Source: Paenibacillus sp. FSL H8-0537
GTDB lineage: Bacteria; Bacillota; Bacilli; Paenibacillales; Paenibacillaceae
DNA length: 64,000 nucleotides
NCBI RefSeq assembly: GCF_038051995.1
Contig: NZ_CP150290.1
Location: 2,532,001-2,596,000, forward strand
Direction: 5' to 3'
Part shown: piece after piece, positions 1-64,000 of the stretch
Layout of the letters: every line of letters starts with the position of its first letter
Numbering within the stretch: position 1 is the first letter of the stretch
The notes under the pieces: model-generated
What the model saw: the letters and a program-made list of their open reading frames with translations, nothing else
What the model was told of the DNA's origin: nothing
Databases searched by the model: none
Program-made: the position numbers and the translations under genes

Positions 1-185
1 CCTTAATGTATGTTCTCGAAAACACGAAACAGGCCACTCCAGCTGTCGCTGTTCCTTACCATGCAGAATTAGAGAAGGTATTCCTGGAGGAATTTGATAA
101 AATGATGTTATCCGGCATCGACATCGATACGACGATCCGCAATGCACAAGAAAAGGTTCAGAAAATTATTGATTCCAAGCAGTAA
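1..185 (+). CDS. C-terminal end of an extracellular sugar-binding protein (partial)
   Basis: The last 60 residues of an open frame enter from the left edge and stop at 183-185. The sequence contains VPYHAELEKVFLEEFDKMM and ends in KVQKIIDSKQ, an amphipathic helical tail of the kind found at the C-terminus of family 1 extracellular solute-binding proteins of carbohydrate ABC importers. Such proteins are lipoproteins that deliver sugars to a membrane permease pair. The gene lies 68 bases upstream of a beta-glucuronidase on the same strand, so it may belong to a uronide uptake operon. The N-terminus, lipobox and ligand site are outside the window, so the substrate cannot be read. Confidence 0.65.
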   Translation, partial: LMYVLENTKQATPAVAVPYHAELEKVFLEEFDKMMLSGIDIDTTIRNAQEKVQKIIDSKQ

Positions 186-191
186 AAAGTT

Positions 192-225
192 CTGTGCAGT
201 GCGGATGGATATTCGCGCTGCACAG
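192..225 (+). other. Intergenic hairpin between binding-protein gene and uidA
   Basis: CTGTGCAG (192-199) is the reverse complement of CTGCACAG (218-225), and inner GCG/CGC pairs extend the stem around a short loop. No T-run follows, so it does not look like an intrinsic terminator. A stable hairpin after a binding-protein gene often protects the upstream mRNA; that role is inferred. Confidence 0.5.
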
Positions 226-253
226 CTATTATCCATTATGAGGAGTGATAAGG

Positions 254-2053
254 ATGCTATACCCTATTAATACGTCTTCTCGCAGCGTTATCGATTTGTC
301 CGGCATTTGGAATTTCAAGACAGATCCCGGAATCGGCTTACTGGAAGGATGGCAGATGCAGCCGCTAAGCGACACGATTGCGATGGCTGTTCCGTCTTCC
401 TATAACGATATCGGCGTTAATGCCGAAATACGAAATCATGTAGGATGGGTTTGGTACGAACGGGATATCATTATTCCGAAGACGCTGGCCTCGCAGCGAA
501 TCGTTCTTCGATTCAGCTCGGCCACTCATGAAGCGAAGGTGTATATCAATGGAACGCTGGCCGTAGAGCATACGGGCGGCTTTACACCGTTCGAAGTTGA
601 ACTGAACGGTCACCTGCTGCCGCATAAAAATAGGCTCACAGTAGCCGTCAATAATATTTTGGACGAATCGACACTGCCTGTGGGACATTTCATGGAGCGC
701 GATATTGAAGGAGTGGGCAAAGTCGCTCGAAATAATCCCAATTTCGATTTCTTTAACTATGCGGGGCTGCATCGTCCTGTGAAGATCTACACGACGCCTC
801 ACAGCTATATACAAGATGTACAGATTATATCAAGCGTCAAGAATGACGGCTCCGCGGAAGTGAGCTGCAAAATTGACAGCACCGGAGAGTCCGACGTGCG
901 TATCCATATCCTAGATGAAGCGGGAAGCATCGTTGCCCAAGGAGAAGGGGCGCAAGGAAGCCTCTTGCTGGCGGATGCTAAGCTTTGGGAGCCTATGAAT
1001 GCTTATTTGTACACGTTAAAGGTGGAGCTAGTTCAAGGAGGAGAAATCATCGATGAGTATGATCAACCCTTTGGCATCCGGACTGTGGAAGTAGCGGGCG
1101 GCAAATTCCTAATCAATGGAAAACCGTTCTACTTCAAGGGCTTCGGCAAACACGAGGATTCGCCGATTCATGGACGTGGCATTAACGAGGCGGCCAATGT
1201 CATGGATTTTCGATTAATGAAGTGGATGGGTGCCAATTCATTTCGTACCTCCCATTATCCATATTCGGAAGAAATCATGAGACTGGCTGACAGGGAAGGG
1301 TTCGTCGTTATCGACGAGGTGGCTGCTGTCGGTCTGCATTTGAATTTCATTCCAACGCTGACGGGTGGGAAGAGACGGGACACGTGGAAAGAGCTGAGAA
1401 CCTATGAAGCGCATCGGGAAGCCATTCGCGAGCTGATTGCGAGAGACAAGAACCATGCATGCGTTGTGATGTGGTCCATCGCCAATGAGCCTGCGACTTC
1501 CGAGGAAGGGGCGCGCGAGTACTTCGAGCCGCTGATCCAATATGCGAAGGAATGCGACCCGCAAGGACGTCCGGTCACAGTGGTAACGCTTCAGGAAGGG
1601 AGCCCGGAGCATTGCAAGGTATCGGATCTGGTAGATGTTCTCTGCTTGAATCGGTATTACGGCTGGTACGTTGAAGGCGGGGAATGGGAGATTGCCAAAT
1701 CGAGACTCCGTCAGGAGCTCCAAGGCTGGGGGAAGCGCTGCCCAGAGAAGCCAATCATCATGACGGAATATGGCGCGGATACGATCGCAGGCTTCCATGA
1801 TGTTGATCCCGTCATGTTTACCGAAGAATTTCAGACTGAATTTTTACGGGCCAATCATGAGATGTTCGACGAGTGCAGCAATTTTGTCGGCGAGCATGTA
1901 TGGAACTTTGCCGATTTCAACACCAGTCAAGGCATCTTCCGCGTTCAAGGCAATAAAAAAGGGGTATTTACGCGTGACCGCAAGCCAAAATTAGCGGCGC
2001 ACGAGCTGAAGAAACGGTGGGAAGCCATTCCGGACTATTATTATAAGAGCTAA
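254..2053 (+). CDS. uidA: Beta-glucuronidase, glycoside hydrolase family 2
   Basis: A 599-residue GH2 enzyme with the usual order of sugar-binding jelly-roll, immunoglobulin-like domain and C-terminal TIM barrel. The acid/base is Glu412 in IANEP and the nucleophile is Glu505 in [21 protein letters not shown] near the C-terminus places Asn567 and Lys569 where E. coli GusA has its Asn-Lys pair that recognises the uronate carboxylate, so glucuronides are the expected substrate rather than galactosides. Length and residue numbering nearly coincide with E. coli GusA. There is no signal peptide, so it should act in the cytoplasm on imported glucuronides. ATG 254 is preferred over GTG 245 because GTG 245 lies inside the ribosome site AGGAG (241-245). 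Confidence 0.95.
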
Positions 2054-2134
2054 ATTGCTTATGATAGTGGACCGACGGGTGAATTTAACCCTGACGGGCT
2101 TGTAAATTCATGAATCCTTTTAGTATATAAATTT

Positions 2135-2166
2135 GGGGGCCATCGGGAAATCTGATGGCTCCTTTT
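2135..2166 (+). terminator. Intrinsic terminator after uidA
   Basis: GGGGCCATC and GATGGCTCC form a stem around a short A/T-rich loop, followed directly by TTTTT. It closes the uidA transcript and separates it from the lyase gene. Confidence 0.75.
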
Positions 2167-2206
2167 TAATGCAAGCAGCGCAGCAAACGATACGCCTTAC
2201 GTATAC

Positions 2207-2237
2207 TTGAGGCTATCTGGTAAATGTATGATATATT
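2207..2237 (+). promoter_or_regulatory. Possible promoter of the PL2 lyase gene
   Basis: TTGAGG (2207-2212) lies upstream of the A/T-rich GATATATT stretch (2230-2237), giving a 17-19 base spacer depending on which hexamer is taken. It sits after the uidA terminator and about 100 bases before the lyase start. The match to the sigma-A consensus is weak. Confidence 0.3.
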
Positions 2238-2332
2238 AGCTATGAACCTGCAAAAAAGCATTTTTTGACCATAGAGAGAATCATAGTGGAGAGCGAAGCT
2301 TTTATACCGGAAATCCAAGAGGATGGTGTGTA

Positions 2333-3967
2333 TTGGTGGACAAGAGTACGAGGGATCAGCAGCGATTGAACTACGTCATAACATTTGCAGACAATGTGCT
2401 TAAGGAGGGAAGGGCCCGCAGCGGATGGGAGGCTAGTCCGTTGTTCGCAGATGGAATTGACGTCAGGACGAAGGAGCCTGTCACATGGCGATTTCCCGGA
2501 GGGCGCGAGGCGGTCATGTCCAATTTGGCGAGCCAGCAAAACCTTTTTCGCACCTTTGTTGGGCTGTCGAGGCTTACAGGTGATGAGCAGTATGAAAATG
2601 CTGCTAAATTAGCAATCAAATTTCACTTTGACCATCTTCAAAGCCCTTGCGGCCTGCTGCAATGGGGCGGGCATCGGCTGATTGATTTGAAAACGCTGCA
2701 GGTTGCCGGAGCAGAGGAAAAAAACGGAATGGTGCATGAGCTGAAAAACCATTTTCCGTATTATGAACTCATGTACGAGGTTGATCCTGCAGCGACCATC
2801 CACTACATTAGAGCGTTATGGAATGCACATGTTTTTAATTGGAGCACCCTCGAAATTAGCAGGCACGGCAGCTTCGGCTTGAAAAGCAGCAGGCTGTGGG
2901 CACACGAATTCCGTGATGCGGAGCCTTTTTCGGAGGTTAGCGGGCTGTCTTTTCTGAACGCGGGAAATGATCTAATCTATGCCGCAGGGATGCTGTACAA
3001 GCTGGCGGGCGAGAAAGGAGCCCTGCTCTGGCTGAAGAGGCTTGCCCGCCAATATAACAAGGCGAGAAATAGGGATACAGGCTTAGGTGCCTATCAATTC
3101 AATCAAGCGAGAAAAGTGTATCATACGAATGACGACAGCAATACGCATTCCCGCTTCGGGGATAGGGCTGGGCGGCAATTCGGTCCCGAGTTTGGGGGCG
3201 CAGCTCTGGAAGGCAAAATGCTGCTGGAAGCGCAGGCCTCCACCGTCTACTATGAAAATACATTGATGCAGCTACAGCTTGTGAGCACGATTGGGGAAGT
3301 CGTAAAGGAGCTGGCACAATGGTCAAGGCAAGGGCTCGGCGCTTTTTTGAAATACGGCTACCTTTCTGAAAAAAATGCGTTTAAGCCGATGCTCACCGAC
3401 GGTACGGATTTATCGGGATACGCTCTTAAACGGGACGGCTATTATGGAGATAAAGGCGCCATCATCGGACAGTTTCCCGCTACTAGCAAGTTTTTGCTTT
3501 CTTATGTAAGAACGTTCATACAAACGGGCGACGAAAGCCTATGGGAAGCGGCAAGAAGCATCGCCAAAGGGAATGGACTTGGCGATATAGGCCGCGAGCC
3601 TGGCGTGGATGCTGATCTGGATTTCAAGGCGCCATGCGACGATGCAAGAGCGCTTTATGCGATGCTCGATGTTTATTCGAAATTCGGACATTCGCAATAC
3701 TTGGAGATGGCTAGAAGAATAGGCGATAATATCGTCAGCAGAAAATTTCATTTCGGCTATTTCCTGCCGGCAAGCAACTGCAAGTATGCGAATTTTGATG
3801 CAGCCGAACCGCTTGCCCTTCTTGCTCTGCATGCTGCAATTGAGGCAAAGCAGCACTTTGTTCCAGCATTTATCGACGGGAAAGGATTTTTTCATGCCAA
3901 TATGCAAGCTGTGGATGGCACCATCAAGACATGGAAGTCCCCCCAGCTGTACAAGGAAACGATCTGA
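2333..3967 (+). CDS. Pectate lyase, polysaccharide lyase family 2 (PelW-like)
   Basis: A 544-residue all-helical protein without signal peptide, the length typical of PL2 enzymes, which cleave (oligo)galacturonides by metal-assisted beta-elimination, often inside the cell. From memory, PL2 from Yersinia binds metal through His109, Glu130 and His172 and uses Arg171 as base. Here His114 (WGGH), Glu136 (HEL) and the pair Arg177-His178 (SRHGS) fall at nearly constant offsets, which supports the call. GDRAGRQFGPEFG is another conserved-looking block. The TTG at 2333 has AAGAGGA nine bases upstream. Together with uidA and the binding protein it suggests a uronate-oligosaccharide utilisation locus. 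It could be another (alpha/alpha)-barrel lyase. Confidence 0.7.
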   Translation: MVDKSTRDQQRLNYVITFADNVLKEGRARSGWEASPLFADGIDVRTKEPVTWRFPGGREAVMSNLASQQNLFRTFVGLSRLTGDEQYENAAKLAIKFHFDHLQSPCGLLQWGGHRLIDLKTLQVAGAEEKNGMVHELKNHFPYYELMYEVDPAATIHYIRALWNAHVFNWSTLEISRHGSFGLKSSRLWAHEFRDAEPFSEVSGLSFLNAGNDLIYAAGMLYKLAGEKGALLWLKRLARQYNKARNRDTGLGAYQFNQARKVYHTNDDSNTHSRFGDRAGRQFGPEFGGAALEGKMLLEAQASTVYYENTLMQLQLVSTIGEVVKELAQWSRQGLGAFLKYGYLSEKNAFKPMLTDGTDLSGYALKRDGYYGDKGAIIGQFPATSKFLLSYVRTFIQTGDESLWEAARSIAKGNGLGDIGREPGVDADLDFKAPCDDARALYAMLDVYSKFGHSQYLEMARRIGDNIVSRKFHFGYFLPASNCKYANFDAAEPLALLALHAAIEAKQHFVPAFIDGKGFFHANMQAVDGTIKTWKSPQLYKETI

Positions 3968-3969
3968 GC

Positions 3970-4359
3970 TTATTCCTCGACCAATTCTATAATGCCTACA
4001 TTATTTTTGAACAAAAATACGACCTTCTTATTGCCGATAGCCGGAGCCTCCAAAGCCTCGGCTATGACTAAATAGCCCAGCTTCTTCAATTGATCGGTCT
4101 TCTCCGAGAGATTCGCCGTTTCATAACAGAAATGGTAGGGTGTGCTGCCAACTTTTTTCAACAGATTTTTAACCGGGGAATTGTCATTAAGCGGACAGAC
4201 CAGCTCCACTAAATAGGTACCGCTTTTAATAAATTGGATGACTATATTCCGTTGTTCATCCTGACATTTTTCACCATCCACTTCGTATCCAAGGGCTATA
4301 AACTCCTGTAATGCCTTATCAATATCTTCTACGACGTACCCTACATGATGGACCTTCAT
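3970..4359 (-). CDS. VOC-superfamily (glyoxalase-fold) protein
   Basis: A 129-residue single-domain protein opening with MKVHHVGYVVEDIDKAL and closing with VGIIELVEE, the paired beta-alpha-beta-beta-beta pattern of the vicinal oxygen chelate superfamily. His4/His5 and the terminal ELVEE glutamates are candidate metal ligands, resembling methylmalonyl-CoA epimerase-like members. It has a good AGGAG site and is convergent with the lyase gene, with only two bases between stop codons. It is divergent from the FkbH/NRPS operon, so it may serve that pathway as an epimerase or binding protein, but this is only positional inference. Substrate unknown. Confidence 0.75.
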   Translation of the reverse strand: MKVHHVGYVVEDIDKALQEFIALGYEVDGEKCQDEQRNIVIQFIKSGTYLVELVCPLNDNSPVKNLLKKVGSTPYHFCYETANLSEKTDQLKKLGYLVIAEALEAPAIGNKKVVFLFKNNVGIIELVEE

Positions 4360-4516
4360 ATGACTCCACTCCTACTTCCGTTTATTTTCCATATTCATCC
4401 TATTCATCAATATACAAAGGCTTATAGGTCTCATAGCCCACTTCTCAAATATAATATAATCCTCTAGCGTCAAATAAACAAGATAATTGACATCATCGAC
4501 AAGAAAAGGGAATTCA

Positions 4517-4545
4517 TTGACAACGATTCGACAATGGTCTACGAT
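4517..4545 (+). promoter_or_regulatory. Predicted sigma-A promoter of the glyceryl/NRPS operon
   Basis: TTGACA (4517-4522), a 17-base spacer and TACGAT (4540-4545) lie about 105 bases upstream of the FkbH-like gene. The -35 is perfect and the -10 matches four of six bases. The surrounding 4360-4650 interval is A/T-rich and otherwise shows no gene. Confidence 0.5.
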
Positions 4546-4650
4546 AAAATTGACTTTGTTGTAAAAAAATATAAACTCCCAGATGTAGCGGCTATAAGCT
4601 AGAGAAGGCTGTAAAAATGCTATCCTATTCTAAGCAAGGGGAGAAGTTTC

Positions 4651-6822
4651 GTGAATATGACCAGTCGTGAGTTAAATCTCGTATTTTCGGCAACGTTTAC
4701 AGCAGAACCAGTTAGAAGGTCTCTAGTATTTTGGTTGGAGAAGCTAGGAATAAACGCTGCTATTCAATATGAGAATCAGGTGTTCAAACAGCTGCTCGAT
4801 CCTTACAGCGCTATGCGCCAAAACAAAGGGATCAACGTCATACTCATTCGTTTTGATGATTGGTTCAGGGTTGAGGACGGTTTGGAAACGGAGATCAGGA
4901 AAGATGCTTTATTACAAGCCAAAGTCGACCGAAATATCGTTGATCTGCTGAATGCCGTAAAAACATCCGTAGAAGCCACATCAGCCATTCATATCGTGTG
5001 TATTTGCCCTCCTTCGCCACTAATGGAATGGAGCACCGAAACGGCTTGCGATTATAGGGAAATAGAGAACCGATTATATCAAGGACTTCAGGGATTGAAT
5101 GGGATTGTGCCAGTTGCTTCTTCTGACATTTTAGATCTCTACCCCGTAGCGGACTACTATGATTTCCATTCGGATAAAATGGGCCATATTCCGTACAAAC
5201 AGATCTTTTTTGATGCGCTCGGTACGGTCATTGCTAGAAAAATCTATACGGCCACAAGCCTGCCTTATAAAGTAATCGTGCTGGATTGCGACCAGACACT
5301 GTGGAAGGGCATTTGCGGTGAAGACGGAGTGGAAGGGATTGAAGTGGACCCATACCGAAAGCAGCTGCAGACGTTTATGCTGGAGCAGCAGCGCTTAGGG
5401 ATGCTTCTATGTCTTTGCAGCAAAAATAATGAAAGCGATATCATAGAGGCGCTGAAGCGTCCCGATATGCTGATCAAGCCCGAACATATCGCGGCTTCCA
5501 GAATCAACTGGGAGCGCAAATCAGATAATTTGGAAGCATTGGCTAGAGAACTGAATCTGGGCCTCGACAGTTTCATCTTTATTGACGACAACCCTGTCGA
5601 ATGTATGGAGGTTAAAACGCGTTGTCCTCAAGTTCTGACGTTATGCTTGCCTGAAAATGACGAGGACATCCCGCTTTACTTAAGCAACATTTGGGCATTT
5701 GACCGTATAAACACGACTGCTGCAGATGAGAGCCGTACGGAATTGGTTAAGCAAAATACGGAGCGGAATAAGTTCCAGCAGGAAATGCTGTCCTACGAAG
5801 CTTTTATTAGCGGGCTGGAGCTGAGCGTCAGCATTTCTCCGCTAGGTGATGCAGAGCTGGCAAGAGCCGCTCAATTGACTCAGAGGGTGAATCAATTTAA
5901 CTTTACTACGATTAGGCACTCTGAAGCGGAGCTTAAAAAGATAGGCAGCGAAGAGAATGTGAGCTGCTTTGCCGTAGCTGCCAGTGATAGGTTTGGAGAT
6001 TATGGAATAGTAGGTTTGGTTGTATGCCGCGAGCAGGGTTCGAAGCTCATCGTGGACAGCTTCCTTCTTAGCTGCAGAGCTTTAGGCAAAGGAATAGAGT
6101 ATACCATGCTTGCGAAACTTGGCGAATTGGCGGCGGACAAAGGTCTGGGCCAAGTGGACGTTGTTTTTGTTCCAACCTCCAAGAACCAGCCTGCCGCGCA
6201 GTTTTTAGACTTAATCGGAGCACAGAACGTAGCAGCCTCGGCTGAAAATAAAGTGTATGCGTTCACGGCTGCGTTTGCGAAAACAATAGACTTTACGGCC
6301 TACTTGGAACAAGCCGGCCACATACGTGAGGAGGTTCATGCAGCCGCGCAGCAGACAGCGAGCGGTGCTGATCCGGTCATTTTAGATGTGCTGGACGATA
6401 TTGGAAGGCATTTGAATACGTCGAGAAGCATACACGCCAAAGTGGAGGCGGCCTCGCAAGGCAAGACTGGCGAGCGGGCGGAGTATGTAGCTCCAAGGAA
6501 TGAATTTGAGAAAAGAATATTGAACATCTGGGAAGATGTTTTAGTCATTGAGCAAATCGGAGTAATGGATAATTTGTTTGAGGTGGGCGGCGAATCCATT
6601 AAAGCGATTCAGATTTTGTCCAGAATTCGAGAGGAATTTGAAGTGGATTTGCCAATGACGGTACTGTTCGAAGGGTCACTTACAATCGCAGGGCTTGCCG
6701 AGGCTGTCGAAACCAGCTTGCTCAACAGCTTTGATGAAGACTCGATTGCGGAACAATTAGCGGCCTTGGAAAACCTGACGGAAGAAGAAATCGAGCAGCT
6801 GCTTCGGGAAGAGAGCGAGTGA
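4651..6822 (+). CDS. FkbH-like HAD-IIIC glyceryltransferase/phosphatase fused to a carrier domain
   Basis: A 723-residue protein. The N-terminal ~200 residues match the accessory domain of FkbH-like proteins; the HAD core follows with nucleophile motif DCDQT (Asp212, Asp214) and a later IFIDDNPVECMEV acid motif. An acetyltransferase-like segment sits around residues 400-530, and a phosphopantetheinyl carrier lies near the C-terminus with VGGESIKA (Ser649). FkbH enzymes take 1,3-bisphosphoglycerate, remove phosphate and load D-glyceryl onto an acyl carrier; here the carrier is in cis. The tail LTEEEIEQLLREESE is a typical post-carrier linker. GTG 4651 follows AAGGGGAG (4636-4643). It is the first gene of the operon and probably supplies the starter acyl unit for the downstream condensation domain. 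Confidence 0.88.
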   Translation: MNMTSRELNLVFSATFTAEPVRRSLVFWLEKLGINAAIQYENQVFKQLLDPYSAMRQNKGINVILIRFDDWFRVEDGLETEIRKDALLQAKVDRNIVDLLNAVKTSVEATSAIHIVCICPPSPLMEWSTETACDYREIENRLYQGLQGLNGIVPVASSDILDLYPVADYYDFHSDKMGHIPYKQIFFDALGTVIARKIYTATSLPYKVIVLDCDQTLWKGICGEDGVEGIEVDPYRKQLQTFMLEQQRLGMLLCLCSKNNESDIIEALKRPDMLIKPEHIAASRINWERKSDNLEALARELNLGLDSFIFIDDNPVECMEVKTRCPQVLTLCLPENDEDIPLYLSNIWAFDRINTTAADESRTELVKQNTERNKFQQEMLSYEAFISGLELSVSISPLGDAELARAAQLTQRVNQFNFTTIRHSEAELKKIGSEENVSCFAVAASDRFGDYGIVGLVVCREQGSKLIVDSFLLSCRALGKGIEYTMLAKLGELAADKGLGQVDVVFVPTSKNQPAAQFLDLIGAQNVAASAENKVYAFTAAFAKTIDFTAYLEQAGHIREEVHAAAQQTASGADPVILDVLDDIGRHLNTSRSIHAKVEAASQGKTGERAEYVAPRNEFEKRILNIWEDVLVIEQIGVMDNLFEVGGESIKAIQILSRIREEFEVDLPMTVLFEGSLTIAGLAEAVETSLLNSFDEDSIAEQLAALENLTEEEIEQLLREESE

Positions 6823-6830
6823 GGCAGGGT

Positions 6831-8159
6831 ATGAAGCTGTTACTAGCTCAAAATGCATCCTACTATCCTGCACTAGGTGGAGCCAATAAATCTAACCGAA
6901 CGCTTATGGAAGCATTAAGCCGCTTAGGGCACGAGTGCCGCGTCGTTTCTACAGCCTTGGTCAATAGTGCCTCAGAACAAGACCTGCGGGGTGCTGATGA
7001 GATTGAGGTTATATCCTCAAGTTCCGAAGTTTCCGTCTTCCATCTTAAAGGTGTTGCTGTTCATGCTGTGAAGGTGCGAGCAGCCATGGACAGCGCAAGG
7101 CTGAAAAATTATTTAATCAGGCAAATAAAGGACTTTGCTCCCGACAGAATTCTAATTTCTACGGAGGATGTGGGGCATGTACTGCTGGAGGCGGCTGTAA
7201 ACAACGCAGCTTCCAAAGTCGTCTACCTTGCCAGAACAACCCTCTATCTGCCCTTTGGGCCGGATTGTTTTATAGAGGCGCCTGATAAGACGGAGCTGCT
7301 GCGCAAAGCGGCAGCCATTGTCGTCGTTGGCGATTATCTCAAGGACTATATGTGGCAGTGGGCCAAGCTCAAAGCAGAGGTGCTGCCCATTTCTTTATTT
7401 GGCGACGGTCCTTTTCCGGACTATGGAAATTTCGATAAAGGCTATGTGGCCATGGTGAATCCATGCGCTTACAAGGGGATATCGATTTTTCTAGAGCTGG
7501 CGCGCTCCTTTCCTGAGCTGTCATTTGCCGCCATTCCGACATGGGGTACAACCTCCGATGATATGAAAGCGCTGAGGGAGCTCAAAAACGTTCGTATTTT
7601 TGATCCAGTGGACGATATGAACAAGCTTTTCTGCCAAACCCGTGTTATGCTCGTTCCTTCCTTGTGGGCTGAGGCCAAATCAAGGACGATCGTTGAGGCT
7701 ATGCTGCGAGGCATCCCTGTTCTTGCAAGTGACGTTGGGGGAAATCCAGAGGCCAAGCTGGGAGTAGAGTATGTGCTTCCGGTAAATCCGATTAAGGGCT
7801 ACAAACAGGCTGTTGATGAACGCAGCCTGCCCGTATCGGACATACCGGAGCAGCCTATGCAGCCGTGGCAGGAGGCACTCGGACGTTTATTGAGTGAAAG
7901 GGAGCACTATGAGGATGTATCAAGACGTTCAAGGGAAGCGGCACTGGATTATGTAGAAAATAGGGGAGGAAGCAAGCGGGTTGAAGCATATTTGCTGAAT
8001 TTGCAGGCTGCAGCGGAAAATATGCAGCAAGAAGTCCTAGTCCCTGCTGCTAAAGAGAGTACCGTTGCCCAAATGACCGATAAGCTTACTCCTGCCCAGA
8101 AGGCGCTGCTTGCCTTAAGGTTAAATAAAAAAAATCAAAGCCGGGGTAATGGCCAATGA
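6831..8159 (+). CDS. GT4-type glycosyltransferase with NRPS-like C-terminal helix
   Basis: A 442-residue GT-B enzyme. The N-terminus reads MKLLLAQNASYYPALGG with the sugar-acceptor glycine loop, and the C-terminal half has EAKSRTIVEAMLRGIPVLASD, close to the E-x7-E nucleotide-sugar site of family 4 retaining transferases (quoted in parts: EAKSRTIVEAM then LRGIPVLASD). No membrane segments, so cytoplasmic. The last 25 residues carry LTPAQKALLALRLNKK, almost the same as the first residues of the NRPS encoded next, which suggests docking to the assembly line. ATG 6831 is preferred; a GTG at 6819 overlaps the previous stop. It overlaps the NRPS gene by four bases, implying translational coupling. 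Donor and acceptor are unknown. Confidence 0.85.
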   Translation: MKLLLAQNASYYPALGGANKSNRTLMEALSRLGHECRVVSTALVNSASEQDLRGADEIEVISSSSEVSVFHLKGVAVHAVKVRAAMDSARLKNYLIRQIKDFAPDRILISTEDVGHVLLEAAVNNAASKVVYLARTTLYLPFGPDCFIEAPDKTELLRKAAAIVVVGDYLKDYMWQWAKLKAEVLPISLFGDGPFPDYGNFDKGYVAMVNPCAYKGISIFLELARSFPELSFAAIPTWGTTSDDMKALRELKNVRIFDPVDDMNKLFCQTRVMLVPSLWAEAKSRTIVEAMLRGIPVLASDVGGNPEAKLGVEYVLPVNPIKGYKQAVDERSLPVSDIPEQPMQPWQEALGRLLSEREHYEDVSRRSREAALDYVENRGGSKRVEAYLLNLQAAAENMQQEVLVPAAKESTVAQMTDKLTPAQKALLALRLNKKNQSRGNGQ

Positions 8160-11100
8160 GTAAAGAATTGGATAACAACGCGGTTGCAGAAAAATGGAGC
8201 GGCCTTTCGGACAAACAGAAGGCATTGCTGGCTCTGAGGATGAAAAAACAGGGGGCAGAGCAGCCGGCGCAAAGCTTGAAGATCACCCGGCTGGAAAGAA
8301 CCGGCGAAGACCGCTTTACGGCCTCCTATTCGCAGAAGCGCTTCTGGTTTCTTGATCAATGGCATACGAACAAGGCTGCCTATAATACCCATCTTGTTTC
8401 CAAACTGGTGGGCAGGTTGGACTTGAATGCGCTTAAGCAAACCTTCGATGCGATTGTGAACAGGCATGAGATATTGCAGATGGTTTATCGTAATCGCGAG
8501 CATGAGGTTGAGTGCTGCCGTCATTCCAATCCGGTTGTTACGATAGGCGAGAAATCGGTAAAGGCGTTCACCAGAAAGCAGCTGGAAGAGAAAATCGAGG
8601 ACTTTGTTCACGAAGAGGTACACAATCCGTTTGATTTGGCTAACGATCTGCCAATAAGGGTGACGCTGCTGTCTGTTTCAAAAAAAGAGCATTATCTGAT
8701 TATCGTCGTCCACCACATCGTGTCGGATATGTGGTCCTTGCGTGTGATGAACAAGGAAATTGAATGTTTTTACAATGCCTTTGCCAGAGGCCAGCAGCCG
8801 GAGCTTCCGGAGCTTCCCGTGCAGTATATGGATTATGCGGTATGGCAAAGGAATCTATTAGAGGGAAAAGTTACAGAGAGACAGACCCAGTACTGGAAGG
8901 AACAATTGGCGGGAGCTCCTCCGTGTCTGCCATTGATGACGGATTTTCCCCGTCCAGATGTACAAACCTATAATGGGAAGGTTCATAAATTTATTATTCC
9001 AGAAGGCATGGCAGGCAAAATTCAGACGCTTGCAAGTGAAGAAGCGATAACCCCATTTGTTTTTTCATTAACGGCTTTTGCTATTTTACTTAACCGTTAT
9101 ACCCAAGCGGATGATATCGTCATAGGTTCTCCGGTTGCGGGGCGTACCCATAAAGAGGTTGAAGACCTGATGGGCTTGTTCATCAATACGCTGGCGATCA
9201 GAGTTCGTTTGGAAGGCAATCCCCGGATCAGGGAGCTGCTGCAAACGGTCAAAAAAACCGTTATGGGCGCCGTGGCAAACCAGGAGCTTCCTTTTGAGAA
9301 GCTTGTGGAGGAATTGCAGATTGAGCGTGATTTGAGCTATTCTCCTGTTTTTCAGGCGATGTTTAATTTTCAAAGCATAGAGAAAACAGCCCTGCAGCTT
9401 GCCGAGCTGGAAGTCAGTCCTTTTTTGCGCAGCAACAATACGACAAAGTTTGATTTGAATCTGGCCGTCAAGTACATTGAAGGCGAAATGACCTGCTTCT
9501 TGACCTATAACACCGATCTATTCCTTCCCGAAACGATTCAGCGCATGGCAGGCCATTACATGGAGATCATTTCCTCTATGGCCGAAAGCTTTAACTTAAA
9601 GGCTCATGAAATTGAGACGCTTACCCCACTAGAAAAACAAACACTGCTCTCAGAATGGAGCTTTTCCGAATACATTAATCATCCTGATGTTCCGTATGTT
9701 CACAAGCTTTTCGAGGAGCAGGTGCAGAAAAGTCCAGCTGCTATTGCTGCTGCTTGCCAGGGCAGGTCTTACACATACGAGGAGCTTAATCAAAGAGCCA
9801 ATAAGCTTGCGCACTATTTATCCGCTAAAGGAGTTGGCCCTGAAAAACGTGTAGCCCTATTTGCCGAGCGTTCGCTTGAAACGGTAGTGGGCATTCTTGG
9901 AATTTTGAAAGCAGGCGGAGCCTACGTTCCAATAGATCCCCTGTTTCCTGTCGAACGTATCAGGTACATACTGGAGGATGCCTCCATTGATATTGTAGTT
10001 GCCGAGGCGCATTTAGCGGTTTCCTTAGGCGATACTGCAACGGCGGAATGGGTGTATCTCGACGCTGACTGGCCTGCCATTGCAGAGCAGAGCAGTGACA
10101 ATATGGCGGTGCCGCTGCAGCCTTCCAATCTGATTTACATCATTTATACATCAGGCTCTACAGGCAAGCCGAAGGGTGTTGCGGTAGAGCATGGGAATTT
10201 TCTGAATTACTATTTCGGCGTGATGCAGAGGCTGGATGTCGAGCCAGGCCTTAAATACGCGATTGCTTCCACCTTTGCCGCTGACCTCGCCACTATTAAT
10301 GTGTGGGCAGCATTAAACACGGGCGGACAGCTTCATATTTTGACCTATGACCAATCCGTCGACTCTCAGCAATATGCCAAATATTTCAGGGAGCACGGAA
10401 TCGATGTCATTAAAATGGTTCCAAGCCATTTCAAGGCGCTGCGGGAACGCGCGAACCTGCGCGATATTATTCCGAATAAACGGCTTATCCTTGCTGGCGA
10501 GCCCTCCTATTGGGACATGATTGATGACATCAGGGCGGCTAAGCCTGAGACGGAGATCCAAATTCATTATGGACCGACTGAAACGACGGTGTCCATGCTG
10601 ACGTATACCGTAACCGAAAAAAGGCCCGCCCAGCATACGTCGGTGCTGCCGCTGGGGCGTCCGCTGCCTAATGTTTCTATCTATGTGCTGGATGATAAAA
10701 TGCAGCTTGCGCCTATAGGAGTTCCCGGGGAGCTATTCATTGGCGGGCCGGGAGTTGCCAGAGCGTATTTAGGCAGACCGGAATTAAACGTAGAAAAGTT
10801 TGTTCCAAATCCGTTCGACGAGGAAAATGGCGGACGGCTTTATCGAACCGGAGATATAGTGCGTTATTTGGAAAACGGCATTATTGAGTTTTTGAGCAGA
10901 GTCGACGAACAGGTGAAAATCCGGGGTTTTCGAATCGAGCTAGGTGAAATCCAATCATCGCTGCTCGAATATCCCGGCATCAAGGATGCTTTTGTGACCG
11001 TTCATGAAGACGCTGGCGGCGAAAAGAAGATCGCTGCCTACTATGTGCCAGGCGGCTCCCAGCCGGTTAACCTATCCGCACTGCGGAACAGTCTGAAGGA

Positions 11101-13729
11101 GAAGCTTCCGGGCTACATGGTTCCTGCGGTATTTATGGAGCTGGATAAAATGCCCTTGAACGCAAACGGCAAGGTGGAACGCAGCGCTCTGCCTGCTCCG
11201 AATGCCGTAGAAGCAGCCTCTGAAAGCGACTATGAAGCGCCGCGGGACGAATTGGAAGCGAGGATGGCTGCTGTCTGGTCCGAGGTTTTGAACATCGAGA
11301 GAATAGGGATAAACGATGATTTTTTTAGTCTGGGAGGAGACTCCTTTAAGGCGGTCCAAGTTGTGCGGGGAATTGATCATGCGCTGAGCATTATCGACCT
11401 TTTCAAATATCCGACGATTGGTGAGCTGTCGGCTATCGTTTCGCAGGGCAGTACGGACAGCGGGGACGTCCTTCACCGACTTTCGAGGGGGGGAAATGCC
11501 GCTGAGGAGATTGCCATCGTGTGTGTTCCCTTTGCTGGCGGGAGCGCGATTTCCTATCAGCCGCTGGCCGATGCGCTGGCGGATCATTATGCCCTTTATG
11601 CGGTTCAAGTTCCCGGACATGATTTCAGCAATAAGGATGAAGTCCTTGAGCCTTTGGAAGAAGTAGCAAGGCGCTGTGTACAGGAAATAAAGGACAAGGT
11701 TGCCGCTCCATCCATCGTTGTTTATGGGCATTGTCTTGGAGGCGCTCTGGCGATTGAAATAGCGAGGCTCCTGGAGCAAGAGAATATGAACCTGGCTGGC
11801 GTCGTTATGGGAGGGAATTTTCCTGTTTCCCAGCTGCCGGGCAAGCTGTTCAAGCTATGGAATAAGCTATTGCCACGGGACCGCCGCATTTCGAACCGTG
11901 CCTATATGGATATGCTCCGCTCTTTGGGCGGCTTCAGCGAGACGCTGTCAGGAGAGGAGCGGGATTTTATTATCCGCAGCCTTAGGCATGACCGCCGTGA
12001 AAGCGAGCGTTATTACTCTGATCGGTATGCCGATGCCAATCATGCAAAATTAAAGGCGCCGCTGCTTTGCATAGTCGGCGAACGGGACAGAACGACCGAG
12101 TTTTACGAGGAGCAGTATAAGGATTGGGAGTTTTTCAGCAGCCATGTGGATTTAGACCTGATCCCGAATGCGGGACATTATTTCTTCAAGCACCAGTCCC
12201 ATGACGTAGCTGATTGTATTGAGAATGGCCTTGAAGCGTGGCAGCAGCAGAAGGCGAACGAGGAGAAACAGGGGAACCAGGAAAGTCAGAAGCAAAATAA
12301 CCGGGAGACGGCAGCATCGCCGGAAGTGCTCCCGAATTTGCGAACGCTTTTCATCTTCGTTTTTGGGCAGTTTATTTCCATGATGGGCTCCAGCTTAACG
12401 GGTTTTGCGATGGGCCTATGGGTTTACAGCCATTCAGGCGCCATTATGGATTTTGCCGCAACGCTGGTGTTCCACCGCCTGCCGGGTATCTTAATGCTTC
12501 CTTTTGCAGGTGTTCTGGCGGACAAAAAGGATCGCAGGCATATTCTGATCTGGAGTAATGTATGTTCTGCGGTTGTAACGATTATGATCGCCTTGTTCTT
12601 CTACAGCAACTCGCTAGAGACGTGGCATATTTATGTCGCGGTGGCGGCCTTATCCATTGCAAATGCCTTTCAGCGTCCCGCCTATTTGGCGGCAGTTGCC
12701 CAAATTGCGCCCAAGCGCTATCTCGGACAAGCCAATGGAATTGTGCAGCTGGCTACCTCTTCGAGCGAAGTGCTTGCGCCGCTGCTGGGGGGCGTTCTGG
12801 TGATGACACTTGAGCTGCCGGGCATTCTTCTCATCGACTTCCTATCCTTCGTTTTTGCTATATCGACTTTGCTCTTTATAAGGTTTCCAAATTCCTTATT
12901 CCGCAAAATTGAAGAGCCATTTTGGACTCAAATGGCCGGAGGCTGGAACTTCATAAGGAAGCGCAAAAGCTTCGTAGCCTTGATTTTGTTTTTTATGATT
13001 TCCAATTTGATGCTGGGGATGGCCAACGTCCTCATTACTCCGCTCGTTCTAACCTTTGGATCTACCGTTGTACTCGGAATGGTGACCTCAGCTATTGGCA
13101 TAGGGGGACTCGCAGGCGGGGTGGCTATGGGGCTGTGGGGAGGTACCCGCAGAAGAGCGGAGGGCATGATTGGTTTTAGCTTGCTTATCGGTCTTTCCTA
13201 CATCGTAATGGGGCTTACGCCAATAACTTGGCTGGTCATGGCGGGAGTATTTGTTTACGGCGTCTCGCTGTCGATGACAAACGCCCACTGGCAGACATTG
13301 ATCCAATCCAAGGTGCGGGCCGAACTGCTGGCAAGGGTATTTTCGATCAATCAGCTATTCGCTTTGCCTACCATTCCGCTGGGCTACTATATTGGCGGAC
13401 TGCTGTCGGACAAAATATTCAAACCGCTGTTTGTCGATCATCCAGAGCTTGTTAAGAGTCTGGGCTGGATTGTAGGCACGGGGCCGACACGGGGAATAGG
13501 CCTGCTGTTTATTTTAATCGGCTTATTTATGGCGGCCTGGAGCTTCCTTGGGCTAAAGTATAATCCACTCCGCTATATGGATGATATTTTACCTGATGCC
13601 ATTCCGGGGCCGCTGTTTATAAGGGATAAGGATCGCATTCAGCAGGAGGAAGACCGGGAACTGGAGCGGATAAACAAGCAGCTGGCGAGTAAGAACGTTT
13701 TTAGCAGGGGGAAAAGCTATGATATTTAA
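8156..13729 (+). CDS. Single-module NRPS with thioesterase fused to an MFS transporter (C-A-PCP-TE-MFS)
   Basis: An 1857-residue multidomain protein. Residues 17-31 form a docking-like helix. The condensation domain (about 45-480) has HHIVSD (His186-His187, Asp191). The adenylation domain (about 500-1020) has YTSGSTGKPKG, HYGPTETT, YRTGD and NGKVER. The carrier (about 1040-1105) has LGGDSFKA (Ser1063). The thioesterase (about 1115-1360) has GHCLGG, so the nucleophile is Cys1193 rather than Ser, with GERD and NAGHYF supplying Asp and His. After a Gln/Asn/Glu linker, residues 1390-1815 form about twelve membrane segments with LADKKDRRH, the MFS loop signature. Synthesis, release and export are thus in one polypeptide. 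It probably condenses the FkbH-loaded glyceryl unit with one amino acid. Confidence 0.92.
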   Translation: MSKELDNNAVAEKWSGLSDKQKALLALRMKKQGAEQPAQSLKITRLERTGEDRFTASYSQKRFWFLDQWHTNKAAYNTHLVSKLVGRLDLNALKQTFDAIVNRHEILQMVYRNREHEVECCRHSNPVVTIGEKSVKAFTRKQLEEKIEDFVHEEVHNPFDLANDLPIRVTLLSVSKKEHYLIIVVHHIVSDMWSLRVMNKEIECFYNAFARGQQPELPELPVQYMDYAVWQRNLLEGKVTERQTQYWKEQLAGAPPCLPLMTDFPRPDVQTYNGKVHKFIIPEGMAGKIQTLASEEAITPFVFSLTAFAILLNRYTQADDIVIGSPVAGRTHKEVEDLMGLFINTLAIRVRLEGNPRIRELLQTVKKTVMGAVANQELPFEKLVEELQIERDLSYSPVFQAMFNFQSIEKTALQLAELEVSPFLRSNNTTKFDLNLAVKYIEGEMTCFLTYNTDLFLPETIQRMAGHYMEIISSMAESFNLKAHEIETLTPLEKQTLLSEWSFSEYINHPDVPYVHKLFEEQVQKSPAAIAAACQGRSYTYEELNQRANKLAHYLSAKGVGPEKRVALFAERSLETVVGILGILKAGGAYVPIDPLFPVERIRYILEDASIDIVVAEAHLAVSLGDTATAEWVYLDADWPAIAEQSSDNMAVPLQPSNLIYIIYTSGSTGKPKGVAVEHGNFLNYYFGVMQRLDVEPGLKYAIASTFAADLATINVWAALNTGGQLHILTYDQSVDSQQYAKYFREHGIDVIKMVPSHFKALRERANLRDIIPNKRLILAGEPSYWDMIDDIRAAKPETEIQIHYGPTETTVSMLTYTVTEKRPAQHTSVLPLGRPLPNVSIYVLDDKMQLAPIGVPGELFIGGPGVARAYLGRPELNVEKFVPNPFDEENGGRLYRTGDIVRYLENGIIEFLSRVDEQVKIRGFRIELGEIQSSLLEYPGIKDAFVTVHEDAGGEKKIAAYYVPGGSQPVNLSALRNSLKEKLPGYMVPAVFMELDKMPLNANGKVERSALPAPNAVEAASESDYEAPRDELEARMAAVWSEVLNIERIGINDDFFSLGGDSFKAVQVVRGIDHALSIIDLFKYPTIGELSAIVSQGSTDSGDVLHRLSRGGNAAEEIAIVCVPFAGGSAISYQPLADALADHYALYAVQVPGHDFSNKDEVLEPLEEVARRCVQEIKDKVAAPSIVVYGHCLGGALAIEIARLLEQENMNLAGVVMGGNFPVSQLPGKLFKLWNKLLPRDRRISNRAYMDMLRSLGGFSETLSGEERDFIIRSLRHDRRESERYYSDRYADANHAKLKAPLLCIVGERDRTTEFYEEQYKDWEFFSSHVDLDLIPNAGHYFFKHQSHDVADCIENGLEAWQQQKANEEKQGNQESQKQNNRETAASPEVLPNLRTLFIFVFGQFISMMGSSLTGFAMGLWVYSHSGAIMDFAATLVFHRLPGILMLPFAGVLADKKDRRHILIWSNVCSAVVTIMIALFFYSNSLETWHIYVAVAALSIANAFQRPAYLAAVAQIAPKRYLGQANGIVQLATSSSEVLAPLLGGVLVMTLELPGILLIDFLSFVFAISTLLFIRFPNSLFRKIEEPFWTQMAGGWNFIRKRKSFVALILFFMISNLMLGMANVLITPLVLTFGSTVVLGMVTSAIGIGGLAGGVAMGLWGGTRRRAEGMIGFSLLIGLSYIVMGLTPITWLVMAGVFVYGVSLSMTNAHWQTLIQSKVRAELLARVFSINQLFALPTIPLGYYIGGLLSDKIFKPLFVDHPELVKSLGWIVGTGPTRGIGLLFILIGLFMAAWSFLGLKYNPLRYMDDILPDAIPGPLFIRDKDRIQQEEDRELERINKQLASKNVFSRGKSYDI

Positions 13730-14585
13730 TGTAATGACGGTACTAAACAGTGATTATTTTGACTTTGGAAAGCTGTTTGTCAATTCCTTTTATGACAATG
13801 TCGATTTAAGCCGTATCCATAAGCTTTACGTTTATGATACCGGACTTTCCGAGGACGATAAAAAATATTTGTCCGTTTTTCCGCAGATGGAAATCGTATC
13901 AACCGAGCTGAATACGAAGCATGTGCTGCTTCACGATGAGGACTGGCGCAAAAATGTATACTCCAAAACCGCTTTTTTGCTGCAGGTCATTGAAAAGGAT
14001 TCACTGCCTACCGTCATGATCGATTCAGATTGCCTGTTCCTTTCAGATTTTACCCGCTTGATACCGGAAAATGCTGATTTTGTCGCCTGTCGCCGTGAAG
14101 AGCAGGAAGCTTTTTGTGAATATATCGCGTCCTTCTTTGTCATTAATTCCATCGAGAAAGCCCCTTCTTTTATACGGGAATGGCGAGAGGAAATGTATTA
14201 TGGGACGGAAAATCACAAGGAAAGCCCGGCATTATCACGCTTAATCAATAAGGGCGGCTATCAGGTCTATGCGATCAAGGAGGATCTGGTTTCCTACACC
14301 GGTACTGAATTGACGGCGGATATAACCATCGCACATATGAAGTCGACCAGAGGATTGCGAACGGTAGAGCAGCGAGTTAACCAGCCGCATTTGAAAGCGT
14401 ATAAGGAAAAGTATTTGACGGATATTCCTATAGCTGCGGTTGGAAAAGCACTTTCAGCGATGTTTCTGGAAACCGCCTCGGAGGCTGCACTGGAGCAAAG
14501 CTCCGGTAAAGATCGTCCCTCCGCTTTGGACAACCTTTCGCCAGAGAAAAGGGCACTGCTTCTAAAAAGGCTGAAAAAGGGCTGA
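13719..14585 (+). CDS. GT-A-fold glycosyltransferase with NRPS-like C-terminal helix
   Basis: A 288-residue soluble protein with a nucleotide-sugar transferase N-terminus (NVMTVLNSDYFDFGKLFVNS) and a DxD motif in MIDSDCLF (Asp102, Asp104), which binds metal and the nucleotide diphosphate in GT-A enzymes such as family 8. The last 16 residues are LSPEKRALLLKRLKKG, a third copy of the helix found at the GT4 C-terminus and the NRPS N-terminus. ATG 13719 overlaps the NRPS stop by 11 bases and follows AGGGGGAAA. With GT4 it could place two sugars, or a disaccharide, on the product while it is carrier-bound. Donor and acceptor cannot be read from sequence. Confidence 0.75.
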   Translation: MIFNVMTVLNSDYFDFGKLFVNSFYDNVDLSRIHKLYVYDTGLSEDDKKYLSVFPQMEIVSTELNTKHVLLHDEDWRKNVYSKTAFLLQVIEKDSLPTVMIDSDCLFLSDFTRLIPENADFVACRREEQEAFCEYIASFFVINSIEKAPSFIREWREEMYYGTENHKESPALSRLINKGGYQVYAIKEDLVSYTGTELTADITIAHMKSTRGLRTVEQRVNQPHLKAYKEKYLTDIPIAAVGKALSAMFLETASEAALEQSSGKDRPSALDNLSPEKRALLLKRLKKG

Positions 14586-14636
14586 TTGCCCCTATGTATG
14601 ACATACGTTGCCTTCACAAAAAGAGGGGTGTACGAA

Positions 14637-15821
14637 TTGGACCATTTGGAACAACGGTTAAAGCTCAAATATCCTCAATTGCAGCATACGGTTAAAACGA
14701 TTAAATCGCCGCTTCGTTTTTGTCCCTTCGGGGCCCATGTGGATCATCAAGCTGGAATGGTAGCCGGAATGACGCTGGATATTTCTGTGGATATGGTTTA
14801 TGTTCAGAACGAAGAGCCGTATATAAGGGTTCAAAGCTTGGATTTCCCCGACGAGGAGTATTTTCATCTGGAACAGGTTCCGGCGATGGTGCCGGGATTT
14901 TGGGGCAATTATTTAAGAGGGGCCGTTATGGCCCTAAGAAAGAACCATATATTAAAGCACGGTATTTATGCATTAGTTAGAGGCAAGCATCCTATTGGCG
15001 GCTTGAGCTCTTCGGCAGCGGTAACGACCGCCTATCTTCTGGCTCTTTGCGATGTGAACGGGATTAAACTCCCGGAGCTTGAGCTAATCAACTATAGCCA
15101 CTGGGTAGAGAACCATTTTATCGGACTGAATAATGGCATACTGGATCAGTCAATCAATATTTTAAGCCGTGAAGGCTATTTGACCGTGATGGATACCAAA
15201 ACCAAAAGCTATGAGCTGATCGAAAGACCGCAAGCGATGCCGGAATTTGAAGTCGTGATTGTTTATTCTGGTGTGAGCAAGGCATTGATTGGGACCGATT
15301 ATAACAACCGTGTAGATGAATGCAAAGTGGCCGCATGGCTTTTGCACGAGATGGCTGGCTTGCCTATGAAAAACCTGAAAGGCACCCAGCTCCGAGATAT
15401 CGAGTATGAGGTTTACCAAGAGCATAAGTCAGGCTTGCAAGGCAGATTTCAGAAGAGGGCGGAGCATTTTTTCACTGAGAATGAACGGGTGAAGCAAGGC
15501 GCCGAGGCGTGGAAGCAGGGGGACCTGCAAAAATTCGGCAGCCTGATGCTTGAATCGGGGGAAAGCTCCATTCATAATTATGAATGTGGCTGTCCAGAGC
15601 TGATCAGCATTTTCCATATCCTAAAGCATACACAAGGCGTATATGGAGCCAGATTCAGCGGAGCGGGCTACAGAGGCTGCTGTATTGGTCTGGTGGACCC
15701 GGCGTATAAGGAGCAAATCAAAGCCGCCATTGATGCACAATATCCAAAGCAGCATCCGGCGTATAAGGATTTGTATCAGGTGTGCTTTAGCAAAACCGAT
15801 GATGGCGCGCGAATCATATAA
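14637..15821 (+). CDS. GHMP sugar kinase, galactokinase/galacturonokinase-like
   Basis: About 394 residues with the three GHMP motifs: SPLRFCPFGAHVDHQAG near the N-terminus, PIGGLSSSAAVTTAYLLAL as the ATP loop, and GARFSGAGYRGCC near the C-terminus. Galactokinases have GEHTDY in motif 1; GAHVDHQ is instead what I remember from plant galacturonokinase, so a uronic acid such as galacturonate is a reasonable substrate guess, giving sugar-1-phosphate. TTG 14637 is chosen because AGAGGGG (14622-14628) lies eight bases upstream; TTG 14586, ATG 14598 and GTG 14628 are in-frame alternatives. It is followed after 27 bases by a nucleotidyltransferase, the next step toward an NDP-sugar. Confidence 0.8.
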   Translation: MDHLEQRLKLKYPQLQHTVKTIKSPLRFCPFGAHVDHQAGMVAGMTLDISVDMVYVQNEEPYIRVQSLDFPDEEYFHLEQVPAMVPGFWGNYLRGAVMALRKNHILKHGIYALVRGKHPIGGLSSSAAVTTAYLLALCDVNGIKLPELELINYSHWVENHFIGLNNGILDQSINILSREGYLTVMDTKTKSYELIERPQAMPEFEVVIVYSGVSKALIGTDYNNRVDECKVAAWLLHEMAGLPMKNLKGTQLRDIEYEVYQEHKSGLQGRFQKRAEHFFTENERVKQGAEAWKQGDLQKFGSLMLESGESSIHNYECGCPELISIFHILKHTQGVYGARFSGAGYRGCCIGLVDPAYKEQIKAAIDAQYPKQHPAYKDLYQVCFSKTDDGARII

Positions 15822-15848
15822 CTGGGGTTAGAAGCGAGGGAAATACGA

Positions 15849-16589
15849 ATGAAGGCAATTATTTTAGCAGCGGGTTACGCAACTCGCCTCTATCCTTTGA
15901 CAAAGGACTTTCCAAAGCCTCTTCTGGAGGTTGGAGGGAAAGCGATCATGGACCATATTATGGAGAAAATCGAAAGGGTTAGCTTGATTGACGAGACTTT
16001 TATTGTGACCAATGCCCGTTTTTATAGCCACTTTGTAGACTGGGCGAGCCAATCAGATTATTTCAAGCCGATTAAAGTCATTGATGATCGGACGACAAGC
16101 AACGAGAACCGCTTAGGGGCTATTGCCGACCTGCAGTTTGTCTTGGAACAGGAAAAGCTCGGCGATGAGCTTCTGGTCATGGCTGGCGACAATCTTTTTG
16201 ATTTTGAACTAGCCGAAATGGTTCGTTTCTATCAAAGGGCGAGTACGGATACGATTGCAGCCCACGAGATAGAGGACATCGATTTTCTTAGGCGCACAGG
16301 TGTTATCCAAATGGATGCTAAGGGTAGAGTTATAGATTTTGAGGAAAAGCCGGCACAGCCTAGATCCAAGTTGGCCTGTCCTCCCTTTTATATTTACCAG
16401 CAGTCAACACTCCCTTTAATCAAGCAATATTTGGCAGAGGGCAATAACCCTGACGCACCGGGCAACTTTGTTCCTTGGCTGATTCGGCATAAAGAGGTTC
16501 ATGCCTACAAATTTGAAGGGAAGCGCTTTGATATTGGGACATTGGAGAGCTATCACGAGGCGAGGGAGCTGTTCGCAAAGCAGAGTTAA
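15849..16589 (+). CDS. Sugar-1-phosphate nucleotidyltransferase
   Basis: A 246-residue protein starting MKAIILAAGYATRLYPLT and continuing FPKPLLEVGGKAIMDH, the nucleotide-binding loop and phosphate site of the NTP_transferase family that includes glucose-1-phosphate thymidylyl- and cytidylyltransferases. MAGDNLFDFEL carries the metal-binding Asp and FDIGTLESYHEA is the usual C-terminal motif. Base specificity cannot be decided by eye. GAGGGA precedes the start. As last gene of the operon it would convert the sugar-1-phosphate made by the GHMP kinase into the donor for the two glycosyltransferases. A terminator follows about 270 bases downstream. Confidence 0.88.
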   Translation: MKAIILAAGYATRLYPLTKDFPKPLLEVGGKAIMDHIMEKIERVSLIDETFIVTNARFYSHFVDWASQSDYFKPIKVIDDRTTSNENRLGAIADLQFVLEQEKLGDELLVMAGDNLFDFELAEMVRFYQRASTDTIAAHEIEDIDFLRRTGVIQMDAKGRVIDFEEKPAQPRSKLACPPFYIYQQSTLPLIKQYLAEGNNPDAPGNFVPWLIRHKEVHAYKFEGKRFDIGTLESYHEARELFAKQS

Positions 16590-16648
16590 TTGGTAAAATG
16601 GCTAGGGTGTGTATGCAAGCGGGAGTCGCACTGCCACTCCTATTTGGA

Positions 16649-16830
16649 GGACTGAGGTTCCGCTATTTTGACTTTTGAACCGATTTCAGGCCGTGAGCGG
16701 ACAGGAGATCCGTTATAACCCTCGTTATCCCGTCAAAACGGCTATTGGCGAGACATTAACGACTCCTGTGTCCGCGTCCTGTGTCTTAACCCGTGATTCC
16801 GTTGAATTAGCGTCTGCTGTGTCCGCCAAG
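16649..16830. repeat. Dispersed 182-base non-coding element, copy A
   Basis: Starts GGACTGAGGTTCCGCTA (16649-16665), then GTGAGCGGAC (16693), CTGTGTCCGC (16766) and GCTGTGTCCGCC (16816). The same boxes occur at offsets 0, 44, 117 and about 167 in a second copy at 42539-42720, while sequence between boxes has drifted. GCGGAC boxes in the left half are complementary to GTCCGC boxes in the right half, so the transcript could fold. It has no open frame and fills most of the gap after the nucleotidyltransferase gene. Confidence 0.75.
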
Positions 16831-16858
16831 TCTATCTTTATGGAAGTATAAACATTAA

Positions 16859-16911
16859 ATGCCCAGCTCCTCCAATCCGTGAAAAAGGAGGCGCTGGGCA
16901 TATATTTTTTA
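16859..16911. terminator. Bidirectional terminator between the biosynthetic operon and the OYE gene
   Basis: ATGCCCAGC-CCTCC pairs with GGAGG-GCTGGGCAT around an A-rich loop and is followed by a T-run at 16905-16910. It lies between convergent genes; the + strand side has the clearer T-tail. Confidence 0.8.
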
Positions 16912-16926
16912 GTGTAAAATCATTTC

Positions 16927-18030
16927 TTAGTGCAGCGTCTGCAAAGCAGCAGGCGTAAACGGAATTAATTCATCTTGTCTTCCGCCTTGGACTTTATCTG
17001 CCCACGCAGGATCGACGAGCAGGGCGCGGCCAACAGCTACAAGATCAAATTCGCCTGTATCCAGGCGTGAGGCCAGATCATCCACATTAGCGTTTTCTGC
17101 GCCTTTGCCTTCGGTAAAGAGGCTCATGAAATCGCCATCTAGTCCTACGGAGCCAACGGTAATCGTTGGTTTGCCAGTAAGCTTTTTCGTCCAGCCTGCA
17201 AAGTTGAGCTCCGAGCCTTCAAATTCCGGCTCCCAGAAGCGGCGAGTCGAGCAGTGGAAAATATCTACTCCAGCTTCTACAAGCGGAGCAAGAAACTGTC
17301 CCAATTCCTCAGGAGTGCTCGCAAGCTTAGCTGTGTACTCGGACGATTTCCACTGCGAGATGCGAATAATAATCGGGAAATCAGGTCCGACAGCTTGGCG
17401 GCAAGCTTCGATAATCTCGACCGCAAAACGCGTTCTCGACAGCATATCGCCGCCATAACGATCCGTCCGTTTATTCGTTTTCTCCCAGAAAAATTGGTCG
17501 ATCAAATAGCCGTGCGCGCCATGGAGCTCAATGCCGTCAAAGCCAATCCGTTTCGCATCGGCTGCTGCTTGTGCGTAAGCTGCAACAACGTCTTTAATTT
17601 CGGCTTCGGTCAAAGGCTCATTCACGACCTCGCCCTCTGCAGTAATACCGGAAGGGCCGATCGGCAGTGCTTCCGGGTTCGGATGGGAGCCGACCTTGCG
17701 CGTTGTGCCAACATGCCAGATCTGTGGAACGATTTTGCCGCCAGCCGCATGAACAGCCTCGACGACCTTCGCCCAGCCATTTAATGCAGCTTCGCCATGA
17801 AAGTTAGGGATGTTTGGATTATCGGTGGCAGCCGGATGGTTAATCAGCGTGCCCTCTGTCACAATTAAGCCAACGCCATTTTCGGCGCGGCGTCTATAGT
17901 AGGCGACAACATCTTCACCCGGAACGCCATTTGGAGAAAAACCGCGGGTCATAGGTGCCATTACGACACGGTTAGGCAGGGAAAGTGGACCTGCAGAGAA
18001 CGGCTTGAACAACGATTGAATGGAACTCAT
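16927..18030 (-). CDS. Old Yellow Enzyme family NADH:flavin oxidoreductase (ene-reductase)
   Basis: A 367-residue FMN enzyme of the OYE family, single TIM barrel. RVVMAPMTRGF is the N-terminal FMN-binding strand, QIWHVGTTRK and IELHGAHGYLIDQFFW carry the substrate-binding His pair, and GRALLVDPAWADKV is the C-terminal phosphate-binding end. These enzymes reduce activated C=C bonds of enals, enones and quinones, often as electrophile detoxification. AGGAGGT stands upstream of the ATG. It is the last gene of a minus-strand set with an ArsR regulator and a second OYE, and an operator-like palindrome lies in its promoter region. Confidence 0.92.
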   Translation of the reverse strand: MSSIQSLFKPFSAGPLSLPNRVVMAPMTRGFSPNGVPGEDVVAYYRRRAENGVGLIVTEGTLINHPAATDNPNIPNFHGEAALNGWAKVVEAVHAAGGKIVPQIWHVGTTRKVGSHPNPEALPIGPSGITAEGEVVNEPLTEAEIKDVVAAYAQAAADAKRIGFDGIELHGAHGYLIDQFFWEKTNKRTDRYGGDMLSRTRFAVEIIEACRQAVGPDFPIIIRISQWKSSEYTAKLASTPEELGQFLAPLVEAGVDIFHCSTRRFWEPEFEGSELNFAGWTKKLTGKPTITVGSVGLDGDFMSLFTEGKGAENANVDDLASRLDTGEFDLVAVGRALLVDPAWADKVQGGRQDELIPFTPAALQTLH

Positions 18031-18067
18031 GAATAAAATACCTCCTAATCGAATAGAAAATCTATAA

Positions 18068-18085
18068 TTCTATAAAAATAGATAT
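18068..18085 (-). promoter_or_regulatory. Operator-like site upstream of the first OYE gene
   Basis: Read on the minus strand this is ATATCTATTTTTATAGAA, containing the inverted repeat TCTAT-TTTT-ATAGA. The same 18-mer with one change occurs at 18439-18456 upstream of the ArsR gene, on the plus strand. Paired sites next to an ArsR regulator suggest its own operator; not tested. Confidence 0.55.
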
Positions 18086-18116
18086 AAAAGCATGAAATGA
18101 ACAGGCATAAGCAAGG

Positions 18117-18428
18117 TTATAGCTCATCCTGAATCATTTCTTTGAAAAGCCGAATGTTAGCTTCATTGCGTCTGTAATAAGTGTGCTGTCCGATCCGCTT
18201 CGACTCCAGCAAGCCTGCTTTATGCATTTTCACTAAATAGCCGGATATAACGGATTGCGCAAGGCCCGATTTTTCAGCAAACGAACCGACGCAGACGCCT
18301 CCAGCAAACTGACAAGCATCGGTTAGATGGCATTGAGGCCCGAAATGCTCCTCAGGTGTTTTCAGCCATTTTAAAATATGGTACCGTTTCTCGTTAGACA
18401 CAGCTTTAAGTATTGATAAAGTATCCAT
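18117..18428 (-). CDS. ArsR-family transcriptional regulator with three cysteines
   Basis: A 103-residue winged-helix protein. LSILKAVSNEKRYHILKWL is the dimer/first helix, SGLAQSVISGYLVKMHKAGL the recognition helix and IGQHTYYRRN the wing. Between helices lies a loop with Cys33, Cys39 and Cys46 (PQCHLTDACQF, GGVCVGS), which could sense metal or thiol-reactive electrophiles. It sits between two OYE genes on the same strand, and near-identical palindromes flank it, so it probably represses this module until an electrophile or metal modifies the cysteines. The sensing chemistry is inference. Confidence 0.85.
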   Translation of the reverse strand: MDTLSILKAVSNEKRYHILKWLKTPEEHFGPQCHLTDACQFAGGVCVGSFAEKSGLAQSVISGYLVKMHKAGLLESKRIGQHTYYRRNEANIRLFKEMIQDEL

Positions 18429-18438
18429 GAGGATTAGT

Positions 18439-18456
18439 ATATCTACTTTTATAGAA
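18439..18456 (+). promoter_or_regulatory. Operator-like site upstream of the ArsR gene
   Basis: ATATCTACTTTTATAGAA, one base different from the minus-strand copy at 18068-18085. It ends 11 bases before the regulator's start codon on the opposite strand, a position where binding would block expression of the regulator itself. Confidence 0.55.
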
Positions 18457-18560
18457 ATGTCAAATTGTTAGTCTCGGGTCGAAACGCGCCGCGCCGCCAA
18501 AGGACGGCGACAGCCGTTTCACCTTGTGCCTATTTGTGATCGATAGGGTGGACTTTGCAA

Positions 18561-19679
18561 TTATTCCGTTATCGGAAACCAGCCTGGCGCATGCGTAATG
18601 GCTCCCCACAAGCCATTCGGGATGACAAGACGCTCTTGATCCTGCTTGGACAGCGTAGTCACAATATCCTGCTCGTTGCCTTGCTTGATTTTCTCCGTCC
18701 AATCCGGGTCGATAATGAGCTCGCGGCCTAGGGCGATGAACGGCACGCCGGAGTTTTTCGCTTGCAGAGCCTCTTCGGCAGTTGTGATGCCGCCAACTCC
18801 GATGAATGGAATGTGCTCGCTGTATTTTTCGACGAACCAGGCCATGCGGCTTTGTGAATCCTGTTCGCCTCTGCGCGGCTTCGACCAGAAATCATTAAGC
18901 GACACATGCAAATAATCCAGCTTCTGCTCGATTAGAGCGTTAACCAGATGGTACGAATGCTCCATCGTCAAGCCTTCTTCTTCAGGCTCCTCCGGCGAGA
19001 AGCGATAGCCCACCAGAAATGGCTGTGGCGCCATAGCTGCGGCTTTCTGAACGGCTTCAACGACGTAGAGCGGGAAAGCCATCCGTTTATGGACCGAGCC
19101 GCCCCAATCGTCGGTACGTACATTGGAAGCCGGGGAATAAAATTGCTGCAGCAGATAGCCGTTGGCACCGTGAATTTCTACGCCGTCAAAACCAGCCTCA
19201 ATTGCACGGCGGGTCGCTTCGCCAAAGTCGGCGATAATCGCTTTGATTTCCTCCTCGGTTAGCTCGCGTGGTACAATACCGCCTTCTTGCTGGGCAATGC
19301 TGCTGGCGCTCACCAAATCATCATTCGGCACTAGGCCAGGGAAGCAGGATCTTCCGCCATGAAAAATTTGCAAAATCGCCTTCGCGCCGCGGCTTTTAAT
19401 CGCATCGGCCAGACGCTTGAGGCTTGGGATCATTTCGTCGGTATCCGCGCCAAATTCGCCCGGGAAGCCTTTGCCGTTGCGGCTTACGTAGACGCAAGCT
19501 GTAACGACGATGCCGGGCCCCGCACTGCGACGGCTGTAGTAGGCGAGCTCCTCATCAGGCACTGTACCGTCCGGATTGGACGAGCAGGTTGTCATTGGCG
19601 CCATTACAATACGATTATGTACAGACATGCCATTCGTGAAAGTGAATGGTTCAAATAAAGGCTGAAATTGTGGTTTCAT
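18561..19679 (-). CDS. Old Yellow Enzyme family oxidoreductase, second paralogue
   Basis: A 372-residue FMN-dependent OYE-family barrel. NRIVMAPMTTCSS has a cysteine in the position that tunes FMN redox potential in YqjM-type enzymes, which the neighbouring paralogue lacks. QIFHGGRSC and VEIHGANGYLLQQFYSP give a His/Asn substrate pair, and ALGRELIIDPDWTEKI is the FMN phosphate site. It reads toward the ArsR gene and the first OYE on the same strand; a GGAGGGA site precedes the ATG. A hairpin-like G/C-rich stretch (18480-18520) follows but has no T-run. Confidence 0.92.
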   Translation of the reverse strand: MKPQFQPLFEPFTFTNGMSVHNRIVMAPMTTCSSNPDGTVPDEELAYYSRRSAGPGIVVTACVYVSRNGKGFPGEFGADTDEMIPSLKRLADAIKSRGAKAILQIFHGGRSCFPGLVPNDDLVSASSIAQQEGGIVPRELTEEEIKAIIADFGEATRRAIEAGFDGVEIHGANGYLLQQFYSPASNVRTDDWGGSVHKRMAFPLYVVEAVQKAAAMAPQPFLVGYRFSPEEPEEEGLTMEHSYHLVNALIEQKLDYLHVSLNDFWSKPRRGEQDSQSRMAWFVEKYSEHIPFIGVGGITTAEEALQAKNSGVPFIALGRELIIDPDWTEKIKQGNEQDIVTTLSKQDQERLVIPNGLWGAITHAPGWFPITE

Positions 19680-19758
19680 CAGTCGTTCCCTCCAGTTACG
19701 AAATGCTATCTACTTTATTTTATATCAGAAAATAAACAAAGGAAAGCGGAGGGAAAGG

Positions 19759-19787
19759 TTGCTTAAATGAAAGGGCTGGTATATAAT
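19759..19787 (+). promoter_or_regulatory. Predicted promoter of the cobalamin-riboswitch transcript
   Basis: TTGCTT (19759-19764), 17 bases, then a perfect TATAAT (19782-19787). The aptamer begins about 30 bases later. The inverted repeat CTGGT/ACCAG surrounds the -10 and could be an extra regulatory site. Confidence 0.6.
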
Positions 19788-19820
19788 CAACCAGATTTGC
19801 AAACAACTGAAAAATTGTGG

Positions 19821-20010
19821 GAATAAGGTGCGACAGCTGCGGCTGGAGCTTAAAAGGGAAGTTCGGTGCAAAACCGACGCGGTCCCGCCACTGTTACGGA
19901 TTAGCTGAAGCTACAAGGCCACTGATCTCGCTTAGCGAGAATGGGAAGGCAGCTAGCAGCATTATTTCCGGTAGCCAGGAGACCTGCCTGTTCTGACAAC
20001 ACTGCTGTAA
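19821..20010 (+). promoter_or_regulatory. Cobalamin riboswitch
   Basis: The aptamer core is unmistakable: AAAAGGGAA (19852), CGGTGCAAAACCG (19864-19876), GCGGTCCCGCCACTGT (19879-19894) and the B12 box AGCCAGGAGACCTGCC (19973-19988). A stem-loop insert with CTCGCTTAGCGAG lies between. Adenosyl- or methylcobalamin binding normally shuts off downstream genes. The expression platform is the terminator hairpin at 20076-20123, so control should be by premature transcription termination. Confidence 0.95.
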
Positions 20011-20075
20011 CCTACGGAGAATAGGGAAGTGTTAGCGCGCATGCTTATTTGCTATGATGGAAAATAACAATAACA

Positions 20076-20123
20076 GGCAGCTCTATCCTTCCTATGACTG
20101 GAGGCAGAGCTGTCTTTTTTTTT
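20076..20123 (+). terminator. Riboswitch-controlled terminator
   Basis: GGCAGCTCT (20076-20084) pairs with AGAGCTGTC (20106-20114), with a loop that can pair further, followed by nine T. It lies between the cobalamin aptamer and the first transporter gene. Confidence 0.85.
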
Positions 20124-20174
20124 GCGGATTTTTACAGGAAGATGATTTTGCTAGAGGGAGAGGAAATAGAAAAG

Positions 20175-21803
20175 ATGAAACGTACACAAACGGCAAGAAA
20201 TAAAAAAAGAATGGGTGTTTTATTCAGCCTCTGCTTGCTGCTGGCGCTGATGGGCTGCAGTGGTGCCAACGGCTCAAATGAACCCATCAGCAATAATGGG
20301 CTGTCGCAGCAGTCTGCTGCTCCTTCCGCCGCTGCGGATGCTGCTTCTGAAGAAATCGTGCTGGCTGCGCCGCGGGATTTAGCACCAGGACCACAAGATG
20401 CTTATTACACGAGCACTATTCTATACGTATGGGAGCCGCTAATTGCTGCTTCTGAGGATGGCAAGCCTGCTCCAAAGCTGGCGGAATCGTGGGAAATGTC
20501 CGCTGATGGCAAGGAATGGACCTTCATGCTGCGCAAAGGCGTGACGTTCCACGATGGCGCGCCATTCAACGCGGACGCGGCGCTTGCAAATTTTGCCCGT
20601 TACAAGCAGGTGAGCCCGAAGAGTTCGCCGTTCTATACGCTGGACATTAATCATTCATACCCTAGCCTTCAGGAAGTCGTGAAGGTTGATGAAAGCACGA
20701 TTAAGCTTGTTTTCGAAAATCCGCAGCCGACGCTGCTGTATTCAATGATCAACTTCTCAAGTCCGATGTACAGCCCGAATAATTTTGACGACAACGGCGA
20801 TTTCAACGGCCTGCCGCAAGGAACAGGTCCTTTCAAGCTTGTGCAGCATGAGAAGGATCAATATTCTTTGCTAGAAGCTTACGACGGCTATTATGGCGAA
20901 AAAGCAAAAGCTCAAAAAATCCGCGTCCGCGTCATACCGGACCCTGATACAAGGCTGGCTGCCCTTAAATCTGGGGAGATTTTGGGCGTCATGGATTTGG
21001 GAGCTATTCCTCCTGCCCTTGCCGAGGAGCTGCTGAAGGATGACCGCTTTGCTGTATCGACGGCAAAATCGACGATTTCCCACTACCTGCATCCGAACGG
21101 TGCCAAAGCGCCATTTAATGATTTGAAGATGCGTCAGGCGCTGAGTCTGATTATTGACCGCGAGCAGCTGGTGAAGGAGCTGTTTTTGGGTTATCCAACC
21201 GCTACAGCCAACATTCTAAATTCGACCTCGCCGTTTTACAAGGACATCCCTGCCGTTCATGATTCGGAAAAGGCAATCGCTCTGTCGCATGAGGTGCTTG
21301 GCGATAACAGGCAGGCGGTTACGCTAATTGTGCCAACTTATGGGCTTGACCGTTATCCGTATAAAGCGCAGGCCGAGCTGCTTCAGGCTGTGCTTCAACA
21401 ATTGCAGCTGGACGTTACGATTCAAATATTGGATGGAGCAGCTTACAAGGAAGCACAGGCACAAGGAAACTTCGATTTGGCTATGGCCATTCAGGGGCTG
21501 CCGAACGGCGATCCTTATTCGATTTTGAACAATTATATGGCTAGCGAAGGCTCAAGCAATAAAAGCTATACGCTCGGTTACAGCAATGCCCGTGTGGATG
21601 AGCTGTTGAATCAGGTGAAGACGACGCTGAATATGGATGATCGCGCTGCCATTTATAACGAGCTGCAGGATATCGCAGCTGAGGAATTGCCGACGATTCC
21701 GCTGTTTAATGATGCGAGCTTAATTGCGTTCAGCAAAGAAATTACCGGATACGGGGCACTTGTGTATGGTACAACGCTGCCGCAACTGGAGCGGGTACAA
21801 TAA
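20175..21803 (+). CDS. Nickel/peptide-type ABC transporter binding lipoprotein (family 5)
   Basis: A 542-residue lipoprotein; the signal peptide ends in LLALMGC, giving a lipid-anchored Cys. FMLRKGVTFHDGAPFNADA is the family 5 signature, and RVIPDPDTRLAAL resembles NikA more than oligopeptide binders. The longer frame from 20094 starts inside the terminator, so ATG 20175 is taken, with GAGAGGAAA about ten bases upstream. Expression under a cobalamin riboswitch suggests a ligand tied to B12 metabolism, such as cobalt or a cobalt/nickel chelate; a corrinoid is also possible. The permease gene begins two bases after the stop. Confidence 0.88.
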   Translation: MKRTQTARNKKRMGVLFSLCLLLALMGCSGANGSNEPISNNGLSQQSAAPSAAADAASEEIVLAAPRDLAPGPQDAYYTSTILYVWEPLIAASEDGKPAPKLAESWEMSADGKEWTFMLRKGVTFHDGAPFNADAALANFARYKQVSPKSSPFYTLDINHSYPSLQEVVKVDESTIKLVFENPQPTLLYSMINFSSPMYSPNNFDDNGDFNGLPQGTGPFKLVQHEKDQYSLLEAYDGYYGEKAKAQKIRVRVIPDPDTRLAALKSGEILGVMDLGAIPPALAEELLKDDRFAVSTAKSTISHYLHPNGAKAPFNDLKMRQALSLIIDREQLVKELFLGYPTATANILNSTSPFYKDIPAVHDSEKAIALSHEVLGDNRQAVTLIVPTYGLDRYPYKAQAELLQAVLQQLQLDVTIQILDGAAYKEAQAQGNFDLAMAIQGLPNGDPYSILNNYMASEGSSNKSYTLGYSNARVDELLNQVKTTLNMDDRAAIYNELQDIAAEELPTIPLFNDASLIAFSKEITGYGALVYGTTLPQLERVQ

Positions 21804-21804
21804 G

Positions 21805-22746
21805 ATGGCCTATTTCATTCGGAGGTTGGCGGCGGCTGTTCCCGTCCTGATTGGCATTACGTTTATAGCCTTTGCATTAAGCGTCGCCTCTCCGGGTGAT
21901 CCGGCTGTCGAGCTGCTCAGCATGAACGGCTTCAGCCAGCCGACCGAAGAGCAAATTGCTTTGAAACGCGAAGAGATGGGGCTGAATGATCCGCTGCTCG
22001 TTCAATATGGACATTGGTTATCAAAGGCGGTACAAGGTGATTTGGGAACGTCATATATGACGAAGGAATCGGTTAGCGGCGAGCTGCTGCGCCGCCTTCC
22101 TGCAACCTTAAGCCTATCTTTGTTAGCTGTATTGTTCGCCATTCTGCTTGGCGTGCCATGCGGCATGCTCATGGCGATTCGGCGCAATCGGCTGTTCGAT
22201 CATATCGGCAGGGCGCTTGCGCTGATTTTGGTTTCCATTCCCGGATTTTGGCTGGCGATCATGCTCATTGCCTTATGGTCGGAGAAGCTGCAGTTGCTCC
22301 CAACCAGCGGCTATGGGACATGGAAGCATCTGCTTATGCCAGCCGCGGTGCTTGCTTCCGGTACAGGCGCCATATTGATGCGGCTAACGCGTGCGGCGCT
22401 GCTGGAGGAGCTGAATAAAGATTATATGCTGACGGCCCGGGCTAAGGGGCTGCGTGAGAGCTTCATTGTGCTTCGGCATGCACTGCGCAATGCTTGTATT
22501 CCGCTGCTCACGGTCATCGGCAGCTATTTTGGAGCGATTGTTGGCGGCTCCGTCATCGTGGAAGTTATTTTCGCGGTGCCAGGCATTGGACGCTTTGCAA
22601 TGGACGGTATTTTTCGCAGAGATTATCCGGTCATTCAGGGCTATGTCGTATTTACCGGTCTCATTTACGTCCTGTTCAATTTGGCAACGGATTTATGCTA
22701 TGGGCTTGCTCATCCGCAAATCAGGCTGGGAGGGAAGCTTCGATGA
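21805..22746 (+). CDS. ABC transporter permease, NikB/DppB type
   Basis: A 313-residue membrane protein with about six hydrophobic segments. IGITFIAFALSVASPGDPA is the N-terminal hallmark of DppB/NikB permeases, and RAALLEELNKDYMLTARAKG is the EAA loop that contacts the ATPase. GGAGCGGG precedes ATG 21805. It overlaps the next permease by four bases, so the two should form a heterodimeric channel made in equal amounts. Confidence 0.92.
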   Translation: MAYFIRRLAAAVPVLIGITFIAFALSVASPGDPAVELLSMNGFSQPTEEQIALKREEMGLNDPLLVQYGHWLSKAVQGDLGTSYMTKESVSGELLRRLPATLSLSLLAVLFAILLGVPCGMLMAIRRNRLFDHIGRALALILVSIPGFWLAIMLIALWSEKLQLLPTSGYGTWKHLLMPAAVLASGTGAILMRLTRAALLEELNKDYMLTARAKGLRESFIVLRHALRNACIPLLTVIGSYFGAIVGGSVIVEVIFAVPGIGRFAMDGIFRRDYPVIQGYVVFTGLIYVLFNLATDLCYGLAHPQIRLGGKLR

Positions 22747-23561
22747 AGATATCCTATAGGTTGGCTGCAGGCGTGCTTGCCTTCTTTCTGCTTACCAGCT
22801 TGCTGGCACCGCTGCTTGCTCCCTATGACCCGAATCAGATTAATATGGCGGAAAGGCTTACACCGTTATCCGCTGCACATTGGCTAGGAACAGACACGCT
22901 GGGGCGGGATGTGCTGAGCCGCATTTTATATGGCGGAAGGGTGTCGATCTTGCTGGCGGTAGCTGTTACGCTCGCTACAATGCTAGTCGGCCTGCTGCTC
23001 GGAACGATAAGCGGTTATGCTGGCGGTTGGATCGATGAAGCCATACAAATTGTGGTTAGCATTTTTCAAGGACTGCCGGGTCTCGCGCTTATGCTGGCTA
23101 TTGCAGGTACGCTCGGTCCCGGTGTAAAAAGCCTGTTTATCGCGCTTCTCTTCACCTCATGGGCAGATTTTTCCCGGGTCGTGCGCGGCGAGGTTATGAA
23201 AATACGCGAAGAAAGCTACGTGGAAGGCATCCGTGCTTTAGGGGCGGGCCATGCGTACATAATCAGCAAGCATATGCTTCCGAATTTATTGGGGCCGCTT
23301 ATTGTATTGTTCACGATTCGGATTGGGCGAGTGATTCTATCTATCGCCTCGCTTAGCTTTCTCGGTCTAGGCTTGCAGCCGCCAGCGGCAGATTGGGGAG
23401 TGATGGTGAACGATGCCCGGCCATATTTTCGCAGTTATCCACATCTAATGTTCGCACCTGGACTCTGTATAGCCGCTGTATCCCTATGCATCAATTGGCT
23501 GGGTGATGGTCTTCGCGATAAGCTGGATACACGGACGGAGAAAGAGCATTCACTGCTGTAG
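22743..23561 (+). CDS. ABC transporter permease, NikC/DppC type
   Basis: A 272-residue membrane protein. HWLGTDTLGRDVLSRILYGG is the DppC/NikC signature after the first membrane segment, and VRGEVMKIREESYVEGIRAL is the EAA coupling helix. ATG 22743 overlaps the previous stop as ATGA. It pairs with the upstream permease to form the channel of the cobalamin-regulated importer. Confidence 0.92.
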   Translation: MKISYRLAAGVLAFFLLTSLLAPLLAPYDPNQINMAERLTPLSAAHWLGTDTLGRDVLSRILYGGRVSILLAVAVTLATMLVGLLLGTISGYAGGWIDEAIQIVVSIFQGLPGLALMLAIAGTLGPGVKSLFIALLFTSWADFSRVVRGEVMKIREESYVEGIRALGAGHAYIISKHMLPNLLGPLIVLFTIRIGRVILSIASLSFLGLGLQPPAADWGVMVNDARPYFRSYPHLMFAPGLCIAAVSLCINWLGDGLRDKLDTRTEKEHSLL

Positions 23562-23569
23562 GAGGAATG

Positions 23570-24622
23570 ATGTTGACCGATACGCTTATGGTAATCAAGC
23601 AGCTAAATGCTTCCTTTCAGACAAGGGAAGGGCTTGTGCAGGCGGTTGAAGGGGCAACGCTTGAGCTGAAGCGGGGGCGCATTTTTGGACTGATTGGCGA
23701 GACGGGCAGCGGCAAGTCTGTGCTAGGTCTGTCGCTGGTGAGGCTGCTTCCCGCACATGCTTCCGTCAGTGGAAGCATCCTGTATAAAGGCCGAGATTTG
23801 CTGCAGCTGAGCCCAAAAGAAATGAGGCAAATACGGGGAAGGGAAATCGCCCTCATTCCGCAAAATCCTGCAAGCTCTCTCAATCCAGTTCTGACGCTTG
23901 GCAGCCAGCTTCGCGAGGCGAATCGCACTTATGGCGGGAGAGCGGGGAACAAGCAGGTCAACGCTGAGGCGGCTGGTCTGCTGCATGCGATGAATATGCC
24001 GGATGCGGAGCAGCAGCTGCGGCGCTACCCCTTTCAGCTAAGCGGCGGAATGAAGCAGCGTGTGCTGGCGGCAATGGGACTTGCCGGAAGCCCGTCATTG
24101 CTTATTGCCGATGAGCCGACGAAAGGGCTCGATGCTCTAATCCGCGTCCAGGTGACGGAAATGCTGGCAAATATGGCACGGCGCACAGGCGCGGCGCTGC
24201 TGCTCATCACGCATGATCTGGATGTAGCGCGGGTGCTTTGCGATGAAGTGGGCGTCATGTATGCCGGTCAAATCATTGAGCAGGGGCCAGCGAAGAAGCT
24301 ATTTGCACAGCCGATGCATCCTTACACGCGCGGTTTAATCGCATCTATGCCCAGCAGAGGGATGATTCCGATAGCTGGAACAGCGCCGAGCTTGACGGAT
24401 AGGCCTGCTGGCTGCAAGTTTTATGATCGCTGTGCTTCAGCGATGCCTCGCTGCGAAGCAGAGCAGCCAGGCTTATATAAAACGGCTCAAACCGAGATAA
24501 CGAATAAGGCAATTGAACCGGAAGACGACGGTACGGTTGAGGGGCAACAAGCAGCCGCCGAGCATATAGCTGCTCAGCACACAGCCGCCCAGCACAAAGC
24601 GAGGTGTTTCCTTTATGCTTGA
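23570..24622 (+). CDS. ABC transporter ATPase, NikD/DppD type, with His/Ala-rich tail
   Basis: About 350 residues. Walker A GETGSGKS, signature QLSGGMKQR, Walker B LLIADEPTKGLD and the switch His in LLITHD are intact. The C-terminal oligopeptide/dipeptide region includes CKFYDRCASAMPRC, a cysteine cluster often seen in this family. The last 25 residues contain AAAEHIAAQHTAAQHKA, a short His/Ala repeat that is not part of the family and could bind metal. GGAGG (23561-23565) is too close to ATG 23567, so ATG 23570 is preferred; TTG 23573 is possible. It overlaps the next ATPase by eight bases. Confidence 0.92.
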   Translation: MLTDTLMVIKQLNASFQTREGLVQAVEGATLELKRGRIFGLIGETGSGKSVLGLSLVRLLPAHASVSGSILYKGRDLLQLSPKEMRQIRGREIALIPQNPASSLNPVLTLGSQLREANRTYGGRAGNKQVNAEAAGLLHAMNMPDAEQQLRRYPFQLSGGMKQRVLAAMGLAGSPSLLIADEPTKGLDALIRVQVTEMLANMARRTGAALLLITHDLDVARVLCDEVGVMYAGQIIEQGPAKKLFAQPMHPYTRGLIASMPSRGMIPIAGTAPSLTDRPAGCKFYDRCASAMPRCEAEQPGLYKTAQTEITNKAIEPEDDGTVEGQQAAAEHIAAQHTAAQHKARCFLYA

Positions 24623-25385
24623 AATGATTGAGCTGCACAAACGATATCGAAGCAACTGGCTAACAGGCAGAGGTCATCAGGCGGTGGAGCCAGCAACCTT
24701 TCAAATTGCTGAAGGCGAGTCGCTGGGGCTGGTCGGAGAGAGCGGCAGCGGCAAGTCGACGCTTGCGCGGCTGCTGCTAAAGCTGATTTCGGCTGATGGC
24801 GGCCGTATTTTATATAAAGGAACCGATATTAGCGGATATTCCATGAAGCAGATGAGGCCGCTGCGCCGGGAGCTGCAAATCATGTTTCAGCATCCGCACT
24901 CCGCGCTTAATCCTCGGCGGACGCTGCTGGATAGTCTGCTTGAGCCGGTGCTGCTGCATCGACTAATGAATAAGGCAGCAGCCATGGAAAGGGCACTTGA
25001 GCTAATAGACGTTGTCGGGCTGAGGGCGGAGGTGCTGACGCGGTATCCCCATCAGGTAAGCGGCGGCCAAATACAGCGAATCGTCATTGCTCGAGCCTTG
25101 ATGCTGGAGCCAAAGTTTCTTGTACTGGATGAGCCTACGTCGATGCTTGACGTTTCTGTACAGGCGCAGGTCATCCAGCTGCTCCAGCGCATTCGGAAGG
25201 AGTTTGGGCTGACTTATTTGTTTATTTCGCATGATTTGGAGCTGGTGCGGCATATGTGCGATCGAATCGGGGTTATGAAAGAGGGACGTATCGTTGAGCT
25301 TGACGAGAGCGAGTGTATAATGGAGCGCCCGCAGCATCCTTATACACAGCAGCTGGTGAATGCTTTTCAAGCCTTCAAGCGGTAA
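24615..25385 (+). CDS. ABC transporter ATPase, NikE/DppF type
   Basis: A 256-residue ATPase with Walker A GESGSGKS, signature QVSGGQIQR, Walker B FLVLDEPTSMLD and switch His in LFISHD. IMFQHPHSALNPRRT is the Q-loop region typical of DppF/NikE partners. The C-terminal extension is short, as in NikE. It completes a five-gene importer downstream of the cobalamin riboswitch. The start lies within the His/Ala tail of the preceding gene. Confidence 0.92.
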   Translation: MLEMIELHKRYRSNWLTGRGHQAVEPATFQIAEGESLGLVGESGSGKSTLARLLLKLISADGGRILYKGTDISGYSMKQMRPLRRELQIMFQHPHSALNPRRTLLDSLLEPVLLHRLMNKAAAMERALELIDVVGLRAEVLTRYPHQVSGGQIQRIVIARALMLEPKFLVLDEPTSMLDVSVQAQVIQLLQRIRKEFGLTYLFISHDLELVRHMCDRIGVMKEGRIVELDESECIMERPQHPYTQQLVNAFQAFKR

Positions 25386-25430
25386 TACAGCTTAAGCCAG
25401 ACTCTGCAAAAGAAAAGGAGCATGTATTAA

Positions 25431-26132
25431 ATGATGAAATGGTACAGCGAAGTCGGCTTGACGCCAGCTGCTTACTGGACGCTGGCTTGGGAACAGGCAG
25501 CCCAAAGCGACTCCCGCGTCAGCAGCGATGCCGAGGAGGAAAGCTACTGGCAGCAGCATGCGCCTGTCTATGATGAACGCAATCCGCTTGCGCCCTATAC
25601 GGCGGAACTGATGGGCAGCGTTATCGCAAGCTTGCGGGCCGACGATGAACTCATTGAAGTGGGGCCTGGAACGGGCGGATTTACGCAGCTGCTTGCTCCA
25701 CATGTCGGCAAGCTTACCGTCGTGGAGCCATCGGCGGCGATGTATGCAATACTAGCAAGAAATTGGGAGCAGTCTGGTTTGGCCCAAGCCGTGCCGGAGG
25801 CGATACGAACGAAGTGGGAAGAGGCATCGGGGCTCACTTGTGATGTGCTGTTCAGCGCCAATGCATTTTACCGGATTCGCGACATGAAGGAGAGCCTTGC
25901 CCAGATGAGCCATGCTGCCGGCAGGCGCGTCTATCTTGTACAGTCGATCGGAGTGCCTTTTGCCCATCCGCTGCGGGCTATGCATGGCGGAAAGCAGCTG
26001 GAACGCAGCCGCGCACAGGTGATTTGCGACATTTTGCAGGAAATGGCGATTTCGCATCAAATGGACACTTTTGCTGTGCAGCGCAAAAGCGGGGCGGTTC
26101 ATAATGTGGCCCTGATATCCTGGGATACATAG
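25431..26132 (+). CDS. Class I SAM-dependent methyltransferase
   Basis: A 233-residue protein with SAM motif I LIEVGPGTGGFTQLLA, the acidic residue after strand 2 in LTVVEPSAAM and motif II in CDVLFSANAFYRI. No membrane segment. AAAGGAG lies ten bases before ATG 25431 (ATG 25434 also possible). It is the last gene before a terminator and only 45 bases after the importer, so it is probably under the same riboswitch. It might modify an imported chelator or corrinoid precursor; substrate unknown. Confidence 0.82.
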   Translation: MMKWYSEVGLTPAAYWTLAWEQAAQSDSRVSSDAEEESYWQQHAPVYDERNPLAPYTAELMGSVIASLRADDELIEVGPGTGGFTQLLAPHVGKLTVVEPSAAMYAILARNWEQSGLAQAVPEAIRTKWEEASGLTCDVLFSANAFYRIRDMKESLAQMSHAAGRRVYLVQSIGVPFAHPLRAMHGGKQLERSRAQVICDILQEMAISHQMDTFAVQRKSGAVHNVALISWDT

Positions 26133-26181
26133 CGGATCAGACCGCGCATTACGTACTGTAAATAAGAGCATGTCTTGTAAG

Positions 26182-26229
26182 AGCAGCAGCATGAAAGCGG
26201 ATATCGCTTGCATCTGCTGCTTTTTGTTT
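26182..26229 (+). terminator. Terminator of the cobalamin-regulated operon
   Basis: AGCAGCAGCATGAAAGCG pairs with CGCTTGCATCTGCTGC around a short loop, followed by TTTTTGTTTT. It ends the transporter/methyltransferase transcript. Confidence 0.85.
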
Positions 26230-26352
26230 TACGTAAATTCATCTATGCCCTTTTGCATCCCAGTACTTGTCGATGCCTTGCCACTCAGAGTATAGTAATA
26301 ACTTATAATGCATGTGCAGGCTCCTAAGTGCTGCGCAAGAAAGGAGCCTGCC

Positions 26353-28173
26353 ATGAAGCTGCAGCGGCTGTACGATCAATACGTCCGAAATAATCTGTTT
26401 ATGAAAATGATTTTGCTGTTCGTATTGATTACGACGGGCACAATCGTCACCTTTGCCTATTTTATGTATGATTTTATGTCGCAATCGATCGTTCGCAATG
26501 AGCTGGAAAATCAGAAAAAAGCGATGGATAGCGTAAACAGCTATATGACCCGCAAATATGATTCCGTCCAGTCCATGATGGTGGATGTATACCGCAATGA
26601 GCCGTTATCGCTGAATTTATCTTATTTTTTGCAAAACCCGTTCGATGACTATATGAAATTCAGGCTCGATCAAAATGTCGATGAAGCGAGTACGAGTCTG
26701 CCGAAAGGGCTGGACTATTTTGACAATAAGCTGGAGGACGATCCGGATATCGAAAATTTGCTGCTGTACAGCTCGAATCGGCAGTTTCTATATGTGTATA
26801 AGAAAAATCATGTCACGAAGCTGATTTCGTCCAACGCCTCACGTTCCTTTATTCCCGATGCGATGGCACAGGAGGACACCCGCGTATCCGTTCCGAATAT
26901 TTGGGTGCGGCGCGCCATTGAGCAGACCGATCCTGAGCTGTACGCCTTTCGGCTCCCGATTAATGACAAGCAGACGCTTAAGGGGCTAGGCCAATTGCTC
27001 GTCTACTTCAAATCGGAAAATATTACGCAGGTGCTGAAAAATTATGAGGGCCAGCTTAAAGGCTACATCGTCGTACTGAACCCAGCCGGAGAGGTGCTGT
27101 TTGATTCCTCGGACACCTATTATGGGCAAGTTTATCCCTATATGGACAAATTGGATACGCTCTATGGAACGGCGATGCTGGAGCAGCAGTCCTATGTCAC
27201 GACGCTGACGCAAAATCAGGCGGGCTTTATCGTCGTCGGTGTAGCGCCGAAGGCGGAGGTCGCGGCAGCGGCCCACGGGCTGAAGCAGATGATTATGCTG
27301 ATCAGCGCGCTGTGCATTGCCGTCGTGCTGCTGGTGCCGACGCTCGCCGTCGTCAATTTTGCCAAACGGACGAAAAAAATTATTCGTTTTATGCGCAAGG
27401 TGGAAAGCGGCGAGCTGACCGCGCGCATCCAGGATGACCGAGGCGACGAGCTGGGGCAAATTTCGCGAAGCTTTAATGATATGCTCGATGAGCTGAGCCG
27501 CCATATCGACACGGTATACAAGGCGGAAATCAAGCAGAAGCATACGGAGCTTGCGGCTTTGCAGGCGCGGGTCAATCCGCATTTTCTATACAATACGCTG
27601 GAGGTTATTCGCATGCGGGCCGTCTCGCAAGGGGCGAAGGATGTGGGAGAGATGATTTACAGCCTGTCGGTGCTGTTCAAAAGCTTTGTGCAGCCCAAGG
27701 GGAGCAATACGTTAAAGGATGAGCTGGAAACGGCGCGCCTTTATTTAGAGCTGTTTCGCATCCGCTATAAGGACAGGCTCTCCTTTGCTATCAGCTGTGA
27801 GGAAGGGCTTGGCGACAAACAGGTGATGCGGATGGCGCTCCAGCCGCTAATTGAAAATTATGTGGTGCATGGCTTGCGGCCCCGCAGCATGGACAACGAA
27901 GTTCAAGTGGACGTGCGGCGCAAGGATGAGCGGATTTGGGTGACGATAGCCGATAACGGCAGCGGTATCAGCAGCAAGCAGCTGGAAGAAATCCGGCAAA
28001 GGCTGGCACTGCCAGAGGAGGCTGGAGGTGACTCCTTCGGGCTTAGAAGCGTGCATGAGCGGCTGCAATTGCTATATGGAAGCGAATATGGGCTCGATAT
28101 CGACAGCAAAGAGGGTGAGGGGACGACGGTCATGCTGTCCTTTCCCTATGACAAGGAGGCAGAGCATGTATAG
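26353..28173 (+). CDS. Sensor histidine kinase, YesM family
   Basis: A 606-residue kinase with membrane segments near residues 18-40 and 318-340 flanking a large extracellular sensor, then HAMP (about 345-395). The phospho-acceptor region ALQARVNPHFLYNTLE places His410 in the PHFLYN motif of LytS/YesM-type kinases. ATP site blocks include QPLIENYVVHG, DNGSG and EGTTVMLSFP. ATG 26353 has AAGGAG seven bases upstream. It overlaps the response regulator by eight bases. The target is probably the adjacent sugar importer and mannosidase operon, as usual for this kinase family. Confidence 0.94.
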   Translation: MKLQRLYDQYVRNNLFMKMILLFVLITTGTIVTFAYFMYDFMSQSIVRNELENQKKAMDSVNSYMTRKYDSVQSMMVDVYRNEPLSLNLSYFLQNPFDDYMKFRLDQNVDEASTSLPKGLDYFDNKLEDDPDIENLLLYSSNRQFLYVYKKNHVTKLISSNASRSFIPDAMAQEDTRVSVPNIWVRRAIEQTDPELYAFRLPINDKQTLKGLGQLLVYFKSENITQVLKNYEGQLKGYIVVLNPAGEVLFDSSDTYYGQVYPYMDKLDTLYGTAMLEQQSYVTTLTQNQAGFIVVGVAPKAEVAAAAHGLKQMIMLISALCIAVVLLVPTLAVVNFAKRTKKIIRFMRKVESGELTARIQDDRGDELGQISRSFNDMLDELSRHIDTVYKAEIKQKHTELAALQARVNPHFLYNTLEVIRMRAVSQGAKDVGEMIYSLSVLFKSFVQPKGSNTLKDELETARLYLELFRIRYKDRLSFAISCEEGLGDKQVMRMALQPLIENYVVHGLRPRSMDNEVQVDVRRKDERIWVTIADNGSGISSKQLEEIRQRLALPEEAGGDSFGLRSVHERLQLLYGSEYGLDIDSKEGEGTTVMLSFPYDKEAEHV

Positions 28174-29692
28174 AGTATTCATCGTGGATGATGAGCCATT
28201 CATTATTGATGGACTATATGACATTATTGACTGGTCGGCCTTTGGCCTGGAAATCGTCGGAAGCGCGGAAAATGGCCAAGAAGCGCTGGCAGCTTTGATG
28301 GATTTGCCTGCAGATATATTATTGACCGATATTTCGATGCCGACGATGGATGGGCTCACTCTTATTCGGGAAGCGCGCAAATTCCGCCCAGACCTGAAAG
28401 TGATTATCCTAAGCGGCTATAACGAATTTAATTATATAAAAGAGGGCCTGAGGCTTGGCGTTGAAAACTATTTGCTCAAGCCGATTAATCTCGACGAGCT
28501 GCAGGAAACGCTCGCGGGCACGATTGACAAGCTGAATGCCAGCAAAGCGGACCGGCTGTTCAGTGAATACGATATTCGTATTTTGCGTGATAATATATTG
28601 TACCGCTGGCTGACAGGACGCATTGCACCCAGTGAGCTGCAGGAGCGAATGGAGCTGCTGCAGCTAAGTCTCGACCGACCGTATGTCGTTACCGCTGTAG
28701 TACGTACGGATGAGCCGGCATCACCGGCCTATGAGGCTGCTCAGCGATTGGCTGTGCAAGATTCGTCGATGCTGCCGTTTGTCGATATTGATGGCGATTT
28801 GGTCATCGTATTTATGCTCGATGAGCCTGAGGAGGGCAAGCGTGAGGCGATAGAAAAGCTGCGCAGCATGCAGCCGAAGCTGACGAGGAGCGCCATGCGG
28901 CTCTCCATCGGAAGCGCCGAGCCAATGGGGGAAGCAGCGCCGCGCAGCTACGCGAATGCAAAGAAAGCGCAGGAATATTTTCTGCTGTATGATGACCCCG
29001 AAATATTGGATTACGATTTGCTTGTGCAGGCAGGGACGCCAGGGACGGCAAATGAGGCTGCTGCACCGCTCGATTGGCCCTCCTTTGCGAGGCTGATTAA
29101 AGCGAGGGAAATAGAGAAGCTGCATGAAGCGATTGAGGCGGAGTTCGAGCGCTGCCACGCTAGGGAAGGTATTACGCCCGCTTTTATACAAAGTATGGCC
29201 ATTGAGCTGATGATTCGCTTTAAGATGGAGCTGAGGGAGATTAAGCAGACCGATCAACCGGAGCTGTATGAGGCGGGCTTCGCCAAAATTATGCAGCTTG
29301 CTTCGATTGACGGGCTGATGGCGGTTGTGAAGGAAGCAGCAGCCTTGACGGTGGAATCGCTGCTGAGGGATGTGAAAAGCCCGGTCATTCAATTGGTGCT
29401 GACTGAGGTGCATGAGCATTATGCACAGCCATTGTCGCTTAAGCTGCTGAGCCAGCAATATAATATTCATCCGGTTTACCTCGGCCATCTGTTCCAGAAG
29501 GAGACGAATGAAACCTTCACCGAATATATAAATAAATACCGCATCGGCAAAGCACAGCAGCTGTTGAAGGAGACGCAGCTCAAGGTGCAGGAAATTGCGG
29601 CAACCGTCGGCTACTGGGAGACAGGCTATTTCTACAAACAATTTAAGAAATACGTCGGAATTTCCCCGACTGAATACAAGGGACTACTCTAA
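28166..29692 (+). CDS. Response regulator with AraC-type DNA-binding domain, YesN family
   Basis: A 508-residue protein with receiver domain RVFIVDDEPF and phospho-acceptor Asp55 in LLTDISMP; Lys in YLLKPIN is also present. The long middle part is the usual variable linker. The C-terminal AraC pair of helix-turn-helices spans LKLLSQQYNIHPVYLGHLFQ to VGYWETGYFYKQFKKYVG. Start ATG 28166 follows AAGGAGG and overlaps the kinase gene. Expected to activate the following ABC importer and glycosidase genes in response to extracellular glycans. Confidence 0.94.
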   Translation: MYRVFIVDDEPFIIDGLYDIIDWSAFGLEIVGSAENGQEALAALMDLPADILLTDISMPTMDGLTLIREARKFRPDLKVIILSGYNEFNYIKEGLRLGVENYLLKPINLDELQETLAGTIDKLNASKADRLFSEYDIRILRDNILYRWLTGRIAPSELQERMELLQLSLDRPYVVTAVVRTDEPASPAYEAAQRLAVQDSSMLPFVDIDGDLVIVFMLDEPEEGKREAIEKLRSMQPKLTRSAMRLSIGSAEPMGEAAPRSYANAKKAQEYFLLYDDPEILDYDLLVQAGTPGTANEAAAPLDWPSFARLIKAREIEKLHEAIEAEFERCHAREGITPAFIQSMAIELMIRFKMELREIKQTDQPELYEAGFAKIMQLASIDGLMAVVKEAAALTVESLLRDVKSPVIQLVLTEVHEHYAQPLSLKLLSQQYNIHPVYLGHLFQKETNETFTEYINKYRIGKAQQLLKETQLKVQEIAATVGYWETGYFYKQFKKYVGISPTEYKGLL

Positions 29693-29716
29693 TCGCAGGA
29701 TGGAGTAGTTTTTTTC
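29683..29716 (+). terminator. Terminator after the two-component system
   Basis: ACTACTC (29683-29689) pairs with GAGTAGT (29703-29709) and is followed by a run of T to 29716. The stem begins inside the last codons of the response regulator. It isolates the regulators from the structural genes. Confidence 0.75.
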
Positions 29717-29819
29717 TTTAATTTGTACATCATACCTTTAGTTTGTGGTCTATATGAAAATTGCCGTATCCGTTAATTTAAAACATAGAGTACAGAACAT
29801 AGATTGGGGAGGAAACAAA

Positions 29820-31295
29820 ATGAGTAACAAGAGAAAAAGATTTATGCCTCTGCTTGCCTTGCTGATGGTTGCATCGCTTGTGCTTGGCGCTTGTGGAAGT
29901 AAAAACGAAAGCGGCGGTGAAGTGGGAACAGCCGAAAAGCCGGTTGAGCTCATCTGGTACACCATTGGTACACCGCAAAAAGATGTAGATAAAGTTATGG
30001 CCGAAGTGAGCAAATACACGGCTGAGAAAATTGGCGTTACGATTAAAATGAACATGGTGGACTGGGGCGATTATGCTCAGAAGCTGCAAGTTATGACAGC
30101 ATCCGGTGACCCGGTTGACATTATGTTTACAGCGTCATGGGCATTCGATTACGTGCAAAATGCAAGAAAAGGCGCTTTCCTGCAAATCGATGATTTGTTG
30201 AAGGAGAAAGGCCAAGGCATCGTTAGCGCACTGGACCCGGCTTTCCTAGAAGGCTCCAAGGTCGATGGCCACAACTACGGTATCCCAGCTAATAAAGAAT
30301 TGCCAGCACAAGAGGTATGGCGCTTCAACAAACAGCTGCTCGACAAGTACAACCTGGACATGTCTGGCGTATACACGCTAGAGAGCCTGGAGCCGCTATT
30401 GAAAACGATTAAAGAAAATGAGCCGGACGTATACGCACTTGCGGTGGACAAAAACCAAATGCCGTATGTGAAATACGACTACATTATTGAGAAGCTGCCA
30501 ATGGCGGTTGCGCTGGATACGACAGATTACAAAATCGTAAACGTGCTCGACACGCCAGAGATGAAGCAAATTCTCGGCACGATGCACAAATATTACAAAG
30601 CAGGCTACATTCCGACGGAAGCCGCAACAATGGATTCCATGACAGATGCGCAAACGACGGGCAAATGGTTTGCAGACCGTGCGACCTCGCAGCCGTTCGC
30701 GGACAATCTGTGGTCGGCGAGCTACGGCTACCCGGTTGTATCGACGCCAGCGAGCGATGCGCTCATTTACAACTGGTCGGTTATGGGCTCGATGCAGGCC
30801 ATTTCCGCTAACTCCGCTTACCCAGAAAAAGCGATGGAGTTTCTGAACCTGCTTAATACGGACCCTGTTCTGCGCAATATGATCGATTCCGGTATTGAAG
30901 ATGTGCATTACAAAAAAGTGAGCGACACCGTCATGGAAAATCTCGACGAGTCGAAAAACTACGATATGCCAACCTTCTCGCTCGGCAATCTGATGATTAC
31001 GTATTTGAATACGACAGACCCGACGAACAAATGGGAAGAATTCAAGAAATTTAATGATGCGGGTACAGTAGCCCCGCTGTTGGGCTTCAACTTTGATACA
31101 TCGAAAGTGACAACAGAAATTGCTTCCGTACAAAACGTGAAAGAAGAGTACTGGGCAGCTCTAATGACCGGTACAGTTGACCCTGAAGTTTATTTGCCGC
31201 GTGCCAATGAGAAGTTTAAAGCGGCAGGCCTGGATAAAATTATTGTGGAAGCGCAGCGCCAGCTTGATGAGTGGAGAGCCGCGAACGGCAAGTAA
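29820..31295 (+). CDS. Sugar ABC transporter binding lipoprotein, LplA-like with DUF3502-type C-terminus
   Basis: A 491-residue lipoprotein; the signal peptide ends LVLGAC (Cys25). The body is a family 1 binding protein with the C-terminal half typical of Paenibacillus LplA-like proteins with DUF3502. GGGGAGGAAAC gives a strong ribosome site for ATG 29820; the longer frame from 29745 has none. It heads an operon of two permeases and three glycosidases acting on alpha-mannosides, so manno-oligosaccharides or N-glycan fragments are the likely ligand. A strong hairpin follows the stop. No ATPase is encoded nearby, as usual for this type, which share MsmX-like ATPases. Confidence 0.9.
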   Translation: MSNKRKRFMPLLALLMVASLVLGACGSKNESGGEVGTAEKPVELIWYTIGTPQKDVDKVMAEVSKYTAEKIGVTIKMNMVDWGDYAQKLQVMTASGDPVDIMFTASWAFDYVQNARKGAFLQIDDLLKEKGQGIVSALDPAFLEGSKVDGHNYGIPANKELPAQEVWRFNKQLLDKYNLDMSGVYTLESLEPLLKTIKENEPDVYALAVDKNQMPYVKYDYIIEKLPMAVALDTTDYKIVNVLDTPEMKQILGTMHKYYKAGYIPTEAATMDSMTDAQTTGKWFADRATSQPFADNLWSASYGYPVVSTPASDALIYNWSVMGSMQAISANSAYPEKAMEFLNLLNTDPVLRNMIDSGIEDVHYKKVSDTVMENLDESKNYDMPTFSLGNLMITYLNTTDPTNKWEEFKKFNDAGTVAPLLGFNFDTSKVTTEIASVQNVKEEYWAALMTGTVDPEVYLPRANEKFKAAGLDKIIVEAQRQLDEWRAANGK

Positions 31296-31299
31296 AGCG

Positions 31300-31340
31300 G
31301 AAGGCGTGGGGCGAATGGATCGTATTCGCTTCATGCCTTC
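31300..31340 (+). other. Stable hairpin between binding-protein and permease genes
   Basis: GAAGGC (31300-31305) with CGAAT (31312-31316) pairs with ATTCG (31324-31328) and GCCTTC (31335-31340). No T-run follows. Hairpins here usually stabilise the upstream message so the binding protein is made in excess over the permeases. Confidence 0.55.
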
Positions 31341-31373
31341 TCTCATTAATCCGACTGCGAAGAGGTGAAGAAA

Positions 31374-32312
31374 GTGGGAGCTATAGGACGTTTTTTCAAG
31401 GATATGAACAAAAATACCGCCATGCTGCTAATGGTGCTTCCAGCTACAGCCTGGTTTATACTATTTTCCTACCTGCCGATGGCGGGCATGATTATTGCCT
31501 TCAAGGAATACCGCTACAGCCGCAATGGCTTTCTAGCCAGCATTATTGATAGCAAATGGGTAGGCTTTCAAAACTTCAAGTTTCTGTTCAGTACGAATGA
31601 TGCCTACATCATTACCCGCAATACGGTGCTGTACAATGTCGTGTTTATTGTACTGGGCCTTGTCATTGCGGTAGCGATGGCGATTATGCTTGCTGAAATT
31701 ACGAATAAGCGGCTCGCTAAGCTTTATCAAACGGGCATGTTTTTGCCTTATTTTCTATCGTGGGTTATCGTGGGCTACTTCGTCTACAGCTTTCTGAGCT
31801 TGGATAGAGGCGTGTTCAACCAAATCGCCGAGATGCTGGGCATGGACCCGGTCAACTGGTATTCGAGCCCGGGTTATTGGCCGGTTATGATTGTCGTCGT
31901 TTTCCTATGGAAATCGGTCGGCTATAACAGCGTCATCTATTTGGCCGCTATTATGGGGATCGACAAGTCGCTTTATGAAGCGGCGATGATTGACGGGGCC
32001 AACAAATGGCAGCAAATTCGCAATGTAACGCTTCCGATGCTGATGCCGCTCATGACGATTCTGACGCTGCTGGCGATCGGGAAAATTTTCTATGCCGATT
32101 TTGGCCTCTTCTTCCAAGTACCGCGCGATTCGGGTACGCTCTACAGCGTAACGAACGTTATCGACACTTATGTTTACCGCGGGCTTAAGTCCACGGGTGA
32201 GATCGGCATGACAACGGCTGCGGGCTTGTACCAGTCGATTATCGGCTTCATTCTTGTTATTACATCCAATGGCATCGTGCGCAAGTTTAATAAAGACAAC
32301 GCATTGTTTTAG
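31374..32312 (+). CDS. Sugar ABC transporter permease, LplB type
   Basis: A 312-residue protein with six membrane segments. VLPATAWFILFSYLPMAGM is the first segment of LplB/YtcP-type permeases, and EAAMIDGANKWQQIRNVTLP is the EAA coupling loop. GTG 31374 is preferred over GTG 31365 because AGAGGTG (31361-31367) is its ribosome site. It partners with the next permease. Confidence 0.93.
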   Translation: MGAIGRFFKDMNKNTAMLLMVLPATAWFILFSYLPMAGMIIAFKEYRYSRNGFLASIIDSKWVGFQNFKFLFSTNDAYIITRNTVLYNVVFIVLGLVIAVAMAIMLAEITNKRLAKLYQTGMFLPYFLSWVIVGYFVYSFLSLDRGVFNQIAEMLGMDPVNWYSSPGYWPVMIVVVFLWKSVGYNSVIYLAAIMGIDKSLYEAAMIDGANKWQQIRNVTLPMLMPLMTILTLLAIGKIFYADFGLFFQVPRDSGTLYSVTNVIDTYVYRGLKSTGEIGMTTAAGLYQSIIGFILVITSNGIVRKFNKDNALF

Positions 32313-32383
32313 GATGGATGTCAGCAACCTTGCTTATTGAATTTTCTAGGAACAGAAGTCCAAAACAAAAGGGGGAAACGGCT

Positions 32384-33301
32384 GTGTCTGTTGGAACGAT
32401 TAAGAGCCGTGATTTTCATAAGCTCTCGCCAGCGTGGAATTTTATTTTTCATGCCGTGGCCGGCATTTTTGCCTTGTTATGCGTATTTCCTTTCCTGTTC
32501 GTGACGATTATTTCCTTCACGGATGAGGCGACGCTGGCCAGCAATGGTTATCAAATTATTCCGGAAAAATGGAGTGTGGAGGCTTACCGCTATTTATTCA
32601 AGGCAGGCGACCAACTGCTCCGCTCCTATGGCGTGACGATTACGATTACAATTGTAGGCACGATTATCGGTGTCGTATGCTCCGCATTGTTCGCTTATGC
32701 GATATCGCGGCGCAACTTTAAGTATCGCAACTTTTTCGCCTTTTTTGCCTTTTTCACGATGCTGTTCAATGGTGGCCTCGTACCTACTTATATCGTTATG
32801 ACGCAGCTGCTGGGGCTGAAGGATTCCTTATGGGCACTCATTTTGCCGCTAGCAGTTAATGCCTTTTACATTATGATCCTGCGGACATTTTTCTCGACGA
32901 TGGTGCCGGATGCCATTATTGAATCAGGCAAAATCGACGGCGCCGGAGAGTTCGGCATCTTCTTCCGCCTTGTACTGCCTTTGTCGCTGCCAGGTCTTGC
33001 TACCATTGCTCTGTTCTGTACGCTCGGCTACTGGAATGACTGGTTCAATGCGCTCTTGTATATTGATTCGCCTAATTTGGTGCCGCTGCAATCGATGCTG
33101 ATGCGGATCGAAAACAGCATGCAGTTTATTATGAAAAATTCACAAAACGCTTCGCTAAGCGTAGGCGTTCTGCAATCGATGCCGCAGGATACGTCGCGGA
33201 TGGCGATGGTTGTGCTGGCAACCGGCCCGATCGTGTTCGCATATCCGTTTTTCCAACGTTATTTCATTCAAGGTCTGACGGTAGGCGCTGTTAAAGAATA
33301 A
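32384..33301 (+). CDS. Sugar ABC transporter permease, LplC type
   Basis: A 305-residue protein with six membrane segments. ALLCVFPFLFVTIISFTDE is the first segment, and IIESGKIDGAGEFGIFFRLV is the EAA loop; the C-terminus FFQRYFIQGLTVGAVKE is characteristic of LplC-type carbohydrate permeases. GTG 32384 follows AAAGGGGGAAA. It completes the importer; a fold-back repeat separates it from the mannosidase genes. Confidence 0.93.
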   Translation: MSVGTIKSRDFHKLSPAWNFIFHAVAGIFALLCVFPFLFVTIISFTDEATLASNGYQIIPEKWSVEAYRYLFKAGDQLLRSYGVTITITIVGTIIGVVCSALFAYAISRRNFKYRNFFAFFAFFTMLFNGGLVPTYIVMTQLLGLKDSLWALILPLAVNAFYIMILRTFFSTMVPDAIIESGKIDGAGEFGIFFRLVLPLSLPGLATIALFCTLGYWNDWFNALLYIDSPNLVPLQSMLMRIENSMQFIMKNSQNASLSVGVLQSMPQDTSRMAMVVLATGPIVFAYPFFQRYFIQGLTVGAVKE

Positions 33302-33336
33302 ATGCTTCGCTTGAAAAGTTTAGAAATATAAATAGG

Positions 33337-33549
33337 CTATATAAGTTGAACTGAAGGAAGCAATGTGGCAGGAGGAAACGGAGAGAAAGGTTGGAACTGG
33401 AGAGAGCGATAGCGTCCGCCTTTGTTTTCTTATTTCAACCTCAAAGAGGGATAATGAAAGAAATCAGAAAACAACAGCGGCCGGAAGTCCAACCTTTCTC
33501 GCAGTGACGACCGTCGCCATCATGCTTATCAATCGTTCAACTTATATAG
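33337..33549. repeat. Fold-back (MITE-like) element with roughly 95-base inverted arms
   Basis: The ends are CTATATAAGTTGAAC (33337-33351) and its inverted copy GTTCAACTTATATAG (33535-33549). Inside, GAGAAAGGTTGGA (33383-33395) is matched by TCCAACCTTTCTC (33488-33500), and TTGTTTTCT by AGAAAACAA nearer the centre. The whole ~213-base unit is one imperfect palindrome with no convincing gene, sitting between the permease and GH125 genes. It resembles a non-autonomous mobile repeat. Confidence 0.75.
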
Positions 33550-33587
33550 TCTAAAATAGATAAATAGTCAAAGGAGCTACACCCACT

Positions 33588-34907
33588 ATGGAACAATTCA
33601 GATTGCCAAAAATCCCGCTGCCAGAGCTTGCTCTGCCGCAAGCGGTTCAGCAGGTATTAGATGAAGCAGAGCAGAAGCTGGCGCACCGCCCGAAGCTGCT
33701 TCAGCTGTTCAAAAACTGTTTCCCGAACACACTGGAAACGACGACGAAAAAAATGGACGATGGCACAACCTTCATCATAACAGGGGATATTCCCGCGATG
33801 TGGCTGCGCGACTCGGTTGAGCAGGTCATTCATTATGTGCCGCTGGCGAAAAATGATGCAGACTTGCAGCGTATCATTAGCGGCTTAATCAAGCGCCATA
33901 TGGCCAACATCCAAATTGATCCTTATGCGAACGCCTTTAATGAATCGGCCAATGATTGGCACTGGAACACGACGGATGAGACGGATATGTCGCCGTGGGT
34001 ATGGGAGCGCAAGTTTGAGCTGGATTCGATCTGCTTCTCGATGCGCCTTGCTTATGCGTATTGGAAAGAGACGGAGCTGACCGATATTTTTGACTCCGGC
34101 TTTAAGGCAGCGATGCGCCGTATCGTGGAGCTTTGGAAAACCGAGCAGCGCCACTTCGAGCTTTCCCCTTACCGTTTTGTAAGGGACAACGGCATTCCTA
34201 CCGATTCACTGCGCAATAGCGGAATGGGTATGCCGGTAAATTATACCGGAATGATCTGGTCGGGCTTCCGTCCGAGCGATGACGCTTGCGACTTTCATTA
34301 CAACATTCCAGCGAATATGTTCGCGGTTGTAACGCTGCGGCAGATGAGAGAAATGGCCGAGTGGGTATTCCGCGATATGGATTTTGTGAAGGAGCTTAAG
34401 CAGCTGGAAGATGATGTGGAGCATGGCATTCAGCTGTATGGCATATACCGTCACCCAGAATTTGGCCCTATTTATGCTTATGAGACGGACGGCTTCGGCA
34501 ACTATTGCTTGATGGATGACGCAGGCACGCCGGGCTTGCTCTCCATTACTTATTTGGGCTATACGACTGCTGACGATCCGATTTACCAGAATACGCGCAA
34601 ATTCGCGCTTAGCAAGGAAAATCCTTTTTATTATGAAGGAAAAATCGCCAAAGGCATCGGAAGCCCGCATACGCCGCCAGGCTATATTTGGCATATGGCG
34701 CTTTCGATGCAGGGCATTACCGCGAATAACGATGAAGAGAAGCTGGCCATGATTGCCATGCTGGAAGCGACTGATGCCGATACCGGCTTTATGCATGAAG
34801 GCTTCCATTCGGATGATCCAGCCATCTTTACGCGAAAATGGTTTGCTTGGTCGAACAGCTTGTTCTCGCAGCTCGTTTATCGGGCGATGAAGGATGGACT
34901 GCTATGA
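33588..34907 (+). CDS. Exo-alpha-1,6-mannosidase, glycoside hydrolase family 125
   Basis: A 439-residue enzyme with GDIPAMWLRDSVEQV, NIQIDPYANAFNE and the WERKFELDSICF block that mark GH125, an (alpha/alpha)6-barrel family of inverting exo-alpha-1,6-mannosidases. No signal peptide, so it should trim imported manno-oligosaccharides in the cytoplasm. AAAGGAG precedes ATG 33588. It overlaps the next gene by four bases. With GH38 two genes downstream it indicates breakdown of alpha-1,6-branched mannose structures such as N-glycan cores or yeast mannan. Confidence 0.94.
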   Translation: MEQFRLPKIPLPELALPQAVQQVLDEAEQKLAHRPKLLQLFKNCFPNTLETTTKKMDDGTTFIITGDIPAMWLRDSVEQVIHYVPLAKNDADLQRIISGLIKRHMANIQIDPYANAFNESANDWHWNTTDETDMSPWVWERKFELDSICFSMRLAYAYWKETELTDIFDSGFKAAMRRIVELWKTEQRHFELSPYRFVRDNGIPTDSLRNSGMGMPVNYTGMIWSGFRPSDDACDFHYNIPANMFAVVTLRQMREMAEWVFRDMDFVKELKQLEDDVEHGIQLYGIYRHPEFGPIYAYETDGFGNYCLMDDAGTPGLLSITYLGYTTADDPIYQNTRKFALSKENPFYYEGKIAKGIGSPHTPPGYIWHMALSMQGITANNDEEKLAMIAMLEATDADTGFMHEGFHSDDPAIFTRKWFAWSNSLFSQLVYRAMKDGLL

Positions 34908-37900
34908 GAAAGCAGCATGCCATCATCTTTTATGATCCGTCCTTTCCTATAGCCGCGGAGTCCCCGATCGAATTAGATGGCCTGCTTGCAGGAGCAGGCC
35001 GTGTTGTTCGGGCAGGCGAGCTGGCGGATGCGCTTGGCGCTGCGAAAGAAGGAAGCTTCATTAATATGCATGCGCCTTACTTTCCGAAGCAGGCATGGAG
35101 TGCTATCATCGGCTATTTGCGGCGCGGCGGCGGCTTGATCAGCTTGGGCGGCGCGCCGTTCAAGCGTCCTGTTCGCCGCAGCGAGGCAGGCGAGTGGCAG
35201 GTGGAGTCGGAGCAGACGGCCTATCACCGCGAGCTTCATATTCATGAAATGCTGCCTGTCGCTGCTGCTCCGGTAGCGACGCTGGCAGCAGCGGAGGACC
35301 TTCCGCTGCTTGCGGGCAAGGAAGCGCTGTTTGCCGTGTCGCCAACCTGGAATCTGGTGCCGCATGTGACGAAGAGCAGCGATTTGCCGCATCAAATGGG
35401 CTCTGCTGGGCCGATGGATGCCCACATTTACCCGCTATTGAAGGGTATTTCCTCCAAGGGACGCGAGGTAGCGGCGCCTGTCGTACTTTGGGAAAACACG
35501 AAGGGGATTTTCGCTGGCGCGCGCTGGCTGTTCGTTAACCAGCCGCTGACGAAGGCGTTCTGGCTGGAAGGCGGAGCGGCAGAGCTTGGGCGCTGGGCAG
35601 CTTTTTGTGCCGCTGGCGTAACGGAGCTGTGGCTGAAGCCGAACTACGCTTCCTTCGAGCCGGGCGAGCGGGCTATGCTGACGCTGCAGGTGCAGCAGCT
35701 TCGCCAAGAGCTTGCTGATGGATGTGAGTCATCTGCTAATGAGCGTGCAGAGCAGGAAGCGGCTGTCGATGGACAGGCTGACCTGTACACGGCGGCGGAG
35801 TGGGATTTTGCTATAACGGTTGAGCATGAAAACTCGCAGCAGAAATGGACTTATAGCCTGCAGCAGAAGGCGGGCAAGCAGCAGCAAATTCTAAGGCTGC
35901 CCGTGCCGCTTGAGCTGCAAAGCGGCTACTATAAGGTCGTATGCCGAGCGGAATCGACGTCGGGCGAGGTGCGTATTTTGCGTCAAGGCTTCTGGGGCTT
36001 TGATCAGGAGCTGCTTACAGAGGGAAGCCCGGTGACGAGCGGACGGGATTATTTTCAGAAGGACGGGCGTCCGCTGCCTGTTGTTGGCATGACGTACATG
36101 ACGTCGGATGTGGCACGGAAGTTTCTGTTTCTGCCGAATGCTTCGGTATGGGACCGTGACATGGCGCAAATGCGCAAAGCCGGCATCAACTGGATTCGTA
36201 CAGGCATTTGGACGGCATACCGCAATGTGATGCAGGTGGACGGCCATGCGTCCGAGGAGGCGCTGCGATCGATCGATGCTTTTCTGCTGACGGCGAAGCG
36301 TCATGATTTGCAGGTGACCTTTACGTTCTTCTCCTTTACGCCGGAAACATGGGAAGGGCTAAACCCGTATCTTGATCCGCGCAGCGTAGAGGCCCAGAAG
36401 CGTTTCGTGCGCGCTATCGTTTCCCGCCATAAGCAGACGATGAATGTCGACTGGGATTTGATCAATGAGCCATCGATGTTTGATCCGCCGCGGATTTTCT
36501 CGAATGGGCCTCGTTCGGCGCGCGACCCTTTTGAACAGAAGGCGTATACCGCATGGCTGAAACAGCGCCACGGATCGCTTGAGCGGCTTCAAGAGCTGTG
36601 GAATATGTCACCGGAGCAGCTGCCAAGCTATGAAGCGGCTGTGCCGCCGGAGCCAGAAGAGATCAACTTCGATGTACAGGACATGCACCAGGGTAAAAAT
36701 GGCACGCGCTGGCTCGATTATGTGCTGTTCTCGATGGATATGCACAATCGCTGGGCGAAGCAGCTGTATGAGGCGATTAAAGACGAATGTCCAGACCATA
36801 TGGTAACGGTCGGTCAGGATGAAGCGCTTGGCGCACAGCGTCCTTCGCCGTTTTTCTACGAGGAAGCCGCTGATTATACAACGGTTCACTCCTGGTGGCT
36901 GAACGACAATCTCGTATGGGATAGCTTGTTTGCCAAAACAGCAAACAAACCGAATGTCGTGCAGGAAACTGGCATTATGTATGTGGAGACGCCAGATGGC
37001 AGAGCGAAGCGCTCGGAAACGGAGCTGCACAGCCTGCTGGAGCGCAAGTATGCGTATGCTTTTGCAACAGGTGGCGCGGGTGCCGTGCAGTGGATCTGGA
37101 ATACAAACTTCTATATGGACAATGCCAATGAATCTCATATCGGCGCACTGCGGGCGGATGGAACGGAAAAGCCGGAAGCGGATGTATCGTATGATTTTGG
37201 CAGCTTTATGGAGCAAATCCGAGATTTATTCGAGGATCGCAAGCTGGAGGATACGGCGGTATTGTTCCCGTATTCCAACGACTTCTCCAATCGCAAGCTG
37301 GCGTTTGATGCGACAACGCGTGCGACGCGGGTGCTTGCTTATGAGCTGAACACGCCATTCCGCGGCGCTTCGGAATATCATTTGCAGGAGCTGGAGGCGA
37401 ATCCGCCGAAGCTGCTCATTGTGCCGAGTGCGCATAACTGGGATGATGCGGCCTTTGGTCGCCTTATTGCACTTGTAGAGCGGGTGGGCATTACGTTATT
37501 ATGGATGGGACCGATTGGCCTAGACGCTTACTGGAAAGCGAGCAATCGCTGCTCGGAGCTGCTTGGCAGGGTGGAGCTCCGCAACGTGCAGCGCGAGGAA
37601 CAGCTGCGCATTGGCGAAGCCACTTTCCCTGTATCTTACGGCAATCGCCGCATAGCTGAGGTATGGAAAGAGGTTCTAGTTGGCGGCGCTGCTGCGAGTG
37701 AAGCGGCTGCCAGTGCTGCTACCGCTGTTCATCGAGCAGCAAAGGGTGGCGACGAGCTCGTTGAGCTGGCTGTAGGCAAGGGACGCCTGTTATGGAGTCC
37801 GCTGCCGCTGGAGCTGAACGAGCGTACGGAGCCAATCAAGGAGCTGTATCGCTATGCGCTTGCCTCGGCAGGCTGCGAGCAGGAGCTGAATTGGCTGCAA

Positions 37901-38170
37901 GGCGGCCAGCTGCCTGGTGTTTATGGGCGCAAGCTTACATTTAAGAGCGGCGCGCTGTTCGTATTCGTATCCGAATCCGGATTCGACGCCAACATTGAAG
38001 TACAAGACCCGGCGACGGGAGGGCGGTACGCTTTTTCACTGGAAAAGGAACGTTCTGTGCTGTTCGCAACGGATGCAAGCGGAAAGCTGCTCGCTGTCTA
38101 TCGCCCGCATCAAGTAGAGGTAGCGGTTTCGCTGCCCGATCAACATGAAGAAAGAAGAGGTGCGCAGTAA
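34904..38170 (+). CDS. Large glycoside hydrolase of clan GH-A, family not identified
   Basis: A 1088-residue cytoplasmic protein. The first ~150 residues look like a Rossmann/GATase-like domain, followed by a beta-rich region, and a TIM barrel from about residue 400 with FFSFTPETW, DLINEPSMFDPP (acid/base candidate Glu522) and NVVQETGIMYVE (nucleophile candidate Glu688). The remaining ~300 residues include another flavodoxin-like segment and a beta-sandwich, as in GH42-like or unclassified beta-mannosidase-type enzymes. ATG 34904 overlaps GH125 as ATGA. Its place between two alpha-mannosidases suggests it cleaves the core beta-mannosyl or beta-glycosidic bond of the same glycan, but substrate and family are unproven. 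Confidence 0.7.
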   Translation: MRKQHAIIFYDPSFPIAAESPIELDGLLAGAGRVVRAGELADALGAAKEGSFINMHAPYFPKQAWSAIIGYLRRGGGLISLGGAPFKRPVRRSEAGEWQVESEQTAYHRELHIHEMLPVAAAPVATLAAAEDLPLLAGKEALFAVSPTWNLVPHVTKSSDLPHQMGSAGPMDAHIYPLLKGISSKGREVAAPVVLWENTKGIFAGARWLFVNQPLTKAFWLEGGAAELGRWAAFCAAGVTELWLKPNYASFEPGERAMLTLQVQQLRQELADGCESSANERAEQEAAVDGQADLYTAAEWDFAITVEHENSQQKWTYSLQQKAGKQQQILRLPVPLELQSGYYKVVCRAESTSGEVRILRQGFWGFDQELLTEGSPVTSGRDYFQKDGRPLPVVGMTYMTSDVARKFLFLPNASVWDRDMAQMRKAGINWIRTGIWTAYRNVMQVDGHASEEALRSIDAFLLTAKRHDLQVTFTFFSFTPETWEGLNPYLDPRSVEAQKRFVRAIVSRHKQTMNVDWDLINEPSMFDPPRIFSNGPRSARDPFEQKAYTAWLKQRHGSLERLQELWNMSPEQLPSYEAAVPPEPEEINFDVQDMHQGKNGTRWLDYVLFSMDMHNRWAKQLYEAIKDECPDHMVTVGQDEALGAQRPSPFFYEEAADYTTVHSWWLNDNLVWDSLFAKTANKPNVVQETGIMYVETPDGRAKRSETELHSLLERKYAYAFATGGAGAVQWIWNTNFYMDNANESHIGALRADGTEKPEADVSYDFGSFMEQIRDLFEDRKLEDTAVLFPYSNDFSNRKLAFDATTRATRVLAYELNTPFRGASEYHLQELEANPPKLLIVPSAHNWDDAAFGRLIALVERVGITLLWMGPIGLDAYWKASNRCSELLGRVELRNVQREEQLRIGEATFPVSYGNRRIAEVWKEVLVGGAAASEAAASAATAVHRAAKGGDELVELAVGKGRLLWSPLPLELNERTEPIKELYRYALASAGCEQELNWLQGGQLPGVYGRKLTFKSGALFVFVSESGFDANIEVQDPATGGRYAFSLEKERSVLFATDASGKLLAVYRPHQVEVAVSLPDQHEERRGAQ

Positions 38171-40944
38171 TGGCTTCTAAAAGAAAAGCCCACATTATTT
38201 CCCACACACATTGGGATCGCGAATGGTATTTGCCGTATGAGAAGCATCATGTGCTCCTCGTGAAGCTAATGGATACGCTGCTTCATACGCTGGATACGGA
38301 CCCCGATTTCAAAAGCTTTTATTTGGACGGGCAGACGATCATTCTCGAGGATTATTTGCAGGTACGCCCGGAAAATAGGGAACGCCTTGAAAAATATATT
38401 AAAGAAGGACGTATTCCGATCGGCCCTTGGTATATTTTGCAGGATGCCTTCCTGACGAGCAGTGAAGCGAATTTGCGCAATTTGCAGCTGGGACATCAGG
38501 ATGCGAGCCGTTACGGCATCATAGCCAAGGTTGGCTACTTCCCGGATACCTTCGGCAACATCGGGCAGGCGCCGCAAATTTTGCGTCAAGCCGGCATTGA
38601 TAATGCGGTATTTGGCAGAGGCGTGAAGCCGACTGGCTTTAACAATACGGTAGCAGATTCTAACTATGAATCCTCGTTCTCAGAGCTGCAATGGGAAGGT
38701 CCTGACGGCTCGCGCGTGCTGGGCATTCTTTTTGCCAACTGGTATTGCAATGGCATGGAAGTTCCGGTAGATGAGCAAGAGGCGAAAATCTATTGGGACA
38801 AAAAGCTGGAGGAAGCCGAGAAGTATGCGGCTACTGGCGAGCTGCTGTTCATGAACGGCTGTGATCATCAGCCTATCCAGCAGGATTTATCTGCGGCGCT
38901 GGCGACAGCAAGAAAGCTGTACCCGGATACGGATTTTATCCACTCCAACTTTGAAGATTATTTGGCAGCGGTAAACAGTGGACTTGATCGCGAGCTTTCG
39001 GTCGTGAAGGGCGAGCTGCGCAGCCAACGGACGGATGGCTGGTCTACGCTTGTGAACACGGCCTCGGCTCGTGTTTATTTGAAGCAAATGAATCAGCTTG
39101 GCCAAGCGATGCTCGAAAAGGTAGCCGAGCCGCTTGCGACCATTGCGCACAAGCTTGGACAGGAATACCCGCATCATCTGTTTACCTATGCGTGGAAGAC
39201 ATTGATGCAAAACCATCCGCATGACAGCATTTGCGGCTGCAGCGTGGATGAGGTTCACCGTGAGATGGTCACTCGTTTTGACAAGAGCCGCCATGTTGCA
39301 GAGACAATTGTGGAAGGTAGCACGCAGGCGATTGCCGAAGCGGTGGATACATCGGTATTCGCTTCGTTTGGCGAAGCTGCACTGCCGTTCGTTGTTTATA
39401 ACACGACTGGCTGGGATCGCAGCGGCGTTGTTGAAATTGAGCTTGATGTTGAGCGTCTGTACTTCCGTGAAGGCTTGCCGCTTCCAGAGGTTAATCGCCG
39501 GATGAATGCCGTAGATATTACAGGCAGAGTGCTTGTAGATCATAACGGCGCAGCGGTTGCTTGCTCTGTAGAGGATTTGGGGCTGCAATTTGGCTACGAC
39601 TTGCCGGATGATAAGTTCCGCCAGCCTTATATGTGCCGCCGAGTTAAGCTGACGTTTGATGCGGTGAATGTACCAGCGCTTGGACTGTCGTCATATGCAT
39701 GGGTTCGCAATGGCGCTGGAGCAGATGAAGCGTTGGCTGGCGAAGCGACTGCTGTTGCAGTGAATCAGCTTGCGGAATCGGCTGTGCTTGAAAATGAATG
39801 GCTGCATGTCTCCATTGGAGAAGATGGCTCGTTCGATTTGACGGACAAGCAGAGCGGTCAAGTGTACCGCGGGCTTGGCGTCTATGAGAATACAGGCGAT
39901 ATCGGTAATGAATATATGTACAAGCAGCCGGATGGCGAGCAGGCGCTTACGACGCAAGGCTTGAAAGCGGCGATTCGTCTAGTGGAGCAAAACGCTTACC
40001 GTACAGCTTTTGAAATCGTCCATGAATGGGCGGTTCCGGCATCGGCGGATGAATCGTTTGAGATTGAGAAGCAGGAAGCTGTTTATTACCCTGAGCGTAA
40101 AGCGCAGCGTGCTTCCGACATGGTGCCTTTGACGATTAAGACGGTTATAGCACTTTCCAGCAGCTCCAGAAGCCTAGACTTACAGGCTTCGTTTAACAAT
40201 CAGGCGAAGGATCATCGCGTGCGCGTGCTGTTCCCGACGGATGTAGAGACGGCGGTTCATCATGTGGATTCGATTTTTGAAGTAGCTGTGCGTGACAATG
40301 AGCCTTCGGCAGAGTGGGAAAACCCGAGCAATACCCAGCATCAGCAAGCATTTGTTGATGTGAGCGGCGAGCAGGGCGGACTTGTTGTAGCGAACCTTGG
40401 CTTGAACGAATATGAAGTGCTCCGCGATGGCCGCAATACGATTGCCGTTACGCTGCTTCGTTCGGTTTCCGAGCTGGGCGACTGGGGCGTATTCCCGACT
40501 CCAGAAGCACAATGCCTGGGCGAGCAAAGCTTCCGTTTGTCGATCATTCCGCATAACGGCGATGGTGCTTCATCAGGTGCTTATGCACAGGCGTACCAGT
40601 TCCAAGTGCCTTGGACGGCGAGCCAGACAGCGGTTCATGAAGGCGTGCTTGCACCAGCTGGCGGATTGCTTGCTTGGGAAGGCGAAGGAGTGGCATTCTC
40701 CTCGCTGAAAGTAAGCCAGCAGTCGGGCGATGCTGTGCTGCGCTGGTTTAATATGAAGCAGCAGGCGGCAGAGCTTAGCTTGTCGAATGTTGGCTTTAGT
40801 GGCGGTAACGCTGATGCGTTCAAGCAGCTATATAAGAGCGATGTGCTGGAGCGCGTAGGTGAAGCGATTGAAGTGAGCGCGGAGCAGGGGGCAGCTTTGG
40901 CTGTTGGTCCTTGTGAGATTGTGACGGTTGGGTTTAAGCTGTAG
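38170..40944 (+). CDS. Alpha-mannosidase, glycoside hydrolase family 38
   Basis: A 924-residue enzyme. The zinc site starts with HIISHTHWDREWYLPYE, the nucleophile is Asp126 in GYFPDTFGN, and NHPHDSICGCSVDEVHREM carries the second metal region. Length and order (N-terminal beta/alpha barrel, helical bundle, C-terminal beta-sandwiches) fit bacterial GH38. No signal peptide, so it acts on imported oligosaccharides. The ATG shares its first base with the previous stop (TAATG) and has AAGAGGTG upstream. It is the last gene of the mannoside operon, closed by a strong terminator. Confidence 0.95.
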   Translation: MASKRKAHIISHTHWDREWYLPYEKHHVLLVKLMDTLLHTLDTDPDFKSFYLDGQTIILEDYLQVRPENRERLEKYIKEGRIPIGPWYILQDAFLTSSEANLRNLQLGHQDASRYGIIAKVGYFPDTFGNIGQAPQILRQAGIDNAVFGRGVKPTGFNNTVADSNYESSFSELQWEGPDGSRVLGILFANWYCNGMEVPVDEQEAKIYWDKKLEEAEKYAATGELLFMNGCDHQPIQQDLSAALATARKLYPDTDFIHSNFEDYLAAVNSGLDRELSVVKGELRSQRTDGWSTLVNTASARVYLKQMNQLGQAMLEKVAEPLATIAHKLGQEYPHHLFTYAWKTLMQNHPHDSICGCSVDEVHREMVTRFDKSRHVAETIVEGSTQAIAEAVDTSVFASFGEAALPFVVYNTTGWDRSGVVEIELDVERLYFREGLPLPEVNRRMNAVDITGRVLVDHNGAAVACSVEDLGLQFGYDLPDDKFRQPYMCRRVKLTFDAVNVPALGLSSYAWVRNGAGADEALAGEATAVAVNQLAESAVLENEWLHVSIGEDGSFDLTDKQSGQVYRGLGVYENTGDIGNEYMYKQPDGEQALTTQGLKAAIRLVEQNAYRTAFEIVHEWAVPASADESFEIEKQEAVYYPERKAQRASDMVPLTIKTVIALSSSSRSLDLQASFNNQAKDHRVRVLFPTDVETAVHHVDSIFEVAVRDNEPSAEWENPSNTQHQQAFVDVSGEQGGLVVANLGLNEYEVLRDGRNTIAVTLLRSVSELGDWGVFPTPEAQCLGEQSFRLSIIPHNGDGASSGAYAQAYQFQVPWTASQTAVHEGVLAPAGGLLAWEGEGVAFSSLKVSQQSGDAVLRWFNMKQQAAELSLSNVGFSGGNADAFKQLYKSDVLERVGEAIEVSAEQGAALAVGPCEIVTVGFKL

Positions 40945-40985
40945 TAAATTAAATAATAAATTGTGATTCAAAAGGATTAGAAGGA

Positions 40986-41026
40986 AGACCCTTATGCCGG
41001 TAGTGTGGAGGCATAAGGGTCTTTTT
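40986..41026 (+). terminator. Terminator of the mannoside operon
   Basis: AGACCCTTATGCC (40986-40998) pairs perfectly with GGCATAAGGGTCT (41010-41022) and is followed by TTTTT. Confidence 0.9.
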
Positions 41027-41146
41027 GTGCTGTTTTGAGAAAACTAGCAGTTTGGCTGAGCTTTTTCGAAGAAAAATGAGATAGGTGAACAACCACCCTC
41101 AATAAGGTTCGGTCCTATCACTCTTTTCCTATGGTTTCTTCATAAA

Positions 41147-41180
41147 ACACTACTGACATACTGTTGTCAGTAGTGTTTTT
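41147..41180. terminator. Orphan perfect hairpin with T-tail
   Basis: ACACTACTGACA (41147-41158) and TGTCAGTAGTGT (41165-41176) form a perfect 12-base stem with a six-base loop and a TTTT tail. No open frame ends just upstream; the 120 bases before it hold no gene. It may be the remnant terminator of a lost gene or a second terminator of the mannoside operon. Confidence 0.6.
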
Positions 41181-41290
41181 GTATAGTCGGAGTAATTAAT
41201 CGTAAAGGAGTAGGAGTAATTGCGAAGCATTTTTGGTCCAAAATGATATATACGATATTGTATCACTTATTATAGGAAGGATGGTATCTC

Positions 41291-41695
41291 GTGAATTTTG
41301 CTTCTGTACGCATCATTACTGATGACGTGGATCGTCTCGTCGAGTTCTATGAGAAAATCACGGGTGTTTCGGCGGAACGCCCTGCGCCTGTCTTTGCCGA
41401 ACTCGTTATGCCATCGTGCACCCTGGCGATCGGCCACTCCCAAACGGTGCAACTGTTCGGCGCTGGTTCCGCTGTGGCGGCCAACAATCACACTGTCATC
41501 ATCGAGTTCCACGTCCACAATGTCGATGCCGAATACGAGCGCTTGAAGCCGTTTGTCGATGAGTGGGTAAAGGAACCTACCACAATGCCGTGGGGGAATC
41601 GTGCTGTGCTGTTTCGCGATCCTGACGGCAATCTTGTTAACCTCTTCACGCCGGTGACCGAGGAAGCAATCAAACGGTTCAGTGGTAGGCCTTGA
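41291..41695 (+). CDS. VOC-superfamily (glyoxalase/bleomycin-resistance type) protein
   Basis: A 134-residue protein with the paired VOC modules: FASVRIITDDVDRLVEFYEK at the start and AVLFRDPDGNLVNLFTPV at the end, the latter being the common C-terminal metal-ligand strand. GTG 41291 follows AGGAAGG (41274-41280). It stands alone, flanked by terminators on both sides, in a stretch rich in repeats. Likely a small-molecule binding or dioxygenase-like enzyme; the substrate cannot be predicted. Confidence 0.85.
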   Translation: MNFASVRIITDDVDRLVEFYEKITGVSAERPAPVFAELVMPSCTLAIGHSQTVQLFGAGSAVAANNHTVIIEFHVHNVDAEYERLKPFVDEWVKEPTTMPWGNRAVLFRDPDGNLVNLFTPVTEEAIKRFSGRP

Positions 41696-41754
41696 AGTAC
41701 AGTTGAAGTGAGTGAGGCGAATTTCGTAATACGTAATTTTACTGACTGCTGAAG

Positions 41755-41790
41755 GAGACCATAGCGACGAGCTATGGTCTCTTCATTTTG
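41755..41790 (+). terminator. Terminator after the VOC gene
   Basis: GAGACCATAGC (41755-41765) and GCTATGGTCTC (41771-41781) make a perfect 11-base stem with a five-base loop, followed by TTCATTTTG, an imperfect T-tail. Confidence 0.75.
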
Positions 41791-41905
41791 TCTAGGTACT
41801 TCATAATTTTAGAGAAATGGATCTATTTCGCGATCTTCGCTGATGCTGGTAGCCTATTTGTAATTGTGCTATCCTGACCAGTTAATTCAATAACGTGTGA
41901 ATTAC

Positions 41906-42149
41906 TCAGCTGTAATCTTCAATCATTGAAATTTTTCCTTTTTTAATTTTGACTTGTGACTTTTCTTTTAATTGCAGCGTATCCGCTCCAACCTCTACTT
42001 TGTCATTTATAACGTGGTGGTTTCCCCCATCGGAAATATTCCTGAACATGATGTTCCTTGTGCAAGAGTTCAACCATTCTTTCAATTTCAAATGAATGGT
42101 ATGATTCAATATAAATTTCAATGATGTCCTTTATTTCTTTACTAACCAT
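41906..42149 (-). pseudogene. Broken NTF2-like (SnoaL-fold) gene
   Basis: Read on the minus strand, GGAGAGGTGACGATT leads into ATG (42149) and MVSKEIKDIIEIYIESYHSF followed by EIERMVELLHKEHH, a normal start of small NTF2-like proteins. That frame soon stops; the adjacent frame continues with NISDGG and ends with a family-like tail (KVEVGADTLQLKEKS, GKISMIEDYS). Relative to a usual ~120-residue member the middle is missing, so the gene has both a frameshift and an internal deletion. It is probably not functional, although a 71-residue frame (41906-42121) remains open. Confidence 0.7.
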
Positions 42150-42256
42150 AATCGTCACCTCTCCTTCACAGATTGTACATAGGCAGATAGATTGGTGACG
42201 TTCAAAGTTGCATTCCTCCGCTAGTTGTTGATTTTGCTATTGTAACACCCCGCATA

Positions 42257-42413
42257 GCGTGTCTGAGAACTCTGAGGACAGCAAAATTTGCCGAATTTTC
42301 GTTCCATGCAAGGCGCGCTTGTGAAGGCGTACCGGGGGTACGTCAAGCAAACGGAACGAAGCAGGGGGCGAAAAGGCGGTGAAAGGTGCCACTGAACGGG
42401 TTTTCAGACACGC
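42257..42413. repeat. 157-base element with terminal inverted repeats
   Basis: The left end GCGTGTCTGAGAAC (42257-42270) is inverted at the right end as GTTTTCAGACACGC (42400-42413), 13 of 14 bases matching. A second palindrome, CGTACC-GGG-GGTACG, sits near the middle. It has no coding frame. It resembles a small non-autonomous mobile or structured repeat lying beside other repeats. Confidence 0.6.
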
Positions 42414-42538
42414 CCTAGGGAAATACCTTATTTGTATATTAATTTAATGCTCGTGCAGCTTGACGATCCAAGGTGGACGAAAGAGAGAATATCTCTGTTT
42501 TTGGGGCAGCATGGATAGGAAGTGCTCTCGCTTTTGGC

Positions 42539-42720
42539 GGACTGACGTTCCGCTAATGGAGCATTTTCCCCCATTTTGGCAGGTGAGCGGACTGGAAATC
42601 GCTTATTTCCTTAATCATCGCGATAAAAAGGCGATTCGGGAGCCCTTAGCGAATTCTGTGTCCGCCAGCCTCTCCAATCACGATATTTGGAGGAAATAAC
42701 GGCTGCTGTGTCCGCCCAAG
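42539..42720. repeat. Dispersed 182-base non-coding element, copy B
   Basis: Begins GGACTGACGTTCCGCTA (42539-42555) and repeats the boxes of copy A at the same offsets: GTGAGCGGAC (42583, offset 44), CTGTGTCCGC (42656, offset 117) and GCTGTGTCCGCC (42705, offset 166). Overall length is the same as the copy at 16649-16830 although intervening bases differ. The overlapping small frame is not believed to be a gene. Confidence 0.75.
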
Positions 42721-42825
42721 TTCAGCCGCCACCTTTTAGCCAATACGCTATTAAAATCGAAGCTGATCCGTTAGCATAACCCCCTCATACGTTCCCGTCG
42801 CCCCTCGTTTGCGAGGTTCGAAGGT

Positions 42826-42852
42826 TAACTCTAACTCTAACTCTAACTCTAA
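42826..42852. repeat. Hexanucleotide tandem repeat (TAACTC)n
   Basis: Four consecutive TAACTC units plus a partial one, followed by a degenerate AAAACTAAAA stretch, just after the end of the carotenoid flavoprotein gene on the opposite strand. Likely prone to slippage; no function seen. Confidence 0.8.
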
Positions 42853-42862
42853 AACTAAAATC

Positions 42863-44377
42863 CTACCCAGCTGTTGTTCTGCCCCCAGAGCGGCTATCCG
42901 CCCGCTCTTTAATGAGGTCAGCCGTCAGCTGACCCGACAACGTAACCATCGGCACGCCGCCGCCGGGATGGGTGGAGCCGCCGACAAAATACAAGTTGTC
43001 CAGCAGCTCGCTTTTGCTCGGAATTTTGAAGCCGCCGTTCAGCTTGCGGTCGGTGACAACGCCATAGATGGAGCCGCCGTTGGCGCCATAAAGCTGCTCT
43101 AGATCATTAGGCGTAAAGCTGTATTCGAACGCAATGTGCGAGCGCAGGTCATCCAGTCCCATCCGCTCCAGCTTATCCAGCACCAGCTCGCGATATGTCT
43201 CTTTGTAAATGTCCCAGTCCTCGCCGGGCTTAAGCGGGGGAACATGGGTCAGCACGAATAAATTTTGCTGTCCTTCAGGTGCCTGCGTAGAGTCGGATAG
43301 GCTTGACACTCCAATGTAGACGGTCGGATCAGGCGATGGGATGCCAGAGACGAACACATCCTGGAACTCCCGCTCTGGACTTTGCGAGAACAGGAAATTG
43401 TGATGGCGAAGCTGATCATAGGTTTTGTCGATGCCGAGCAGCAGCACAAGGCCGGATACGGTAGGAGCATATTTCCTCATGCCGCCTGCCGCCGCGGCAG
43501 CGCCGGGATGGTGGCCGAGCAGCTTGCGATGGGTCGGAATGGCTTCCAAGTTCGAGACGATGAGATCGGCGCCGAGCACGGTGCCATCCGCAAGTGTAAC
43601 GCCCGTTGCCGCCTTGCCCAGCGTATTGATCGCTGCGACAGGCGCGTTCGTCCGAACCTCCGCGCCAAGCTCGCCCAGCAGCTTCAGCATGCCAAGCGCA
43701 ATATTGTACATGCCGCCCTTGACGTAATAAATGCCTAGACCAAGCTGCACATGGATGAGCTGAGAAAGCACCGCTGGAGCTGCATAGGGCGAGGACCCAA
43801 TATACATAATGAAAAAATCAAACAGCTGGCGCAATCGCTTATCCTTGAAAAAGCGGCTCGTGCTCTGATGCATCGTGCGAAGCGGGTCCATTGCCAGAAG
43901 CTCCTTCATGCTGTGCTGCCCCCGCAAATCCTGCAGGCCGCTGAGGCTTTTGCCATACACGCTTTTCATGCTGAGCTCATACATTTGCTGGCAGTATTGC
44001 AAATAAGCCAGAAAACCCTTGGCATCCTCACGCGATACGCTTGCGAGCTGCTCCAGCATCATCGGCAGATCTCCGGTCACGTCGAGCTGCGATCCATCCT
44101 CGAAAAAAGTCCGCCACTGCGGCTCAACCCGCTCCAGCGTCATATAGTCCTCCAGCCGTCTTCCTGCACTAGCGAACAGCTGCTCCAGCACCCAAGGCAT
44201 CGTCAAAATGGACGGGCCCGTATCAAAATGAAAGCCTTCGCCCGAGCGGATGTTCAGCTTGCCGCCAACGCGCTCCTGCTGCTCCAGCACGGTGACGCGA
44301 TTGCCGTCAACCGTTAGCCTGATGGCGGCGGACAGACCGCCTAAGCCTCCGCCAATTACTACGATTTTTTTACTCAT
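42863..44377 (-). CDS. crtP: CrtP-like carotenoid oxygenase (4,4'-diaponeurosporene oxygenase type)
   Basis: A 504-residue FAD protein of the CrtI/CrtN/CrtP family with dinucleotide-binding start VVIGGGLGGLSAAIRL and GPSILTMPWVLEQLF. The C-terminal block YGANGGSIYGVVTDRK and NLYFVGGSTHPGGGVPM follows remembered S. aureus CrtP almost word for word, so terminal methyl oxidation of a C30 carotenoid is the best guess. GGGAGG precedes the ATG. It diverges from the rest of the carotenoid genes, sharing an intergenic promoter region. A paralogue closes the cluster at 54269-55744. Confidence 0.85.
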   Translation of the reverse strand: MSKKIVVIGGGLGGLSAAIRLTVDGNRVTVLEQQERVGGKLNIRSGEGFHFDTGPSILTMPWVLEQLFASAGRRLEDYMTLERVEPQWRTFFEDGSQLDVTGDLPMMLEQLASVSREDAKGFLAYLQYCQQMYELSMKSVYGKSLSGLQDLRGQHSMKELLAMDPLRTMHQSTSRFFKDKRLRQLFDFFIMYIGSSPYAAPAVLSQLIHVQLGLGIYYVKGGMYNIALGMLKLLGELGAEVRTNAPVAAINTLGKAATGVTLADGTVLGADLIVSNLEAIPTHRKLLGHHPGAAAAAGGMRKYAPTVSGLVLLLGIDKTYDQLRHHNFLFSQSPEREFQDVFVSGIPSPDPTVYIGVSSLSDSTQAPEGQQNLFVLTHVPPLKPGEDWDIYKETYRELVLDKLERMGLDDLRSHIAFEYSFTPNDLEQLYGANGGSIYGVVTDRKLNGGFKIPSKSELLDNLYFVGGSTHPGGGVPMVTLSGQLTADLIKERADSRSGGRTTAG

Positions 44378-44434
44378 CGATCGTTTCTGCCTCCCTTTTT
44401 ACTAAAGCCAAACGTAATTTTTTTAAAAAAATAG

Positions 44435-44463
44435 TTATATAAACGAAAAAGATGTTTTATAAT
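44435..44463 (+). promoter_or_regulatory. Possible promoter of the carotenoid operon
   Basis: TATAAT (44458-44463) lies in a very A/T-rich divergent intergenic region, with only a weak -35 (TTATAT, 44435-44440) at 17-base spacing. Further on, CTAGCAGGT (44502-44510) and ACCTGCTAG (44554-44562) form an inverted pair in the leader that could affect translation. Confidence 0.35.
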
Positions 44464-44611
44464 ATACCGTATGGTTAATTAATAATTAGATAGCTATAAA
44501 TCTAGCAGGTGGGGGCCTGTATTTAAGGTGTTGCCCATTATTGGCGAATTAAAACCTGCTAGGCTCATTTTCCAATGGTATAAAGGCGGCTCCTGCTGGA
44601 GGGATGGAAGG

Positions 44612-46024
44612 ATGAAGGAAATGTTCGCTGCCCGCGCTGCTGCTTCGAGCTGGAGGGAGCTGCCTGTGCAGGGCAGAATTCGGCATATCCGTTCGGTGCG
44701 CCAGCTGCTCGTCCGTGATTTGGACGAGTGGATTGCGCTGCTGGGCCAAGAGGCGGGCAAAACGCCAATGGATGCGCTGACGACGGATCTGCTCACGGTC
44801 ATTCAAGCTATTTCTTATTATGAAAAAAATACGGCGAAGCTGCTGCGTTCCCGCCGTGTTCGCACACCGCTCTGGCTCGCAGGCTCCTCCTCGCATATTA
44901 CATACGAGCCTTGCGGCGTGGCGGCCATTATTGCACCGTGGAATTTCCCGCTTCAATTAACGCTCATTCCTGCACTTGCGGCAGCTGCGGTGGGCAATAC
45001 GGTGCTGCTCAAGCCATCGGAGAAGCTGCCGCTGCTGAGCAAGCGTATTGCTGCACTCATCGAGGAGGCTGGCTTTCCAGCAGGTGTCATTCAACTGATT
45101 GAAGGCGGGAAGAGCGAAGCCGAGCGCTTAATTGATGCACGTCCTGACAAGCTTTGGTTTACCGGAAGCGAGGCGGCTGGGCGCAGCGTGCTGGCGCGGG
45201 CAGGGGCGCTGCTCATTCCTTGCGTGCTGGAGCTTGGCGGCAAGGACCCGCTAATTGTGTGTGCGGATGCCCATGTAGAGCGAGCAGCTCGCGCGGCAGT
45301 ATGGGGTGCTTTTTTACACAGCGGCCAAGTATGTATTAGTGTGGAACGGGTTTACGTACACGAAAGTATTTATGCGTCTTTTCTGGCTGCGGTCGTCGCT
45401 TATACGCAGGAGCTCAGGCAGGCGGGTGGCGGTTCCTGGTCAGAGCTAGGCGCATTAGGCACGGAAGAAGGCTGGTTTAAAGTGAAACGGCTGCTGGACG
45501 ATGCTGTAGCCAAAGGCGCCAGCATCGCCGCAGGAGGGCTGCTGGCCGGAGCGGAGCCGCCGCTGTTTCCGCCGACGGTACTCACCGGAGTGACTGAGGA
45601 GATGCAGCTGATGCAGGAGGAAATTTTCGGCCCGCTGCTGCCCGTTATGGCCTTTCAGTCAGAGGCGGAAGTCATTCGGCTGGCTAATGCTTCGCCTTAT
45701 GGGCTTAGCGCAAGCATTTTTACCGCGAATCGAAAAAAGGGGCTTGCACTGGCAGCTCAGCTGGAAACGGGAAGCTGCTCCATAAATGATGTTGTACGGC
45801 ATATTGGCAACATGCACCTGCCTTTTGGCGGGGTGAAGGCGAGCGGCTTCGGCCGTGCGCATGGCGAAGAAGGGCTGCGCGCCTTTTGCCGCTCGAAGTC
45901 GATCATGGTGAATGCTGGACGCAGAAGCTCGCAAATCAATTGGTTTCCTTATCGGGAGCAGGCATTCAACGGGCTAAAGCAGGCCATTGGCTATATGTAC
46001 GGGAGAAAGAAGGGGAAGCGATGA
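44612..46024 (+). CDS. Aldehyde dehydrogenase of the carotenoid cluster (AldH/CrtNc-like)
   Basis: About 470 residues with the NAD-dependent aldehyde dehydrogenase motifs: APWNFPLQL, the catalytic Glu in LELGGKDP, the catalytic Cys in SGQVCISVERVYV and EEIFGPLLPV. In staphyloxanthin-type pathways an aldehyde dehydrogenase oxidises the terminal carotenal made by CrtP to the carboxylic acid, which fits this setting. ATG 44612 has GGAGGG eight bases upstream; GTG 44528 would add 28 residues including a non-family stretch and lies over a leader inverted repeat. It overlaps the glycosyltransferase gene by four bases. Confidence 0.88.
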   Translation: MKEMFAARAAASSWRELPVQGRIRHIRSVRQLLVRDLDEWIALLGQEAGKTPMDALTTDLLTVIQAISYYEKNTAKLLRSRRVRTPLWLAGSSSHITYEPCGVAAIIAPWNFPLQLTLIPALAAAAVGNTVLLKPSEKLPLLSKRIAALIEEAGFPAGVIQLIEGGKSEAERLIDARPDKLWFTGSEAAGRSVLARAGALLIPCVLELGGKDPLIVCADAHVERAARAAVWGAFLHSGQVCISVERVYVHESIYASFLAAVVAYTQELRQAGGGSWSELGALGTEEGWFKVKRLLDDAVAKGASIAAGGLLAGAEPPLFPPTVLTGVTEEMQLMQEEIFGPLLPVMAFQSEAEVIRLANASPYGLSASIFTANRKKGLALAAQLETGSCSINDVVRHIGNMHLPFGGVKASGFGRAHGEEGLRAFCRSKSIMVNAGRRSSQINWFPYREQAFNGLKQAIGYMYGRKKGKR

Positions 46025-47190
46025 GCCTCTCGATGATTTGGGCCGTTTTTGGCTGGTTATGCGGGTGGCTGCTGCAAAATCGGGTAAGCCGGCTGCCGGA
46101 ATGGGACGTTCTAGACGAGCATGAATGGGCTGGGACAAAGGGTGCCCATGGAGCGAGCATGAAAAAGAACGCTGCTCCGATTTCCCTCTCCGTCATTATT
46201 CCTGCGCGCAATGAAGCTGCTAATATTGGCAAGCTGCTGCATTCCTTAGGACAGCAGAAGCTGCCTAGTGTGGAAGTTATCGTTGTCGATGATGGCTCAG
46301 AGGATGCAACGGCAAGCCTTGCTGCCGCGAATGGCGCTACTGTCATTAGGGCTGAGAAGCTGCCGGAAGGCTGGGTCGGCAAAAGCTGGGCCTGCTGGAC
46401 GGGAGCCAAATCGGCGCAAGGCGAGCTGCTGGTTTTTCTGGATGCTGATGTGGAGCTGGAAAATGATGCTCTGCAACTGCTAGCCGCTAGCCAGAAGGAA
46501 GCCGGCGGTCTCGTATCGGTGCAGCCTTACCACCGTATGGAGCGAGCTTACGAGCAGCTGTCAGCTTTCTTTAATCTTATCGTCGTCGCTTCGGTTGGCG
46601 ACGGCGACAGCCGGGCTGGGGCGTTTGGGCCTTGCCTCATATGCCGCCGGGATGACTATTTTCGCATCGGCGGGCATGAGGCTGTGCGCGGCAAAGTATT
46701 GGAGCATTTCGAGCTGGGACGAGCTTTTAGCTCCGATCAAATGCCGGTGTCCAATTTTATGGGTTATGGCCGAATTGCCTTTCGCATGTACCCGGACGGT
46801 TTGAGCAGCTTGTTCCGGGGCTGGAGCAAGAGCTTCGGAGCAGGCGCTGCATCGACCGCACCTTTCGTAGCTTGTGCCGTATCGCTCTGGCTGGCCGGAG
46901 CCTTCTCGGCTGTATCCCTTATGCTTTCTTCACTTGCGGGGCAGGTCAAAGCGGATTATTGGCTGCTGGGCATAGGCATCGCAAGCTATGCGGCATATAG
47001 CTTGCAGCTGGCGCTGTGGCTGCGCAATGTGGGGAGCTTTAAGTGGTGGACAGCGCTGCTGTACCCGCTTCCGCTCGGTTTGTTTATGTTATTTTTCGTC
47101 TATTCGCTGTTCTCGACCTTCATTAGGCGGAAGGTGGCTTGGAGAGGGCGAGTCGTATCCATCGGCAGACGGGAACGAGGCAAGCTATGA
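46021..47190 (+). CDS. crtQ: Family 2 glycosyltransferase, CrtQ-like
   Basis: A 389-residue GT2 with an N-terminal membrane segment, SVIIPARNEAANIGKLL, the Asp-containing VIVVDDGSEDAT, FLDADVEL (DxD), and about three C-terminal membrane helices. GWVGKSWACWTGAK is typical of carotenoid-cluster GT2 enzymes. In the staphyloxanthin pathway CrtQ attaches glucose to the carboxyl of diaponeurosporenoate at the membrane. ATGA overlaps both upstream and downstream genes couple it to AldH and the CrtO-like acyltransferase. Confidence 0.85.
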   Translation: MSLSMIWAVFGWLCGWLLQNRVSRLPEWDVLDEHEWAGTKGAHGASMKKNAAPISLSVIIPARNEAANIGKLLHSLGQQKLPSVEVIVVDDGSEDATASLAAANGATVIRAEKLPEGWVGKSWACWTGAKSAQGELLVFLDADVELENDALQLLAASQKEAGGLVSVQPYHRMERAYEQLSAFFNLIVVASVGDGDSRAGAFGPCLICRRDDYFRIGGHEAVRGKVLEHFELGRAFSSDQMPVSNFMGYGRIAFRMYPDGLSSLFRGWSKSFGAGAASTAPFVACAVSLWLAGAFSAVSLMLSSLAGQVKADYWLLGIGIASYAAYSLQLALWLRNVGSFKWWTALLYPLPLGLFMLFFVYSLFSTFIRRKVAWRGRVVSIGRRERGKL

Positions 47191-47729
47191 GTGTACAGGA
47201 ATTGCCGCCGCTTGCTGTCCTCGCTCTGAATATAGGCGGGTGGCTGATCGTCCATCTCGGTGTTTCCTATTTGCTCGCGAGCCTGCCGCAGCGCTGGTTT
47301 GCAGGCGAAGGCTGGCGAAGCCTTGAAACGGGGCGCAGCAGCAAAGGGAAGTGGTACTTCGAGAGAGGGGCAAAGCCGAAGCAGTCTTTTAAAAGCGGCG
47401 AGGAGCGCTTCTACGATCAGGTGCTCTTCATCCGTGCCTGGAAGGATCGCATGCCGGATGGCAGCTTTTTATTCCGCAAGGGATTCCAGAAAAAAAGGCT
47501 TGCTCGTCGAGGCAAGGCCTATTACCAGGAGTACCATGGGGAAACGCTTAGAGGGGAATGGGCGCATTGGCTGTCCATCGTGCCTGCTCCGTTATTTTTC
47601 ATCTGGAACGAGCCATTGTATGGCTATTTAATGGTAGGGTACGCGCTGGCGGCCAATTTGCCGTTTATAGCGATTTTGCGATATAACCGGCTGAGGCTCA
47701 GGCGAATTTGCAAGGGCGAGCGCCTATGA
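47187..47729 (+). CDS. crtO: CrtO-like glycosyl-carotenoid acyltransferase
   Basis: A 180-residue protein with hydrophobic segments near residues 12-32 and at 145-170, and a polar middle with KWYFERGAKPK and RAWKDRMPDG. This length and the WKDxxPDG block match CrtO-type glycosyl-4,4'-diaponeurosporenoate acyltransferases, which esterify the sugar with a fatty acid in staphyloxanthin synthesis. It begins within the stop of crtQ (ATGA). It is not related to the ketolase also named CrtO. A second, PlsC-like acyltransferase is present at 52381. Confidence 0.8.
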   Translation: MSVQELPPLAVLALNIGGWLIVHLGVSYLLASLPQRWFAGEGWRSLETGRSSKGKWYFERGAKPKQSFKSGEERFYDQVLFIRAWKDRMPDGSFLFRKGFQKKRLARRGKAYYQEYHGETLRGEWAHWLSIVPAPLFFIWNEPLYGYLMVGYALAANLPFIAILRYNRLRLRRICKGERL

Positions 47730-47778
47730 GAGGGAAATAGAGAAAGCTGATTCTAGCATGGGAAGGAAGAGACTATAA

Positions 47779-49278
47779 ATGAAGACAAGGCATGTTGCCG
47801 TTGTAGGCGCCGGACCAGGAGGACTTGCTGCCGCCATGCTGCTAGCAGGTCAAGGCTATAAGGTTACGGTGCTGGAGAAGCAGCCGTACATTGGGGGACG
47901 GACTTCGCTGCTGCAGGTGGGCGATTTTAAGTTTGACCGCGGCCCAACCTTTTTTATGATGCCTCATTTGCTGGAGGAATTGTTTACGGCAGTGAACCGA
48001 AAGCTTGCAGATTACGTGGAACTGATTGAGCTGGACCCGCTGTACCGATTGAAGTTCGGAGATTCGGCGTTCGAGCCTTCTCGTAATATGGAACAGACGC
48101 ATGCAGAAATTGAACGGCTGTTTCCCGGAGACGGTGCAGGCTATAGGCGGTTTATGCGCGATGAGGAGATCAAGTTTGGCCGCGTGTCGCCGCTGCTGCA
48201 GCGTCCTTTCAGCAAGCCGCGCGATTATATGGCTCGCGATGTGCTAGCAGCGCTGCCTAGCCTTCATGCGACGGATACGGTGTATAACCGTTTATCCAAA
48301 TATTTTAAGGACGAGCGGCTCAAATACGCCTTTACATTCCAAGCGAAATATTTAGGGATGTCGCCGTGGGAATGTCCGGGCACCTTTACGATTTTATCCT
48401 ATATGGAGCATAAATACGGGTTGTTTCATCCAGTAGGTGGCTTGAATCGGCTTTGCGAGGCAATGGGCGAGGTCATTCGTGAGTATGGCGGCGTCATTTC
48501 TACCGGAACCGGCGTGCAGCGCGTGCTGACAACGGGCGGGAAAGCTAGTGGGGTTTTGCTTGCCAATGGGGAGAAAGTTGAAGCTGACCATGTTGTTTTA
48601 AACGCGGATTTTGCGACGGCGATGAATGAGCTGTTTGAGCCGGGTGAGCTGAAGAAATATACGCCCGAGAAGCTTGCCAAGAAAAAATACTCCTGCTCGA
48701 CCTACATGCTCTACCTTGGCATCAACCAAGAAATTAAAATGCCTCATCATACGGTACTGTTTGCCGGCGATTATAAGACGAATGTCAATGAAATGATGGC
48801 GCAGAAAAAGCTGTCCGCAGATCCGTCCATCTATGTCCATAATCCGGGCATTCATGACCGGACGCTCGCGCCGCAGGGCAAGACGGCGCTGTACGCGCTC
48901 ATGCCTGTGCCGAATTTGACGAGCGGTATTGACTGGCAGGAGCAGGGGGCGCTAATTAGGGAGAAAATGCTGCACCGCATGGAGCAGGAGCCGGAAATGC
49001 GCGGCCTTTCCCAGCATATTGAGATCGAAGCGATGATTACGCCGCAAGATTGGCAGCAGGGCCACGGGGTATACGAGGGAGCCACATTTAACTTGGCGCA
49101 TTCCTTTAATCAAATGATGATGCTGCGCCCGCATAACCGCTTTGAGGAATACGGTAACTGCTGGCTCGTTGGGGGCGGAACGCATCCCGGCAGCGGGCTG
49201 CCAACGATTTTTGAATCAGCGCGAATCAGCACCCGGCTGCTTATGGAGCAGGATCGGCTGAAGGAGGGGGCCATATGA
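47779..49278 (+). CDS. CrtN-like carotenoid desaturase, first paralogue
   Basis: A 499-residue FAD protein with VAVVGAGPGGLAAAMLLAGQ, DRGPTFFMMPHLLEELF and C-terminal WLVGGGTHPGSGLPTIFESA. It belongs to the CrtI/CrtN family but differs in detail from the second paralogue next to it (for example GMSPWECPGTFTILSYME rather than GGAPFEAPGLYSLLPYAE). Probably carries out part of the desaturation of 4,4'-diapophytoene or an apo-carotenoid. GGAAGGAAG precedes the ATG. It overlaps the next desaturase gene by four bases. Confidence 0.85.
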   Translation: MKTRHVAVVGAGPGGLAAAMLLAGQGYKVTVLEKQPYIGGRTSLLQVGDFKFDRGPTFFMMPHLLEELFTAVNRKLADYVELIELDPLYRLKFGDSAFEPSRNMEQTHAEIERLFPGDGAGYRRFMRDEEIKFGRVSPLLQRPFSKPRDYMARDVLAALPSLHATDTVYNRLSKYFKDERLKYAFTFQAKYLGMSPWECPGTFTILSYMEHKYGLFHPVGGLNRLCEAMGEVIREYGGVISTGTGVQRVLTTGGKASGVLLANGEKVEADHVVLNADFATAMNELFEPGELKKYTPEKLAKKKYSCSTYMLYLGINQEIKMPHHTVLFAGDYKTNVNEMMAQKKLSADPSIYVHNPGIHDRTLAPQGKTALYALMPVPNLTSGIDWQEQGALIREKMLHRMEQEPEMRGLSQHIEIEAMITPQDWQQGHGVYEGATFNLAHSFNQMMMLRPHNRFEEYGNCWLVGGGTHPGSGLPTIFESARISTRLLMEQDRLKEGAI

Positions 49279-50798
49279 ATAACTTCGCTATAGTAGGTGG
49301 TGGCATCGGCGGCCTCATTGCGGCGCTGCTGCTCAGGCGACAAGGAAAGCTCGTAACGATCTATGAGCGGATGAACCGCCTCGGAGGCAGGCTTGCCTTC
49401 GAGCAACATGGGACATACCGCATCGATCAAGGTCCAACGATTGTGCTGCTGCCGGAAATGCTGCTGGACATTTTGGCGGAGGCAGGCATTGAGCGCTCGC
49501 GAATCCCGCTCGTGCGCTGCGATCCGATGTACCGCATTCATTTTGCCGACGGCACCGTGCTGCATAAGTGGAGCGATAGAGAGCGCCAGCTGGAGGAGCT
49601 CGGACGCCTTTTTCCAGGCGAGCAGGAAGGGTTTATTCGCTATATGGAAGAGATGAAGCGTTCCTTCGTTCAGGGGAAAAAAGCTTTCTTGGAGCGGCCG
49701 TTTTTGCGCAAAAGGGATTTTTTCACCGTGCGCAATATCGCTCTGCTGGCCAAGCTGCGGGCTTACAAAAGCGTGCGCGCCCTCGCTGCCGAATATTTTA
49801 AGGATAAGCGGCTGCACGACGCCTTCTCGCTGCAAACGCTGTACATCGGGGGCGCGCCATTTGAAGCGCCGGGCTTGTATTCGCTGCTCCCGTATGCCGA
49901 GCATGAATTTGGCGTCTGGTGCTTGAAGGGCGGCTATGCGAGCCTCATTCCGCTGCTGGAGGAGGAGCTTGAGCGCCAAGGCGTTGCTGTGAAAAAGAGG
50001 GCGGCCGTCAAGGAGCTCCTAATCAGCGATGGACGCTGCTATGGCGTGCGGACTGCCGAAGGGGATACGCGCTATGATGCGGTCATCTATAACGGCGAAT
50101 TTCCATCTATTGCTGGCGTACTTCCTGTGCAAGAGGCGGCTCGCCCGAAAAATAAAATGAAGGATTACAAGCCTTCCTCCGGCTGCGTGCTTGTCTATTT
50201 GGGCTTGAACAGGCAGTGGCCGGAAGCGGCGGCGCATCAGTTTTTTCTGCCGCCTTCGCTTGAGAAGGGGCTTGGGGAAATTTTCAAGGAAAACCGGCTG
50301 CCCGATGATCCGTCTTTTTATGTTTTTTATCCGTCCGCCTTTGATGATACCGCTGCGCCAGCGGGGGAGAGCGCGATGTATGTGCTGATTCCATCGCCTG
50401 CCGCTCCGCATGTCGATTGGGCGCAGGAGACGGCTAAGCTGGTCGAGCATGTGCTTAGCGAAGCGGAGCGCCGCGGCTTTCCTGGGCTGCGGGAAACGAT
50501 TCGCTGGCAGCAAGTTCGCACGCCTGCGGATGCCGAGGCTGACGGCTTGTACAAGGGAGGCAGCTTCGGCATTGCGCCGACGCTGCTCCAGTCCGCCGTC
50601 TTTCGTCCGCAAATTGTGCCGTATGGCATCGAAGGGCTTTATGCCGCAGGCGCTTCGGTTCATCCCGGCGGTGGGGTGCCGATCGTTATGCAGGGCGCGA
50701 GAATGCTTGCCCAGCATTTGTCTACCGCCGTTGCGGCTCAAAGAGCAACAGCAATGCCTACAATGATCCAGGAGGTGCAGGATGGAAACAGCATTTAG
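49275..50798 (+). CDS. crtN: CrtN-like carotenoid desaturase, second paralogue
   Basis: A 507-residue FAD protein starting MNNFAIVGGGIGGLIAALLL. TLYIGGAPFEAPGLYSLLP, FGIAPTLLQSAVFRPQ and AAGASVHPGGGVPIVM resemble S. aureus CrtN (FQTLYIG, FGLMPTLAQS, AGASVHPGAGVPIV) more closely than the other three paralogues do, so this is the best candidate for 4,4'-diapophytoene desaturase. It overlaps the upstream paralogue by four bases and the crtM gene by 17 bases, as in classic crtMN pairs. Confidence 0.87.
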   Translation: MNNFAIVGGGIGGLIAALLLRRQGKLVTIYERMNRLGGRLAFEQHGTYRIDQGPTIVLLPEMLLDILAEAGIERSRIPLVRCDPMYRIHFADGTVLHKWSDRERQLEELGRLFPGEQEGFIRYMEEMKRSFVQGKKAFLERPFLRKRDFFTVRNIALLAKLRAYKSVRALAAEYFKDKRLHDAFSLQTLYIGGAPFEAPGLYSLLPYAEHEFGVWCLKGGYASLIPLLEEELERQGVAVKKRAAVKELLISDGRCYGVRTAEGDTRYDAVIYNGEFPSIAGVLPVQEAARPKNKMKDYKPSSGCVLVYLGLNRQWPEAAAHQFFLPPSLEKGLGEIFKENRLPDDPSFYVFYPSAFDDTAAPAGESAMYVLIPSPAAPHVDWAQETAKLVEHVLSEAERRGFPGLRETIRWQQVRTPADAEADGLYKGGSFGIAPTLLQSAVFRPQIVPYGIEGLYAAGASVHPGGGVPIVMQGARMLAQHLSTAVAAQRATAMPTMIQEVQDGNSI

Positions 50799-51654
50799 CC
50801 TAAATCAGTGCGAGGCGATGATTCGCAAAGGTTCATCCAGTTTTTATAAGGCATTTGGTTTTTTGCCAAGCCCACGCAAAGAAGCGGTTTACGTCATTTA
50901 CGCCTTTTGCCGGATTATAGACAATGCAGTCGATGAACCGGAGAAGTCTCCCTATACGATAGACGAGCTGGAGGCGCGGTTCGCTCATTTGGAGCAGGCG
51001 GACGGGCATTTTATATGGCCGGCGCTGCGCTGGCTGTTTCATCATTTTCCGGTCAGCAAGCAGCCTTTTTTTCGCCAAATGGAAGGACAGCGTCGCGATT
51101 TGGTGCTGACCCATTACGAGACGATGGAGCAGCTTGAGGACTACTGCTACTTGGTTGCGGGAACGGTTGGCGAAATGCTGCTGCCCGTCCTGCATAACCA
51201 TCCGGATGAGCAAATTGTAGAGGCTGGCATTTATTTGGGCAAGGCGATGCAAATCGTCAATATTGTGCGCGATGTTGGCGAGGATCAAGACCGTGGCCGT
51301 CGCTACCTGCCGCTTGAAATGCTGCGTCAGTACGGCTATAGCGAGCAAAGCTTTGAGGCCGGGGTCATTGACGATCATTTTCGGGCGCTTATTCATGCGC
51401 TGGAGCGCCAAGCGAAGGATTGGTTTCACAAGGGGCTGGCGAATTTAAGCAGCTATCCGCCGGAAAGCGCGTTTGCGGTGGAGCTTGCGGCTGGCTTTTA
51501 CGGGGCTATTTTGGATCAGGTGATTGCGAATCGTTATGAGGTGTATGCGAAGCGGGCGGTCGTGGGGCCGCTGACGAAGCTGAAAATTTATAAATCGATC
51601 AAAGAGAAATATTTAACGGATATTATGCTGGAAAGCGGAGCCGTATCGTTATGA
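50782..51654 (+). CDS. crtM: Squalene/phytoene synthase family enzyme, CrtM-like
   Basis: A 290-residue prenyl-condensing enzyme. The first Asp-rich motif is RIIDNAVDE and the second is NIVRDVGEDQDRGRRYLP; SSFYKAFGFLP is the conserved N-terminal substrate site. Such enzymes couple two farnesyl diphosphates to 4,4'-diapophytoene, the C30 precursor; a C40 phytoene synthase is less likely given the CrtN/CrtP neighbours. GGAGGTG lies before ATG 50782, within the end of crtN. It overlaps the next gene by four bases. Confidence 0.92.
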   Translation: METAFSLNQCEAMIRKGSSSFYKAFGFLPSPRKEAVYVIYAFCRIIDNAVDEPEKSPYTIDELEARFAHLEQADGHFIWPALRWLFHHFPVSKQPFFRQMEGQRRDLVLTHYETMEQLEDYCYLVAGTVGEMLLPVLHNHPDEQIVEAGIYLGKAMQIVNIVRDVGEDQDRGRRYLPLEMLRQYGYSEQSFEAGVIDDHFRALIHALERQAKDWFHKGLANLSSYPPESAFAVELAAGFYGAILDQVIANRYEVYAKRAVVGPLTKLKIYKSIKEKYLTDIMLESGAVSL

Positions 51655-52376
51655 TGCGGCAGCTGTTCTTATTCTGGTATGTGGTGGGCCTCATTCTTAT
51701 GCTGACGATTGGCGTTCCGGCGCCGCTGGCCTTCTCGAACGGCTTGTTTCTCGTCTTTTATGCGATGTATGCAGTTAGCCTAGAGCAAGGCTTGCGGGAA
51801 CGGACTCCTTTAAGCTGGGGGCGCATCGCATTTGTCGGACTCTCGACGTTCGGTGTAGAATGGCTGAGCGTTACAACGGGCTGGCCGTTTGGTGAGTACA
51901 ACTATACGCCAGTGCTCGGTTTTCTGCTTGGCGGCGTGCCGGTAACGATTGCTTGCGCCTGGGTCGGCGTATTTCTGAACGGCATGCTGCTATCGAAGGG
52001 CGACAATCGTTGGGTGCGGGCGCTGCAAACCGGACTTTTCACCGTTACGCTGGACTTGGTGCTCGATCCGGTAGCTTATGCTCGGGGCTTCTGGCTGTGG
52101 GAAGAGGGCGGTGCCTACTTTGGCATTCCGGCGACGAATTTCATCAGCTGGTTTATGATCTCAGCGGCGCTGTCGCTGCTGTTTCCGGTTCGCGAAATTA
52201 CGCACGCTGTACGCCGGGAGTCGGCAAGGCTGGGCCAACTCATGCTGCTCATGTTCGGTGTGCTTGGCATGAAGGAAGGGCTGTATGTGCCAATGCTCAT
52301 AGCTGTCGCTGCGGCTGCTGTGCTGGAAGGAGTCGTGATTCGCTATCATCACATCGCAAAAGAGCAGGTGGTTTGA
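51651..52376 (+). CDS. CruF-like carotenoid biosynthesis membrane protein
   Basis: A 241-residue integral membrane protein with about seven hydrophobic segments. FVGLSTFGVEWLSVTTGWPFGEYNY (read as FGVEWLSVTTG then WPFGEYNY), DLVLDPVAYARGFWLWEEGG and PATNFISWF are signatures of the DUF422/CruF family, which includes carotenoid 1',2'-hydratase. In C30 clusters of Bacillota its precise reaction is not settled; hydration of an end group is the family-based guess. ATG overlaps the crtM stop. Confidence 0.85.
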   Translation: MMRQLFLFWYVVGLILMLTIGVPAPLAFSNGLFLVFYAMYAVSLEQGLRERTPLSWGRIAFVGLSTFGVEWLSVTTGWPFGEYNYTPVLGFLLGGVPVTIACAWVGVFLNGMLLSKGDNRWVRALQTGLFTVTLDLVLDPVAYARGFWLWEEGGAYFGIPATNFISWFMISAALSLLFPVREITHAVRRESARLGQLMLLMFGVLGMKEGLYVPMLIAVAAAAVLEGVVIRYHHIAKEQVV

Positions 52377-52380
52377 GGAG

Positions 52381-53100
52381 GTGTTTTTCCGTTACAATAA
52401 ACACTATTTGCTGAAACGGCATTTTCATGAAGTGTCGCTGCGAGGGGAGCTGGAGCAGGCTCTGGCCGATCGTCCTTTGCTGATTATTATGAATCACAGC
52501 AGCTGGTGGGACGGGCTGCTCGTCTACCATATGATTCGGAGCGAGTCGCAGCGGCAGCATTATATGATGATGGATGAGCGGCAGATGAAGCGATATGCTT
52601 TTTTTCGCCGCATTGGTGCTTTTTCGGTGAATAAGGAAAATTTGCGGGAAACGGCAGCCTCGCTGCGTTATGCAGCTGATCTCATGCGAAGCGGTGGAGC
52701 CGTCTGGCTGTTTCCGCAGGGCGATATTTTTCATTTGGAAAGCCGCCCGCTGCAATTTCAGACGGGGGTCGGCTATTTACTGGAGCGCTGCCCGGACGCT
52801 GCTGTGCTGCCTGTAAGCTTGTATTATACGATGGGGCTGCATCAGAAAACGTCTGCCTCCTTCTCTATTGGCAGCATGATCGAGGCGGACTGGTGCGCTC
52901 TGGGACGCAAAGAAGCGACTTTGCTGCTGGAACGCAGGCTGGAGCAGCAGCTCGGCGAGCATCGGCTGGCTGTTATTGCGAGTGCAGACGGCGAGCGGGA
53001 TGGCTTCCGCCTGCTGCTGGCGACCGGGCGCTCGGTCAATGAGACGTTCGACCAGATGAAGGGGAGGACGGCGAAATGGAAATCGTTTTTTGGACGATAG
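52381..53100 (+). CDS. PlsC-like (lysophospholipid-type) acyltransferase
   Basis: About 239 residues with the H-x4-D acyltransferase motif in MNHSSWWDG, a second block FFRRIGAFSVNKEN and the third, LFPQGDIF, near residue 115. These enzymes move fatty acyl groups from ACP or CoA; in this cluster it may esterify a glycosylated carotenoid. The start is unclear: GTG 52381 directly abuts GAGGAG (52375-52380), leaving no normal spacing, and TTG 52411 is the next in-frame option. It overlaps the following GT2 gene by 25 bases. Confidence 0.82.
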   Translation: MFFRYNKHYLLKRHFHEVSLRGELEQALADRPLLIIMNHSSWWDGLLVYHMIRSESQRQHYMMMDERQMKRYAFFRRIGAFSVNKENLRETAASLRYAADLMRSGGAVWLFPQGDIFHLESRPLQFQTGVGYLLERCPDAAVLPVSLYYTMGLHQKTSASFSIGSMIEADWCALGRKEATLLLERRLEQQLGEHRLAVIASADGERDGFRLLLATGRSVNETFDQMKGRTAKWKSFFGR

Positions 53101-54272
53101 CAGCCGTTCTGGCGCTGCAGCTGCTGTTCGTGCTTTGGAATTTGCGCCAGCTGCCGCAGCTAGGCGGCACGGGGGAAGGCCGGCTGTGGCTTGCTGGAGG
53201 CGAGGGAGCGGTAGCTGACATTCCGCCAAGGCTGTCCGTGCTTATTCCAGCACGCAACGAAGCGGAGCGAATTGGGGCCTGCGTGCAGGCGGTGCTGGCG
53301 GCGGAGCAATCGCCGCTGCTTGAGGTGCTTGTGCTGGATGATCAGTCTGCCGATGGCACGGCTGATGTGGCGATGTTGGCCGCGCAGGGAGATAGGCGCC
53401 TGCGCGTGCTGCGGGGAGCGGACTTGCCAGACGGCTGGCTGGGCAAGTCGCATGCTTGCCAGCAGCTGGCGCAGGAGGCGCGCGGCGAATGGCTGCTGTT
53501 TCTGGACGCCGATGCGACGCTGCGGCCGGGGGCTCTGCCTGCCGCGATGGACACGGCGCTGCGTCAAGGGAAGGGGCTGATTACGGGCTTCCCCCATCAG
53601 CAGACTGGGTCTTGGCTGGAGCGGCTTGTCGTGCCGCTCATGAATTTCACCATCGCCTGCCATCTGCCGATCGGGCTGGTGCGTGGCTCTACTGACGCCA
53701 AATTCGTGGCGGCGCATGGCGCTTTTCTGCTGATCCATGCCGAAAGCTACGCGGCGATTGGCGGACACCACAGCTTCAAATCCAAGCTGCTCGATGATAT
53801 GGAGATGGCGCGTGCGGTGAAGCGGGCGGGCTTGCCCATGACGCTCGCCGATGTATCGGGGCAGGTGAGCATGCGCATGTATACAGATGCAGCGGGCGTG
53901 TGGAACGGCTATAAGAAAAATATTTTTGCCGGAACGGGTCGCCAAACGGGCCTTCTCGCGGCACTGGGTATATTTTATGCGCTCATCTATTTGCTGCCGC
54001 CTGCTATGTTCATCGCAGCTTTGCTTGCTTACGCCGTTTTTTCGGCAGGGACGCTGGCAAGTACGCTTGCCGCCTGCTTGCTGCCGGCCGCGATAGGCTG
54101 GCTGCTGGCGATCATCATTAAAGGGGTGATCGATCATCGCGGCCGCTTGCCGGTGTGGTTTGCTTTATTGCTGCCGGCTGGCATTGTTATGCTTCTTGGC
54201 ATAGCTGCCGCGTCATGGCGTGCAGCGGCGAGCGGGGAAGGGTATTTATGGAAAGGCAGGCGTTATCTATGA
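53076..54272 (+). CDS. Family 2 glycosyltransferase, second in the carotenoid cluster
   Basis: A 398-residue GT2 with an N-terminal membrane helix, LSVLIPARNEAERIGACV, LVLDDQSADGTADV, GWLGKSHACQQLAQ and FLDADATL (DxD), then three or four C-terminal membrane helices. It is a distant paralogue of the CrtQ-like gene at 46021, with the same GW-GKSxAC block, so it likely glycosylates a carotenoid or its hydroxylated end group at the membrane. GGGGAGG precedes ATG 53076. It overlaps the last flavoprotein gene by four bases. Confidence 0.85.
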   Translation: MEIVFWTIAAVLALQLLFVLWNLRQLPQLGGTGEGRLWLAGGEGAVADIPPRLSVLIPARNEAERIGACVQAVLAAEQSPLLEVLVLDDQSADGTADVAMLAAQGDRRLRVLRGADLPDGWLGKSHACQQLAQEARGEWLLFLDADATLRPGALPAAMDTALRQGKGLITGFPHQQTGSWLERLVVPLMNFTIACHLPIGLVRGSTDAKFVAAHGAFLLIHAESYAAIGGHHSFKSKLLDDMEMARAVKRAGLPMTLADVSGQVSMRMYTDAAGVWNGYKKNIFAGTGRQTGLLAALGIFYALIYLLPPAMFIAALLAYAVFSAGTLASTLAACLLPAAIGWLLAIIIKGVIDHRGRLPVWFALLLPAGIVMLLGIAAASWRAAASGEGYLWKGRRYL

Positions 54273-55744
54273 AGCGGGTTGTCATCATTGGCGGCGGCAT
54301 CGGTGGTTTATCAGCGGCAGCCCGCCTTGCGCATGCAGGCTATGCGGTCACTGTGCTGGAGCAGCAGGAGAAAGTGGGAGGCAAGCTCCAGCGTATCCAG
54401 CTTGGGGAATATCGCTTTGATCGGGGGCCAAGCACAATAACGATGACGCATGCTTTTCGCAAGGTGTTTGTTTCAGTAGGCCGCCGCATCGAGGATTATA
54501 TTAATTTTTATCGACTGGAGCATGGAACGCGCAACTGCTTTACAGATGGCTCGGTCGTGGATTTATCCGCTGACCCGGCTGTGATGGAGGAGCAAATTTC
54601 CCGCTATAGTCCGGAGGATGCGCGGCGGTATCGGGCTTTTATGGCCGAGGCAGCGGTGATGTATGGACAGGCGGAGCGTCATTTTATGAACAAAATGATG
54701 GTTTCCTGGCAGGATAAGCTGAGTCCTGGGCTAGCGGCAGCATTTGTCCGCATTCGCCCCCTGACGAAGCTGTCCGTGCTGCTGCGCCGTTATTTCCGTC
54801 ATCCCAATACACTGGCCTTGTTTGGACGTTATGCGACCTATGTCGGCTCGGCCCCTAATCGGGCGCCAGCCATCTTCGCGATGCTGCCGCATGTGGAGGC
54901 GGAGCTTGGCATTTTCGGCGTTCGTGGGGGCACGTACAGCATTATTGAAGGACTTCGCCAGCTGGCGGAGGAAATGGGGGCGGAAATACACACCTCGACA
55001 CGTGTACAGCGCATTGTTGCCAGTGGCGGCCGTGTAAGCGGGGTAGAGACGGACGGCGGTTTTGTGCCCGCTGATCTGGTTCTCGCGAACGGTGATGTGC
55101 TTTCCGTATGCCGAGATTTGCTCGGCGAGCAGCTGCGGCCCGCGATGACAGACCGCAAAATGGCAAGCTACGAGCCTTCGCTGTCTGGCTTTGTCACTCT
55201 TGCCGGCATTCGCAGACGTTACGATAAGCTGCTGCATCATACTGTATTTTATCCGCAGCGGTATGGGGAAGAATTTGAGGCGATTTTCGAGCGCCGCGTG
55301 GCGCCCGCTGATCCTGCGATCTATATATGCTGCTCTGCCTATTCAGAACCGGACATGGCGCCGGAAGGCGGCAGCAACCTGTTTATTTTGGCGAATGCCC
55401 CTTATACGTCGGACGCTTGGAGCTGGGAGAGGGAGGCGGAGCGTTATCAGGAACGTCTGTTGAAGCAGTTAGCTGCCTATGGCTTGGTGGGACTGGAACG
55501 GAATATGGAGCAGCTTGCTGCTTATACGCCGGAGGATCTGGAGCGGGATACGTCAGCATTTCGCGGCGCCATCTATGGCATTTCCTCGAATTCAGCGAAG
55601 CAGACGTTTATGCGGCCGTCCAATCGTGCGGATTTGCGTGGACTGTGGTTTGCAGGCGGAACGACCCATCCCGGCGGAGGAACGCCGATGGTTGCCATGT
55701 CAGGGCTGCTCACCGCAGAGGCGATGATTCGGCAGCATTCTTGA
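54269..55744 (+). CDS. CrtP/CrtN-family carotenoid oxidase or desaturase, fourth paralogue
   Basis: A 491-residue FAD protein with VVIIGGGIGGLSAAARLAHA, RGPSTITMTHAFRKVF, FRGAIYGISSNSAKQTF and LWFAGGTTHPGGGTPMVAMS. The IYG block and GGTTHPGGGTPM end are closer to the divergent CrtP-like protein at 42863 than to the two CrtN-like proteins. ATG 54269 overlaps the GT2 stop; ATG 54248, seven codons upstream with GGGGAAGGG before it, is an equally good start. It may oxidise the second end of the carotenoid or an alternative substrate. Confidence 0.85.
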   Translation: MKRVVIIGGGIGGLSAAARLAHAGYAVTVLEQQEKVGGKLQRIQLGEYRFDRGPSTITMTHAFRKVFVSVGRRIEDYINFYRLEHGTRNCFTDGSVVDLSADPAVMEEQISRYSPEDARRYRAFMAEAAVMYGQAERHFMNKMMVSWQDKLSPGLAAAFVRIRPLTKLSVLLRRYFRHPNTLALFGRYATYVGSAPNRAPAIFAMLPHVEAELGIFGVRGGTYSIIEGLRQLAEEMGAEIHTSTRVQRIVASGGRVSGVETDGGFVPADLVLANGDVLSVCRDLLGEQLRPAMTDRKMASYEPSLSGFVTLAGIRRRYDKLLHHTVFYPQRYGEEFEAIFERRVAPADPAIYICCSAYSEPDMAPEGGSNLFILANAPYTSDAWSWEREAERYQERLLKQLAAYGLVGLERNMEQLAAYTPEDLERDTSAFRGAIYGISSNSAKQTFMRPSNRADLRGLWFAGGTTHPGGGTPMVAMSGLLTAEAMIRQHS

Positions 55745-55767
55745 AAGAATCTAATGGTGCAAAAGAA

Positions 55768-55822
55768 AAGCCGCGTCTGGCTGGGTGCAGTAATGCATCC
55801 AGCCAAGCGCGGCTTATTTTTT
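55768..55822 (+). terminator. Terminator of the carotenoid operon
   Basis: AAGCCGCG-TCTGGCTGG-GTGCA pairs with TGCATCCAGCCAAGCGCGGCTT around GTAA, followed by ATTTTTT. It is one of the strongest hairpins in the window. Confidence 0.9.
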
Positions 55823-55866
55823 ATAACATGGGGCTCATGCCCACAAACTAAAAAGGGTCAAATAAA

Positions 55867-55893
55867 ATAAAAAACCCTTCTAGGATTAGAGGG
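55867..55893 (-). terminator. Terminator of the tRNA transcript
   Basis: On the minus strand CCCTCTA is followed by ATCC and TAGAAGGG and then TTTTTT, about 26 bases after the tRNA-Pro 3' end. Confidence 0.6.
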
Positions 55894-55918
55894 CCTGCTT
55901 GAAACAACTTATTAAATA

Positions 55919-55992
55919 TCGGGACGACACGATTTGAACATGCGACCCCCTGGTCCCAAACCAGGTGCTCTACCAAGCTGAGCTACGTCCCG
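55919..55992 (-). tRNA. tRNA-Pro (anticodon TGG)
   Basis: The minus strand folds as a cloverleaf: acceptor CGGGACG with CGTCCCG, D-arm GTAGCTCAGC, anticodon loop TTTGGGA on stem CTGG/CCAG, and T-loop GTTCAAATC. The anticodon is TGG. The 3' CCA is not encoded. It is 12 bases downstream of tRNA-Thr on the same strand. Confidence 0.96.
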
Positions 55993-56004
55993 GGAAAAAA
56001 ATGG

Positions 56005-56077
<73 letters not shown>

Positions 56078-56152
56078 GTGTTTATGAATCGGACACAAGA
56101 TGTATTATGCCACAGAAGTTTAGGAGGATGCAATACCTTTTTTTAATTTTTC

Positions 56153-56188
56153 GAAAAAAAATTCGGGCAGCAGTCAAATGCCCGAATC
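56153..56188 (-). terminator. Terminator after the DUF2536 gene
   Basis: On the minus strand ATTCGGGCA and TGCCCGAAT form a perfect stem, followed by a run of T (A-run 56154-56160 on the plus strand). It ends just after the stop codon at 56192. Confidence 0.85.
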
Positions 56189-56191
56189 GGC

Positions 56192-56401
56192 CTATTTTTT
56201 AACTTTAAAATGAACGACTGCGCTGTACAGCATTTTCCCGCGATCGGGATGAAAGACCGCATGATGGCTAATAGCGTGAACTTGTAAAAGCAGTGCCTTA
56301 TTCGCTTCAATTTGCTGGTCAATATGCTTCTCCAGCGTTCGTAAGTCAAAAGCCTCAAAGAATTCGATTTTATCCTCAATTAAATCTAGTCGAAAATCCA
56401 T
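56192..56401 (-). CDS. DUF2536 family small protein (YrzA-like)
   Basis: A 69-residue protein, MDFRLDLIEDKIEFFEAFDL at the start and LYSAVVHFKVKK at the end, matching the DUF2536 family conserved in Bacillales. HAISHHAVFHPDRGK lies in the second half. Function unknown. The longer open frame begins at 56494, but GAGGGGG just upstream of the ATG pair at 56404/56401 fixes the start there. It stands alone between the tRNAs and the chemoreceptor, with its own terminator. Confidence 0.85.
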   Translation of the reverse strand: MDFRLDLIEDKIEFFEAFDLRTLEKHIDQQIEANKALLLQVHAISHHAVFHPDRGKMLYSAVVHFKVKK

Positions 56402-56566
56402 CATTAACCCCCTCAAATCTCTTGCATGCCTAGCTTTCGTTAATAGTATAACGTTGTTCAGCACTAGTTTCAAAGTATCATGTCGGCTAATCACGTTTTT
56501 TGTAATTTACAAAAGGGTTTTCCTAAATTATACTTTAAAAGTGTCGAAATAAATAGAAAATTACAT

Positions 56567-56650
56567 ACTGAAAAAGGCAAACTTATTGAAAAATAAGGGC
56601 GCAAAGTTATGGGCCTAAGGTATTAAGCTATGGCTGCCAAACTACCGGTA
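56567..56650 (+). promoter_or_regulatory. Cyclic di-GMP-I (GEMM-I) riboswitch
   Basis: The core shows GGCAAAC (56576-56582), a stem TTATT/AATAA capped by a GAAA tetraloop, GGGCGCAAAG (56597-56606), GGGCCTAAGG (56611-56620) with TATGGC (the tetraloop receptor pieces) and GCTGCCAAACTACC closing the aptamer. A downstream region (56650-56720) contains GCTGATTCAGC and AAAAGC/GCTTTT followed by a T-run, plausible parts of a termination switch. The next gene is a chemoreceptor, a common target of c-di-GMP control. Confidence 0.9.
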
Positions 56651-56736
56651 CAGGACTATAGGCTGATTCAGCTATCCAACTCGTAACGGTGATTGAAAAG
56701 CTTTTGTTTTTTTTCAGTGTAAGTAGGAGAGATGGA

Positions 56737-58512
56737 GTGAAAATGGTGATTAACCGATTGAAAAAGGCAAAATGGTTAAAATGGACATCAGGGGTTTCTG
56801 ATTTCTTGAAGAAACAAAAGGTCACAACGAAGCTGCTGTTCATTACTTCATTAATTACTTTGTTTAACGTGGTGGCTGGCGGTTGGATTTTTATGCAAAA
56901 TGCTTCGGTTAGAAGTACAGTGAATGCTTCAAATGAGCTTCAGGAGGCCAAAAAGGAATATCAAGGTGTATCGGATTCGATGCTGCGCACGCTGCTTTCG
57001 ATGATTGATGCAGTAGAAAACGGCAGCACTGGCGATGATGGAATCAATCTGGCGCTTAAGACGATGCCGGAACGGGTAGAAAAGCTGAAGTCTATACTGG
57101 CCTCTCTGGATGCGAAATATCCTCACGGAGATAATGGCAATGCCTATTCGAACCAAGGCAATGTGTTTGGTCTTGCGTTGGAGCAGCTCAACAATGAAAA
57201 CGGCAATTATAGCCAGCTGACGATTGAAGATCGTTCCGCCAAGGTCAAACAGCTTGTTAGTACATATACGATTGTTCTCAGCTTTGCGAATGAAACGGTA
57301 GAAAAATGGCTTGAAGTGGATTCGATTGCAACTCAAGATGCATTGAACAGAAGTCTTGCGGCTGCCAATACGATTATTATAATCAATATTGTGCTGCTTG
57401 CCGTTTTGCCGTTCCTCATGTCCTATTCGTTAAGCCAGAATGTGAAAAAAGGCATCGTTGGCTTAATGAAGCGAATTGCCTCCTATCAAAATAACGATTT
57501 TACGTATGATGGGAAGCTGGATCGCCAAGATGAATTTGGTCAAATTGACCGTTCGCTGGAGCAAATGGGAAGTGCGCTTCGCGACACGCTTCGTTCGACT
57601 ATGGATGTCAGTACGGTTGTTCTGCAAGCCTCGCGCAATATGGGCGATATGATTGTTCGCAATCAGAATGCTTCCGAGCAGGTGAAAGAAGAGATTGGCA
57701 ACGGCAAAACGATTTTGATGACCCAGTATGATGATGCCACCTCCATCTCTGCCGTAACGGAGCAAATATCGGCAAGCTCGCAGCAAATTGCTGCTTCGAC
57801 CGAATATATTAACCGCGATATGAAAGAAATGAGAGAGTCGTCGCGCACAGGCTCCACCGATATGAAGGGCGTCGTGCAAATGGTCAATCAGACGGTGCAG
57901 CAATTTGCCCGAGTAACCGAATCCTTTGACCGGATTAATGAGCGCTACAATAATGTAACGAAGTTTTTGGGCGGCATTCAGGATTTGAACACTCAGACGA
58001 ATTTATTGTCTTTGAATGCTTCGATTGAATCGGCGCGTGCAGGCGAGCATGGCAGAGGGTTTGCTGTAGTAGCAGAGGAGATTCGCAAGCTGTCGAGCCA
58101 GACGGATATCATTTCCAAAGATATTACGAAGGAGCTTAAGCTTATTCAGAACGATTTTGCCGACAGCAGCCAGAGCTTGAGCAGCTTCTCAGAAGTGATT
58201 GAAACGACGAAGCAGGCATCGGTGACCGCGAGCGAAATGTTTAATGGCCTGGAAAATCAAAGCAGCGTCTTGTCCGAGCAAATGGGCGAAATTTCCGTCG
58301 GTATTGATGAAATTACAAAGGGTATTACCGATATTGTTGGTTCTGTAGACAAGCTGCTGCAAACCTCCTCCGAGGTGAATGGCAAAATGGAGCAGATGAG
58401 CGGAATGTCCGAGGATCAATTTGAGGTATCGATTCAGCTTCAAGAGCTGGCTGAGAAACTGCAGGGCTCTTCCACTAATTTGCGCGAAAAAGCGGCTGTA
58501 TTCAAGGTGTAA
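56737..58512 (+). CDS. Methyl-accepting chemotaxis protein under c-di-GMP riboswitch control
   Basis: About 591 residues with a first membrane segment [21 protein letters not shown], a roughly 130-residue extracellular sensor, a second segment [19 protein letters not shown], a HAMP region and a long cytoplasmic coiled-coil. The signalling tip reads [18 protein letters not shown] and [13 protein letters not shown], where CheA/CheW bind. AGGAGA lies six bases before GTG 56737; ATG 56743 is also possible. The ligand of the sensor domain is unknown. Position right after the riboswitch implies that c-di-GMP tunes receptor amount, linking chemotaxis with the motile-sessile switch. Confidence 0.94.
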
Positions 58513-58570
58513 GCTCGCTTTTAATGGATTAGTAAATGGAGCAATAAAAAGGAATACTAAAGAGTAAATA

Positions 58571-58614
58571 GCTGCTTTCAGCGCCCGTGGGCGATTGGAG
58601 GCAGCCTTTTTTTT
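58571..58614 (+). terminator. Terminator of the chemoreceptor gene
   Basis: GCTGC (58571) pairs with GCAGC (58601) and the inner CGCCC/GGGCG stem (58582-58592) strengthens it; eight T follow. Confidence 0.75.
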
Positions 58615-58623
58615 ATCCAGCCC

Positions 58624-58667
58624 TTTACAACAACAGAATACTAGTGTACTATTTAGATATAACACTA
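58624..58667 (+). promoter_or_regulatory. Promoter with overlapping YtrA-type operator
   Basis: TTTACA (58624-58629), 17 bases and TACTAT (58647-58652) form a promoter. The perfect inverted repeat TAGTGT (58642-58647) and ACACTA (58662-58667) overlaps the -10, so a dimeric repressor bound there would block polymerase. The next gene is a GntR-family regulator, suggesting autorepression. Confidence 0.6.
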
Positions 58668-58690
58668 ACACATTAACACGGAGGTGACTT

Positions 58691-59065
58691 ATGCCGATTG
58701 AATTTGACAACAACCAGCCAATCTACATCCAGATCATGAACTACATTAAACAGCAAATTATTAGCGGGAAACTTAATCCCGGCGATAAAATCGATTCGGT
58801 GCGCGAGCTTGCAGTGGAGCTGCAAATCAATCCGAATACGATACAGCGTACTTTTCAGGAACTGGAGCGTGAAGGCATCGTCGAAACAAGGCGCGGACTT
58901 GGAAGATATGTAACGAGCGAGGAGGCGGCGATTGTGAGCATTAAGAAAGAGATGGCGGCTGATCTGCTTGGACGTTTCATACAGGGGATGCGGGATTTGG
59001 GCTTTAAGCAGGAGGACATTGTAGCGATTGTATCGGAAGCAGTTAGCAAGGAAGAGCAGAAATAG
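58691..59065 (+). CDS. GntR-family transcriptional regulator, YtrA subfamily
   Basis: A 124-residue protein with QPIYIQIMNYIKQQIISGKL and GDKIDSVRELAVELQINPNT (winged-helix domain), ERGIVETRRGLG-like wing (EREGIVETRRGLGRYV) and a short C-terminal helical tail rather than a ligand domain, as in YtrA. GGAGGTGA precedes ATG 58691. It begins an operon with an ABC ATPase and permease, the standard YtrA arrangement; members respond to cell-wall-active compounds, but the inducer here is unknown. Confidence 0.92.
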   Translation: MPIEFDNNQPIYIQIMNYIKQQIISGKLNPGDKIDSVRELAVELQINPNTIQRTFQELEREGIVETRRGLGRYVTSEEAAIVSIKKEMAADLLGRFIQGMRDLGFKQEDIVAIVSEAVSKEEQK

Positions 59066-59084
59066 GCGGGGGGAGAATATACGA

Positions 59085-59783
59085 ATGAAGAAGATTGTTG
59101 AACTGCAAGCCGTAACGAAAAACTACGGATCGAGAAAAGCGCTGCATAATATTAATTTAAACCTGGAAGCTGGCAAAATTATTGGTCTGCTTGGCAGCAA
59201 TGGCAGCGGCAAGAGTACACTCATGAAGCTGGCGGCAGGACTCATTCAGCCAACCTCAGGAAGCGTTCGAATTTGCGGAGAGCCGATTGGCATCGGGACA
59301 AAGGCGGTTACGTCCTTTATGCCAGATCAGCCGGTAACCGAGTCGTGGATGCGGGTGAAGGATGCCCTTCGTTTTTTCAGTGATTTTTATAAGGATTTCG
59401 ATCAGGAGAAAGCGGGGAGCATGCTCGACTTTTTGAAGCTGGATCGCAATGATCGCATTAGCTCTTTATCCAAAGGGATGAATGAGCGGCTGCAGCTAAC
59501 GCTGGCGCTGTCGCGTCAGGCTAAGCTTTATTTACTCGATGAGCCGATAGGCGGCGTTGATCCCGTCGCGCGGGGCAAAATTTTGGACGCCATCGTTAAA
59601 TTTTATAATGAAGACAGCTGTGTGCTCATCTCGACGCATTTAATTACAGATATCGAACGGGTTTTCGATGAAGTCATTTTTATTCAAAACGGCGAAGTTT
59701 CACTGCGTCAGGATGTGGAGAGCATACGCTCCAAGCATGGTAAAAGTGTAGATGAACTATTCAGGGAGGTATTTTCAGAATGA
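59085..59783 (+). CDS. ABC transporter ATPase (YtrB/BcrA type)
   Basis: A 232-residue ATPase with Walker A GSNGSGKST, signature SLSKGMNERL (SKG variant), Walker B LYLLDEPIGGVD and switch His in LISTHL. PDQPVTESWMRVKDAL is the Q-loop region. ATG 59085 follows GGGGGGAG. It overlaps the permease by four bases. Together with the regulator it resembles Ytr-type export/sensing transporters. Confidence 0.92.
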   Translation: MKKIVELQAVTKNYGSRKALHNINLNLEAGKIIGLLGSNGSGKSTLMKLAAGLIQPTSGSVRICGEPIGIGTKAVTSFMPDQPVTESWMRVKDALRFFSDFYKDFDQEKAGSMLDFLKLDRNDRISSLSKGMNERLQLTLALSRQAKLYLLDEPIGGVDPVARGKILDAIVKFYNEDSCVLISTHLITDIERVFDEVIFIQNGEVSLRQDVESIRSKHGKSVDELFREVFSE

Positions 59784-60523
59784 TAAACTTATTGAAATAT
59801 GACTGGAAACGCAATGCGAATTTAATTATGGGCTCGGCGGCGGCGCTTATTATTTTGCAGGGAGCACTTTCCTTTTTTACTGCAACTCGTAATTGGCAGC
59901 CTGCAATGTCGCTTACATTAATGTTCATGGGCTATTTATTCGTTGCCCTCATGTTGATCATATTTTCCTCAAAGACGTACTCCCACAACCTTAAATCGTA
60001 CGGTCGCCGCTTATTGCCGCTGGCCACGTGGAAAACAATCGCTTCGCCGCTTCTGCTGCAATTCATATTATCAACTGCGCTGAGTGGGCTCGTGCTGCTT
60101 CATATTTGGTTGTTTAAATGGCTCTCTCCAAGCGCCTCACTGGATTTATTGAATCTGCCTAATTTCGAGACAGGCGTCCTATTTTTTATTTTGATATTTT
60201 GGACGCTCCTATTTTTGATGCTGATGGTCTATTTTTCGATTACTGTAGGGCATCTCTTTAATAAAAAGCTTTTTCCATGGGTAGCAATAGCGGTCTTCGT
60301 CCTGCTGCAATTTTTCATGGGCTATGCGGAGAAATGGTTGTTTAACGATGATTTATTCGGCACGATGGCCTCAGAGCTTACCTCTTCAAGCTTGACAATC
60401 TTAAAGTCCCCAACAGGCGAAATTTCGATTGGCAACTGGGGCGTTATGTCGTTTGAAATCGTGATCGGTGCTATCCTTGTGAGCATCATGCTGTACTTGC
60501 TCAGCAAAAAGCTGGATGCGTAG
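59780..60523 (+). CDS. ABC-2 type membrane permease subunit
   Basis: A 247-residue protein with six hydrophobic segments, including LMGSAAALIILQGALSFF-like first, SLTLMFMGYLFVALMLIIFS second, and IGAILVSIMLYLLSKKL last. No soluble domain. It starts within the stop of the ATPase gene (ATGA), so the two form one transporter. Substrate unknown; homologous operons affect envelope-stress responses. Confidence 0.85.
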   Translation: MINLLKYDWKRNANLIMGSAAALIILQGALSFFTATRNWQPAMSLTLMFMGYLFVALMLIIFSSKTYSHNLKSYGRRLLPLATWKTIASPLLLQFILSTALSGLVLLHIWLFKWLSPSASLDLLNLPNFETGVLFFILIFWTLLFLMLMVYFSITVGHLFNKKLFPWVAIAVFVLLQFFMGYAEKWLFNDDLFGTMASELTSSSLTILKSPTGEISIGNWGVMSFEIVIGAILVSIMLYLLSKKLDA

Positions 60524-60626
60524 AGGAAGGCGCAGCGAAGGCCTGCAAGCCAAAGGTTGACAAACCTGCCATTAGCGCGTGACAATATTCGTATACAACT
60601 TCGAAGATAGAAGGGACAACGAACTC

Positions 60627-61796
60627 ATGACGCTAATGGAAAAATTCAAGCTGGCTGTCGCAGGCTATGATGCCGCTACCGTTCAGTCTATTGTAATTGA
60701 ACCGCTGCTTATTGAACGTGGAGCTACTGGGCAGGTTGCACCTTATTTGCAAAAGAAGGGCTATCGCAACGTTTTAATCGTGTCCGACAGCATCACGTAC
60801 GAAATAACTGGAAAAAAACTGGAAGAGGCAATTGCTGCTAGTGATATTTCCGTTAAGGCAACGCTGATCAAGCCTGACAAACAGGGAGATGTCATTGCGG
60901 ACGAAGTATCCATTGTGCAGCTGCTGCTTGATATTCAGCATTATGCTGCGGAGGTAGTCATTGCGGCTGGTTCTGGAACGCTTCATGATATTACGCGTTA
61001 TGCGGCCTATACGGCGGGCATTCCGTTTGTATCAGTCCCGACCGCTCCGTCTGTAGACGGGTTCAATTCCAAGGGAGCTCCAATTATTATTCGTGGTGAA
61101 AAGATTACGATCGCCGCGATTGGCCCGGACGCGATTTTTGCCGATCTCGATGTGCTGACGCAGGCTCCTGTCCCGATGGTTGCCGCAGGCTTTGGCGATA
61201 TGCTCGGCAAATATACGTCCTTGTTCGATTGGTCCTACGGCTCGCTAGCGGGCGACGAAGCTTATTCGGATATCGTGGCGACGATTACGCGTGACGCTTT
61301 AATGCAGTGTGTGGAAAATGTAGAGCTGATTGCATCGCGCAGCGAAGAGGGCATTCGCGTGCTGATCAGCGCCTTGATCGAATCGGGCCTTGCTATGCTG
61401 CTGTTCGGGCAGTCCCATTCGGCCTCGGGCGCGGAGCATCATTTGTCCCACTACTGGGAAATGGAATATATTCGACTTGGCAATCGTCAACTGCTGCATG
61501 GAGCGAAGGTTGGCGTCGCATGTGCAGAAATTTCTGGGCTGTACCACCGCTTGGCTGCTGAGCAGGTGTCAGCGATTAGCGGCACGGAGCATGCGGAGCG
61601 CATCAGCCAGCTGATCGCGGAAATTCCGAATGAGGAGACGATACGCGGCTGGCTTAGTCTGGTTGGTGGTCCATCCACAACGGCTGAACTAGGTGTGAGC
61701 GATGAGCTGCTTGCCCGAAGCTTGAGTCAGGCGCATCTAGTGCGGCCAAATCGTTATACGCTGCTGAGAGCGTATAACGAAGGGGCGGGAAAGTAA
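60627..61796 (+). CDS. egsA: sn-Glycerol-1-phosphate dehydrogenase (EgsA/AraM)
   Basis: About 389 residues of the iron-dependent-alcohol-dehydrogenase-like G1PDH family: GSGTLHDITRYAAY and PFVSVPTAPSVDGFNSKGAPI form the NAD and substrate region, and metal ligands are Asp in AGFGDMLGKY, His in SGAEHHLSHYWEM and His in LLHGAKVGVA. In Bacillus the enzyme makes sn-glycerol-1-phosphate for heptaprenylglyceryl phosphate. ATG 60627 has AAGGGA ten bases upstream; GTG 60579 gives a longer but unconserved start. It stands 104 bases after the permease, so may or may not be co-transcribed. Confidence 0.92.
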   Translation: MTLMEKFKLAVAGYDAATVQSIVIEPLLIERGATGQVAPYLQKKGYRNVLIVSDSITYEITGKKLEEAIAASDISVKATLIKPDKQGDVIADEVSIVQLLLDIQHYAAEVVIAAGSGTLHDITRYAAYTAGIPFVSVPTAPSVDGFNSKGAPIIIRGEKITIAAIGPDAIFADLDVLTQAPVPMVAAGFGDMLGKYTSLFDWSYGSLAGDEAYSDIVATITRDALMQCVENVELIASRSEEGIRVLISALIESGLAMLLFGQSHSASGAEHHLSHYWEMEYIRLGNRQLLHGAKVGVACAEISGLYHRLAAEQVSAISGTEHAERISQLIAEIPNEETIRGWLSLVGGPSTTAELGVSDELLARSLSQAHLVRPNRYTLLRAYNEGAGK

Positions 61797-61829
61797 TATT
61801 TTTGTAGATAGAGAATAGAGTTGGGTCGT

Positions 61830-62010
61830 GGTGCGAATGTGAAGCTCCCATAAAAACCCTAGGGGATTCGCACCTCGAAATTTGTCGAATGACAACTGAA
61901 ATGAGTCTATTCTTTAAAAGTCAAGAACTTTATGCGAACGTGTTAGCATTATTTTGATGTGATTTAGATAAATGGATGCCATAATGGCACTTATTTATCT
62001 ATTTTTCGCT
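61830..62010 (+). promoter_or_regulatory. CRISPR leader region
   Basis: An A/T-rich, gene-free stretch immediately before the first repeat. It starts with GGTGCGAAT (61830-61838) inverted as ATTCGCACC (61866-61874) around CCCTAGGGG, a pattern I associate with leaders of I-C-like arrays. The degenerate repeat is at the other end of the array, which also places the leader here. Confidence 0.6.
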
Positions 62011-62242
62011 GTCGCACTCTGTGTGAGTGCGTGGATTGAAACGCTTTTATGCCAAACATATTGTTACATATGGAAGCGTCGCACTCTGTGTGAGTGCGTG
62101 GATTGAAACAAATCTTTAGACTTGGCCACAGATAACACCCTCTCGTCGCACTCTGTGTGAGTGCGTGGATTGAAACTGCAGAGTCTTTGCATGATCAATG
62201 ATAAAAGGTAGTCGCACTATACATGTGCGCATGCAAAAATAC
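62011..62242 (+). CRISPR. Short CRISPR array, three full I-C-like repeats plus one degenerate
   Basis: Three identical 32-base repeats at 62011-62042, 62078-62109 and 62145-62176. Each starts GTCGCACTCTGTGTGAGTGC and ends GTGGATTGAAAC. Spacers are 35 (62043-62077), 35 (62110-62144) and 34 bases (62177-62210). A fourth, decayed repeat starts GTCGCACTAT at 62211. The repeat type is that of subtype I-C arrays, which in Bacillota are often also used by type III-B effectors. Cas genes of a cmr operon follow on the same strand. Confidence 0.96.
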
Positions 62243-62261
62243 TAATCTCCCCAATATGTTA

Positions 62262-62300
62262 AAGGCTTGTAGTATACTCCAGCTGCAAGCCTTTTTTTTG
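62262..62300 (+). terminator. Terminator after the CRISPR array
   Basis: AAGGCTTG (62262-62269) pairs with CAAGCCTT (62286-62293), followed by a T-run to 62299. It would end the pre-crRNA transcript before the cmr genes. Confidence 0.85.
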
Positions 62301-62350
62301 TGGAAAATGATCGATACATAGGGAAAATTGGAAGATAATAAATTTAAAAA

Positions 62351-62380
62351 AGTATACTGATTCCAATTTATAGTATACTG
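62351..62380 (+). promoter_or_regulatory. Two AGTATACTG sites 21 bases apart upstream of cmr1
   Basis: AGTATACTG occurs at 62351-62359 and 62372-62380, exactly two helical turns apart, each built on the palindrome AGTATACT. A third AGTATACT is at 62271, inside the terminator loop. This looks like a paired protein-binding site controlling the cmr operon, or part of its promoter; no regulator is identified. Confidence 0.4.
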
Positions 62381-62471
62381 TACCTAGCGGAGTGATGCTT
62401 AAATCCTCCCATTCTTCCTTTTAGGTAAAATTTTTTATTTTTCGTGAAAAATCATTTGTGAGGTGAGATAT

Positions 62472-63866
62472 TTGGACTTCAATAAGCGAATTCAACCACC
62501 TAATCCGAAAATGGTGAGGGATATTCTTGCCAAGCCTCCTGAAAAAGAGAGTACCGAGTCTTTCCTTATCAGTATTGTTACCCCTATGTTTGGAGGAGGG
62601 GAGCAGGCAGGAAAAGTCAACAAGGAAAGACCGGTTCGTGAATCTTCCATTCGTGGACATTTGCGCTTTTGGTGGCGGGCGACTCGGGGAGCTTTTTTCA
62701 AAACTGTAGGTGAGCTTAGGGAACGAGAGGTTCAGATTTTTGGCGACACATCAATTCCGAGTAATACCAAGATTCGGGTGAACTATGTCAAAGATGCTCG
62801 TTATGGAAATGCTACCAACTTAAATGAACAAAAAAAGCAGGTCATTAGCAAGGAATGGTCTTCATACGCACTTTTCCCTTACAGTCAAATGAATGGTATG
62901 AATATGTTAGCTTCATGTACCTTTGAATTGAATGTGCAGACTAGCGACCAAAAAATGATAAAAGATGAGCTTTATCCTGCCCTCTGGGCGTGGATTAATT
63001 TTGGAGGAATAGGCAGCAGAACAAGGCGGGGTTGCGGCAGTCTATATTGCGAAAATTTTTCTCCAAAGCTTTTTCCACAATATAAAACTTATGAAGAATG
63101 GTATAAAGGGGAAGTAGCCAGATTCAATATTGATATGGTCCCATCCGACAACAAACGGGAATGGGCGACCTTGCCTAGCGATATATGTGTTCAACAAAAC
63201 GAAGGCAATATTATAGTTTTATGGAGGAATGCCATTGAGCAATTGAAATCCTTCAGGACCTACAAGGCTAACGGTAAACGGAGTGTTTGGCCGGAAGCTG
63301 ATGCGTTGCGCGATATTACAGGTATGCGGGAAGCAAGGCATGATACGCACCCAAAAGATAAGGGTACTAACATTGCGTTTCCACGTGCTGCAATGGGACT
63401 ACCAATTAATTTTCAATTCAAACAAGATCGTGAGCTATCCCGGTCACATTCCGACAAACGTGAACCCTACACGATACAGCTTCGTCCTGGTGGCAAAAAC
63501 CGGCTTTCATCCCCGCTAATCATAAAGTCGCTTGCGACGAGTGAGACCATGGGCGTTGGGATAATCTTTCAATTAATTCATCCAGATTTGGAAGCTCTGG
63601 ACATCGTTGTTTCAGAGGAATGGACCAAACAAAACGATAAACAATTAAACATAGTCAAGGAACGTATCAAAAAGTATACCCTCACACGAGAACATATTTA
63701 TAAAGAGCTAAACTATTCCAAAAATCCTTATAAAAAAATAAACACAACTTCTGCAATTGAGGCATTTCTACAAAGTGAGGAGGTTAAACAGTGGAAATCG
63801 GAAACTCACAGCCAAAAGACCACACAATCTCGCACGAGAACCAACAAGTATCCCAGCAAAAAATAA
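62472..63866 (+). CDS. cmr1: Type III-B CRISPR RAMP protein Cmr1
   Basis: About 464 residues. The N-terminal RAMP domain has FLISIVTPMFGGGEQ and SIRGHLRFWWRATRG, the Cmr1 hallmarks, then GGIGSRTRRGCGSL, the glycine-rich loop; FPRAAMGLPINFQ and SSPLIIKSLAT lie in the second RAMP half. Cmr1 caps the 3' side of the crRNA in the Cmr complex. TTG 62472 is preferred because GAGGTGA lies five to six bases upstream, GTG 62463 being part of that site. Base composition is lower in G/C than the neighbouring carotenoid genes. It overlaps cmr2 by 76 bases. Confidence 0.93.
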   Translation: MDFNKRIQPPNPKMVRDILAKPPEKESTESFLISIVTPMFGGGEQAGKVNKERPVRESSIRGHLRFWWRATRGAFFKTVGELREREVQIFGDTSIPSNTKIRVNYVKDARYGNATNLNEQKKQVISKEWSSYALFPYSQMNGMNMLASCTFELNVQTSDQKMIKDELYPALWAWINFGGIGSRTRRGCGSLYCENFSPKLFPQYKTYEEWYKGEVARFNIDMVPSDNKREWATLPSDICVQQNEGNIIVLWRNAIEQLKSFRTYKANGKRSVWPEADALRDITGMREARHDTHPKDKGTNIAFPRAAMGLPINFQFKQDRELSRSHSDKREPYTIQLRPGGKNRLSSPLIIKSLATSETMGVGIIFQLIHPDLEALDIVVSEEWTKQNDKQLNIVKERIKKYTLTREHIYKELNYSKNPYKKINTTSAIEAFLQSEEVKQWKSETHSQKTTQSRTRTNKYPSKK

Positions 63867-64000
63867 TGCTCTTCTCCATTGGTCCTGTGCAGGAATTTAT
63901 TGCCCAGGCACGTAAGACGCGGGATCTGTGGTTTGGGTCGCATGTATTATCCGAGATTAGCAAGGCAGCCGCCCGTCAATTAGTGGAAGTTCACAAAGCC
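63791..64000 (+). CDS. cmr2: Type III-B Cas10/Cmr2, N-terminal fragment cut by window end
   Basis: The first 70 residues run to the window edge. After a variable leader, IMLFSIGPVQEFIAQARKTR and DLWFGSHVLSEISKAAA form the first strand and helix of the Cmr2 N-terminal cyclase-like domain. GGAGGT (63779-63784) lies six bases before GTG 63791, which is inside the end of cmr1, so the genes are coupled. Whether the HD and GGDD sites are intact cannot be seen. Confidence 0.92.
   Translation, partial: MEIGNSQPKDHTISHENQQVSQQKIMLFSIGPVQEFIAQARKTRDLWFGSHVLSEISKAAARQLVEVHKA

Follow-up and report, generated by a model that had tools for sequence, protein, structure and literature searches.

The proteins of the FkbH family put a glyceryl unit onto a carrier, and nonribosomal peptides are usually assumed to receive their sugars after release. 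The first NRPS of the dysinosin, suomilide and varlaxin pathways (DysB/AerB) joins an FkbH-loaded glycerate to one amino acid, and the available parts of the reports propose that MT and ST domains of this module tailor the glyceryl unit (PMC6520454, PMC10143770, PMC13122637). Methylation and sulfation of the glyceryl by domains of the same module are proposed, in the available parts, for cyanobacterial FkbH relatives (PMC13122637, PMC10143770). Glycosylation is proposed there for another part of the molecule or for a step that follows release. FkbH-derived glycerate also enters an NRPS in the FAAL-ACP-C-FkbH-T starters of vioprolide and corramycin (PMC10099666, available part). According to the available part of a review, βHD docking domains also occur on TE, MT, reductase and halogenase (PMC9113145).

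Here we describe a Paenibacillus cluster that probably encodes a small sugar-bearing molecule built on a two-protein assembly line. It is apparently uncharacterised; no description of it was found in searches of open-access papers, in agreement with an earlier sequence-only reading, which knew of no such combination.

Composition of the six-gene cluster

The window, i.e. the whole stretch of 64,000 nt that was analysed, contains six plus-strand ORFs with the following features:

4651..6822, +, FkbH-ACP, predicted starter loader, 723 aa, GTG start (TIGR01686, PF00550)
5266..6222, +, FkbH domain (TIGR01686, residues 206-524)
6514..6708, +, acyl carrier domain of FkbH-ACP (PF00550, residues 622-686)
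6730..6819, +, acidic C-terminal tail of FkbH-ACP, proposed docking donor (net charge -11 over 30 residues)
6819..8159, +, GT4-type glycosyltransferase, 446 aa (PF13692, PF00534)
8085..8132, +, C-terminal docking-type helix of GT4, LTPAQKALLALRLNKK (rank 1 of 37,225 positions, 30.1 bits)
8156..13729, +, NRPS C-A-PCP-TE-MFS, 1857 aa (domain searches)
8204..8251, +, N-terminal docking-type helix of the NRPS, LSDKQKALLALRMKKQ (rank 3 of 37,225, 21.0 bits)
8315..9649, +, condensation domain, motif HHIVSD (PF00668 and motif)
9710..11173, +, adenylation domain, code read DLIKIAHVSK (PF00501, PF13193, code columns)
11264..11434, +, peptidyl carrier domain (PF00550)
11516..12214, +, thioesterase domain, ObiF1-like (PF00975/PF12697; 6n8e, E 5.8e-39)
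11732..11734, +, codon of the TE nucleophile Cys1193, GHCLGG (motif and alignment)
12359..13360, +, fused MFS transporter (PF07690, residues 1402-1735; TIGR00900)
13719..14585, +, GT-A glycosyltransferase, 288 aa, working label GT77 (PF03407 relatives, predicted GT-A fold)
14535..14582, +, C-terminal docking-type helix of the GT-A enzyme, LSPEKRALLLKRLKKG (rank 2 of 37,225, 25.9 bits; modelled helix 275-287)
14586..15821, +, GHMP sugar kinase, galacturonokinase-like (PF00288, PF08544)
15849..16589, +, sugar-1-phosphate nucleotidyltransferase (PF00483; RmlA-type chains are the best PDB matches)

The first three junctions are overlaps of 4, 4 and 11 bp, genes four and five abut, and a gap of 27 bp precedes the last gene. 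The sequence-only reading, which had described six mostly overlapping genes of one orientation, was right about this layout and about the parts, i.e. an FkbH-carrier protein as glyceryl-type loader, one C-A-PCP module with TE and fused MFS, two glycosyltransferases, and a sugar kinase (galactokinase-like GHMP) with a nucleotidyltransferase (NTP_transferase). It missed the docking-type helices, the ObiF1-like Cys TE and the wider core operon. Neither promoter-like nor terminator-like sites were in excess of shuffled sequences (20 versus 16.4 and 9 versus 13.6, respectively).

FkbH-ACP exceeds the curated cut-off of TIGR01686 (288.2 versus 146.65 bits) and contains the motif DCDQT, which supports its prediction as a glyceryl-type loader. 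A domain search of this protein retrieved no MT, ST or E domain, unlike the FkbH NRPSs of the dysinosin/aeruginosin type. The Condensation, AMP-binding, PP-binding, Thioesterase and MFS_1 domains were all found in the one NRPS protein. Its adenylation code, read from the alignment and compared with a reference code, appears to be Asp-like, and an acidic amino acid is predicted. The TE has a Cys nucleophile and is ObiF1-like; its best PDB match is ObiF1 (137 bits; the next match has 64). Membership in the ObiF1-type β-lactone synthetases was set aside because the cluster has no gene for a β-hydroxy amino acid; no transaldolase or hydroxylase gene as β-hydroxyl source is present among the six genes. 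A β-lactone was considered as product and then left unassigned.

At E 0.001, neither Pfam nor NCBIfam has a model that matches the fourth protein. Several of its relatives carry PF03407, and structure prediction gives the protein itself a GT-A fold, so that “glycosyltransferase” is a fair description. Searches of PDB sequences yielded nothing usable for this protein (E ≤ 1) or for the GT4 protein (E ≤ 0.001). The GT-A gene had no plasmid match; it was found only in its own genome among 299 genomes of the class and 398 of the phylum, in none of 391 genomes from the class to which a Clostridia MAG belongs, and in none of the three genomes behind loci L017, L018 and L020. Four loci on viral contigs contain GT-A relatives with 35-42% identity.

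The GHMP ORF opens with TTG and encodes 411 aa, versus 394-398 aa in the three best homologues, so that a later start is likely. The kinase has a galactokinase fold with GAHVDH instead of GEHTDY (alignment to 1pie and 2cz9); the missing Glu is presumably the sugar-binding Glu of galactokinase. Relatives of the enzyme are named galacturonokinase, and it is predicted to be galacturonokinase-like, with activity on galacturonate. Of the hexose or hexuronate suggested earlier, a uronic acid is more likely than a plain hexose.

A terminal helix shared by the NRPS and both glycosyltransferases

A helix profile was trained exclusively on condensation-domain heads of other organisms, with no sequences from the window or from transferases. 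The GT4 tail, the GT-A tail and the NRPS head were the top three window positions, while the next-best position scored 8 bits. Both glycosyltransferases therefore terminate in the helix type that starts their partner NRPS, and the same helix begins C-domain-first proteins of other organisms. Two held-out condensation-domain heads had p values of 0.066 and 0.017. The predicted models of the NRPS (helices at residues 7-15 and 19-34) and of the GT-A enzyme both have a helical hairpin on a low-confidence linker. Profile A2 retrieved no docking protein among its 12 PDB matches at E ≤ 10, and the NRPS head matched two unrelated PDB sequences at the same threshold.

Among relatives of the GT-A enzyme, a 16-column profile detected the helix in 12 of 17 tails (p ≤ 0.007); it missed P0010, P0016, P0017 and P0020, and P0018 had a p value of 0.031. 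With the 13-column profile that replaced it, 19 of the 21 relatives with a tail had the helix at p ≤ 0.01 (P0018 and P0020 had no significant helix), versus 0 of 15 tail-less relatives. The helix is kept down to about 57% identity, past a variable linker.

For the 12 related operons described below, an 8-head profile identified the helix in five transferase tails and seven NRPS heads (p ≤ 0.01). With an 18-head profile, which takes in NRPS heads of these operons, seven of the 12 transferase tails had p ≤ 0.006 and five EryCIII-like tails had p values of 0.014-0.068; for comparison, one of 116 other ORF tails reached p ≤ 0.01, and one of 12 starter tails passed as a false positive (p 0.002). 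The helix-bearing transferases belong to the GT-A, GT4 and EryCIII/GT28-like families. Taken together, a conserved terminal helix is common to the partner proteins, with misses among relatives.

Charge and gene order, the two lines of evidence on the docking partner, point to the acidic tail of FkbH-ACP. All 12 related operons have acidic starter tails (24 residues with a net charge of -5 to -9); in the six GT4-type units the charge pairing is weak, because the transferase helix has a net charge of 0 to +2.

Conservation of a three-gene core in Paenibacillaceae

Synteny across the whole six-gene set occurs in three other genomes, at L013, L014 and L015; L016 duplicates the L014 place and adds no further genome. 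Since the four genomes form one tight clade, the shared order proves little. Contigs shared by relatives of the GT-A enzyme, FkbH and the kinase were inferred from equal size in bp, and expectations were derived from shifted sizes. GT-A and FkbH relatives shared four contig sizes (0.06 expected), and GT-A and kinase relatives shared three (0.18 expected), one being from a near-identical strain. Synteny and this co-occurrence together exceed what chance would give. The synteny and co-conservation that the sequence-only reading had proposed to look for were thus found, the latter for these three proteins.

Relatives of the TE with 46-54% identity led to 12 loci, all of which are operons of a starter, a glycosyltransferase and a C-A-PCP-TE-MFS protein. 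They are spread over 10 of 235 sampled Paenibacillaceae genomes (own genome included, window type not counted); full domain scans cover a part of the 12. In the window and at all 12 loci, the three genes have the same order, and the 13 copies share a Cys-TE, with H-C-G-D-H at the five inspected active-site residues, and the code D-L-x-K-I/M-A-H-V-S-K. The conserved core (starter, glycosyltransferase, C-A-PCP-TE-MFS protein) is found again in other Paenibacillaceae, and the window cluster is one variant of this wider family. In the retrieved sequence stretches of the 12 units, relatives were found neither of the kinase and the nucleotidyltransferase nor of FkbH-ACP and the GT-A enzyme, and no tailoring gene common to all 12 was present among shared neighbours. 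In one operon, the starter code looks Gly-like to us; this counts against the model as far as O-glycosylation of that starter is concerned, because Gly offers no hydroxyl.

Proposed pathway and alternative explanations

We propose a compact NRPS pathway with docked glycosyltransferases, in which the glyceryl starter is glycosylated on the carrier and linked to an acidic amino acid, and the product leaves via a Cys and is exported; we give this reading an even chance. As is known for its family, FkbH would load glyceryl onto its own ACP. The basic helix on the NRPS head and both transferase tails would recognise the acidic C-terminal helix of FkbH-ACP. Sugar activation may fall to the GHMP kinase and the nucleotidyltransferase, with galacturonate as the most likely substrate, and one or two sugars could be put on the carrier-bound glyceryl by the docked transferases; glycosylation on the carrier is possible because the transferases carry docking-type helices. 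Judging from the code, the C domain would couple the glycosylated glyceryl to one acidic, aspartate-like residue. The product would move to the TE Cys and then be released, possibly via ring closure as in ObiF1, and the fused MFS domain would export it.

The transferases could, alternatively, be ordinary post-assembly enzymes that act on the released product, with the helix serving dimerisation or contacts to the membrane or the MFS. This is unlikely in our opinion. Post-release glycosylation is the usual proposal, e.g. for suomilide (PMC13122637, available part), and the tail helix is short and amphipathic, with a donor partner that we infer. However, the same helix starts the NRPS and C-domain-first proteins elsewhere, a natural fusion at locus L089 has it between GT4 and the condensation domain (p 0.0025), it was not found in three GT4 relatives outside such operons, and the transferase gene lies between the starter and NRPS genes in 12 of 12 related operons. 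The fusion at L089, together with the 73% identity over 33 nt between the GT4 tail and the NRPS head, which are 119 bp apart, would also be compatible with a passive relic of a split GT-helix-C fusion that has no present docking role. Such a relic is improbable, given that the GT-A enzyme, which belongs to another family and is encoded downstream of the NRPS, has the helix too, and that its relatives keep it across the variable linker. A fusion split as the whole explanation was rejected on account of the occurrence of the helix on different GT families.

That the TE only hydrolyses the thioester, yielding a linear glycosylated glyceryl-aspartate-like acid, has a slightly less than even chance. 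It would suit the aspartate-like code with no β-hydroxyl source, and the Asp position is common to type II proof-reading TEs (PMC11298585, available part); what argues against it is that all 13 copies keep the Cys nucleophile together with the Gly and the displaced Asp of ObiF1, and that ObiF1 leads clearly among the matches. There is a slim chance that the kinase, the nucleotidyltransferase and a pectate-lyase gene upstream of them serve the metabolism of pectin or surface sugars and are mere neighbours of the NRPS genes. PelW-like (pectate-lyase) and β-glucuronidase genes are located directly upstream of the cluster, its four carriers form one clade, and the related operons do not have the kinase/nucleotidyltransferase pair. 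Yet the genes abut, and GT-A and kinase relatives have contig sizes of 117,817 bp, a size shared by an FkbH relative as well, and 3,199 bp in common in distant genomes. PelW orthologues (80-100%) are present in the same four of 51 genomes, with relatives of 35-39% in five others; as the four carriers are one clade, this makes PelW no more than a candidate member of the cluster.

Extending the docked pathway to the family, we suggest with considerable doubt that, in minimal assembly lines, glycosyltransferases of at least three families acquired the docking helix of the next synthetase and glycosylate the starter on its carrier ahead of peptide bond formation. An ObiF1-like Cys TE would then release a small, acidic N-acyl amino acid that bears sugar and contains a strained ring, and the fused transporter would export it. 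If true, a transferable helix that recruits glycosyltransferases to the carrier would offer a new way to engineer glycosylated peptides; it is short enough for deletion or grafting, and the operons are small, with three core genes. The pairing of an acidic residue with a TE of the β-lactone/β-lactam kind also points to an unexplored family of small molecules that are possibly reactive.

Comparison with known systems

ObiF1 (obafluorin, C-A-PCP-TE-MLP) also has one C-A-PCP-TE module, and in both TEs the nucleophile is a Cys, Gly occupies the usual Asp site, an Asp follows the later strand, and His is present. In contrast to ObiF1, the cluster has a C-terminal MFS instead of MLP, an FkbH-ACP starter instead of an aryl acid, and an Asp-like code with glycosyltransferases and no transaldolase gene. 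DysB/AerB differ from the cluster by MT and ST in cis, an E domain, further modules and no fused MFS; the loci L017-L019, with domains read from the ORFs, are related by sequence. For vioprolide and corramycin, the available part of the source describes an acylated glycerate and a long assembly line and reports no docked transferase (PMC10099666). The gene order of L089 resembles these starters, with GT4 genes in addition.

Salvage by galacturonokinase and a sugar-1-phosphate nucleotidyltransferase is matched by the names of the kinase relatives and by GAHVDH in place of GEHTDY; the cluster kinase differs in that it is placed in an NRPS operon, and its substrate is predicted. The term “glycosyl” is absent from the docking-element review (PMC9113145). 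Like COM, PAX, SLiM-βHD and helix bundles, short terminal elements that pair carriers with the next enzyme, the cluster helix is a short terminal element, but it resides on glycosyltransferases, at their C-termini.

Docking-type helices in the cluster

The analysis concerns the following genes and their relatives.

4651-16589, + strand: six-gene cluster, i.e. FkbH-ACP, GT4, NRPS (C-A-PCP-TE-MFS), GT-A enzyme, GHMP kinase, and nucleotidyltransferase

Short docking-type helices are present at three sites of the cluster, i.e. LTPAQKALLALRLNKK at the C-terminus of GT4, LSDKQKALLALRMKKQ at the N-terminus of the NRPS, and LSPEKRALLLKRLKKG at the C-terminus of the GT-A enzyme. Among the best 120 FkbH relatives, 11 of the 13 C-domain-first proteins of >1000 aa begin with a similar helix, as judged by eye, and the remaining two begin inside a domain. 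A 16-column profile was built from eight distinct C-domain-first heads, none of them from the window and none from a transferase. When 37,225 six-frame window positions were scored, the three cluster sites ranked first (30.1, 25.9, and 21.0 bits), and the fourth position reached 8.2 bits. Two held-out heads with shifted spacing had p values of 0.066 and 0.017.

With a 13-column profile, p ≤ 0.01 was found for 19 of the 21 GT-A relatives that bear a tail, five of the 21 being at least 89% identical to the window protein. The exceptions are the relatives P0018 (p 0.027) and P0020 (p 0.73). None of 15 tail-less or truncated GT-A relatives reached this threshold, and the background was 3/120 kinase tails and 2/120 FkbH tails (best 120 of each). 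The predicted structures have short helical hairpins adjoining low-confidence linkers, at residues 269-287 of the GT-A enzyme (pLDDT about 70) and 7-34 of the NRPS (block means 66 and 68, residues 11-30). At its C-terminus, FkbH-ACP is instead acidic, with 30 residues carrying a net charge of -11, and a loose acidic motif occurs in 76 of the best 120 FkbH relatives.

GT-A relatives with 35-42% identity are also located on IMG/VR viral contigs (L022-L025), and short environmental proteins resembling them have no docking-type tail.

In the open-access literature, no paper was found that joins FkbH, Paenibacillus, nonribosomal peptide, and glycosyltransferase, and none on a glycosyltransferase acting on carrier protein-bound NRPS intermediates. 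Titles and abstract starts yielded nothing on point for an NRPS docking domain with a glycosyltransferase in trans, or for a glycosyltransferase as a docked carrier-protein tailoring enzyme.

Related operons and a transferase-synthetase fusion

The GT4 protein matched 10 of 197 family genomes (E ≤ 1e-40) and the TE domain 15 of 235 (E ≤ 1e-20), which together led to 12 loci in 10 genomes with TE identities of 46-54%. One of them is at C1:3.496-3.506 Mb of this strain's own genome, which holds a second starter/glycosyltransferase/C-A-PCP-TE-MFS operon (L084:8749-17615). The order starter, transferase, C-A-PCP-TE-MFS is found in all 12 loci, and the genes overlap or are separated by gaps of ≤37 bp; the large overlaps in genomes G213 and G048 result from mechanical start choice. 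Two of the 12 starters were domain-scanned and are A-PCP proteins, and the other ten were matched by BLAST and length. One NRPS was fully domain-scanned, and the others align end to end. Six transferases are GT4 enzymes (37-41% identity to the window GT4) and six are EryCIII/GT28-like, six of these calls being from domain scans and the others from BLAST. The two sets have no mutual match at E ≤ 0.001, and BLAST of the window GT-A protein against the unit transferases gave only alignments of 17-63 residues (best E 0.009).

A second NRPS profile comprised 18 heads, i.e. the earlier eight and ten from the 12 operons, without transferases. It gave p ≤ 0.006 for 7 of the 12 transferase tails, namely those of the six GT4 enzymes and of one EryCIII-like enzyme. 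The five other EryCIII-like tails had values of 0.014, 0.0375, 0.0535, 0.055, and 0.068, the last three coming from close orthologues. With the eight-head profile, p ≤ 0.01 was obtained for 5/12 transferase tails and 7/12 NRPS heads, and the heads were not significant in five of the six GT4-type units. The controls were 116 tails from other ORFs, of which one had p ≤ 0.01, and three GT4 relatives from outside such operons, which all failed the helix test. One of 12 starter tails passed the 18-head profile as a false positive (p 0.002).

At locus L089, the first protein comprises AMP-ligase, ACP, C, FkbH (by BLAST), and ACP parts. Next come a free GT4 (tail p 0.0005) and a fusion protein of 3028 aa that combines a GT4 with three C, two A, and two PCP domains. 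The helix ISRDKKALLALKLKEK (p 0.0025) sits between the GT4 and the first C domain. Of the evidence that transferases of this kind act on the line, this fusion is the strongest. L089:1973-17978 possibly represents a larger glyco-glycerolipopeptide system.

Several neighboring and related genes were also observed. A beta-lactamase-family gene (PF00144) adjoins the L084 operon and has the same place in two close orthologues. Sfp-type phosphopantetheinyl transferase genes lie near four of the 12 operons (L087:2902-3663 and relatives in L090, L091, and L095; one domain-scanned and three assigned by similarity). More distant TE relatives (27-29%, frames of 1688-1716 aa) in five genomes (G081, G052, G104, G084, and G152; L082, L083) may be a sister group of synthetases. 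The 31 condensation-domain matches listed in the own genome include very large NRPS open frames of 13,826 and 7,032 aa (C1:3.21-3.25 Mb and 5.65-5.69 Mb).

Distribution and co-occurrence of the cluster genes

The sequence-only reading had treated the six genes as one pathway, and all six are collinear in three other carriers. The GT-A gene is present in 4 of 51 genomes of the genus sample and 3 of 245 of the family sample, own genome included. It was found in the own genome only in searches of the class (299 genomes) and phylum (398 genomes), and in none of 391 genomes from the class of a Clostridia MAG. The four carriers form one tight clade, since their copies of a flanking oxidoreductase share 96-97% identity and every other full-length match is ≤75%; within-genus sharing is therefore weak evidence.

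For distant co-occurrence, relatives of GT-A, FkbH, and the kinase (best 120 among the matches listed for the latter two) were matched by equal longest-contig size, which indicates the same contig, not adjacency of genes. GT-A and FkbH relatives have at least four contigs in common (14,103; 15,410; 84,634; and 117,817 bp), compared with a mean of 0.06 in shifted-size controls. For GT-A and kinase relatives there are at least three (3,199; 117,817; and 6,249,607 bp, the last from a near-identical strain), compared with 0.18. The 117,817-bp contig is common to all three. The FkbH-kinase pair by itself is not significant, because one common contig was observed versus 0.31 in the controls (best 120 of each).

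Proposed sugar supply and flanking genes

The kinase score of 198.9 bits is below the NCBIfam galactokinase cut-offs (226.65 to 509), and GAHVDH replaces the GEHTDY of galactokinases. The Glu of this motif contacts the sugar in galactokinases, and its loss would suit a uronate. Among the kinase relatives listed are proteins named galactokinase, galactokinase/galacturonokinase, and galacturonokinase, one being from Natranaerovirga pectinivora. Apart from the copies of the four carriers, genus matches have 25-30% identity.

The surroundings contain the following genes.

245-3967: genes for a beta-glucuronidase-like protein (GH2) and a PelW-like pectate lyase, immediately upstream of the cluster
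3970-4359, - strand: small gene of the glyoxalase/VOC family, oriented toward the cluster
26308-40944: two-component regulator, solute-binding protein, GH125 and GH38 alpha-mannosidases
34838-38170: ORF of 1110 aa, no Pfam match at E ≤ 1e-10
42863-50798: family 2 glycosyltransferase and two flavin amine-oxidase/desaturase-like genes

In all four carriers, the PelW-like gene lies upstream and adjoins the cluster; no GH2 gene was detected in the G035 carrier stretch. The VOC-family gene has the same place in all four and is a possible self-protection gene.

Proposed pathway and comparison with known thioesterases

The genes present, the helices, the residues of the TE, the conserved code, the operon family, and the fusion were observed directly. 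We propose that FkbH would load a glyceryl unit and that the helix would bind a docking partner. Glycosylation would occur on the carrier, with a uronic acid as the probable sugar donor and aspartate as the likely amino acid. The TE would release the product, possibly with ring closure, and the product would then be exported. The A-PCP starter codes in other units are DASTV/IAAVCK, DVWQFCLVFK, and DILQMGMVWK; the last is presumably Gly-like, so that the glycosylation site may differ between units.

The adenylation code of the window NRPS is DLIKIAHVSK, which resembles the aspartate code DLTKVGHIGK, and the pattern D-L-T/P/S/I-K-I/M-A-H-V-S-K is found in 13/13 NRPSs (the 12 and that of the window). 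Aspartate has no beta-hydroxyl and none of the six cluster genes encodes a hydroxylase or transaldolase; therefore, no beta-lactone was assigned as product.

The closest solved relative of the TE is ObiF1 (E 5.8e-39, 137 bits; next 64 bits). PMC6668435 discusses the ObiF1 residues His1145, Cys1146, Gly1173, Asp1254, and His1284. With a numbering offset of 20, worked out by hand, all five are matched in the TE alignment, and the columns read H-C-G-D-H in 13/13 NRPSs. According to PMC11298585, AB3403 has the Cys too, but its Asp is at the usual position, some type II proof-reading thioesterases have the same Asp position as ObiF and SulM, and the combination of Cys and displaced Asp is common to ObiF and SulM.
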